A stretch of DNA of 33,693 nucleotides from assembly GCF_000710465.2 (NCBI RefSeq), contig NZ_JAIZ01000181.1:1-33693 (forward strand), written 5' to 3'. This document shows, in pieces, positions 1 through 33,693 of the stretch. Each line of letters starts with the position of its first letter. The first letter of the stretch is position 1. This DNA is from Kitasatospora sp. MBT63 (GTDB taxonomy: Bacteria; Actinomycetota; Actinomycetes; Streptomycetales; Streptomycetaceae). The notes beneath the pieces are model-generated. The model did no database searches. It was not told the DNA's origin and saw nothing but the letters and a program-made list of their open reading frames with translations. A program made the position numbers and the translations under genes.

Positions 1-939
1 GTCACCCGCCTGGTCAGCCGCATCCGCACCGAACTCGGCGGCGAACTCCCCGTCCGCGCCCTGTTCGACACCCCGACCGTGGCCGGCCTGGCCGGGCGGC
101 TCGACGGCGTCGGCGGTGAGGCGCTCACCCCGCTGCTGCCGCTGCGGCCTACGGGCACCCGCCTCCCGCTGTTCTGCATCCACCCGGGCCTCGCGGTGGG
201 CTGGAGCTACGCCGGCCTGCTGCCGCACCTGCCGGCCGACCTGCCGGTGTACGCCCTCCAGGCCCGCGGGCTGGACGGCACCGGCGATCAACTGCCCTCC
301 TCCGTCGAGGAGATGGCCGCCGACTACCTGGCCACGATCCGCGAGGTCCAGCCGGCCGGCCCGTACCGGCTGCTGGGCTGGTCGTTCGGCGGCATGCTCG
401 CCGCGGCGGTCGCCGCCGGGCTCCGGGAGCAGGGGGCGGAGGTCGAACTGCTCGCGGTGCTCGACGCCTACCCCGACTGGACCGGCGGCCCCGAGGAGGC
501 CCCGGCACCGGCCGCGCGCGGCGAGCGTGCGGAGCTGATCGAGATCCTGGCGGGTCTGGGCATCCTGCCCGAACGCGCCCCGGAGCCCGCACCCGGTGAG
601 GAACCGGCCGCGCCCCGCGACCAGTTCCGGCAGATCCTGCACTCCGCCTACCCGGAACTGGCCGACCTCGACGAGCGCTCGTCCGAGGCCCTGATCGAGG
701 TGCTGCTCAACAACCAGCGGATCGGCGACGCCCACCGCGCACCCGCGTTGGACACCGATGTGCTCCTGGTCGTCGCTCGGCGGACCGAGCCGGCCGACCT
801 GCCGAAGCCGTCCGCCTGGCGGCGGCAGACCTCCGGTGCGGTGGAGGTCCACGGCGTGGACAGCTCGCACGCCGAGCTGATGACCGGCCGGTCCGCGGCG
901 GAGATCGGGCGCGTGCTGACCGCGAGGCTCGGCGGCTGA
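1..939 (+). CDS. Nonribosomal peptide synthetase, C-terminal end (carrier protein tail + type I thioesterase), 5' partial
   Basis: The reading frame is open from base 1, so this is the 3' end of a larger gene; 312 residues are visible. The first ~33 residues resemble the last helices of a peptidyl carrier protein, ending in the typical LFDTPTVAGLA stretch; its phosphopantetheine serine lies outside the window. An alpha/beta-hydrolase thioesterase follows, with FCIHPG near the oxyanion region, the nucleophile motif GWSFGG (Ser about residue 128, codon at 382-384), the acid in LAVLDAYPDW and the catalytic His in SSHAEL. In the family, such a domain releases the finished peptide by hydrolysis or macrocyclisation; which one occurs cannot be read here. 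It is followed 54 bp later by the tailoring genes, so the cluster's assembly line must lie upstream of the window. Confidence 0.93.
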   Translation, partial: VTRLVSRIRTELGGELPVRALFDTPTVAGLAGRLDGVGGEALTPLLPLRPTGTRLPLFCIHPGLAVGWSYAGLLPHLPADLPVYALQARGLDGTGDQLPSSVEEMAADYLATIREVQPAGPYRLLGWSFGGMLAAAVAAGLREQGAEVELLAVLDAYPDWTGGPEEAPAPAARGERAELIEILAGLGILPERAPEPAPGEEPAAPRDQFRQILHSAYPELADLDERSSEALIEVLLNNQRIGDAHRAPALDTDVLLVVARRTEPADLPKPSAWRRQTSGAVEVHGVDSSHAELMTGRSAAEIGRVLTARLGG

Positions 940-993
940 CCCCACTTCTCCACCCGGCGGCCGAACCCCCAACACTCATGGAACGGAAAGACG

Positions 994-1971
994 ATGACGT
1001 CTCCTGCACGACACCTGATCTCGATCTCCGACCTGGAGGACGACGACCTGCGCCACATCGTGGCCCGGGGCGCGCAGTTCGCCGACGGTGGACGGCCGTA
1101 CCCGCAGACCCTCGACGGTGACGTCGTCGGCATCTACTTCAAGAGGTCCTCGACCCGTACCCGTACCGCCTTCTCCAGCGGATCGCTGCGCCTGGGCGCC
1201 CGGATCGTCACGTACCAGAACGGCGACCTGCAGCTGGCGACCGGCGAGACCCTGGAGGACACCGGCGACATCCTGTCGCGGATGCTCGACGTGCTGGTCG
1301 CCCGGACCGCGGAGCCGACCGCGGACCTGCGCGCGCTGGCCGCCCGCGGATCGATGGCGGTGGTCAACGCGATGAGCGCGGAGGAGCACCCGACCCAGGC
1401 GCTGACCGATCTGACCGCGCTGCAGCGGCACTTCGGCCGGATCGAGGGCCTGCGGGTGCTCTACCTGGGCGAGGGCAACAACACGGCGTCCGCGCTCGCG
1501 CTGGCCCTCAGCCGCTTCCCCGGCACCGAGCTGCACCTGCGCACCCCCGCCGGGTACGGGCTGGACGCCGGCTATCTGGCCGAGGCCGCCAAGCAGGCCG
1601 AGGCGTACGGATCCGTGGTCACCGAGCGCCACGACATGGACGGGCTGCCCGAGGGCGTCGACGTCATCTACACCACCCGCTGGCAGACCACCGGGACCAC
1701 CAAGCCCGACCCGAACTGGCGTGAGGTGTTCGCACCGTTCCAGGTCCGGGCCGAGCTGTGGGCGTCCAGCCCGGACGCCGTCTTCCTGCACGACCTGCCC
1801 GCCCACCGCGGCGAGGAGGTCACCGCCGAGGTACTGGACGGGCCCGCCAGCATCGCCTTCTGGCAGGCCGAGCACAAGCTGTACAGCGCCATGGCCGTCC
1901 TGGAGTGGTGCGCCCGCGGCCGTACCGCCGAGACCGCGGCACCCGACAACTCCCCGGAGACCCAGGCATGA
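994..1971 (+). CDS. Ornithine-carbamoyltransferase-family transcarbamylase with altered acceptor site
   Basis: The protein has 325 residues, a normal length for aspartate/ornithine carbamoyltransferases. The carbamoyl-phosphate side is intact: S-T-R-T-R at residues 53-57, a VART segment near residue 106, and HPTQ at 132-135. The amino-acid side is not ornithine-like. The usual DxxxSMG loop reads TTRWQTTG (227-234) and the usual HCLP reads HDLP (266-269). I infer that it carbamoylates an amine other than ornithine. With SbnA/SbnB-type genes in the same cluster, Dap to beta-ureidoalanine is the simplest proposal, by analogy with the OTC-like step proposed in viomycin/capreomycin biosynthesis. 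Supply of citrulline or carbamoylation of a carrier-bound residue are alternatives. The stop overlaps the next start as ATGA. An earlier ATG at 978 is out of frame. Confidence 0.85.
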   Translation: MTSPARHLISISDLEDDDLRHIVARGAQFADGGRPYPQTLDGDVVGIYFKRSSTRTRTAFSSGSLRLGARIVTYQNGDLQLATGETLEDTGDILSRMLDVLVARTAEPTADLRALAARGSMAVVNAMSAEEHPTQALTDLTALQRHFGRIEGLRVLYLGEGNNTASALALALSRFPGTELHLRTPAGYGLDAGYLAEAAKQAEAYGSVVTERHDMDGLPEGVDVIYTTRWQTTGTTKPDPNWREVFAPFQVRAELWASSPDAVFLHDLPAHRGEEVTAEVLDGPASIAFWQAEHKLYSAMAVLEWCARGRTAETAAPDNSPETQA

Positions 1972-3335
1972 GCACCACCGACAACCTCACCGCGGCGGCC
2001 ACGGTGGCCGAGCCCGCGCCGCTGAGCCGCAACCGCGACTTCCGGCTGCTGTGGGCGGGCACCGCGTTCTCCTCGCTCGGCTCGCAGGTCAGTACCTTCG
2101 CCTACCCGCTGATCGTGCTCTGGTCCGGCGGCACGGTCGCTCAGGCCGGGCTGACCGGCGCTGCCGCCAGCCTGCCGCAGCTGCTGTTCTCGCTGTTCGC
2201 CGGCGTGCTGGTGGACCGGTTCGACCGCCGCCGCCTGATGATCGGCTGCAACGTGGGCCGGGCCGCGGCGCTCGGTGTGCTGGTCGCGACGATGGTCTCC
2301 GGGCACGTGATCCTCCCGCTGCTGCTGGCGGTGGCGTTCGCCGAGGCGAGCCTCACCGTCGTGTACAAGCTGGCCGAGCACTCCGCGGTCCGCAACGTGG
2401 TCGACCCGGAGCACCTGTCCCAGGCCGTCTCGCAGAACGAGGCGCGGGTCCAGGGCGCCGGACTGCTCGGCCAGCCGCTGGCCGGCGCGCTGTCCTCGGT
2501 GCTGGCCTGGCTGCCGCTGCTGTTCACGCTGGTCTCGCACCTGGTGTCGCTGGCCACCCTGTCCGGTATCAAGCGCAAGTTCCAGGTCGAGCGGGACACC
2601 GCCGACGAGCCGCGCAACGTGTTCGGCGACATCGCCGACGGCGTCAAGTGGCTGTGGAACCACAAGCAGTTGCGGGCCGCCGCCGCCGTGGTCGCGATCA
2701 GCAACATGCTCTTCGAGGTGCTGGTGCTCGGCATGCTGACCACACTGCGCGACACCGGCACCGAGCAGGTCGTGGTCGGCCTGGTGATGGGTGCGGCCGG
2801 GGTCGGCGGGGTGGCGGGTGCGCTGAGCACCAACTGGTGGATGGCGCGGCTGCCGCTGCCGGTGATCGTGATCGGCGCCAACGCCGTCTGGACGGTGCTC
2901 TTCCCCCTGGTCGTCCTGCTGCACAACCCGCTGCTGTTCGGCCTGGTGATCACCCCGATGTCGTTCATCGGCGCGATGTGGACCATCGCCGTGGTCTCCT
3001 TCCAGGTCGAGATCACCCCGGACGACATGCAGGGCCGGATCGCCAGCGTGATCGGCATCGTGGCGTTCGGCACCCTCCCGCTGGGCGCGCTGCTCGGCGG
3101 CTACACCCTCCAGGCGTTCGGCTTCCGTGACTCGGTGCTGGCCTGCAGCGCGGTGATGCTGCTGCTCACCCTGGCCGCCGCGGCGAGCCCCTCGCTGCGC
3201 CGGATCGGCTCCGAGCTGCGCGAGCGCGCCGCCGCCGAGGCCGCGGCCGAGGCAGCCGCCGAGACCACCTCCGAGGCGCCCGCCGTGCCGGCCGCCGAGG
3301 ACCGTACCCCGACCCCGACCCCCGCAGGGAAGTGA
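1968..3335 (+). CDS. MFS transporter, EntS-like exporter family
   Basis: This 455-residue integral membrane protein has about 12 hydrophobic segments. It shows the LSRNRDFRLLWAG start and the DRFDRRRL loop 2-3 motif typical of MFS_3/enterobactin-exporter-like transporters. The C-terminal ~45 residues are a low-complexity Ala/Glu/Pro/Thr tail, probably cytosolic and disordered. The chosen ATG overlaps the upstream stop (ATGA, 1968-1971) and gives a protein that begins just before the conserved region; the longer open frame from 1758 only reads through the preceding gene. Its place between biosynthetic genes suggests export of, and self-protection against, the peptide product. Substrate specificity cannot be read from sequence. 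Confidence 0.9.
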   Translation: MSTTDNLTAAATVAEPAPLSRNRDFRLLWAGTAFSSLGSQVSTFAYPLIVLWSGGTVAQAGLTGAAASLPQLLFSLFAGVLVDRFDRRRLMIGCNVGRAAALGVLVATMVSGHVILPLLLAVAFAEASLTVVYKLAEHSAVRNVVDPEHLSQAVSQNEARVQGAGLLGQPLAGALSSVLAWLPLLFTLVSHLVSLATLSGIKRKFQVERDTADEPRNVFGDIADGVKWLWNHKQLRAAAAVVAISNMLFEVLVLGMLTTLRDTGTEQVVVGLVMGAAGVGGVAGALSTNWWMARLPLPVIVIGANAVWTVLFPLVVLLHNPLLFGLVITPMSFIGAMWTIAVVSFQVEITPDDMQGRIASVIGIVAFGTLPLGALLGGYTLQAFGFRDSVLACSAVMLLLTLAAAASPSLRRIGSELRERAAAEAAAEAAAETTSEAPAVPAAEDRTPTPTPAGK

Positions 3336-3342
3336 CCACGCC

Positions 3343-5103
3343 ATGACCGACCTGATCCAGTCGACCGCGCGGCACGCCCGCGAGATCCCCGACCACGAGG
3401 CCGTCGTCTTCGTCAGCGGCTACGGCGAGGACGCCGTCACCCGCACCCTGACCTACGGCCAACTGGCCCAGGACGCCCAGTCGGTGGCCGCCGAGCTGCG
3501 TCTGCACTGCGAACCCGGCGACCGGGTGCTGCTGCTCTTCCCGACCGGCCTGGAGTTCGTCAAGGGCTTCCTCGGCTGTCTGTACGCCGGCCTGGTACCG
3601 GTGCCGGTCCCGCTGCCCGGCCGTGGCTCCGGCCAGCGCCGCCGCACCACCGGCGTCCTCCAGGACTGCGGCGCGACCGCCGTCCTGACCGACACCGCCA
3701 CCCACCCGGAGGTCGCGGACTGGCTGGAGCAGGAGGAGCAGTCGCACGTCCGCACCGTCGTCACCGAGGCCGCGCCGCCGGTCGCCCCGGACCGGTACGC
3801 GTGGCCCGCCCCCGCGCCGGAGCAGCTCGCCTTCCTGCAGTACACCTCCGGCTCGACCAGCGACCCCAAGGGCGTCATGGTCGGCCACGGCAACCTCGAC
3901 CACAACTTCGGCGAACTGCGCGCCCTGCTCGACGTCGGCCCCGGCTCCACCGTCTGCAGCTGGCTGCCGCTCTTCCACGACATGGGCCTGATCGCCGCCC
4001 TGCTGCTGCCGCTCGACAGCGGCCTGCGGACCGTGCTGATGCCGCCGACCGACTTCGTCCGCCGCCCGTACGCCTGGCTGGAGCTGATCCACACCTACCG
4101 GGCGACCCACAGCTACGCGCCGAACTTCGGCTACAACCTGGCAGCCCGCACCGTCACCGACGAACTGCTGTCCCGGCTCGACCTGTCCGCCTGGCGCTGC
4201 GCCGCCAACGGCGCCGAACCGGTCCACGCGCAGACCATGGACCTGTTCGCGAAGCGGCTCGCCCCCACCGGCTTCCGGGCCGACGCGATGCGCCCGGCGT
4301 ACGGCCTGGCGGAGGCCACCCTCGGGGTGACCGCCACCCCCGTCGGCCACGAGCCCCGGGTCGCCCTGGTGGACGCGGCCGACCTGGAGCGCAACCGGTT
4401 CCGGCCCCGGCCGGACGGCGCGCCGCTGGTCAGCTGCGGCGCCCCGGCGGGCCTCGAGGTACGGATCGTCGACCCGGCGACCCGTCAGGTGCTGGCCGAC
4501 GGCGAGGTCGGCGAGATCTGGCTGCGCGGCGGCTCGCTCGCACCCGGCTACTGGGAGAAGCCCGAGGTCAACGCCGAGGTCTTCGACGTCGCCACCGCCG
4601 ACGGCGACCGCGGCCACCTGCGCACCGGCGACCTCGGGGTGCTGCACGAGGGCGAGCTCTACGTCACCGGCCGCATCAAGGACCTGCTGATCGTCAACGG
4701 CCGCAACCTCTACCCGCACGACATCGAACGGGAGAGCACCGGCCTGCACCCGGCGTTCGGCGGCCTGACCGCCAGCGTCTTCTCCGTCCCCGGCGGCAGC
4801 TCCGGCGAGGACCTGGTGGTGGTCCAGGAGGTCCGCCAGGCCAGGCTCGCCGGCACCGGCCTCGACACCCTGGCGGGCGAGGTCAAGCTCGCGCTCAGCC
4901 GCAGCCTCGGCGTCCCCGTCGGCAACGTGGTGCTGCTCAAGCCCGGCAAGGTGCAGCGCACCACCAGCGGCAAGGTGCAGCGCTCCCGGATGCGGCAGCT
5001 GTTCGTCGCCGGCGAGCTGGACCCGCTGCACGAGGACCTCGCCCCGCGCACCCGCGACCGGTACCGGCCGGCGGCCGTCACCGAGGACGGGGCGGACGCG
5101 TGA
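3343..5103 (+). CDS. Fatty acyl-AMP ligase (FAAL)
   Basis: This 586-residue adenylate-forming enzyme carries the ATP loop YTSGSTSDPKGVMV, the SWLPLFHDMGLI and YGLAEAT motifs, RTGDLG and GRIKDLLI. Placement in the FAAL branch rests on the SWLPLFHDMGL segment, the FAAL-like spacing around residues 330-400 and the neighbouring free ACP; a structural alignment would settle it. FAALs make an acyl adenylate and transfer the acyl group to an acyl carrier protein rather than to CoA. The likely partner is the ACP at 8432-8698, which would make this the entry point of the lipid tail. The ATG lies 7 bp after the MFS stop and is preceded by AGGGAAG. The stop overlaps the next start as GTGA. Confidence 0.9.
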   Translation: MTDLIQSTARHAREIPDHEAVVFVSGYGEDAVTRTLTYGQLAQDAQSVAAELRLHCEPGDRVLLLFPTGLEFVKGFLGCLYAGLVPVPVPLPGRGSGQRRRTTGVLQDCGATAVLTDTATHPEVADWLEQEEQSHVRTVVTEAAPPVAPDRYAWPAPAPEQLAFLQYTSGSTSDPKGVMVGHGNLDHNFGELRALLDVGPGSTVCSWLPLFHDMGLIAALLLPLDSGLRTVLMPPTDFVRRPYAWLELIHTYRATHSYAPNFGYNLAARTVTDELLSRLDLSAWRCAANGAEPVHAQTMDLFAKRLAPTGFRADAMRPAYGLAEATLGVTATPVGHEPRVALVDAADLERNRFRPRPDGAPLVSCGAPAGLEVRIVDPATRQVLADGEVGEIWLRGGSLAPGYWEKPEVNAEVFDVATADGDRGHLRTGDLGVLHEGELYVTGRIKDLLIVNGRNLYPHDIERESTGLHPAFGGLTASVFSVPGGSSGEDLVVVQEVRQARLAGTGLDTLAGEVKLALSRSLGVPVGNVVLLKPGKVQRTTSGKVQRSRMRQLFVAGELDPLHEDLAPRTRDRYRPAAVTEDGADA

Positions 5104-6830
5104 AGTACCTGCCGCACGAGCTCGCCGCCGTCTTCGACCGCCGGCTCGGCGACCCGCACGACCCGCTCCAGGCGTTCTCCTACGCCCGCTGCGCGGACCT
5201 CGACGAACGCGAGGAGTTCCCCACCGAGATCTGCCGGCTGCTGGACGAACTCGGGCTCGCCCGCCACTACGTGCCCACCACCCACGGCGGCGCGCTGGAC
5301 AGCTACGAGGACCTCGCCGCGCTGCTGCGCACGGTGGCCCGCCGCGACCTGACGGTGGCCATCGCCCACGTCTCCACCTTCCTCGGCGCCGCCTCCGTGT
5401 GGCTGGCCGGCGAGCGGGCGCAGGCCGACCGGCTGGCGGCGGAGATCCACGACGGCAGCGTGGTCTCGCTCGCCCTGACGGAGCAGCAGCACGGCAGCGA
5501 CCTGCTGGCCAACCGGCTCGCCACCGCCGAGGGCGAGAACTGGTACCGGGTCAACGGCGAGAAGTGGCTGATCGGCAACGCCTCGCGCGGCCAGTTCGTC
5601 TGCGTGCTCGCCCGCACCGACCCCGCGGGCGGCCCGCGCGGCTTCAGCCTGCTGCTGATCGACAAGCGGCAGCTGGCCCCCGGCAGCTTCCGCTGCCTGC
5701 CCGCCGTGCGCACGGTCGGCATCCGGGGCGCCGACATCAGCGGCATCGAGTTCACCGAGGCCGAGATCCCCGCCACCGCCGTGGTCGGCGAGGCCGGCAC
5801 CGGCCTGGAGACGGTCCTGAAGATCCTCCAGCTGACCCGCAGCCTGTGCGGGCCGCTGTCGCTGGGCACCGGCGACCACGCGCTGCGCCTGGCCGTCCGC
5901 TACAGCCTGGACCACCTCGGCCCGGCCGACGGCAGCCCCACCGCGGACCGGCGGCTCACCGAGGCCTACGCCGACCTGCTGGTCGCCGAGGCCGTCACGC
6001 TGGCCGGGATCCGCTCCATCCACGCGCTCACCGGCGAGCTCAGCGTGGTCTCGGCGGCCGTCAAGTGCTTCGTGCCGCACACCGTCGAGCAGCTGATCGC
6101 CGACCTGGGCACCGCGCTCGGCGCCGGGGTCTTCCTCAGCCGCTCCTACCTGCACGGCGCGTTCCAGAAGCTGGAACGCGACCACCACATCATGAGCATC
6201 TTCGACGGCAACACCTTCGTGAACCTCAACGCACTGATCAACCAGTTCCCGCAGCTGGCCGTCGGCCACCGGCGCCGCAAGGTCGACGAGAGCGGCCTGG
6301 CCGCCGCCGTCGACCTGCAGGCCGAGCTGCCGCCGCACGACGGCGCAGCCCTGGAACTGATCTCGCGCACCGGCAGCAGCCTGGTGCAGAGCCTCCCCGC
6401 CGCTCTCACCGAACTCACCGAGCTGGCCGCCCGGCGCGCCGTCCCGGCCGCCGTCGGCCGGTACGCGGACGAACTGCGGGAGATCACCGACGAGCTGCAC
6501 GCCGCGATGGCCGACCACCGGCCCTCGGCCCGTGACGTGCCGCCCGGCGCGTTCGACCTGGCCCGCCGCTGGACCCAGGTGTTCGCCGCGGCGGCCTGCG
6601 TCCAGCTGTGGCTGCGCAACCGCGACGCGGCGGCCGACTCGCCGACCGCCGCGCTGTGGGCCGACGGCCTCTGGCTGGAGGCCGGCCTGGCCCGGCTGCT
6701 GGCCAAGCTGCGCCCGGGCGTGGTCCGCGACGGCGCGGTCTTCGACCGCCTCTCCGACCGGCTCCACGGGCAGTACCGGGACGGCGAGTTGTTCTCGCTG
6801 CTGCACAGCCGGATGGAGGAGACGGTATGA
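5100..6830 (+). CDS. Acyl-CoA dehydrogenase-like flavoprotein 1 (probably acts on acyl-ACP)
   Basis: The GTG start at 5100 overlaps the FAAL stop (GTGA) and gives 576 residues; the longer open frame upstream reads through the FAAL gene. Acyl-CoA dehydrogenase signatures are present: ALTEQQHGSDL in the flavin-binding region (about residues 127-137), VNGEKWLIGNAS, and IFDGNTFVNLNAL in the C-terminal helical domain. In ramoplanin, enduracidin and calcium-dependent lipopeptide clusters, FAAL-ACP-dehydrogenase sets introduce double bonds into the ACP-bound fatty acid, and I infer the same role here. It is longer than a classic ~380-residue dehydrogenase; the extra C-terminal helical region (~470-576) has no recognised motif. 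It is a paralogue of the next gene (both share RTVARRDL). Confidence 0.87.
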   Translation: MKYLPHELAAVFDRRLGDPHDPLQAFSYARCADLDEREEFPTEICRLLDELGLARHYVPTTHGGALDSYEDLAALLRTVARRDLTVAIAHVSTFLGAASVWLAGERAQADRLAAEIHDGSVVSLALTEQQHGSDLLANRLATAEGENWYRVNGEKWLIGNASRGQFVCVLARTDPAGGPRGFSLLLIDKRQLAPGSFRCLPAVRTVGIRGADISGIEFTEAEIPATAVVGEAGTGLETVLKILQLTRSLCGPLSLGTGDHALRLAVRYSLDHLGPADGSPTADRRLTEAYADLLVAEAVTLAGIRSIHALTGELSVVSAAVKCFVPHTVEQLIADLGTALGAGVFLSRSYLHGAFQKLERDHHIMSIFDGNTFVNLNALINQFPQLAVGHRRRKVDESGLAAAVDLQAELPPHDGAALELISRTGSSLVQSLPAALTELTELAARRAVPAAVGRYADELREITDELHAAMADHRPSARDVPPGAFDLARRWTQVFAAAACVQLWLRNRDAAADSPTAALWADGLWLEAGLARLLAKLRPGVVRDGAVFDRLSDRLHGQYRDGELFSLLHSRMEETV

Positions 6831-8362
6831 GCGAGCACCTTTCCACCCGTCCCCGCACCGCCCGGCTGGAGGCCCTGCTCGGCGACCCGCTCGCCCCGGG
6901 CAACCCGCTCGGCCTGGACGCCGTGGTGGCCGCCGACGAACGCGCCGAACTGCCCGCCGCCGGCGTGCGGGCCCTGGACACCTACGGCTTCAACGCCGAG
7001 CTGGTGCCCGCGGCCCTCGGCGGCCGGCTCACCCGGGCCGACGAACTCGCCGAGGCGTTCCGCACCGTCGCCCGCCGCGACCTCGGCCTCGCCGCCGGGT
7101 ACGGCCTCGGCAGCCTCACCGCCGGCCTGCACGTGTGGCGCAGCGGCAACCCCGGCCAGCAGGCGGCCCTCGCCGCCCTGCTGCTCGGGGACCGCCGGGT
7201 CGCCACCGCGCACGCCGCACCCGGCGCGGGCCTGCGCGCCACCCGCGACGGCGGTGAGCTGGTGGTCTCCGGCAGCGAACACCTGGTCGGCGATCCGGCC
7301 GCCGCCGAGGCGATCCTGCTGCCCGTCACCCTCGACGGGGGCACCGCCCACCTGCTGCTTCCCGCCGACCCCGGCCTCACCGTCTCCCCGCCGCACAGCG
7401 GCACCGGCCTGCGCGGTTGCCGGTTCAGCGCGGTCCGCGCCGACGGCCTGCGGGTCTCCGCGGACCGCCTGGTCGGCACGGACGGCGCCGGCCGGGCCGA
7501 CGCCGCAGCCGTGCGGCGGATCACCGGTACCGTCGTCGCCTCCGCCCTGGTCGGCGTGCTGGACACCGAGCTGCGCACCGCGCTGTCCTTCGCCGACGAG
7601 CGGATCCTGTACGGCCGGCCCGTCACCGGCCTGCCGAGCGCCCGCGCGCTGCTCGCCGACGCGTTCCTGGACCTGCTGATCGCGGACTGCTGCACCACCG
7701 TCGCCGCCCGCGCCCTGCACCTGCACCCCGGCCGCGCCACCTACCAGAGCACCGCCCAGCACCTGGTGGCCGGCCTGGTACGGGACGCCGTCCACCAGCT
7801 GTCGCTGCTCCTGGGGGCCCGCTCGTACCTGCGGGAGGGCCCGCACGCGGTGTTCCAGAAGCACCTGCGGGACCGGACGGCGCTGGCGGCGCTGCACGGC
7901 TCACCGCCGCCCGCCGCACCGCCGGCCGGGCCCGCCGAGGAGCCGCTGACGGCCCTGTTCGAGGCGGCCGGGCAGCTGCCCGCGCTGGACCTGGCGCTGA
8001 TCGGTCCGGCGGCCACCGGGCCCGACGCACTGGCCGCCACCCTCGGCGCCCTGCCCGCGGAGCTGGCCGACCGGCACCCCGAACTCGTCGCCCTGGCGGC
8101 CCCGCTGGCCGGGGACCCGGGCGGTACCGGGTTCGCCGCCGCGGCCTGCCTGCGGCTCTGGTGGCACGGACACGCCGGCCGGGACGGCTTCCTCGGCCGG
8201 CCCGACTGGATCCACGCCGCACTCCACCGCCTCGCCGCACGCACCGGACGCCCGGCGGTCCCCGCCGCCGCGGACCGCGACCCGCTGCTCCTCGAGGAGC
8301 TGCGCACCCGCCTCCAGCAGGGCCGCACCTTCGACCTGGCCGACCGTCCGCCCGCGCGCTGA
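6827..8362 (+). CDS. Acyl-CoA dehydrogenase-like protein 2, degenerate paralogue of its neighbour
   Basis: The ATG at 6827 overlaps the previous stop (ATGA), giving 511 residues. Homology to the upstream gene shows in shared blocks: a GDPLAPGNPL start resembling GDPHDPLQAF, RTVARRDL, and FQKHLRD beside FQKLERD. The flavin-region motif TEQQHGSD of gene 1 is replaced by AAPGAGLR. The DGNTF segment is gone, leaving an Ala/Pro-rich linker after AALHG. This looks like tandem duplication followed by loss of residues in one copy. I infer a structural or regulatory partner in a heteromeric dehydrogenase, as in the alpha2beta2 FadE pairs of mycobacteria; an independent second desaturase is less likely. 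Confidence 0.8.
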   Translation: MSEHLSTRPRTARLEALLGDPLAPGNPLGLDAVVAADERAELPAAGVRALDTYGFNAELVPAALGGRLTRADELAEAFRTVARRDLGLAAGYGLGSLTAGLHVWRSGNPGQQAALAALLLGDRRVATAHAAPGAGLRATRDGGELVVSGSEHLVGDPAAAEAILLPVTLDGGTAHLLLPADPGLTVSPPHSGTGLRGCRFSAVRADGLRVSADRLVGTDGAGRADAAAVRRITGTVVASALVGVLDTELRTALSFADERILYGRPVTGLPSARALLADAFLDLLIADCCTTVAARALHLHPGRATYQSTAQHLVAGLVRDAVHQLSLLLGARSYLREGPHAVFQKHLRDRTALAALHGSPPPAAPPAGPAEEPLTALFEAAGQLPALDLALIGPAATGPDALAATLGALPAELADRHPELVALAAPLAGDPGGTGFAAAACLRLWWHGHAGRDGFLGRPDWIHAALHRLAARTGRPAVPAAADRDPLLLEELRTRLQQGRTFDLADRPPAR

Positions 8363-8431
8363 CCGGCACCGTCCGCCCGAACCACCGACCCGTCACCGAC
8401 CCGACCCACCAAGAACGGCAGGAACCCCGAC

Positions 8432-8698
8432 ATGCCCGAGACCACCATCGACACCTCCGCCGAGGCCATCGCCGAGTGGCTGACCGGCCGCGTCGCCTAC
8501 TACCTCGACCGGCCCGTCACCGAGCTGCAGCCCGACGTCAAGCTGGTCGAGTACGGCCTCGACTCGGTCTACGGGATGAGCCTGATCACCGAGATCGAGG
8601 ACCGCTTCGACCTGGAGCTGGAGTCCACCCTGGCCTGGGACCATCCCACCATCGCCGCCATCACCGGCTACCTGCACGGCCTCGTGGGGCAGCGTTGA
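8432..8698 (+). CDS. Free-standing acyl/peptidyl carrier protein
   Basis: The 88 residues form a single carrier-protein domain, with the phosphopantetheine attachment motif YGLDSV (Ser45) and the following helix MSLITEIEDRFDLEL. It is expected to be converted to holo form by a phosphopantetheinyl transferase encoded elsewhere. Its position directly after the FAAL and two dehydrogenase-like genes and directly before a lone condensation domain suggests that it holds the fatty acyl chain during desaturation and delivery to the peptide. The ATG has only a weak purine stretch (GGCAGGAA) upstream. The 69 bp before it are C-rich and hold no gene. The stop overlaps the next start as TTGA. Confidence 0.92.
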   Translation: MPETTIDTSAEAIAEWLTGRVAYYLDRPVTELQPDVKLVEYGLDSVYGMSLITEIEDRFDLELESTLAWDHPTIAAITGYLHGLVGQR

Positions 8699-10110
8699 CC
8701 GCCGGCCCGGCCGGGCACGAGGTCTCGCTCGGCCAGGAGGCCCTGTGGTTCCTGCAGCGCCTGGCCCCCGCCAGCCCGGCCTACAACGTCGCGATGGCGG
8801 TCCGGATCCGCCAGGCCGTCGACGACGACGCCCTGCGGCGCGCCGCCGCCGCCGTCGCCGACCGGCACGAACTGCTGCGCTCGCGCTTCACCGAACGCGA
8901 CGGGCGCCCCCGCCGGAGCACCGTCGGCGCGCTGCCCGGCCTGCTGGAGATCCGCGAGGTGCCCGGCGCGAGCGACGAGGAGCTGAACGCCGCCGCCCGG
9001 CAGACGGTCGCCCGGCCCTTCGACCTGACCGAGGCGGGCCCGGTCCGGATCCTGCTGCTGCGCCGCGCCGCCGAGGACTCCGTGCTGCTGCTGGCCGCCC
9101 ACCACGCGGTCACCGACGGCGCGTCCCAGGTCATCGTCCTGGAGGACCTGCTGACGGCCTACGCCGCCGAGGTCCGGGGCACGGCGCCCGGCTGGCCGCA
9201 GCCGCTGCGCCCGTACCAGGAGTACGTCACCGCGGAGCGGGAGCTGCTGGACTCGCCCCGGCGGGCCGAACTCGCCGACCACTGGCGGCAGGTGTGCGCC
9301 GGGGCGCCGTCCGCACTGGAACTGCCCACCGACCGGCCGCGTCCGGCCCGCAAGCGGTTCACCGGTGCGAGCCGGGACTTCCGGCTGCCCGAGGAGCTGG
9401 CCCGCGCCCTGCGGCCGGCCGCGGCGGCCGCCGGGGTGACCCCGTTCGTGCTGCTGTTCGGCGCGTTCCAGGCCCTGCTGTACCGGTGGAGCGCCCAGCC
9501 GGACTTCCTGGTCGGCTACGCCGTCAGCACCCGGCCCGAACGCACCATGCGCAACACGGCCGGCTACTTCGTCAACACCTTGCCCTGCCGGGCCGACTTC
9601 GGGGCGGCCGACCTGACGTACCGGCAGCTCATGGCGCAGGTCTCCGGTCAGCTCCGGCAGGGCCTGGCCCACCGCGACCTGCCGCTGCCGCTGCTGCCGG
9701 CCGAACTCGGCCTGCCGCACGACCCCAGCCGCACCCCGGTGTTCCAGAGCATGTTCAGCCTGATCACCGCGACCCGGTTCCAGCCGCTGCTGGAACTGCT
9801 CGCCCCCGAGGACCATGCCAAGTCCGAACTGGTCCACCACGGACTGCGGTTGACCGGCTTCGACCTGCCGCAGCAGGAGGGCCAGTTCGACCTGAGCGCC
9901 GAGGTGCTGCAGACCGACGCGGCGGTCAAGGTGGCGTTCAAGTACGACACCGACCTGTTCGACCCGGCCACCGTGGACCGGATGGCCGGCCACTACCGGC
10001 TGCTGCTGGCCGCCGCGGTCGCCGACCCGGACCAGCCGGTCCGGCGGACCGAGCTGGTCACGGCGGCCGAGCGGGAGACCCTGCTCTCGTTCGCCACGGC
10101 CGCCTGGTAG
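8695..10110 (+). CDS. Stand-alone NRPS condensation domain
   Basis: I chose TTG at 8695 because it overlaps the carrier-protein stop (TTGA), has GGGG five bases upstream, and begins just before the conserved SLGQEALWFLQRL motif (C1). The longer open frame reads through upstream genes in another frame. The protein has 471 residues and is a single condensation domain. It has the catalytic HHAVTDG (H136, H137, D141), the C4/C5-like GYAVSTRPERTMRNTAGYFVNTLP region and a PVFQSMF segment. No adenylation, carrier or epimerase part follows. The catalytic motif is intact, so activity is expected. I infer a chain-initiating role, joining the ACP-bound acyl group to the first aminoacyl carrier. Addition of a side-chain acyl or amino acid in trans is an alternative. 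Confidence 0.9.
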   Translation: MTAGPAGHEVSLGQEALWFLQRLAPASPAYNVAMAVRIRQAVDDDALRRAAAAVADRHELLRSRFTERDGRPRRSTVGALPGLLEIREVPGASDEELNAAARQTVARPFDLTEAGPVRILLLRRAAEDSVLLLAAHHAVTDGASQVIVLEDLLTAYAAEVRGTAPGWPQPLRPYQEYVTAERELLDSPRRAELADHWRQVCAGAPSALELPTDRPRPARKRFTGASRDFRLPEELARALRPAAAAAGVTPFVLLFGAFQALLYRWSAQPDFLVGYAVSTRPERTMRNTAGYFVNTLPCRADFGAADLTYRQLMAQVSGQLRQGLAHRDLPLPLLPAELGLPHDPSRTPVFQSMFSLITATRFQPLLELLAPEDHAKSELVHHGLRLTGFDLPQQEGQFDLSAEVLQTDAAVKVAFKYDTDLFDPATVDRMAGHYRLLLAAAVADPDQPVRRTELVTAAERETLLSFATAAW

Positions 10111-10160
10111 CCCCGGGCACCGCGACCCGGGCACCACCGCCACGACCTGGGGGCCGGGCC

Positions 10161-10248
10161 GCGCGGGTCGACGACGACCCGCGCCCCGGCACCGCGTGCC
10201 CCACGCCTCTCGCGCACCCGCGGCACCACCGGCGGGCGAAGCCGCCCG
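10161..10248. terminator. Two hairpins between the C-domain gene and the Dap genes
   Basis: In the 182-bp gap at 10111-10292 there is a 10-bp perfect inverted repeat with a 4-nt loop (arms GCGCGGGTCG at 10161-10170 and CGACCCGCGC at 10175-10184). A second, smaller hairpin has 6-bp arms (10233-10238 and 10243-10248). No T-run follows, which is usual for streptomycete terminators. This is the only clear pause in an otherwise tightly packed operon, so it may end one transcript or reduce read-through into the Dap genes. The remainder of the gap has no gene. Confidence 0.4.
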
Positions 10249-10292
10249 GGGCGTCCTCCCACACCGTCACACACGACTGGAGAAACGGCGTT

Positions 10293-11435
10293 ATGCCAGC
10301 ACAGAACGGTCACCAGGACTGCACCGTGTCGACGATGCCACGGCCTGCCGCGTGTCCGCCGGCTGCGCCGGACGTTCTCGACCCGGTGGCGGACGGCCTC
10401 CCGGCCCCGGTCGGATCCGGCGGTACGGCCGGCGCGCTGCGCGCCCGGCTGGCCGTGCTGGCCGCCACCTTCGCCGAGACCCCGCTGGTGCGGATCGAGG
10501 ACGACGCGGTGGACCTCCACGCCAAGCTGGAGTACTGCAACCCGAACGGCAGCTCCAAGGACCGCTCGGCGTTCTGGATCCTCAAGGGAGCCGTCGAACG
10601 CGGCGAGATCACCGCCGAGACCACCGTGGTGGAGTCGTCCTCCGGCAACTTCGCCATCTCGATGGCCGCCTTCTGCCGCACCCTCGGCATCCGCTTCGTG
10701 CCGGTGATCGACCCCAACTGCAACCAGCTCACCGAGGCCTACCTCGGCATCATGTGCGACCGGGTGGAGAAGGTCACCGAGCGCGACCCCAGCGGCGGCT
10801 ACCTGACCACCCGCCTGGACCGGGTCAAGCAGCTGCAGACCGAGTACCGGCACGTCTACTGGCCCAACCAGTACGCCAACGAGGACGCCCTGCTCGCGCA
10901 CTACCGGACGACCGGCGGCGAACTCTGCGCCGCCCTGCCGAAACTGGACTACGTCTTCCTGGGCGTCAGCACCGGCGGCACCATCGCCGGCGTCTCCCGG
11001 CGGGTCAAGGAGGAGCACCCCGCGGCGACCGTGGTCGCCGTCGACGCCGCCGGATCGGCGATCTTCGGCCAGCCGCCGCAGGCCCGGCTGCTGCCCGGCC
11101 TCGGCTCCAGCCTGGTGCCGCCGCTGTGCGACCGCGCGCTGATCGACGACGTGGTCATCGTCCCCGAACCGGCCGCCGTCCAGGGCTGCCTGGAACTGGT
11201 CCGCCGGCACGGCCTTTACACCGGCGGCTCCACCGGCAGCGTGTACGCCGCCATCCGCCACTACTTCGGCCGCCGCCCGGCCGGCGGCGCCCGGCCGACC
11301 GTCGCCTTCCTGTGCGCCGACCGCGGCACCGCGTACGCGGAGACCGTGTACGACGCCGACTGGGTCGCCCGGTCCTTCGCCGACCGGCCCGTCCCCGACG
11401 GCTGGCCGGGTGCCGCCCTGCCGTCGGCGCTCTGA
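10293..11435 (+). CDS. sbnA: SbnA-like N-(2-amino-2-carboxyethyl)-L-glutamate synthase (Dap pathway, PLP enzyme)
   Basis: The protein has 380 residues and a cysteine synthase/OASS-like fold. The PLP lysine sits in NGSSKDRS (K89). SSSGNFAISMAAF is the Asn loop that binds the substrate carboxylate, and GVSTGGTIAG is the phosphate-binding loop. SbnA-type enzymes join O-phospho-L-serine and L-glutamate to give ACEGA, which SbnB then oxidises. The SbnB-type gene directly follows, which supports this call over plain cysteine synthase. The ATG at 10293 has GGAGA about 10 bases upstream. The N-terminal ~45 residues are poorly conserved-looking, and a GTG at 10327 is a possible shorter start. The symbol is used by family homology; in peptide clusters this gene has other local names. 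Confidence 0.88.
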   Translation: MPAQNGHQDCTVSTMPRPAACPPAAPDVLDPVADGLPAPVGSGGTAGALRARLAVLAATFAETPLVRIEDDAVDLHAKLEYCNPNGSSKDRSAFWILKGAVERGEITAETTVVESSSGNFAISMAAFCRTLGIRFVPVIDPNCNQLTEAYLGIMCDRVEKVTERDPSGGYLTTRLDRVKQLQTEYRHVYWPNQYANEDALLAHYRTTGGELCAALPKLDYVFLGVSTGGTIAGVSRRVKEEHPAATVVAVDAAGSAIFGQPPQARLLPGLGSSLVPPLCDRALIDDVVIVPEPAAVQGCLELVRRHGLYTGGSTGSVYAAIRHYFGRRPAGGARPTVAFLCADRGTAYAETVYDADWVARSFADRPVPDGWPGAALPSAL

Positions 11436-11523
11436 CCCCGGCCGCACCCACCCGGACCCACCCGCACCGTCCCGATCCACCCCGATCCACCCGCGCCACC
11501 CGACACGTTGAGGAGCACCACCC
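11436..11523 (+). other. C-rich, G-poor intercistronic leader with a short tandem repeat
   Basis: The 88 bp between the sbnA-like and sbnB-like genes are dominated by CCACCC/CACCCG words and poor in G on the coding strand. They include a 10-bp tandem repeat (CCCGATCCAC, 11471-11490). GAGGAG just before 11524 is the ribosome binding site. No open frame is supported. Such composition resembles Rho-utilisation sequence, but that is only a suggestion. Confidence 0.4.
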
Positions 11524-12558
11524 GTGACCGACACCCCGAGCACCCCGCTCACCCTGCCCCAGCTGCGCGTCCTGACCGGCGCGGACGTGCTGCGCCAGGT
11601 CGAGGGGAACCGCGCCACCTGCGTGGACGTGGTCCGCCGCGCGTACGTCACGCACGCGGCCGGCCGGAGCGTCAACCCGGAGAGCGCGTTCCTGCGCTTC
11701 CCGCACAAGCCGAACTCGCGGATCATCTCGCTGCCGGCCTACCTGGGCGGCGAGTTCGAGGTGGCGGGCATCAAGTGGATCGCCAGCTTCCCGGACAACC
11801 CGGCCCGCGGCATCCCGCGCGCCTCGGCCGTGCTGCTGCTCAACGACACCGAGAGCGGCTACCCGATCGCCGCGATGGAGTCCTCGGTGATCTCCGCCAG
11901 CCGTACCGCGGCCTCCGCCGTGCTGGGCGCCGAGGCCCTGGTGGGCGGGCGCCGGGTGGAGCGGATCGGCCTGGTCGGCGCGGGGCTGATCGGCGGCCAC
12001 GTGTGGAAGTTCCTGCGCGACCTCAACTGGCAGTTCGGCGGCTTCCGGATCTTCGACCTGGACCGCGCGCACGCCGAGCGGTTCGCGCAGACCCTCAAGG
12101 CGGACGGCGTCCAGGACGTCGAGGTGGTCGAGGAGGCGGCCGGCGCCTTCACCGACTGCGACCTGGTGATCCTCACCACCGTCGCCGGGGAGCCGCACCT
12201 GACCGACCCCGCCCTGCTCGCCCACGCCCCCGTCGTCCTGCACCTGTCGCTGCGTGACCTGGCTCCCGAACTGATCCTGGGCGCCCAGAACTTCACCGAC
12301 GACATCGACCACGCGGTCCGCGAGCGGACCTCCCTGCACCTGGCCGAACAGCTGGTCGGGCACCGGGACTTCGTCCACGGCACCATCGCCGACCTGCTGG
12401 CCGGCACGGTCAGCCGCGACCCGGAGCGGGCGGCCGTGTTCTCCCCGTTCGGCCTGGGCGTACTGGACCTGGCGGTCGGCAAGTGGGTGCACGACGCGGT
12501 CCTCGCGGCCGACGGCGGCCAGCAGGTGCCGGACTTCTACGGCGAGGCCGTGCGCTGA
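11524..12558 (+). CDS. sbnB: SbnB-like N-(2-amino-2-carboxyethyl)-L-glutamate dehydrogenase (ornithine cyclodeaminase family)
   Basis: This 344-residue protein belongs to the ornithine cyclodeaminase/mu-crystallin family. The Rossmann nucleotide-binding motif GLVGAGLIGGHV lies at about residues 155-166. The N-terminal half has FPHKPNSRIISLPAYLGG and GIKWIASFPDN, typical of the SbnB branch. SbnB oxidises and hydrolyses ACEGA to L-2,3-diaminopropionate plus 2-oxoglutarate using NAD. Paired with the preceding gene it forms the two-step Dap route known from staphyloferrin B, viomycin and related pathways. The GTG start has GAGGAG eight to thirteen bases upstream. It is the last gene of the cluster-like + strand run; the next gene starts 30 bp downstream but is of a housekeeping-type orphan family. 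Confidence 0.9.
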   Translation: MTDTPSTPLTLPQLRVLTGADVLRQVEGNRATCVDVVRRAYVTHAAGRSVNPESAFLRFPHKPNSRIISLPAYLGGEFEVAGIKWIASFPDNPARGIPRASAVLLLNDTESGYPIAAMESSVISASRTAASAVLGAEALVGGRRVERIGLVGAGLIGGHVWKFLRDLNWQFGGFRIFDLDRAHAERFAQTLKADGVQDVEVVEEAAGAFTDCDLVILTTVAGEPHLTDPALLAHAPVVLHLSLRDLAPELILGAQNFTDDIDHAVRERTSLHLAEQLVGHRDFVHGTIADLLAGTVSRDPERAAVFSPFGLGVLDLAVGKWVHDAVLAADGGQQVPDFYGEAVR

Positions 12559-12588
12559 CCCGCCGGCCGGCAGGGCAGACTGGCCGCC

Positions 12589-13053
12589 ATGCAGATCCGC
12601 ATCGAGGCCACCGCCCTGCCGGGCCGCCACTGCCCGGCCGGCCCCGGCTTCCCGGGCGCGAGCGACATCCACGTGGGCGTGCAGCGCAAGGACCGCCCGG
12701 CCGAACTGCTCGGCCTGCTGCCCGCCGACGCGCCGTCCGCCGTCTGGACCCTGGACTGCACCGCCGTCCCGGGGCCGGACGGCATCGCGCTGCGCGGCCC
12801 GTACCTGCAGAACCGGCTCGGCGGCCGGTTCGTGTACCTGTCCTGGCTGGCCGCGGACGGCGCGGGCGGGCTGGCGATGTTCCGCCGGGCCAAGCTGATG
12901 CTCGACGCCGTGACCCCCGCGACGCTGGCCGCCGCCGTCGAGGGCGGCCGGCTCACCGCCCGGCTGGGGCTCACCGACTCAGCCGGGCTGCCGCTGTGCG
13001 CGGCGGTCCGGCCGCCGCTGATCAGCTGGAGCGCCGGTCCGGACCCGGCCTGA
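12589..13053 (+). CDS. DUF5990-like protein
   Basis: This small soluble protein of 154 residues has no signal peptide or membrane segment. The pattern VGVQRKDRPAELLG, then DGIALRGPYLQNRLGGRFVYLSWLA and MFRRAKLMLD, matches what I remember of the actinobacterial DUF5990 family (ligand unknown). It begins with ATG shortly after the sbnB-like gene; no strong ribosome binding site is visible (GGCAGG lies about 20 bases upstream), so it may be co-transcribed. Nothing links it biochemically to the peptide cluster. It converges on the AlkB-like gene, and both stop codons lie within one hairpin. Confidence 0.7.
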   Translation: MQIRIEATALPGRHCPAGPGFPGASDIHVGVQRKDRPAELLGLLPADAPSAVWTLDCTAVPGPDGIALRGPYLQNRLGGRFVYLSWLAADGAGGLAMFRRAKLMLDAVTPATLAAAVEGGRLTARLGLTDSAGLPLCAAVRPPLISWSAGPDPA

Positions 13054-13078
13054 ACAGGCCCGTGGACCTGCTCAGGCC
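13047..13078. terminator. Bidirectional terminator hairpin carrying both convergent stop codons
   Basis: GGCCTGA (13047-13053) and TCAGGCC (13072-13078) are perfect 7-bp arms. CAGG/CCTG (13055-13058 and 13067-13070) extends the stem past one mismatch and leaves an 8-nt loop. The TGA of the + strand gene is in the left arm, and the TCA, which is the stop of the - strand gene, is in the right arm. It is therefore well placed to end transcription from both sides. Confidence 0.6.
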
Positions 13079-13698
13079 ACCCCGCGCGGCCGGAACTGGA
13101 TGCTGATCCGCGGCCCCACCGGGCGCGCCGTCTTCGGCACCGCGTGCTCCCAGGTGCGCTGGCACGAGCCGCCCATCACCAGCAGATCACCGTGCCCGAG
13201 CGCCTGGCGCACCGTGCCGCCGCCGAACCGCGGGCGCAGCAGCAGCGGCCGGGGCTCGCCCACCGACACGATCGCGACCATGGTGTTCTCGTGCTCGCCG
13301 CGCCCGATCCGGTCGCCGTGCCAGGCCACGCTGTCCCGCCCGTCCCGGTAGTAGCACAGCCCGGCACTGACGAACGGCTCCCGCAGCTCCCGCGCGTAGT
13401 GCGCGTCGAGCGCCGCCCTGGCCCGGCCCAGCACCGGGTGCGGCAGCGGCTCGCCCTCCCGGTAGTGCGCCAGCAGCCGCGGCACCGCCACCACCCGCTC
13501 GTACATCTGCCGCCGCTCCGCGTGCCAGGGCACCTGCGCGGCCAGCACCTCGAACAGCGCGTCCGCCCCGGTCAGCCACCCCGGCAGCAGATCGATCCAC
13601 GCGCCGTCCCCGAGCACCGTGCGCCGCACGCCGTCCAGCCGCCGCAGCCCGATCTCCTCGGCCGCGTCGAACAGCGAAGCCTGCACGTGGACGCCCAT
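13072..13698 (-). CDS. AlkB-like 2-oxoglutarate/Fe(II)-dependent dioxygenase
   Basis: The protein has 208 residues. The double-stranded beta-helix iron ligands are visible as WHGD (His and Asp) and WEHAVP (distal His), with RISIQFRP providing the 2-oxoglutarate-binding arginine. GLCYYRDGRDSVAWHGDRIG is typical of AlkB/ALKBH proteins, which remove alkyl lesions from DNA or RNA bases. The start is uncertain. ATG at 13698 gives the usual MGVHVQASLFD beginning, while ATG 13710 and GTG 13728 are in-frame alternatives, all with weak ribosome binding sites. It sits in a small - strand gene group but is followed only by the shared hairpin. Confidence 0.85.
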   Translation of the reverse strand: MGVHVQASLFDAAEEIGLRRLDGVRRTVLGDGAWIDLLPGWLTGADALFEVLAAQVPWHAERRQMYERVVAVPRLLAHYREGEPLPHPVLGRARAALDAHYARELREPFVSAGLCYYRDGRDSVAWHGDRIGRGEHENTMVAIVSVGEPRPLLLRPRFGGGTVRQALGHGDLLVMGGSCQRTWEHAVPKTARPVGPRISIQFRPRGVA

Positions 13699-13751
13699 GG
13701 CAGCCAGCATACGCCCGCTATCGAACACCTGAGCGAATAGGTGGGCGGGGC

Positions 13752-13768
13752 CCGGCCGGGACGGCCGG
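13752..13768 (-). terminator. Hairpin after the XRE-type regulator gene
   Basis: CCGGCC (13752-13757) and GGCCGG (13763-13768) form a 6-bp perfect stem with a 5-nt loop, 13 bases past the stop of the regulator gene (transcribed on the - strand). There is no U-tract. It is a plausible terminator separating the regulator from the AlkB-like gene. Confidence 0.4.
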
Positions 13769-13780
13769 ACCTCGCGTGGG

Positions 13781-14068
13781 TCAGGCGTCCGCGGCGTCCG
13801 CGGCGGCGAGCCCGGAGACCTTGACGGCCTCGGTGGCCTCCGTGGCCTCCGTGGTCCCGGCGTCCTCGGGCTCCCAGCGCAGCAGGTCGCCGGGCTGGCA
13901 CTCGAGCACCTCGCAGAGCGCGGCGAGGGTCCCGAAGCGGACCGCCTTGGCGCGGCCGTTCTTGAGCACCGCCAGGTTGGCGGGGGTGATCCCCACGCGG
14001 TCCGCGAGCTCGCCCACGGACATCTTCCGCCGGGCCAGCATCACGTCGATGTCGACGGCGATCGGCAT
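13781..14068 (-). CDS. Small XRE/Cro-type helix-turn-helix regulator (YozG-like)
   Basis: The protein has 95 residues. The helix-turn-helix region covers about residues 7-60, with the pattern MSVGELADRVGITPANLAVLK, then RFGTLAALCEVLECQPGDLLRWEP, typical of short YozG/YdcQ-like regulators. The last ~25 residues are a low-complexity Thr-Glu-Ala repeat encoded by a short tandem repeat. Its start codon overlaps the stop of the DUF2975-like membrane gene (ATGA), so the two are translationally coupled, as usual for this pair. I infer that it binds the palindromes at 14565-14602 and controls its own operon. The signal it responds to is unknown. Confidence 0.85.
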   Translation of the reverse strand: MPIAVDIDVMLARRKMSVGELADRVGITPANLAVLKNGRAKAVRFGTLAALCEVLECQPGDLLRWEPEDAGTTEATEATEAVKVSGLAAADAADA

Positions 14069-14553
14069 CAGATCACCTCGTCCAGCTCGGCCTGCAACTG
14101 CGTCGCCTCGACGTCGCGCGCGACGGCCTGGGTGAGCAGCATCCGCAGCACCAGCACGACCAGCGCGACCCCCAGGATGGCCACGCCGATCCCGGCCATG
14201 ATCACGGTGACGCCCGGGTCCTCCCGCTGGCCCGGCGCGTTGATGGCCGTGACCGCGAACCACACGAGGGCGGCCGCCACGATCGAGCCGATCACGCCGT
14301 TCACGTACCGGAAGGCGGTGGGGGAGAACACCGTTCCACGGCGCACCATCGCCACCAGCCGCCAGATGCAGACCAGGGCGACCTGGGCCGACGCCATCCC
14401 CAGGATCGTGACCAGCCGCAGCGGGGTCAGCGGGAGCGACCCGTCCTCCGGATCGGTGGCCAGCGCCCACACCAGGCCCGCCTGGACGAACACGGTGCCG
14501 GCCAGCACCACCGCGAGCACGGCGCGCAGTGCACGCACGGTCAGTTTTCCCAT
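14068..14553 (-). CDS. DUF2975-like membrane protein
   Basis: The protein has 161 residues and four hydrophobic segments (roughly residues 10-32, 45-67, 85-107 and 117-140), ending in a short charged cytosolic tail. I chose ATG 14553 because a GGAGGG ribosome binding site lies about eight bases upstream; the ATG at 14568 would overlap that site. Arrangement and length fit the DUF2975 family, which is regularly encoded with a small XRE-type regulator. Its function is unknown; it may sense membrane state or hold the regulator at the membrane. The two palindromes directly upstream overlap the presumed promoter and the ribosome binding site region. Confidence 0.8.
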   Translation of the reverse strand: MGKLTVRALRAVLAVVLAGTVFVQAGLVWALATDPEDGSLPLTPLRLVTILGMASAQVALVCIWRLVAMVRRGTVFSPTAFRYVNGVIGSIVAAALVWFAVTAINAPGQREDPGVTVIMAGIGVAILGVALVVLVLRMLLTQAVARDVEATQLQAELDEVI

Positions 14554-14564
14554 GGCCCATCCCT

Positions 14565-14602
14565 CCATCGAGTTGCGATGGGAATCTATCGAATCTCGAT
14601 AG
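14565..14602. promoter_or_regulatory. Twin 17-bp palindromes, probable operator of the XRE/DUF2975 operon
   Basis: CCATCGAGTTGCGATGG (14565-14581; arms 6 bp) and CTATCGAATCTCGATAG (14586-14602; arms 7 bp) share the pattern CYATCGA-N4-CGATRG. Their centres (14573 and 14594) are 21 bp apart, two helical turns, so bound dimers would face the same side of the DNA. The first touches the ribosome binding site of the membrane gene. This is the arrangement expected for autorepression by the small regulator. Confidence 0.65.
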
Positions 14603-14648
14603 GTGATGTAAAGGCGGAGGAGGGGCGGGACCGCGTACGCTCACCCCC

Positions 14649-15065
14649 GTGCCCCGCCATCCGAAGAAGCCGCGCCGATTGGTCGCGGACGGCCGTACGT
14701 ACCTGTGGACGCTCCGCCACCGCCACCGGGTACTGGACAGCGGCCGGTCCGCCGACTGCCGCGAGACCCTCACGCTGTACCCGCAGCCGCCCGGCAGCGG
14801 CGGCCCGCTGCGCATCGTCTTCGTGTCCGGCCCCGACCGGTACGTCCCGGGCGGCGCCCCCTTCGGATCGGGCGACGTCGGATTCACCCGCGGCGCCGGC
14901 CTGAACCTGCACGAACCTGGCGCCGTCCGGGCCCTCCTCGACGCGGCGTCCGCCGCCGGATGGCACCCGGCCGAACCGCACGCCGTGGAACTGGACGGCT
15001 GGACCCTCCTCGAGCCGGCAGCCGCCGCCCAGCCCGCGCAAACCGGCGGCCCCGCGGGCCCGTAG
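14649..15065 (+). CDS. Conserved-looking hypothetical protein, 138 aa
   Basis: I do not recognise the family. The GTG-started frame encodes a soluble protein beginning with a basic MPRHPKKPRRLVADGRTY segment. It contains a central beta-rich region (TLTLYP, LRIVFVSGPDRYVPGG) and a helix-turn with LHEPGAVRALLDAA, then GWHPAEPHAVELDGW, and ends in an Ala/Pro-rich tail. The sequence composition and third-position G+C are coding-like. It is divergent from the DUF2975/XRE operon, starting 47 bp from the second palindrome, so the same regulator might influence it. It converges on the sigma-factor gene with a 39-bp gap that contains a short palindrome (CGCCCGGGCG, 15066-15075). Confidence 0.6.
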   Translation: MPRHPKKPRRLVADGRTYLWTLRHRHRVLDSGRSADCRETLTLYPQPPGSGGPLRIVFVSGPDRYVPGGAPFGSGDVGFTRGAGLNLHEPGAVRALLDAASAAGWHPAEPHAVELDGWTLLEPAAAAQPAQTGGPAGP

Positions 15066-15104
15066 CGCCCGGGCGCGGGGCCGCCTCGCGTGGGTGGCGC
15101 CGCC

Positions 15105-15731
15105 TCAGCCCGGTACCCCCGCCGGGAGGCCGCGCTCCGGGCGGGGGTCGCGGTCCGCGGCCTCCGCCGCCCTGAGCAGCAGCACCAGCTCGTCGCGGGC
15201 GCGTGCCAGACGGGAACGGACGGTCCCGACCGGGCAGCCGCAGACGGCGGCCGCCTCCTGGTAGCTATAGCCCAGTACCTGGGTCAGCACGAACACCTCG
15301 CGCCGGTCCACCGACACCCGGGCGAGCAGGTCGGCCAGCGCGACGCCCTCCTCGAAACCGCCGGGCGGCGCGGGGCGACGGTCGACCGCGTCCTCCCAGT
15401 CCGCCAGCCCGGCGTTGCGCGGCCGGACGGCCGAACGGCGGTAGCGGTCCACCACGGTGCGGCGGGCGATCGAGAGCAGCCAGGTGCGCGCGGAGGCCCG
15501 GCCGGTGAAGGTCGGCAGGCTGCGCAGGGCGCGCAGAAAGGTCTCCTGGGCCAAGTCGTCCGCCGAGTCGGGGTCGGCGAGGTGGGCCACGAACCGCCAC
15601 ACGTCCCGCTGGGTGGCCCGGACGAAGTCCTCGACGGCGTGGCGGTCGCCGCTGCCGCCCGCCAGGGCGAGTTCGGTCAGGCGGTCGTCGGTCGGCCGAT
15701 CGTCGTTGAGGGGGGCCGCGGCGGCGTTCAC
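15105..15731 (-). CDS. ECF-type RNA polymerase sigma factor
   Basis: The protein has 208 residues. Region 2 spans about 25-95 (DVWRFVAHLADPDSADDLAQETFLRAL) with the -10-recognising part near RASARTWLLSIARRTVVDRYRR. Region 4 spans about 130-190, with YSYQEAAAVCGCPVGTVRSRLARAR as its helix-turn-helix. Region 3 is absent, as in extracytoplasmic-function sigma factors. The GTG start has GGGAGG seven bases upstream. The divergent gene 65 bp away encodes a tiny Cys-containing protein that may be its regulator. Related sigma factors in actinomycetes often sit near copper genes, and a Met/His-containing membrane protein lies nearby; that link is inference. Confidence 0.9.
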   Translation of the reverse strand: MNAAAAPLNDDRPTDDRLTELALAGGSGDRHAVEDFVRATQRDVWRFVAHLADPDSADDLAQETFLRALRSLPTFTGRASARTWLLSIARRTVVDRYRRSAVRPRNAGLADWEDAVDRRPAPPGGFEEGVALADLLARVSVDRREVFVLTQVLGYSYQEAAAVCGCPVGTVRSRLARARDELVLLLRAAEAADRDPRPERGLPAGVPG

Positions 15732-15796
15732 CGGCGGCCTCCCGCACGGCGGGGGCGGCGTGATCGACGGCCCGGTGCGTACGGGACGATGGACGC

Positions 15797-16051
15797 ATGA
15801 GATGCCCGGACCACCGTGCCACCACCGCAGCCGACGCCGACCCGGCGGACGGGACGCCCGGTGACGGCTGTCCGGAGTGCGAGGAGTGGCAGCGTGCCGC
15901 GGCCCGTCTGCGTGAGCTGGCCGGGCAGGCGCCGGGGCCGTCCGAGAGCTGGACGGGCGGGCTGATGGCCCGCCTGGACGAGGCGCTGGCCGCAGCCCCG
16001 CAGGAGACGCCGGCCGAGGGGCAATCGGGCGGGCCGTGCAGCGCGGGGTGA
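15797..16051 (+). CDS. Small Cys-containing protein divergent from the sigma gene, possible anti-sigma factor
   Basis: This 84-residue soluble protein has MRCPDH at the start and CPECEEW at residues ~25-31, a possible metal site (C-P-x-H ... C-P-x-C). A helical segment WQRAAARLRELAG and the block PGPSESWTGGLMARLDEAL follow. Small anti-sigma proteins of the zinc-binding type pair with ECF sigma factors, and this position fits, although such genes are usually co-directional. The ribosome binding site is weak. An overlapping open frame on the other strand (15728-16195) has shadow-like composition and was not accepted. Function is a guess from context. Confidence 0.45.
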   Translation: MRCPDHRATTAADADPADGTPGDGCPECEEWQRAAARLRELAGQAPGPSESWTGGLMARLDEALAAAPQETPAEGQSGGPCSAG

Positions 16052-16433
16052 GCGGGCCCGTGGAGGTCTCGGTCGTGCGTCCGGCTCGGTGAGTACCGGC
16101 TCCGTGAGTACCAGCTCGGTGCGGGGCGGTCGGGCAGCCGGAAGGCTGACTGTCATGGCGGTGTCCTGAAGGCAGGGGAGAGGTCGGACCCGCACCGGCC
16201 GGCGTCCCGGGGCCCGGTCAGGGCCCGGACGCCGGACCTGCCGCCGACCGGCGCCGCTCGGCCTCTACGGCTTGCGGCGTCGGGTACGGCGGGCGCGGTG
16301 CGGCAGGCCCCGGACGCGTACGTGCGCAGGGGCGACCGGCCCACCACCCGGACCGCCGACCGGTGTTCCGGTCAGCAGCGCGGTCGGTCCGCGGCCGCCA
16401 GGGGGGCGGCCCGCGGCGCGGGTGGTGGGAGCG
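16052..16433. other. 382-bp stretch without a supported gene; short tandem repeat and hairpin
   Basis: No open frame here looks coding. Two structures are visible. A 15-bp tandem repeat starts at 16081 (CCGGCTCGGTGAGTA, then CCGGCTCCGTGAGTA, then a partial third copy). A GC hairpin has 9-bp perfect outer arms, CCGGCGTCC (16199-16207) and GGACGCCGG (16227-16235). The hairpin could end transcripts coming from either side, since the flanking genes converge. Confidence 0.5.
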
Positions 16434-17297
16434 TCACAGCAGGACGAGCGGTGGCGGGCCGCGCCGCACCACCACGTGCAGCAGGACCGGTTCGGCGGTC
16501 GGTCTCTCCCGCCGCCGCGGCCGGCAGCGCGGCCCGGCCGGCCGTACGGTCGGCGGGAGCAGCAGCAGGACCGGCACCACCGCAGCCGCCAGGGCCAGCA
16601 GCAACCGGCCGAGCCCGGCGACGGCGGCATCGCCGTGACAGAACAGCACGGCGCACGCGAGCGCGGCCAGCAGGTGCGCGGCGACCATGCCGAGCGAGGC
16701 GACACCGGCCAGGGTCAGGCCGTCACCGAGCGTCCAGCCCGAGTGCGCCATACCGGCCATGCCCGCCATGCCCGCCACGCCTCCCGGGCCGGCCGTACCG
16801 CTCAGGCCGCCGGTCCCGGCCAGGTCTGCTGCCCCGGACGCGGTCGTCGCCAGCCCGTGTGCGCCGTGGGCCATCGTCAGAACGGCCCCCTGCCCGGACC
16901 GGAGTGCGGGCAGGACAGCGGGATCCAGGCCGGCCGCGCGGGCCAGTTCCTCGGGGTCGATCCGGCCGCTGACCGGACCGGCCTCGCAGAGCAGCAGGGA
17001 GACCCAGTCCGGCTTGGCGACCGGCATCACCGGCGTCCGCTGGACGGTGTCGAACAGTTGGTGCAACCCGCCCTGGAGCGCCACCATCCACCCGGTGACC
17101 GCGAGCGGGCCGCGGCGCTGACCGGCCAGCAGCCAGGAGCAGCCCAGGATGCCCGCGAACGCCAGCACGAGCCAGGACGAAGGCAGCTCGGCCGTCGTCA
17201 TACTGGCGTGCGCGCAGGCGGCCAACGCCACGCACAGGGCGGCGAAGACCCCTGAGCGGATCACGCGGGGCAGTCGGGCAGTCACAGTGTCCGCCAT
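16434..17297 (-). CDS. Integral membrane protein with Met/His-rich segments, possible copper-related
   Basis: The protein has 287 residues. I chose ATG 17297 because a GGGGGTGG stretch precedes it and the first membrane segment begins a few residues later. About five hydrophobic segments are visible (near residues 15-30, 41-57, 66-80, 200-220 and 228-248). Possible metal ligands include CAHASM (28-33), TMAHGAHG (141-148), MAGMAGMAHSG near 177-187 and CHGD (220-223). The C-terminus is basic and proline-rich. I do not recognise the family with certainty. The Met/His clusters, the C/G-tract dyad just upstream and the nearby ECF sigma factor together suggest copper homeostasis. This is inference from motifs. 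Confidence 0.65.
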   Translation of the reverse strand: MADTVTARLPRVIRSGVFAALCVALAACAHASMTTAELPSSWLVLAFAGILGCSWLLAGQRRGPLAVTGWMVALQGGLHQLFDTVQRTPVMPVAKPDWVSLLLCEAGPVSGRIDPEELARAAGLDPAVLPALRSGQGAVLTMAHGAHGLATTASGAADLAGTGGLSGTAGPGGVAGMAGMAGMAHSGWTLGDGLTLAGVASLGMVAAHLLAALACAVLFCHGDAAVAGLGRLLLALAAAVVPVLLLLPPTVRPAGPRCRPRRRERPTAEPVLLHVVVRRGPPPLVLL

Positions 17298-17325
17298 CGT
17301 GCCACCCCCGCCGGTCGGCGTCGAA

Positions 17326-17338
17326 ACCCCCGGGGGGT
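17326..17338. promoter_or_regulatory. C/G-tract palindrome resembling a CsoR-type operator
   Basis: ACCCCCGGGGGGT is a 13-bp dyad 29 bases upstream of the start of the Met/His-containing membrane protein, read as GTACCCCCCGGGGGTTT on its strand. CsoR/RcnR-family copper and nickel repressors recognise C/G-tract dyads flanked by T/A. The match is by pattern only. Further upstream (17365-17389) the 10-mer ACGCCAACCC is repeated twice plus a half copy. Confidence 0.35.
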
Positions 17339-17544
17339 ACCCGTGCGGTCGGAGGCTCGCTTTCACGCCAACCCACGCCAACCCACGCCGCCTCCCGGCC
17401 GCCCCCACGCCGCCGCCCGGCCGGCCATCGGAGCGGAGCGCCGGGATCCCGCACCCGCCAACACCTCTGACGGCCCGTGGTACCGACCCGCCGTCAGGCG
17501 GCCCGCGCCACGTTCGCGGCGGTCTCCGCGCGCCGGCCGCGGCC

Positions 17545-18639
17545 TCAGCCCCGCTCGGGTGCCCGCTCCCACAGGTGCACCGTACGGGCCTGGCCGGTGA
17601 CGGTCGCCCAGGTGCCGTCGCCGAGCGGGTGCGGGGGGCCGGACACCGGGAAGGGGTAGGCGACCCGGCCGGCCGGCCGCAGCGGTTCGGCGGCCAGCAG
17701 CCAGTGCCGCGCCCCGCCGTACTCCTCGTCGTCCTTCTGCTCGCTCTCCGAGGTGCCGGCGATCACCGTCTCCTCGTCCAGGAAGCCGCCGTAGTAGTCC
17801 CAGCGCAGGTCCGTCGCCGCGGCCGGGCCGGTGTCCCCGGGGCGGGACGGGACGGCGTCCGTGGCGTCCAGCTCGGACCGGGCCTCCTGCTCCCCGGCCC
17901 GGTGCACGGCCAGGGTCTCCTGGTAGTGGGTGACCGTCAGCATCCGCTCGCCCGACGGGCTGACGGCGAGCAGGACCCGCTCGCGGCCGAGGTTCCCGAC
18001 GGTCAGGGTGTCCCCGTCCCACCGCCCCCAGCGCAGCGGAACGCCGTCCTGGCCCTCGCCGACGCTCAGCCCCATCTGCCGCGGGTCCGGGTGCGGAACG
18101 TGCTCCGAACCCGCCGCGATGGTGCCGGTCTGCGCCCGGGCCAGGACCCGGCCGTCGGCGGCGTCCAGGACCAGCCACTCCTCCTCGTCGTCGTCCGCGT
18201 CGGCGGTGGGGCGGACGTGCGCCCACACCACCGACCCGTCGGCGGAGAAGACCGCCGACCCCTTGGACGCGTACGGGTGGCTTCCGGCGCCCACGTACTG
18301 CGCGGCCTCCTCGTGCAGGTCGGGGCAGCCGTCCTCCCAGCACGCGTGCCGGACCTCCCACCGCGTGGCGCCGGCCGGGTCCACGGCGCGCAGCGCGTGC
18401 ACCCCGGCGAACAGCGCCAGCCCGAGGCCGGGTGCGAGCGCGACGGTGCCGTAGCGCCGGGGCCAGGGCGCCGGGAAGCGTACGGTCCGGTCCGGCTGCC
18501 GGAGGTCCACCGCGACCAGTTCGGTGTCGCCGCGCTGCACCAGCACCGGCCGGCCGCCGAGGACGACCACGGCCGGATCGGCGGCGTCCCCCGGCGGCAG
18601 CGGGGCGTCGAGGGCGGCGACCGGACGGGCTTCGATCAT
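17545..18639 (-). CDS. Large soluble hypothetical protein with beta-propeller-like repeats
   Basis: The protein has 364 residues and no signal peptide or membrane segment. I chose ATG 18639 because AGGAGA lies about eight bases upstream; the open frame extends further but without conserved-looking sequence. Alternating short beta-strands such as PAVVVLGGRPVLVQRG, YGTVALAPGLGLALF, SAVFSADGSVVWAHV and RVLLAVSPSGERMLTVTH, each ending in Asp/Gly turns, suggest blades of a WD40/PQQ-like propeller. An acidic run (DADDDEEEW) sits mid-protein. I do not recognise a named family and cannot assign a function. It starts 55 bp beyond the hairpin that follows hypE, in the same direction, so read-through from the hydrogenase operon is possible. 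Confidence 0.7.
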   Translation of the reverse strand: MIEARPVAALDAPLPPGDAADPAVVVLGGRPVLVQRGDTELVAVDLRQPDRTVRFPAPWPRRYGTVALAPGLGLALFAGVHALRAVDPAGATRWEVRHACWEDGCPDLHEEAAQYVGAGSHPYASKGSAVFSADGSVVWAHVRPTADADDDEEEWLVLDAADGRVLARAQTGTIAAGSEHVPHPDPRQMGLSVGEGQDGVPLRWGRWDGDTLTVGNLGRERVLLAVSPSGERMLTVTHYQETLAVHRAGEQEARSELDATDAVPSRPGDTGPAAATDLRWDYYGGFLDEETVIAGTSESEQKDDEEYGGARHWLLAAEPLRPAGRVAYPFPVSGPPHPLGDGTWATVTGQARTVHLWERAPERG

Positions 18640-18694
18640 CGGCGGCTTCTCCTGCGCGGGTAACGGCCCGGGCGGCGCCGGGGACGGCCGCCGA

Positions 18695-18737
18695 CACCGG
18701 GGTGGGTGACGGTGCGACACCGTAACCCACCCCTGTG
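18695..18737. terminator. 43-nt hairpin downstream of hypE
   Basis: GGGGTGGGT (18699-18707) pairs with ACCCACCCC (18725-18733). Inside, after one mismatch, ACGGTG pairs with CACCGT around a 3-nt loop. Outside, after another mismatch, CAC pairs with GTG. That gives 18 paired positions in 43 nt, beginning 22 bases after the hypE stop on the transcribed strand. No U-tract follows. It probably ends the hydrogenase transcript, but it also lies 55 bp upstream of the next gene and could instead be a protein-binding dyad. Confidence 0.55.
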
Positions 18738-18759
18738 ACACCGCGCCCGGCCGCCCGGG

Positions 18760-19848
18760 TCAGCAGATCCGCGGCAGCTGTTCGCCGATCGGCAGGTCCA
18801 CCACCCGGGTGCCGCCGAGGCCGGTCCGGGCCACCACCATGCCGTGGTGCTCGTCGACGCACTCGCCGATCACCGCCGCCCCGACGCCCTGCGGGTGGGC
18901 CCGCATCGCTTCCAGCACCGCGTCCGCGCTCTCCCGGGGCACGAAGGCGACCAGCTTGCCCTCGTTGGCGACGTAGAACGGGTCCAGGCCGAGGATCGCG
19001 CAGGCGTTGGCCACCAACTGCGGTACCGGAACGGCGCGTTCCCTGATCACCACGCCGGTCCCGGCCGCGGCGGCGATCTCGTTGAGCGAGGCGGCGAGCC
19101 CGCCGCGGGTGGGGTCGCGCAGCACGTGCAGGTCGGGTTCGACCGCCAGCATGGCCTGGACCAGCCCGGCCAGCGGCGCGCTGTCGCTGCGCACGTCCGC
19201 GCCGAACTCCAGCCCCTCGCGCACGCTCATCACCGCGACGCCGTGCACCCCGATCTCGCCGCTGACGATCACCACGTCGCCGGGCCGGGCCCGCTGCGGC
19301 CGGAGGTCGACCCCGTCCGGGATCAGGCCGATCCCGGCCGTGTTGAGGTAGATGCCGTCGCCGTGGCCGGACTCGACCACCTTGGTGTCACCGGTGGCGA
19401 TCTCCACCCCGGCGGCCCGTGCGGCGGCCCCGACCGCCTGGGCGACCCGGGCCACCACCGAGGTCTCCACCCCTTCCTCCAGGATGAACCCGCAGGACAG
19501 GTAGGCCGGCCGGGCACCCGCCATGGCCAGGTCGTTGACGGTGCCGTTGACCGCGAGGTCGCCGATGCTGCCGCCGGGGAAGAACAGCGGCCGCACCACG
19601 TACGAGTCGGTGGAGAACGCCAGCCGTGCCCCGCCGAGCGTCACCGTGGCCGCGTCACCGCCCTGCTCCAGCACCGGGCCGCCGTACGCGGGGGCGAACA
19701 CGTGCTGGACCAGTTCCGCGGACAGCACCCCGCCGCCGCCGTGCCCGAGGACGATCCGCGGCTGGTCGCGCAGCGGCAGCGGACAGCTCCAGCCGTCGAA
19801 GTCCGGCGCGGGCGCGGCCGTGCTCTCGACATCTGTCAGCTCAGCCAA
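18760..19848 (-). CDS. hypE: Hydrogenase maturation protein HypE (cyanide-ligand synthesis)
   Basis: This 362-residue protein of the PurM/AIR-synthase-like ATPase fold carries [34 protein letters not shown] and RDPTRGGLA. It ends in the conserved C-terminal PRIC, whose cysteine receives the carbamoyl group from HypF and is dehydrated with ATP to thiocyanate, the cyanide donor for the active-site iron. The start is TTG at 19848. An in-frame stop lies three codons upstream, and a full GGAGGTGA ribosome binding site sits five bases before TTG. The gene overlaps the end of hypD by 8 nt. It is the last gene of the hydrogenase operon. Confidence 0.96.
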
Positions 19849-20995
19849 CGGAACTCACCTCCCGGCTGCCGACCGCGGCCGAGCCGCCGGCGGCGGCCGG
19901 GGCGCCGGTGCCGAGCCGCCGGTAGAGGTAGTACGCGGCGCAGGCGCCCTCGCTGGAGACCATGGTCGCCCCGAGCGGGGTGCGCGGTGTGCAGACGGTC
20001 CCGAAGGCGCCGCACTCGTGCGGCTTCAGCAGCCCCTGCAGCACCTCCCCGCTGCGGCACTCCGCCGGTTCGACGGTGGTGATCCCGCCCACCGAGAACC
20101 GCCGCTCCGCGTCGAACTCGCGGTACTTCTCCGATAGTTGCCAGCCACTGCCGGGGATGGTGCCGATACCGCGCCAGGCCCGGTCGGTGACCTCGAAGAC
20201 GTCCTCGATCATCGCCCGGGCGGCCGGGTTGCCCTCCTCCCGCACCGCCCGCGGGTACGCGTTCTCCACCTTCGCCTCGCCGCGCTCCAACTGCCGTACG
20301 GCCAGCCGGACCCCCTCCAGGATGTCCAGCGGCTCGAAGCCGGTCACCACGATCGGCACCCGGTAGCGTTCGGCCAGCTCCGGGTACTCCGCGGTGCCCA
20401 TCACCGAGCAGACGTGCCCGGCGGCCAGGAAGCCCTGCACCCGGCAGGTCGGCGACTCCATCAGCGCCATGATCGCCGGGGGCACCCGTACGTGCGAGAC
20501 GAGCAGGCTGAAGTTGCGGATGCCGAGCCGGCTCGCCTGGTGGACCGTCATGGCGTCGGGGGGCGCGGTGGTCTCGAAGCCGATCCCGAAGAAGACCACC
20601 TGCCGCTGCGGGTTGTCCTGGGCGATCCGCAGCGCGTCCAGCGGCGAGTACACCACCCGGACGTCACCGCCGGCGCTCTTGACCTGGAACAGGTCCCGGT
20701 CACTGCCCGGCACCCGCAGCATGTCCCCGAACGAGCAGAAGATCACCCCGGGCCGGGCGGCGATCTCCAGCGCCTTGTCGATCACCTCCAGCGGGGTGAC
20801 GCACACCGGGCAGCCCGGCCCGTGGATCAACTCGATCTCCTCGGGCAGCAGTTGGTCGAGCCCGTGCCGGATGATGCTGTGCGTCTGGCCGCCGCAGACC
20901 TCCATCAGCGCCCACGGCCGGGTGACCGTGGCCCGGATGTCCGCCAGCAGCCGCTGCGCCAGCGCCGGATCCTGGAACTCCTCGAGATACCTCAC
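19841..20995 (-). CDS. hypD: Hydrogenase maturation protein HypD (iron-sulfur scaffold for Fe(CN)2CO)
   Basis: The protein has 384 residues. [28 protein letters not shown] and [19 protein letters not shown] are the conserved HypD blocks. The C-terminal region has the cysteines that hold the [4Fe-4S] cluster ([26 protein letters not shown]). HypD forms a complex with HypC on which the Fe(CN)2CO unit is assembled. GTG 20995 overlaps the hypC stop (GTGA) with GGGGAGGAG upstream, and the sequence MRYLEEF that it starts is typical. A ~30-residue Gly/Ala/Ser-rich tail follows the conserved end. Confidence 0.96.
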
Positions 20996-21285
20996 CGCTG
21001 CTCCTCCCCGCCGGCCGCCGCCTCGGCCGCCGACACCCATGGGTCACCGAACTCCTCCTGCAGCGCGCCGATCTCGGCGAACAGCTCCAGGGTCCGCAGC
21101 GCCGACTCCTCGTCCAGCTTCTGCAGGGCGAAGCCGACGTGCACGATGGCGTACTCCCCGACCTCCAGGTCGGGCAGGTACTCCAGGCAGACGTCCTTGA
21201 CCACGCCGCCGAAGTCCACCACCGCCATCCGGGTACCGTCGCGCTCCTCGATCTCCAACACCTTGCCGGGCACCGCCAGGCACAT
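20992..21285 (-). CDS. hypC: Hydrogenase assembly chaperone HypC
   Basis: The 97 residues begin with MCLAVPGKV; Cys2, exposed after loss of Met, binds the iron fragment and contacts the large-subunit precursor and HypD. The beta-barrel strands [19 protein letters not shown] and [19 protein letters not shown] are conserved. The C-terminal part, [20 protein letters not shown], is a little longer than in E. coli. A GGAGAG site precedes the ATG. The gene lies 26 bp after hypF and overlaps hypD by 4 nt (GTGA). Confidence 0.95.
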
Positions 21286-21311
21286 GGCTCTCTCCTCGCC
21301 TCGTCGTACGG

Positions 21312-23639
21312 TCACCGCGCGCGGGCCGCCGCCACCATCAGCTGGCCCAGTGCCAGCCCGCCGTCGTTGGGCGGGACCAGCCGGTGGCGCAGCACGCCGA
21401 ACCCGGCCGCCCGCAGCGCGGCACAACTCGTCTCCGACAGCACGGTGTTGGCGAACACCCCGCCGGTCAGCGCCACCGTGGTCAGGGCGTGCCGCTCGCG
21501 CGCCGCCGTGCACAGCCGCAGCACCAGACCGGCCACGGCCGCATGGAAGCGGGCCGCCACCACCCCGGCGTCCTCGCCGCGCAGCACGTCCTCGACGGCC
21601 GCCGCGATCACCGGCGCCGCCTCGCCCACCAGTTCGCCGTCGACCCCGCCGCCGCCCGGCCGGATCCCGAACCCGTAGCTGCCGCAGCCGTCGTGGCCGA
21701 GCGCCGCGGCCTCCAGTTCCACCGCGGCCTGGGCCTCGTACCCGGCCAGCTGGCAGATCCCGGTGATCGATGCCACCGCGTCGAACAGCCGGCCCATCCC
21801 GGAGCTCGGCACGCAGTTCAGTCCGCGCTCCAACTGCACTCTCAGCGCTGCCAGTTCGTCGGGCGGGCAGGCCGCGACGCAGGGCAGTGCCGGATCCCAC
21901 GGCAGCCCGGCCGCCCACAGCCGGGCGAGCGCGGTGCGGTACGGGCGGCGCACCGCCGCGTCGCCGCCGGGCAGCGGGGCGTAGCAGAGCCGCCCGAAGC
22001 GCAGGAAGTCCCGGTACCCGGCCAGCAGCACCTCGCCGCCCCACACCGCGCCGTCCTCGCCGTAGCCGGTGCCGTCGAAGGCGACGCCGATCACCCGGTC
22101 CGCCGGGCCGAGTCCGTGCTCGGCCATCGCGGCGGCGATGTGGGCGTGGTGGTGCTGCACCTCGGCGACCGGCCGTCCGGCGGCGTTGCGCCGGGCCCAG
22201 CCGCCGGAGCGGTAGCCGGGGTGCCGGTCGGCGGCGAGCAGCCCGGGACGCACCCCGGTGACGGCCTCCAGGTGCCGTTCGGCGCGGTCGAAGGCGCGCA
22301 GTGTGGAGAGGTCGTCCATGTCGCCGATGTGCGCGGACGGCCAGGCCCGCTCGCCCTCGCCGAGGCAGCAGGTGTTCTTGAGGTCCCCGCCGACCGCGAG
22401 CGTGGCGGGGACGGTCATCGGCAGCGGGACCGGCCGCGGCACGTACCCGCGGGAGCGGCGCAGCAGCAGCGGCCCGCCGTCGCAGATCCGGACCACCGAG
22501 TCGTCGCAGGGCACCTCGATCGGCCGGTCGTGGGTCAGCCAGGCGTCGGTGAGCGGCGCCAGCCGCTCGAGGGCGTCGGCGTCGTCGGTGACGATCGATT
22601 CGCCGGACCGGTTGCCGCTGGTGAGGACCAGGACGGTCGGCCCGGGCGGGTCGCCGGGCAGGCCGAACAGCAGGTGGTGCAGCGGGGTGTAGGGGAGCAT
22701 CACGCCGAGGTCGGGGCTGCGCGGCGCGACCTGTTCGGCGAGCGCGGCGCCTTCCGCCCGGCGCCGGAGCAGCACGATGGGCCGCTCGCGGCCGGTCAGC
22801 AGGGCGTGTTCGGCCGGGCCGGTGTGCACCAGTGCCGCGAGGTCGGCCGTGGCGCGGGCCATCAGGGCGAACGGCTTGTCGCCGCGGGCCTTGCGGCGGC
22901 GCAGCGTCGCGACGGCGGCCGGGTCGGCGGCGTCGCAGGCCAGGTGGTAGCCGCCGATGCCCTTGACCGCGACGATCGCGCCCTCGGCGAGCAGCGCGCG
23001 GGCGGCGTCGACGGCGTCGCCGCCGGCGGCCTCGCGGGCGCCGCGCAGGCGCAGCACCGGTCCGCAGTCGTGGCAGGCCACGGTCTGGGCGTGGAAGCGC
23101 CGGTCGGCCGGGTCGGTGTACTCGGACCGGCAGGCGGCGCACATCGGGAACCGGCCCATGGTGGTCTGGTCCCGGTCGTACGGCAGTCCGGTGACGATGG
23201 TGAAGCGCGGGCCGCAGTGCGTGCAGCTGATGAAGGGGTGCCGGTGGCGCCGGTCGGCGGGGTCGGTGAGTTCGGCCAGGCAGGCGTCGCAGGTGGCGAC
23301 GTCCGGCGGGACCAGGGTGCGCTGCGGGCCGTCGGCGACCGAGGCGAGGATCCGGAAGCCGGGGTGTCCGGTGGCCGGGGCGGGCCGGTGGGCGACCGAC
23401 TCGACGTCGGCGAGCGGCGGTGCGTCGGCGGCGATCCGGGCGCAGAACTCGGCGACCGCCCCGGCGCTGCCCTCGACCTCGGCGAGGACGCCCTCGCCGG
23501 TGTTGGTGACGTGTCCGGCCAGTCCGAGCCCGACCGCGAGGCCGTGGACGAACGGCCGGAAGCCGACGCCCTGGACGGTGCCGCGGACCGTCACCTGCCG
23601 GCGTTCCACCGCCGGTGCGGCGGCCGGGCCGCCGGTCAC
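21312..23639 (-). CDS. hypF: Carbamoyltransferase HypF
   Basis: At 775 residues it has the full family length. Domains in order: an acylphosphatase-like part at ~15-100 (RGTVQGVGFRPFV); two zinc-finger-like units at ~115-200 (CDAC/CTHC and CAAC/CHDC); a YrdC-like nucleotide-binding part at ~205-390 (GIGGYHLACDA, KPFALMARA, LTSGNRSGE); and a Kae1-like carbamoyltransferase part at ~410-775 with VQHHHAHIAA and FDGTGYGEDG. It makes carbamoyl-AMP from carbamoyl phosphate and ATP and passes the carbamoyl group to the HypE C-terminal cysteine. GTG 23639 overlaps the hypB stop (GTGA). No key motif appears missing. Confidence 0.96.
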   Translation of the reverse strand: MTGGPAAAPAVERRQVTVRGTVQGVGFRPFVHGLAVGLGLAGHVTNTGEGVLAEVEGSAGAVAEFCARIAADAPPLADVESVAHRPAPATGHPGFRILASVADGPQRTLVPPDVATCDACLAELTDPADRRHRHPFISCTHCGPRFTIVTGLPYDRDQTTMGRFPMCAACRSEYTDPADRRFHAQTVACHDCGPVLRLRGAREAAGGDAVDAARALLAEGAIVAVKGIGGYHLACDAADPAAVATLRRRKARGDKPFALMARATADLAALVHTGPAEHALLTGRERPIVLLRRRAEGAALAEQVAPRSPDLGVMLPYTPLHHLLFGLPGDPPGPTVLVLTSGNRSGESIVTDDADALERLAPLTDAWLTHDRPIEVPCDDSVVRICDGGPLLLRRSRGYVPRPVPLPMTVPATLAVGGDLKNTCCLGEGERAWPSAHIGDMDDLSTLRAFDRAERHLEAVTGVRPGLLAADRHPGYRSGGWARRNAAGRPVAEVQHHHAHIAAAMAEHGLGPADRVIGVAFDGTGYGEDGAVWGGEVLLAGYRDFLRFGRLCYAPLPGGDAAVRRPYRTALARLWAAGLPWDPALPCVAACPPDELAALRVQLERGLNCVPSSGMGRLFDAVASITGICQLAGYEAQAAVELEAAALGHDGCGSYGFGIRPGGGGVDGELVGEAAPVIAAAVEDVLRGEDAGVVAARFHAAVAGLVLRLCTAARERHALTTVALTGGVFANTVLSETSCAALRAAGFGVLRHRLVPPNDGGLALGQLMVAAARAR

Positions 23640-24436
23640 CGGAGCGGCGCGGAGTGCTGGTGCTCGTGGCCCGCGCCGTGGTGCGCCGGGCCGTCGTGGT
23701 GGTGGTGCCCGGCGTCGGGGTCACCGTCGCCGCCGTGCCGGTGCGGGGCCGGGCGGGCCATCACCGGCCGGTGCACGGGGCCGCCCTCGAGGGCGGCCAC
23801 CGCCCGCTCCAGCAGGGTGCCGACGCCGAGTCCGTCGCGGGCGGAGGTGAGCACCACCTCGACGCCGGGGTTGACCCGGACCACGTTGGCCCGGAAGGCG
23901 GCCTCGTCGAAGGCGGCGGCCGCCGCGAGGTCGGTCTTGGTCACCACGACCAGGTTGGCCAGCCCGTACGCGGTCGGGTACTTGAGCGGCTTGTCCTCGC
24001 CCTCGGTGACGGAGGCCAGTACCACCCGCAGCGTCTCGCCGAGGTCGTAGCCGGCCGGGCAGACCAGGTTCCCGACGTTCTCCACGAACAGCAGCCGGGT
24101 GCCGTCCGGCAGCCAGCCGTCCAGCTGGGCGCGCATCATGTGCGCTTCCAGGTGGCACAGGCCGTCGGTGAGCACCTGCTTGACCGGGACGCCCGAGCGG
24201 GCCAGCCGGGCGGCGTCGTGCTCGGTCGCGAGGTCCGCGGTGAGCGCGGCGACCGCCAGCCCGCGCTCGCGGGCCAGGGTCAGTTCGCGCTCCAGCAGTT
24301 CGGTCTTTCCGCTGCCGGGGCTGGAGAGCAGGTTGACGACCACCGTCCCGCGGGCCGTCAGCTCCTCGCGCAGCGCCACCGCGCACTCGTCGTTGCGGGC
24401 GAGCACGGACTGCTTCAGCTCCACCACACGGCACAC
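23636..24436 (-). CDS. hypB: Nickel-insertion GTPase HypB with a C-terminal histidine-rich tail
   Basis: The protein has 266 residues. The P-loop is SSPGSGKT (38-45), and the G-domain metal-site residues lie in DGLCHLEAHM. ENVGNLVCPAGYDLGE and VVTKTDL complete the GTPase. Together with HypA it delivers nickel to the large-subunit precursor. The last ~38 residues hold 11 histidines, including HHHH, which would suit nickel binding or storage. In well-studied HypB proteins such a stretch sits at the N-terminus, and the N-terminal CxxCGC motif of E. coli HypB is absent here. GTG 24436 lies four bases past the hypA stop, with GAGGAG further upstream. Confidence 0.95.
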   Translation of the reverse strand: MCRVVELKQSVLARNDECAVALREELTARGTVVVNLLSSPGSGKTELLERELTLARERGLAVAALTADLATEHDAARLARSGVPVKQVLTDGLCHLEAHMMRAQLDGWLPDGTRLLFVENVGNLVCPAGYDLGETLRVVLASVTEGEDKPLKYPTAYGLANLVVVTKTDLAAAAAFDEAAFRANVVRVNPGVEVVLTSARDGLGVGTLLERAVAALEGGPVHRPVMARPAPHRHGGDGDPDAGHHHHDGPAHHGAGHEHQHSAPLR

Positions 24437-24440
24437 GGGC

Positions 24441-24824
24441 TCACAGCTCCTCGGCTCGGGGAACGCGGATGTCGCCGCCGGACCAGTGCACGGCGGTGAT
24501 CTGGAGTTCGCGGCCGGACACCAGCTCGGTGCCGGTGCCGCTGCCGCAGGTCGGGCAGACCAGGTCGGGCGGCATGCCGGGGGCCCAGCCGGTACCGCAC
24601 GGGCCGCACTCGGCGAGCGCGGGGACCGGCTCGATCCGCAGTTCGGCGCCGGCCAGGACGGTGCCCTCGCAGACCAGGTCGAAGCCGAACCGCAGCGCGT
24701 CGGGCACCACCCCGGCCAACTCGCCGACCTGGAGGTTGACCTGGTGCGCGGTCGAGCCGGCCCGGGCCTCGCTGCTGGCCTCGACCTGGTCGACGATCGC
24801 CTGCGCGATCGACATCTCGTGCAT
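24441..24824 (-). CDS. hypA: Hydrogenase nickel-incorporation metallochaperone HypA
   Basis: The 127 residues begin with MHEMSIAQ; the N-terminal Met-His-Glu is the nickel site of the family. The zinc domain has two Cys pairs, ECGPCG and VCPTCG. The conserved VNLQVGELAGVVPDALRF lies between. The ATG has GGAGAG upstream; the open frame reaches further back, but without conserved sequence and into the hairpin region. It is the first gene of the hypABFCDE block and follows a 20-bp perfect inverted repeat that may separate it transcriptionally from the structural genes. Confidence 0.95.
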   Translation of the reverse strand: MHEMSIAQAIVDQVEASSEARAGSTAHQVNLQVGELAGVVPDALRFGFDLVCEGTVLAGAELRIEPVPALAECGPCGTGWAPGMPPDLVCPTCGSGTGTELVSGRELQITAVHWSGGDIRVPRAEEL

Positions 24825-24900
24825 CGGCTCTCTCCGCCCGTCGGGCCCGTGTCCGCCGCCTGGTGCCGCGGGCGGGAGCCCGGCGACGTGGACCATTACA

Positions 24901-24946
24901 GGCCCGGTGCCCGGCGCGGCCCTCGCGCCGCGCCGGGCACCGGGCC
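24901..24946. terminator. 20-bp perfect inverted repeat between the small membrane peptide and hypA
   Basis: The arms lie at 24901-24920 and 24927-24946 and are perfectly complementary over 20 bp, almost all G/C, with the 6-nt loop CCTCGC. It occupies the middle of the 155-bp gap before hypA. On the transcribed strand the hairpin is followed by TGTAATGG, without a long U-run. It could be a terminator or attenuator, or a stabiliser of the upstream mRNA end. TGTAAT could serve as part of a promoter for hypA, but that is weak. Confidence 0.65.
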
Positions 24947-24979
24947 CGGGCTACTCCGTTTGCCCCAGCGGGGCGCGCC

Positions 24980-25084
24980 TCACATCTGCTGGATCCGCAG
25001 ATAGCGCTTGATGTCCGGCAGGGTCAGCTTGACGACGGCGACCACGGCGGCCAGCGCCGCCGCACGGATCAGGAACTTGCTCAT
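24980..25084 (-). CDS. 34-residue single-span membrane peptide (DUF6893-like)
   Basis: The ATG at 25084 has GAGAGGAA about ten bases upstream. The peptide has a hydrophobic run (LIRAAALAAVVAVVKLTL), then the polar end PDIKRYLRIQQM. It lies between the maturation protease (17-nt gap) and the hairpin before hypA. I recall short proteins of this shape being annotated as DUF6893 in actinobacteria, but I am not certain of the number. Function is unknown. A single transmembrane or membrane-surface helix next to a hydrogenase lacking any signal peptide could anchor or recruit the soluble enzyme, which is only inference. Confidence 0.7.
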   Translation of the reverse strand: MSKFLIRAAALAAVVAVVKLTLPDIKRYLRIQQM

Positions 25085-25101
25085 GGTCGGGCATTCCTCT
25101 C

Positions 25102-25626
25102 TCATCGGGTTCCCAGCGCGGCCGCCGTCCGGCCGGCCTCCTCCACCAGGCCGAGCACGACCTGGACGGCCTCGTCGACGGAGGCCTCGACCACCGGGCT
25201 GAGCCCCATCCCCTCGTCCAGGGACTGCGGCTCGCACCCGACCACCAGCACCTTCTCGGGCCCGCTGCGGCCGAGTCCGGAGGTGAGCGTGCCGAGGACG
25301 GCGAGCACCGCGTCCGGGGTCATCCGGTGCCCGTCCATGACGGCGGGCCGCTCCTCCGGCTCCGGCAGCCGGGCCTCGATCAGGTAGACCGTGCCGGGCT
25401 CGCAGCCGCGGGCGGTGGCGTCCACCAGCACCACCGTGCGGTAGCCCTCCAGCAGCTGGTAGGCGAGGTGGACGCCGCGGACGCCGGTGTCCACCAGTTC
25501 CACGTGGTCGGGCAGGGCCAGCGCGGACAGCCGCCGGACCACCTCGACGCCGAAGCCGTCGTCGCCGAGGAAGATGTTCCCCACCCCGGCGACCAGCACC
25601 CGGCCCTTCGGTACGGCTGCGCTCAC
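25102..25626 (-). CDS. [NiFe]-hydrogenase maturation endopeptidase (HyaD/HybD family)
   Basis: The protein has 174 residues. The family signature GVGNIFLGDDGFGVEVV is near the N-terminus, with the nickel-sensing acidic residue in DDGFG. A second acidic ligand lies in VLVDAT, and the His ligand in MDGHRMTP. After nickel insertion, such enzymes remove the C-terminal extension of the large subunit; HhyL ends with a 23-residue extension beyond its last metal-site motif. GTG 25626 overlaps the upstream stop (GTGA) and places the signature about 15 residues from the start, as expected. Confidence 0.93.
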   Translation of the reverse strand: MSAAVPKGRVLVAGVGNIFLGDDGFGVEVVRRLSALALPDHVELVDTGVRGVHLAYQLLEGYRTVVLVDATARGCEPGTVYLIEARLPEPEERPAVMDGHRMTPDAVLAVLGTLTSGLGRSGPEKVLVVGCEPQSLDEGMGLSPVVEASVDEAVQVVLGLVEEAGRTAAALGTR

Positions 25627-27002
25627 GGTGCCACCTCCGGGGCGGGCGCGACCTCGTCTGGCTGGAAGTACAGGAACCGGCCCTGTTCGCGCCACAGGTC
25701 GGCGCCGGGGTCGCCCTCCACCGTGACGGCGAGGTGCACGGTGCCGTCGACGTCGTGCAGGACGGCCTCGACCAGCGCGGTGTGGCCCTGGAGGAAGAGG
25801 TCCTGGGCGTCGGTGCGGCGCCGTCCGGGCCGCAGCACCACCCGGCTGCCGGCGCCGACGTGCTGTCCGTCGATCAGGACGCGGTCGGTGCCGGGGTCGA
25901 CCGACCGGTCGCCGCCCGGGTCCCACCAGGGCGTGTCGGGGCCGGCGCCGTCACCGGTGACATCGCGCAGCGCGCGGACGGCGCCGTGCAGCCGGTCCAT
26001 CACCTCGGGCGGCAGCGAGTCGGCCAGGTCGATCACCGCGCCGGCCCGCTCGTCGGTGCCGCGGGCCTCGCGCTTCTCCTCGTCGGTCAGCGCGGCGGTG
26101 CGCAGGGCGAGGATCTCGTCGATCTCGGTGGCGTCGTAGAAGCCGCCCGGGCTCTCGGGTGCGATCGCCGGGTGGTCCTCCAGGATGATCGGCGAGGAGA
26201 GCACCACGTCCGCCCGCCCGTCCGCACCCGCCAGCACCGGCCAGGTCCGCAGGTTGCGGCACTCGGCGACGGCGCCCGCGGCCCACTGCGGCGGGTCGGT
26301 CATCGACAGGAACGACCCGCTGTCGAGGCCCAGCAGCAGGTGGGCGGCGACCAGCGACCTGGGCAGCGCCGCCTCGCGGTCGGCCGAACCGGCGGCCGGC
26401 TCCCAGGCGCTGGTGTTGAGCACCTCGGCGGTGAGCCGCAGCAGCGGGTAGGGGCCCGGCAGGTCGACGGCCGCCAGCCGCAGCGCCCCCTCCAGCCGCT
26501 CCCGGCGCCGGCTGAGCCGTCCCACCGGGCGGCCGTCCGCCGACACCAGCTCGGTCTCGGTCGCGGCCGGCCGGTTGAACGGCACGGTGACGCCCTCGCC
26601 CAGCAGCTCGGAGACCGGGAAGGACAGCCGGACCCGCTCCTCGACGCCCTCGTCCCAGGGCACCAGCACCCGGTCGGGCAGCTCCAGCGCGGCGACGGTC
26701 GGCGTGGAACCGTCCGGCCGCAGCTCCTGGACGGTGCGCCGCACCGCGTGCAGGAACCGCAGCTCGACGGTGAGCCGCGCGCCCGCCTTGGGCTCCAGCA
26801 GCAGCTCGGTGCGCTGCCAGGAGTGCTCGCCGCCGACGTCCTCGAAGGCCGGCGGCACCAGGACGCCGAACTGCCAGCGCAGCCGGTTCTTGGCCGCCGA
26901 CGCCCGGTACGGGTACAGCACGTACCCCTCGAACAGCACGGCGTCCGCGATCCGCCGCGCCACCTCGAACGGCGCGGAGTCCACCTCGGCGGTGGCGGTC
27001 AC
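25623..27002 (-). CDS. Hydrogenase-locus protein of unknown function, 459 aa
   Basis: I do not recognise a functional family. The protein is soluble, 459 residues long and acidic, with the conserved-looking start FEVARRIADAVLFEGYVLYPYRASAAKNRLRWQFGVLVPP. A long beta-rich middle follows (LTVELRFLHAVRRTVQEL, RVRLSFPVSEL, LLRLTAEVLNTSAW). Then comes an acidic helical part with EIDEILALRTAALTDEEKREARGTDERA, and an end containing LFLQGHTALVEAVLHDVDGTVHLAVTVE. GTG 27002 overlaps the preceding stop (GTGA), and the stop overlaps the protease start the same way. Such tight coupling between structural genes and protease implies a role in assembling or operating this hydrogenase class. Confidence 0.8.
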   Translation of the reverse strand: MTATAEVDSAPFEVARRIADAVLFEGYVLYPYRASAAKNRLRWQFGVLVPPAFEDVGGEHSWQRTELLLEPKAGARLTVELRFLHAVRRTVQELRPDGSTPTVAALELPDRVLVPWDEGVEERVRLSFPVSELLGEGVTVPFNRPAATETELVSADGRPVGRLSRRRERLEGALRLAAVDLPGPYPLLRLTAEVLNTSAWEPAAGSADREAALPRSLVAAHLLLGLDSGSFLSMTDPPQWAAGAVAECRNLRTWPVLAGADGRADVVLSSPIILEDHPAIAPESPGGFYDATEIDEILALRTAALTDEEKREARGTDERAGAVIDLADSLPPEVMDRLHGAVRALRDVTGDGAGPDTPWWDPGGDRSVDPGTDRVLIDGQHVGAGSRVVLRPGRRRTDAQDLFLQGHTALVEAVLHDVDGTVHLAVTVEGDPGADLWREQGRFLYFQPDEVAPAPEVAP

Positions 27003-27652
27003 AGCACACTCCCTTCGACGACGGGGACGGCCTGCGCGGCCAGCAGCGACCGGACGGTCGCCTCCCACGACGGCAGCGCGTTGCGGGAGCGGTAGGCCAG
27101 CAGCGCCGCCAGGTCCTCGCGCGGCAGCCGGATCCAGCCGCAGCCCGGGAAGTGCTGGTCGACCATCTCCCGCCAGACCTCGGCGGGCAGGCCGCACCTG
27201 GCCTCCCGGTCCCAGGGCACCGGCTCGACCCGAAAGCCGCCCTCGCCGGTGAACGCGGTGCCGGAGAACAGCATCAGCAGCGGAGCCTCGCCGCCGGCCA
27301 GCGCGTCGAAGTAGCGGGTCGCCGCGAGGTCGAGGTCGTAGCTGCACGGCACAGCCAGCTCGGCCTCCGTCTCCCCGGTGAAACCCGGCACGGTCAGCGA
27401 GACCTGCGCGAACTGCACCGGGTTGAGCGAGCTGCCCCAGCGGGCCGGCTCGCCGAACAGGTCCGCCAGCGCGGCCTGCTCCCCGGCCTCGTAGCGCCGC
27501 CGGGCGGGTTCGATCCGCAGCTGGCAGCGCAGCGCCAGGGCGTGCACCCGGGCACCCTCGGACGCGGTGATCCGCAGCCGGAACACCAGGGTCGGCCCGG
27601 CCGCGTACGGGTCGGCCCGCACCCCGGTGCAGCTGAAACCCAGTTCGGTCAC
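26999..27652 (-). CDS. DUF6084-like hydrogenase-locus protein
   Basis: This 217-residue soluble protein has the start VTELGFSCTGVRADPYAAGPTLVFRLRI and a beta-rich N-terminal half. A central ARWGSSLNPVQFAQVSLTVPGFTG block, CSYDLDLAATRYFDAL and PLLMLFSGTAFTGEG precede an amphipathic C-terminal helix region with VDQHFPGCGWIRLPREDLAALLAYRS. The arrangement matches what I recall as DUF6084, encoded in actinobacterial high-affinity hydrogenase loci. No catalytic motif or metal site is evident. It is coupled at both ends by GTGA overlaps. It may be a maturation factor or an interaction partner; no stronger statement is supported. Confidence 0.78.
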   Translation of the reverse strand: MTELGFSCTGVRADPYAAGPTLVFRLRITASEGARVHALALRCQLRIEPARRRYEAGEQAALADLFGEPARWGSSLNPVQFAQVSLTVPGFTGETEAELAVPCSYDLDLAATRYFDALAGGEAPLLMLFSGTAFTGEGGFRVEPVPWDREARCGLPAEVWREMVDQHFPGCGWIRLPREDLAALLAYRSRNALPSWEATVRSLLAAQAVPVVEGSVL

Positions 27653-28278
27653 ACCGGCTCCTCGGTCCGTACGGCCCGGGCGCGGGCCCGGACGCTGTCG
27701 AAGAAGGCGGCGAGCTCGGCCCGCGCCTCGGCCCCGCCGTCGAAGCCCTGCCAGGTCAGCCGCATCCGGCCGACCAGCTCGTAGCAGACGTCGACCGGTA
27801 CCAGGAAGCACTCGCTGCGCTCCTCGGAGCGGTGCACCAGCAGGGCCTCGACGTCCGGCTGCAGCAGTGCCGCCAGCGGGCTGGAGCCCAGGACGGCCTG
27901 CCAGGCCGCCGGGTCGAGCTCGCTCTCGGTGGCCCCCGCGGGGCTGGGGTAGAGCGCCACCAGCCGGTCCAGCTCCGCGTTGCGGAAGAAGAACGCGGTG
28001 CCGACCGGGATCTGCAGCCGCTCCCAGGCCGCCGCGTCCAGCGCGTGGCCCGGGTCGGACAGGTACCGGTCGGGGACCGCCCGGTAGCCGCCCCGCCCCG
28101 CGCCCGGCTGTTCGAACAGCAGGGCGCAGGGCACGCAGGCGCAGGTCAGGGTCCGGCTCGCGGTGCGGACCAGGTGCCGGTGACGCTCCGCCAGCACGGC
28201 GGTGCACAGCTCGCAGCGCTCGGGCTGCGGCGGTGCGGGCGCCCGGAAGCGACGCAGTCCGCGGGCGGGCGCGCTCAC
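27649..28278 (-). CDS. DUF5947-like hydrogenase-locus protein with Cys cluster
   Basis: The protein has 209 residues. An N-terminal cysteine set, RCELCTAVL (C-x-x-C) and then TCACVPCALLF (C-x-C-x-x-C), separated by ~25 residues, suggests a zinc or iron site, roughly rubredoxin-like in spacing. VGTAFFFRNAELDRLVALYPSPAGATESEL and LLVHRSEERSECFLVPVDVCYELVGRMRLTWQGFDGG follow. I recall this family as DUF5947, found with group 1h hydrogenases. GTG 28278 overlaps the stop of the NifU-like gene. Given its position, electron transfer or metal delivery during assembly is possible. Function is unproven. Confidence 0.78.
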   Translation of the reverse strand: MSAPARGLRRFRAPAPPQPERCELCTAVLAERHRHLVRTASRTLTCACVPCALLFEQPGAGRGGYRAVPDRYLSDPGHALDAAAWERLQIPVGTAFFFRNAELDRLVALYPSPAGATESELDPAAWQAVLGSSPLAALLQPDVEALLVHRSEERSECFLVPVDVCYELVGRMRLTWQGFDGGAEARAELAAFFDSVRARARAVRTEEPV

Positions 28279-28826
28279 CGGGCCTCCGCGGGCTGCAGTC
28301 CCGGCCGGAGCCCGATCTGCAGCAGGGCGGGCTCCTTGGGCCCGGTCGGTTCCAGCTCGACGGCGGTCACCTCCGGCGCGAACACCGCGACCAGCTCGGC
28401 CACCGCCGCCCGGCCGTCGTCCGCGCCGCCCGAACACCCGCAGCCGGAGCCGGAGTTCTCCACCCGGACCCGCAGCACACCGGAGGCGGGGTCGAAGGAG
28501 GCCAGCGCCGCCCCGGGCACCTGCCGCACCGCCCGTTCGAGCCGCCCGACGGTGTCCTCGGGGTGCAGGTCGTGCAGGACCAGCAGCCCCGCGACCAGCT
28601 GATCGTCCAGCAGCTCCGCCAGCGGCCCCGCGGCCGGCCGGTCGGGGTCGTGCGCGCCCGCCGACAGCAGTTCCACCGCCCGGGCCAGGCCCGCGCCGTA
28701 GAAGTCCATCAGCACCCGTACCAGCTCCTCGGCGGCGGCCGCCGCCTTCGGGTCGCCGTCGGCGGCGAGCCGGTCGAGGATCTCCTCGACCCGCCGCCCG
28801 GCCGCCTCCCCGGTCGGCGCGCTCAC
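28275..28826 (-). CDS. NifU-like protein (C-terminal NifU domain) with atypical Cys-Gly-Cys motif
   Basis: The protein has 183 residues. The N-terminal ~90 are helical and carry no Cys. The C-terminal ~90 resemble the NifU/Nfu cluster-carrier domain: LHDLHPEDTVGRLERAV, then SGSGCGCSGGADD. The usual domain has C-x-x-C, whereas here the cysteines are C-x-C. Nfu-type proteins carry [4Fe-4S] clusters to target enzymes, and this hydrogenase needs three clusters in its small subunit. GTG 28826 overlaps the hhyL stop (GTGA), so it is made together with the large subunit. A cluster-donor role is inference; a different metal or no cluster is possible. Confidence 0.78.
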   Translation of the reverse strand: MSAPTGEAAGRRVEEILDRLAADGDPKAAAAAEELVRVLMDFYGAGLARAVELLSAGAHDPDRPAAGPLAELLDDQLVAGLLVLHDLHPEDTVGRLERAVRQVPGAALASFDPASGVLRVRVENSGSGCGCSGGADDGRAAVAELVAVFAPEVTAVELEPTGPKEPALLQIGLRPGLQPAEAR

Positions 28827-30607
28827 CCGGTCATCCCGCTCAGGCCGGTCGGCACGTGCATCTTCTGCAGCGACTTGCCGTCGCCCAGGTACATGTGCAC
28901 ACCGCAGGGCAGACACGGGTCGAAGCTGCGCACCGCCCGCATGATGTCGATGCCCTTGAAGTTCTCCGGGGAGTTCTCCTCGAAGATCGGGGTGTTCTGC
29001 ACCGCGTCCTCGTACGGCCCGGGGGTGCCGTAGCTGTCCCGGACGCTGGCGTTCCACGGGGTCGGCGGGTACGGGTGGTAGTTGGCGATCTTGCCGTCGC
29101 GGATCACCATGTGGTGCGAGAGGACGCCGCGCACCGCCTCGGTGAAGCCGCAGCCGATCGACTCGTCCGGCACCTCGAACTTCTCCCAGGTCTGGGTGCG
29201 CCCGGCGCGGACCTCGGCCAGCGCCTTCTCGGCGAAGTGCAGCGCGGCGGCCGCGGCGTAGGCCTGGAAGTAGGTGCGGGCCCGGTTGCGCTCCAGCGCG
29301 TTGGACCACTTCGGGATCTTCCACTCGAAGGTGGTCTCCGGCTTGGTCAGGGTCCGCGGCAGGTTGATCACCACGCTGTGCCCGGTCGCCTTGATGTAGC
29401 CGATGTCGACCAGGCCGGACAGCGCGGTCGACCACAGCCGGGCGATCGGGCCGCCGCCGGTGTCCAGCGCCAGGTGGTCCTTGCCGTCGAACCAGCGCGG
29501 CGACATCACCCAGCTGTACTTGTCGTCGAAGTTGCGCTTCTGCGGCTGCGGGATGGTGTGCTGGTTCCACGGGTGGCGCGGGTCGACCGGGTTGCCGAGC
29601 GGGTCGTGGGTGACGAACTGCTCCTTGCCCTCCCAGTCCTGGTAGTACGAGGAGCCGAGCAGGATCCGGATGCCCAGGTTGATCTGGGTGAGGTCGTTGG
29701 TGACCAGCTTGCCGTCGACCACCACGCCCGGGGTGACGAACATCCGCCGGCCCCAGTCCGTCATGTTGCGGTACGTGAAGTCGCAGTGGTCGGGGTCGTT
29801 GAGCGAACCCCAGCAGCCGAGCAGGATCCGGCGGCGGCCGACCTCCTCGTAGCCCGGCAGCGCCTCGTAGAAGAAGTCGAACAGGTCGTCGTGGAGCGGC
29901 ACCACCCGCTTCATGAACTCGACGTAGCGCATCAGCCGGCTCAGGTAGTCGGTGAACAGCTGCACCGTGGCCACCGTGCCGACGCCGCCCGGGTAGAGCG
30001 TGGAGGGGTGCACGTGGCGGCCCTCCATCAGGCAGAACATCTCCCGGGTGTAGCGGGAGACTTGGAGCGCCTCGCGGTAGAACTCGCCCTCGATCGGGTT
30101 GAGCGAGCGCATGATGTCGGCGATGGTCTTGTAGCCGTGCTCGGCGGCGTGCGGCGCCTCGGTGCGCTCGGCCTTCTCCAGCACCCCGGGGTTGGTCTCG
30201 CGGACCATCTTCTCGCAGTAGTCGACCCCGACCAGGTTCTCCTGGAAGATGTTGTGGTCGAACATGTACTCGGCGGCCTCGCCGAGGTTGATGATCCACT
30301 CGCCCAGGTGCGGCGGCTTCACGCCGTACGCCATGTTCTGCGCGTACACCGAGCAGGTGGCGTGGTTGTCGCCGCAGATGCCGCAGATCCGGCTGGTGAT
30401 GAAGTGCGCGTCGCGCGGGTCCTTGCCGCGCATGAACACGCTGTAGCCGCGGAAGACCGACGAGGTGCTGTAGCACTCGGCGACCTTCTTCTGCTTGAAG
30501 TCGATCTTGGTGTGGATGCCGAGGCTGCCCACGATCCGGGTGATCGGGTCCCAGCTCATCTCCACCAGGCCGTCGTTGCCGCCCGGCCGCGGGGCTGTTG
30601 TCGTCAT
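28823..30607 (-). CDS. hhyL: [NiFe]-hydrogenase large subunit, high-affinity group 1h type
   Basis: The protein has 594 residues. The nickel-iron site is held by two Cys pairs: RICGICGDNHATC near the N-terminus (C75, C78) and DPCLPCGVH near the end (C565, C568). After H571 a 23-residue extension follows, the part normally removed by the endopeptidase after nickel insertion. SWDPITRIVGSLGIHTKID, HVHPSTLYPGGVGTVATVQL and the long size fit the actinobacterial class that oxidises atmospheric hydrogen. The enzyme catalyses H2 to 2H+ plus 2e-. The ATG at 30607 has GAAGGG about 14 bases upstream, not a strong site. Unlike the following genes it is not overlapped with its predecessor: a 162-bp repeat-rich gap separates it from hhyS. 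Confidence 0.96.
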   Translation of the reverse strand: MTTTAPRPGGNDGLVEMSWDPITRIVGSLGIHTKIDFKQKKVAECYSTSSVFRGYSVFMRGKDPRDAHFITSRICGICGDNHATCSVYAQNMAYGVKPPHLGEWIINLGEAAEYMFDHNIFQENLVGVDYCEKMVRETNPGVLEKAERTEAPHAAEHGYKTIADIMRSLNPIEGEFYREALQVSRYTREMFCLMEGRHVHPSTLYPGGVGTVATVQLFTDYLSRLMRYVEFMKRVVPLHDDLFDFFYEALPGYEEVGRRRILLGCWGSLNDPDHCDFTYRNMTDWGRRMFVTPGVVVDGKLVTNDLTQINLGIRILLGSSYYQDWEGKEQFVTHDPLGNPVDPRHPWNQHTIPQPQKRNFDDKYSWVMSPRWFDGKDHLALDTGGGPIARLWSTALSGLVDIGYIKATGHSVVINLPRTLTKPETTFEWKIPKWSNALERNRARTYFQAYAAAAALHFAEKALAEVRAGRTQTWEKFEVPDESIGCGFTEAVRGVLSHHMVIRDGKIANYHPYPPTPWNASVRDSYGTPGPYEDAVQNTPIFEENSPENFKGIDIMRAVRSFDPCLPCGVHMYLGDGKSLQKMHVPTGLSGMTG

Positions 30608-30769
30608 GGCGTGTGTCGTGCCCTTCTGAAGGTCTGCGGAGGGGTCTGCGGACCGCCCGCGGGTCTGCGGAGGTCCGCGCAGAGTTCTGCGGGGAGCGGG
30701 CCGGCCGACCGGAGCGGGGCCGCGGCCGCCGCAGCGGGCGGGCGCGGCCCCGGACCGGCCGGCCGGCGG
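30608..30769 (-). repeat. Repeat-rich gap between hhyS and hhyL
   Basis: The decamer GGTCTGCGGA (+ strand) occurs at 30631-30640, 30643-30652 and 30662-30671, with a related TTCTGCGGGG at 30685-30694. The third copy is part of a hairpin (TCTGCG at 30664-30669 pairing with CGCAGA at 30678-30683). The rest is very GC-rich. No gene is supported. In the transcript this lies between the two structural genes, so it could affect their relative expression. Confidence 0.5.
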
Positions 30770-31861
30770 TCACCAGGGCGGCTTGTAGCCCGTCGCGAGC
30801 TTGCGGCCGGTGTGCCGCCACTTGGGTTCCCGGTCCACGGAGTGTGCGGTGATCGAGCGCAGCCGGCGGATCACCGAGCCGTACGCGGCGCTCGCGGAGC
30901 TGGACACCTTGGCGCCCGGCGGCTCGTCCATGAACGGCATGAACTTGTCCGGGAAGCCGGGCATGGTGCAGGCGATGCAGATGCCGCCCACGTTCGGACA
31001 GCCGCCCACACCGTTGATCCAGCCGCGCTTGGGGACGTTGCACTTCACCACCGGGCCCCAGCAGCCGATCCGCACCAGGCACTCCGGCGTGCCGTACTCC
31101 GAGGCGAACTGCCCCTGCTCGTAGTAGCCGGCCCGGTCGCAGCCCTCGTGCACGGTCGCGCCGAACAGCCAGGTCGGGCGGAGCTTGTCGTCCAGCGGGA
31201 TCATCGGCGCGGCGCCGGCCAGCTGGTGGAGCAGGTAGACCAGCGTCTCGGAGAAGTTGTCCGGCTGGATCGGGCAGCCCGGCACGCAGACGATCGGCAG
31301 CCCGGCCTTGGACTTCCAGTCCCAGCCCAGGTAGTCGGGCAGGCCCATCGCGCCGGTCGGGTTGCCCGCCATCGCGTGGATGCCGCCGTACGTCGCGCAG
31401 GTGCCGATCGCGATCACCCCGGTGGCCTTGGGGGCGAGCCGGTCCACCCACTCGCTGGTGGTGATCGGCTGGCCGGTCTCCGGGTCGTCGCCGAAACCGC
31501 ACCAGTAGCCCTCGGCCTTGATGGACTCGTTCGGGATGGACCCCTCGACCACCAGGACGAAGGGCTCCAGCTCGCCGCGGTCGGCCTTGAAGAACCACTC
31601 CACGAAGTTGTCCGCGCCCTGCACCGGACCGCACTCGAAGTCGATCAGCGGCCAGTGGACGGCGATCTTCGGCAGGCCGGGCAGCACGCCGAGGACGATC
31701 TCCTCGATGGAGGGCTGGGTCGCCGCGGTGAGCGAGACGGAGTCACCGTCACAGCTCAGGCCCGCGTTGATCCAGAGGATGTGGACCACCGGCTCCTCGT
31801 CCCCGGCGGGCGGGCCGGTGGATCGGGATGTCGCCTCGGTGGTCGTCGGTGTCGAAGCCAT
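30770..31861 (-). CDS. hhyS: [NiFe]-hydrogenase small subunit, group 1h type with 3Cys-1Asp proximal cluster
   Basis: The 363 residues begin without a Tat (RRxFxK) signal peptide, so the enzyme is expected to stay in the cytosol. The first cluster motif, normally CxxC, reads SCDGDS (C37 and D40), matching the 3Cys-1Asp proximal [4Fe-4S] cluster described for the actinobacterial-type hydrogenase of Ralstonia eutropha. Further ligands lie in GTCATYGG and VPGCPIQ. The other two clusters use VHEGCDRAG, ECLVRIGCWGP, KCNVPKRGW, GGCPNVGG and GICIACTMPGFPD. It passes electrons from the large subunit to an unknown acceptor. The ATG at 31861 has GGAGGAGG about seven bases upstream. It is the first gene of the operon. 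Confidence 0.95.
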   Translation of the reverse strand: MASTPTTTEATSRSTGPPAGDEEPVVHILWINAGLSCDGDSVSLTAATQPSIEEIVLGVLPGLPKIAVHWPLIDFECGPVQGADNFVEWFFKADRGELEPFVLVVEGSIPNESIKAEGYWCGFGDDPETGQPITTSEWVDRLAPKATGVIAIGTCATYGGIHAMAGNPTGAMGLPDYLGWDWKSKAGLPIVCVPGCPIQPDNFSETLVYLLHQLAGAAPMIPLDDKLRPTWLFGATVHEGCDRAGYYEQGQFASEYGTPECLVRIGCWGPVVKCNVPKRGWINGVGGCPNVGGICIACTMPGFPDKFMPFMDEPPGAKVSSSASAAYGSVIRRLRSITAHSVDREPKWRHTGRKLATGYKPPW

Positions 31862-32082
31862 GGGACGCCTCCTCCTCGCGAAGGCACGACAAGACCGACA
31901 AATCGGTCTCTTGGCATCTTCCTACCAACGCCCTCCCCGGACCGGGAGGTCGATACGGCCGAACCGGTGGACCTCGGGCCGCGGCTGCGCCGACCGGGTG
32001 AGCACCGCTCGCGGCGCGCCCGGGACGCCCCCCGCGGTTCCCTTCGCCAGCGCCTCCCCAGGGCGGGGTGTATCCAGGAGAC
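31862..32082. promoter_or_regulatory. Divergent intergenic region upstream of hhyS, with two palindromes
   Basis: A perfect 7-bp inverted repeat, AGACCGA-N4-TCGGTCT, lies at 31892-31909, about 30 bases upstream of the hhyS ATG. A second, imperfect dyad, TTGGCA-N6-TACCAA, lies at 31911-31928. This must hold the hydrogenase promoter; I could not assign -10/-35 boxes with confidence. The palindromes are candidate operators or, for the first, a 5'-UTR hairpin. The rest of the region, toward the phosphatase gene, is GC-rich without clear elements. Confidence 0.5.
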
Positions 32083-33198
32083 ATGGACATCCGGGCACGC
32101 GCCGAGGCGATCCGCAGGCCCGGCCGGGCCTCGCGGGCCCTGGTCGTCATCCCGCTGCTCCTGATCGTGCTGGTCTGCATCGGCGACGTCCTCGCCCCGC
32201 CGGAGGTCCACCTCGGGCCGTTCCTGGTCGCCGCGCCCGCGATCACGGCCTCCTTCGCCGGTCCCAGGACCACCGGCTTCATCGGCGCGCTCGCCGTCCT
32301 CGCCCAGGCCACGGTCGCCGCCGCCCGGACCACCCTGCTCGACCTGAACCACACCGTCCAGATCACCGCGCTGGCCGTGATCTCCGCGCTGGTGACGCTC
32401 TTCGCCTACCTGCGCGAGCAGCACGAGAAGGAGATGACCCAGCTGCGCTCGGTCGCCGAGGCCGCGCAGCAGGTGGTGCTGCGCCCGATCCCGCCCCGGA
32501 TGGGGCCGCTGCGGATCGCCTCGGTCTACGTGGCCGCCGAGGCCGAGGCGCAGATCGGCGGCGACCTGTACGCGGCGGTGCGCTCCGGCCGGGCGACCCG
32601 GTTCATCGTGGGCGACGTCCGGGGCAAGGGGCTGGGGGCGATCGGGGACGCCGCGCTGGTGCTCGGCGCGTTCCGGGCCGCCGCCCACCGCCGGGTCGAA
32701 CTGACCCGGCTGGTCGACTTCCTGGACAGCACCGTCTCCGGCGACCTGGAGGAGGCCGGGGACGACCCGGAGCGGCAGGAGTCCTTCACCACCGCGGTGC
32801 TGATCGACATCCCTGACGGCAGGCCCGTACTGAGCCTGGTCGACTGCGGCCACCCGCCGCCGCTGCTGCTGCGCGGCGGCCGGGTGGTCGCGCTCGAGGC
32901 CCGGCAGCCGGCCCCGCCGCTGGGCCTGGCGGCGATGGCCGAGCGGGGGCTGGGCCTGGAGTCCTTCCCGTTCGAGCCCGGTGACACCGTGCTGCTGTAC
33001 ACCGACGGCGTGGTGGAGGCCCGGGACACGGCCGGACGCTTCTACCCGCTCGCCGAACGGCTGGCCGCCTGGCCGGCCGACGACCCCGGGCAGCTGCTGA
33101 AGCTGCTCTGCCAGGACCTGGCCGCGCACACCGGCGGCCGCCTCGGCGACGACGCCGCGATGGTGGCGATCGTCCGGCTGCCGTCACCCCCCGGGTGA
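32083..33198 (+). CDS. Membrane-anchored PP2C/SpoIIE-type serine phosphatase
   Basis: The protein has 371 residues. Three hydrophobic segments occupy roughly residues 18-40, 45-65 and 82-102. A short linker and the SpoIIE/RsbU-like PP2C domain (about 125-365) follow: GGDLYAA (metal-binding Asp), VGDVRGKGLGA, LSLVDCGHPPPLLLR, LYTDGVVEARD and GDDAAMVAIV. Such phosphatases usually dephosphorylate anti-sigma-factor antagonists; the input may be through the membrane part. ATG 32083 is preceded closely by AGGAG (2-base spacing); GTG 32068 is an in-frame alternative. It is divergent from the hydrogenase operon and shares its upstream region, but no functional link is shown. Confidence 0.88.
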   Translation: MDIRARAEAIRRPGRASRALVVIPLLLIVLVCIGDVLAPPEVHLGPFLVAAPAITASFAGPRTTGFIGALAVLAQATVAAARTTLLDLNHTVQITALAVISALVTLFAYLREQHEKEMTQLRSVAEAAQQVVLRPIPPRMGPLRIASVYVAAEAEAQIGGDLYAAVRSGRATRFIVGDVRGKGLGAIGDAALVLGAFRAAAHRRVELTRLVDFLDSTVSGDLEEAGDDPERQESFTTAVLIDIPDGRPVLSLVDCGHPPPLLLRGGRVVALEARQPAPPLGLAAMAERGLGLESFPFEPGDTVLLYTDGVVEARDTAGRFYPLAERLAAWPADDPGQLLKLLCQDLAAHTGGRLGDDAAMVAIVRLPSPPG

Positions 33199-33202
33199 CC
33201 CC

Positions 33203-33224
33203 ACGGCCCGCAGCGCCGGGCCGT
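33203..33224 (+). terminator. Hairpin after the phosphatase gene
   Basis: ACGGCCCG (33203-33210) and CGGGCCGT (33217-33224) form an 8-bp perfect stem with a 6-nt loop, beginning five bases after the phosphatase stop codon. No T-run follows. The remaining ~270 bp up to the next start (33498) hold no supported gene. Confidence 0.5.
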
Positions 33225-33497
33225 CGAAGGCGCCCTCGGACGCGGTGACGGACAGCACGGCGACGCGCCCGGTGGACCGGACCGGCCCGGCGACAACTGT
33301 GCGGGCGGCCTTCGCCACTCTCGCGGCCCGCTGACTCCCGAAGGGGCGCAGGGCAGGGCCACGGCGGACGCGCCCGGGGGGCGGACGGCTGATCAGAACC
33401 CGAACGGCGGCGCGGGGGAGATCTTCCCGGGCTCGATCGGGCCGCTCGTGCCTACGGTGGGTCAGAACGCTGTCGTCCCGGTGGCACGGAGGTCCGC

Positions 33498-33693
33498 ATG
33501 TCGTTGGCTCGTCGGGTGGTACTGGCCGCGCTGGCCGGCAGCGCGGTCTCCGGCTGCGGGATCTCCCGCCGCTCCGCGGCCCCGCGGCCGCAGACGTCCG
33601 CGCCGCAGGCCCCGGCCCTCGCGGCGCCGGTGACCCCGGAGCCGTCGACGGGACCGTCCGCCGGGCCCTCCGCCGCACCGGCCGCGGAGCAGG
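33498..33693 (+). CDS. Lipoprotein, N-terminal part only (cut by window end)
   Basis: The ATG at 33498 has GGAGGT five bases upstream, the best ribosome binding site in this part. The frame stays open to the end of the window (65 residues). It begins with a lipoprotein signal peptide: a basic start (MSLARR), a hydrophobic stretch (VVLAALAGSAV) and the lipobox VSGC (Cys20). A Pro/Ala/Ser/Thr-rich linker follows, as often found between the lipid anchor and the folded domain of exported actinobacterial proteins. The functional domain lies beyond the window, so no function can be given. Confidence 0.75.
   Translation, partial: MSLARRVVLAALAGSAVSGCGISRRSAAPRPQTSAPQAPALAAPVTPEPSTGPSAGPSAAPAAEQ

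Follow-up and report, generated by a model that had tools for sequence, protein, structure and literature searches.

A putative L-2,3-diaminopropionate transcarbamylase and a candidate adenylation-domain code for beta-ureidoalanine in a Kitasatospora lipopeptide cluster

What tells the transcarbamylases of peptide assembly apart from ornithine transcarbamylase (OTC)? L-2,3-diaminopropionate (Dap) transcarbamylase (DPTCase) is an enzyme kind already known, both from the tuberactinomycins (VioL of viomycin, CmnL of capreomycin) and outside them, in zwittermicin A. According to the accessible part of PMC4581275, the mark of a DPTCase is (T/S)RWQTTG in the 240's loop together with HDLP. The 2,4-diaminobutyrate (Dab) transcarbamylase (DBTCase) of padanamide likewise has HDLP and TRWQ, its loop reads TRWQSMG, and the same source calls the TTG/SMG boundary between the two enzymes unclear. 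The accessible text of a 2018 review (PMC6022934) agrees on the settings in which DPTCases occur. A second relevant system is rotihibin. As described in the available portion of PMC8552735, its cluster holds a fatty-acyl-AMP ligase (FAAL), two acyl-CoA dehydrogenases and an acyl carrier protein (ACP), a set proposed there to load and desaturate the fatty acid and compared with ramoplanin; the peptide begins with lipo-D-citrulline, and module 2 is a C-T module lacking an adenylation (A) domain. The first module, thought to take citrulline, was predicted to select Glu or Ser, and the gene table in that portion lists no citrulline-synthesis gene, no transcarbamylase and no SbnA/SbnB (PMC8552735).

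The window analysed here is the whole of contig C181, 33,693 nucleotides, from the draft genome of Kitasatospora sp. MBT63 (9.85 Mb, 845 contigs). The first 13 kb cover the 3' portion of a nonribosomal peptide synthetase (NRPS) cluster, with every gene on the plus strand. The gene at 994-1971 (+; ATG start, GC3 = 0.93) encodes a protein of 325 residues with the Pfam domains OTCace_N (E 3.7e-34) and OTCace (E 1e-33); its closest solved structures are OTCs, and the OTC-type fold is not in doubt. A preliminary description of this gene had claimed that the carbamoyl-phosphate site is intact and the acceptor site rebuilt, and both points hold. STRTR occupies residues 53-57 (1150-1164, +) and HPTQ residues 132-135 (1387-1398, +), while in an alignment to the solved OTC 1a1s the segment TRWQTTG falls on the ornithine loop DVWASMG and HDLP (residues 266-269; 1789-1800, +) falls on HCLP. 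The complete acceptor loop, TTRWQTTG (residues 227-234; 1672-1695, +), is the DPTCase form of the DxxxSMG loop, with TTG in place of SMG. One further change goes beyond those listed earlier: in FxKxSTRT, Arg replaces the Lys (YFKRSSTRTR). The VioL/CmnL and zwittermicin A enzymes are alike in (T/S)RWQTTG, HDLP and the carbamoyl-phosphate motifs, and their genes likewise lie near an NRPS and SbnA/SbnB-like genes; the zwittermicin enzyme, absent among the plasmid matches listed (40 of 88), is likened to ours from its published description.

Curated profiles separate the protein from its better-known relatives. On TIGR00658 (OTC) it scores 235.4 bits, below the cut-off of 280.85, and on TIGR04384 (putrescine transcarbamylase) it reaches 175 bits against a cut-off of 500. 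The same genome encodes two ArgF proteins that score 405.1 and 398.2 bits on TIGR00658; we take these to be the arginine enzymes, and the 994-1971 protein is thus dispensable for arginine synthesis. It resembles ArgF in fold and carbamoyl-phosphate site and differs in its acceptor loop, in the residues at HCLP and in its sub-threshold score.

Of 297 genomes from the same family, 57 gave DPTCase-like matches in a homologue search (E <= 1e-50), and a search with short peptide patterns, one genome per species, returned 53 loci with 52-74% identity to the 994-1971 protein, 51 from Actinomycetota and two from one Acidobacteriota MAG. Our alignment and tree comprise 94 family rows, a few of them identical in sequence, and six outgroup rows. 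HDLP is present in 94 of 94 family rows, and the loop reads RWQTTG in 88, RWETTG in two, RWNTTG in one, RWQTMG in two and RWNTMG in one; the rebuilt acceptor pattern is therefore not a chance feature of one gene. A branch supported at 100/98 unites the two ArgF of the source genome, the putrescine enzyme and another two OTCs outside the family; the family's own branch has support of 94/90, and the position of PyrB is unreliable, its branch being extremely long. The 994-1971 protein pairs with the locus of a sister genome, G163 (97/87), whose transcarbamylase is 91% identical. Two rows that we name viomycin-type (L079 and L086), and hence take to be VioL, on the strength of gene order and strain rather than a curated record, form, together with L077, G227 and G007, a five-member subgroup of the family (100/99). 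In L086 (S. californicus) the order is SbnA-like gene, NRPS genes at the VioF and VioG positions, dehydrogenase, SbnB-like gene and transcarbamylase, which we presume to be the vio order. These two rows belong to the same tree group as our protein but are only 52-54% identical to it. The tree, the check asked of the preliminary assignment, accordingly sets the 994-1971 protein with the viomycin-type VioL rows and apart from true OTCs and the putrescine enzyme.

Family, motifs and tree position can be read from the sequence directly; the substrate is what we predict from them. The (T/S)RWQTTG loop, HDLP, SxRTR with HPxQ, the grouping with VioL and the Dap genes of the cluster support assignment of the protein as a DPTCase that would use Dap and carbamoyl phosphate to form beta-ureidoalanine (albizziine). 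Identities as an OTC, a Dab transcarbamylase or a putrescine transcarbamylase were rejected or ranked low by motif, curated cut-off or tree; DxxxSMG, HCLP and a passing TIGR00658 score are all missing, and the loop is TTRWQTTG, not TRWQSMG. The earlier proposal of a Dap beta-N-carbamoyltransferase is thus upheld as to function, to which sequence, tree and Dap-gene linkage all point, and falls as to novelty: it had been put forward as a setting beyond the tuberactinomycins, and the zwittermicin A DPTCase is such a setting already, as the accessible parts of PMC4581275 and PMC6022934 describe.

How closely is this family tied to Dap synthesis? We counted 64 matched places from the 57 genomes (65 rows; a split gene was counted once), recording the nearest above-cut-off SbnB gene on the same contig. 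Among places with at least 60% identity, an above-cut-off SbnB lies within 50 kb in 39 of 47, or in 40 of 47 if G233 is included, where an above-cut-off SbnA and a partial SbnB lie about 29 kb from the transcarbamylase. The rest comprise six with no SbnB on the contig and one whose nearest copy, a partial gene, lies at a distance of 1.4 Mb. Of the places without a nearby SbnB, four are on contigs of 11-16 kb or lie at most about 1 kb from a contig end. Below 60% identity, an above-cut-off SbnB lies within 50 kb in 6 of 17 places, a below-cut-off SbnB-like match within 1.2 kb in three, and neither in eight. The OTC genes of the same 57 genomes served as a control: of 66 above the cut-off, two have an above-cut-off SbnB within 50 kb.

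The acceptor loop itself follows this pattern. An RWQTMG loop occurs in five of the 17 further relatives whose loops were read, and none of the five (one on a contig shorter than 7 kb) has an above-cut-off SbnB within 50 kb. Conversely, four places have no SbnB on the contig despite an RWQTTG loop (G219, G221, G201 and contig C27 of G222; three of the four contigs are truncated), and G026, with an RWRTTG loop, has none on its contig either. The TTG loop is mostly accompanied by Dap genes and the TMG loop, in this small sample, is not. The loci L204-L208 (in G162, G242, G256, G258 and G218) combine RWQTMG with HDLPAVRG and have no SbnB within 50 kb, and L115, another TMG-type locus, has methylaspartate mutase and NRPS genes as neighbours; the acceptor of these enzymes may be a different diamino acid.

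In the window, the DPTCase gene is embedded in what reads as the end of a lipopeptide cluster. Positions 1-939 (+), at the contig edge, hold the 3' end of the last NRPS gene, with a remnant of a peptidyl carrier protein and a thioesterase (Pfam PP-binding, Thioesterase); this stretch matches the terminus of the sister NRPS in G163 with 70% identity. Downstream, an MFS exporter gene (1968-3335, +; Pfam MFS_1/MFS_3) has a start codon that, by a start codon scan, overlaps the DPTCase stop codon. It is followed by a FAAL (3343-5103, +; Pfam AMP-binding, with fatty-acid--AMP ligase models as best NCBIfam matches, below their cut-offs), an acyl-CoA dehydrogenase homologue with a probable role in fatty-acyl desaturation (5100-6830, +; Pfam Acyl-CoA_dh M, N and 1), a second such homologue recognised by profile and sequence comparison (6827-8362, +), a free-standing ACP (8432-8698, +; Pfam PP-binding), and a free-standing condensation (C) domain with an intact HHxxxDG motif (8695-10110, +; Pfam Condensation) that probably condenses the lipid with the first residue. 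The SbnA/SbnB pair named in the preliminary description lies in this same cluster and on the same strand, beginning about 8.4 and 9.6 kb downstream of the DPTCase gene. Both members exceed their curated cut-offs: the SbnA-type enzyme (10335-11435, +; its start is uncertain, 10293 being possible) scores 381.7 bits on TIGR03945 against 349.95, and the SbnB-type enzyme (11524-12558, +) 405.1 bits on TIGR03944 against 326.9. No Dab aminotransferase was detected among the window frames scanned by profile. A DUF5990 gene (12589-13053, +; by Pfam) occupies the same place in the sister cluster, where it is 76% identical, and may mark the cluster edge.

Beyond it, on the minus strand, positions 18760-31861 encode the large and small subunits of a NiFe-hydrogenase, HypA, HypD, HypF and an AIRS-type, HypE-like protein. 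We take this hydrogenase/hyp block (about 18.8-31.9 kb) to lie outside the NRPS cluster. Window positions 18760-21019 also align to G163, beyond the lipopeptide cluster of that genome, and the hydrogenase block next to the lipopeptide cluster is therefore conserved.

We considered, and rejected, the idea that the two dehydrogenases act like VioJ and desaturate ureidoalanine. Compared with the vioJ-position gene of a viomycin-type cluster, dehydrogenase 1 is 30% identical over 142 residues and dehydrogenase 2 is 25% identical over 189, whereas dehydrogenase 1 is closer to the paired dehydrogenases of other DPTCase clusters (55% in G248, 46% in G185 and 46% in G171). On this comparison we read both as lipid dehydrogenases. 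The locus thus differs from viomycin in being a lipopeptide cluster and in showing, given the weak match to the vioJ-position gene, no sign of desaturation to ureidodehydroalanine. With rotihibin it shares the lipid cassette, a ureido amino acid as the proposed first residue and an A-less C-T module near the start; it differs in having a transcarbamylase and SbnA/SbnB, which the rotihibin gene table, in the accessible part of that paper, does not list.

Which residue is placed first? The NRPS of the source genome is split over contigs, and the sister genome G163 holds the entire cluster on one contig, from which nine A-domain codes were read, here as elsewhere with our own motif anchors rather than a standard predictor. 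The first G163 A domain (A1) has the code DAWQFATID and opens the first NRPS; no C domain precedes it, which is consistent with the ACP and the free-standing C domain supplying the acyl group. After A1, this NRPS (L089, 9672-13349, minus strand) continues with a C domain and a carrier protein, without a second A domain. In the source genome the same A domain is found on contig C831 (18455-19969), with 81% identity and the same code; C831 is collinear with the G163 cluster into module 5, and three of its codes are readable. Further codes of the G163 NRPS are DVWSVGMVH, DFWSVGMVH, DLPKSGEVA, DTDDxGYVD and DVFSVA[IV]VY. Modules 6 and 7 of G163 carry the acidic codes DTDDSGYVD and DTDDMGYVD, which may indicate a basic residue, such that Dap may also be used uncarbamoylated.

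The A1 code resembles those for glutamine. The Gln code is DAQDLGVVD, and albizziine is an aza-isostere of glutamine in which NH replaces the gamma-CH2. The VioF position, which we take to be the ureidodehydroalanine module, is occupied in a viomycin-type cluster by an A domain that reads DAQDLAIVD by hand (DAQDIAIVD by script), close to the Gln code, and a Gln-like code may therefore point to beta-ureidoalanine. For both reasons A1 probably loads beta-ureidoalanine. Its Gln-like code would also be compatible with Gln or citrulline, and the A-domain check asked of the preliminary assignment thus agrees with it without being decisive; it is the linked Dap genes and transcarbamylase that make ureidoalanine the best choice.

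Codes of the DA[WL]QxAT[IV]D type recur near related transcarbamylases. With only 10 kb of flank read, they were seen in seven of the 53 named loci; examples are DAWQFATID in Phytohabitans, DAWQCATID in S. albiflavescens and DALQFATID in S. seoulensis. Likewise, two of four plasmid loci have DALQFATVD. Twenty clusters were read over 20-60 kb: a DA.Q code is present in 13 and absent from the part read in seven (G185, G171, G210, G186, the second G066 cluster, G227 and G007), several of these lacking it even with Dap genes in the cluster. The second G066 cluster has another Gln-like code, DAQDVGVVN, and G151, whose cluster is cut by a contig end, has no DA.Q code either. We also searched 150 genomes with the core of G163 A1 (E <= 1e-30), a threshold that hides more distant versions such as the DASQFAHID of G052, and found 28 places, spread over 24 genomes. 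Identity to the query is 56% or more at 19 of them (18 genomes), and all 19 have DA[WL]QxAT[IV]D (17 read by script, two, L175 and L176, by eye from the sequence); all 18 genomes are among the 57 DPTCase carriers. In 15 of the 19 the A domain and the transcarbamylase share a contig and lie within 26 kb of each other; in the other four the A domain is on a separate contig. The other nine places, at 50-55% identity, carry DVWH codes of the Ser type, Ser-type A domains being the nearest other matches to this lineage. The clusters of L116 (S. clavuligerus plasmid pSCL4), L164-L165 (G066) and L217 (G013), whose DPTCases are about 58-62% identical, have a DAQDVGVVN A domain.

We propose the following pathway. 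SbnA and SbnB would make Dap, and the DPTCase would carbamoylate the beta-amino group of Dap, with carbamoyl phosphate as donor, yielding beta-ureidoalanine before adenylation. The first A domain (DAWQFATID) would then activate this residue. The FAAL and the two dehydrogenases together would charge the ACP with a fatty acid and desaturate it, the free-standing C domain, acting on module 1, would join the lipid to the first residue, the thioesterase at 1-939 would finish the chain, and the MFS protein would export the product. On sequence evidence we hold with good confidence that Dap is made, carbamoylated, loaded by A1 and lipid-capped as the first residue of an uncharacterised lipopeptide; we go no higher than this, given the seven of 20 clusters without the code and a VioF link that draws in part on background knowledge of the vio genes.

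Could the enzyme act after loading? A 2023 review, in its accessible part, places VioL carbamoylation on a carrier-bound residue rather than on free Dap (PMC10880069), and by analogy A1 might load Dap for carbamoylation afterwards. An A domain for Dap would be expected to have an acidic code, and the linked one is Gln-like; free Dap is moreover the acceptor in the accessible parts of PMC4581275 and PMC6022934. We therefore regard carbamoylation of carrier-bound Dap as unlikely, and prefer carbamoylation of free Dap.

A different enzyme altogether is less likely still. The gene might encode a cluster-dedicated OTC that supplies citrulline to the NRPS, with Dap used as such elsewhere in the peptide: the fold is that of an OTC, as are the closest solved structures, a Gln-like code could read citrulline, and the similar rotihibin cassette caps a citrulline (accessible part of PMC8552735). 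The loss of the ornithine-binding Asp and SMG, HDLP for HCLP, the score below the OTC cut-off beside two ArgF in the genome, and the tree grouping with VioL-type rows all speak against ornithine as acceptor, as does linkage to Dap genes in 40 of 47 places versus 2 of 66 for OTC genes. Rotihibin, so far as that source describes it, manages with no dedicated citrulline gene (PMC8552735), and we consider a dedicated OTC very improbable. We give slightly less credence again to a padanamide-like Dab transcarbamylase. The padanamide enzyme is alike in HDLP, TRWQ and its OTC branch (PMC4581275, in part), and is set apart by published motif description, with TRWQSMG in its loop where ours reads TTRWQTTG; the scanned window frames yielded SbnA and SbnB and no Dab aminotransferase. 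DPTCase thus remains the assignment that we favour.

The peptide and its ureidoalanine-loading domain look undescribed. In the literature searched, most subscription journals being outside its scope, we found no description of this cluster, of a ureidoalanine lipopeptide or of the A-domain code, and none of six code strings occurs there. More broadly, we lean, by a modest balance of probability, toward the view that an uncharacterised but widespread class of actinobacterial lipopeptides and other NRPS peptides carries beta-ureidoalanine, chosen by a dedicated A-domain lineage with the code DA[WL]QxAT[IV]D that travels with DPTCase and SbnA/SbnB. If so, a gene annotated as ornithine carbamoyltransferase, the label on most annotated Streptomyces plasmid matches (among the matches listed, 40 of 88), would be a marker for beta-ureidoalanine peptides. 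It would also provide an A-domain code for a residue with no published code found in the literature searched, and would allow beta-ureidoalanine to be predicted in silent clusters. Were the first A domain of rotihibin to share the code, it would stand for ureido amino acids in general. The system bears, furthermore, on whether carbamoylation precedes loading, on which the viomycin accounts differ (PMC4581275 and PMC6022934 versus PMC10880069, each in its accessible part).

Finally, we note several observations at the margins of the cluster and of the family. Contig C831 of the source genome (L171, 8353-11777, minus strand) encodes an isochorismatase and a chorismate-binding enzyme upstream of the NRPS; this catechol set may form a siderophore cluster of its own or belong to the lipopeptide cluster. 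The same genome has a second above-cut-off SbnB/SbnA pair on contig C817 (35226-48157); the two genes are separated by about 11 kb, and A domains lie both between them and to either side. The two DPTCase-like genes of the Acidobacteriota MAG (L071 and L074), 56% identical, have the loops RWQTMG and RWNTMG, and L202 (G035) and L209 (G013, contig C54) retain HDLPARRG with loops that read RWCGAG or RWGGSG.
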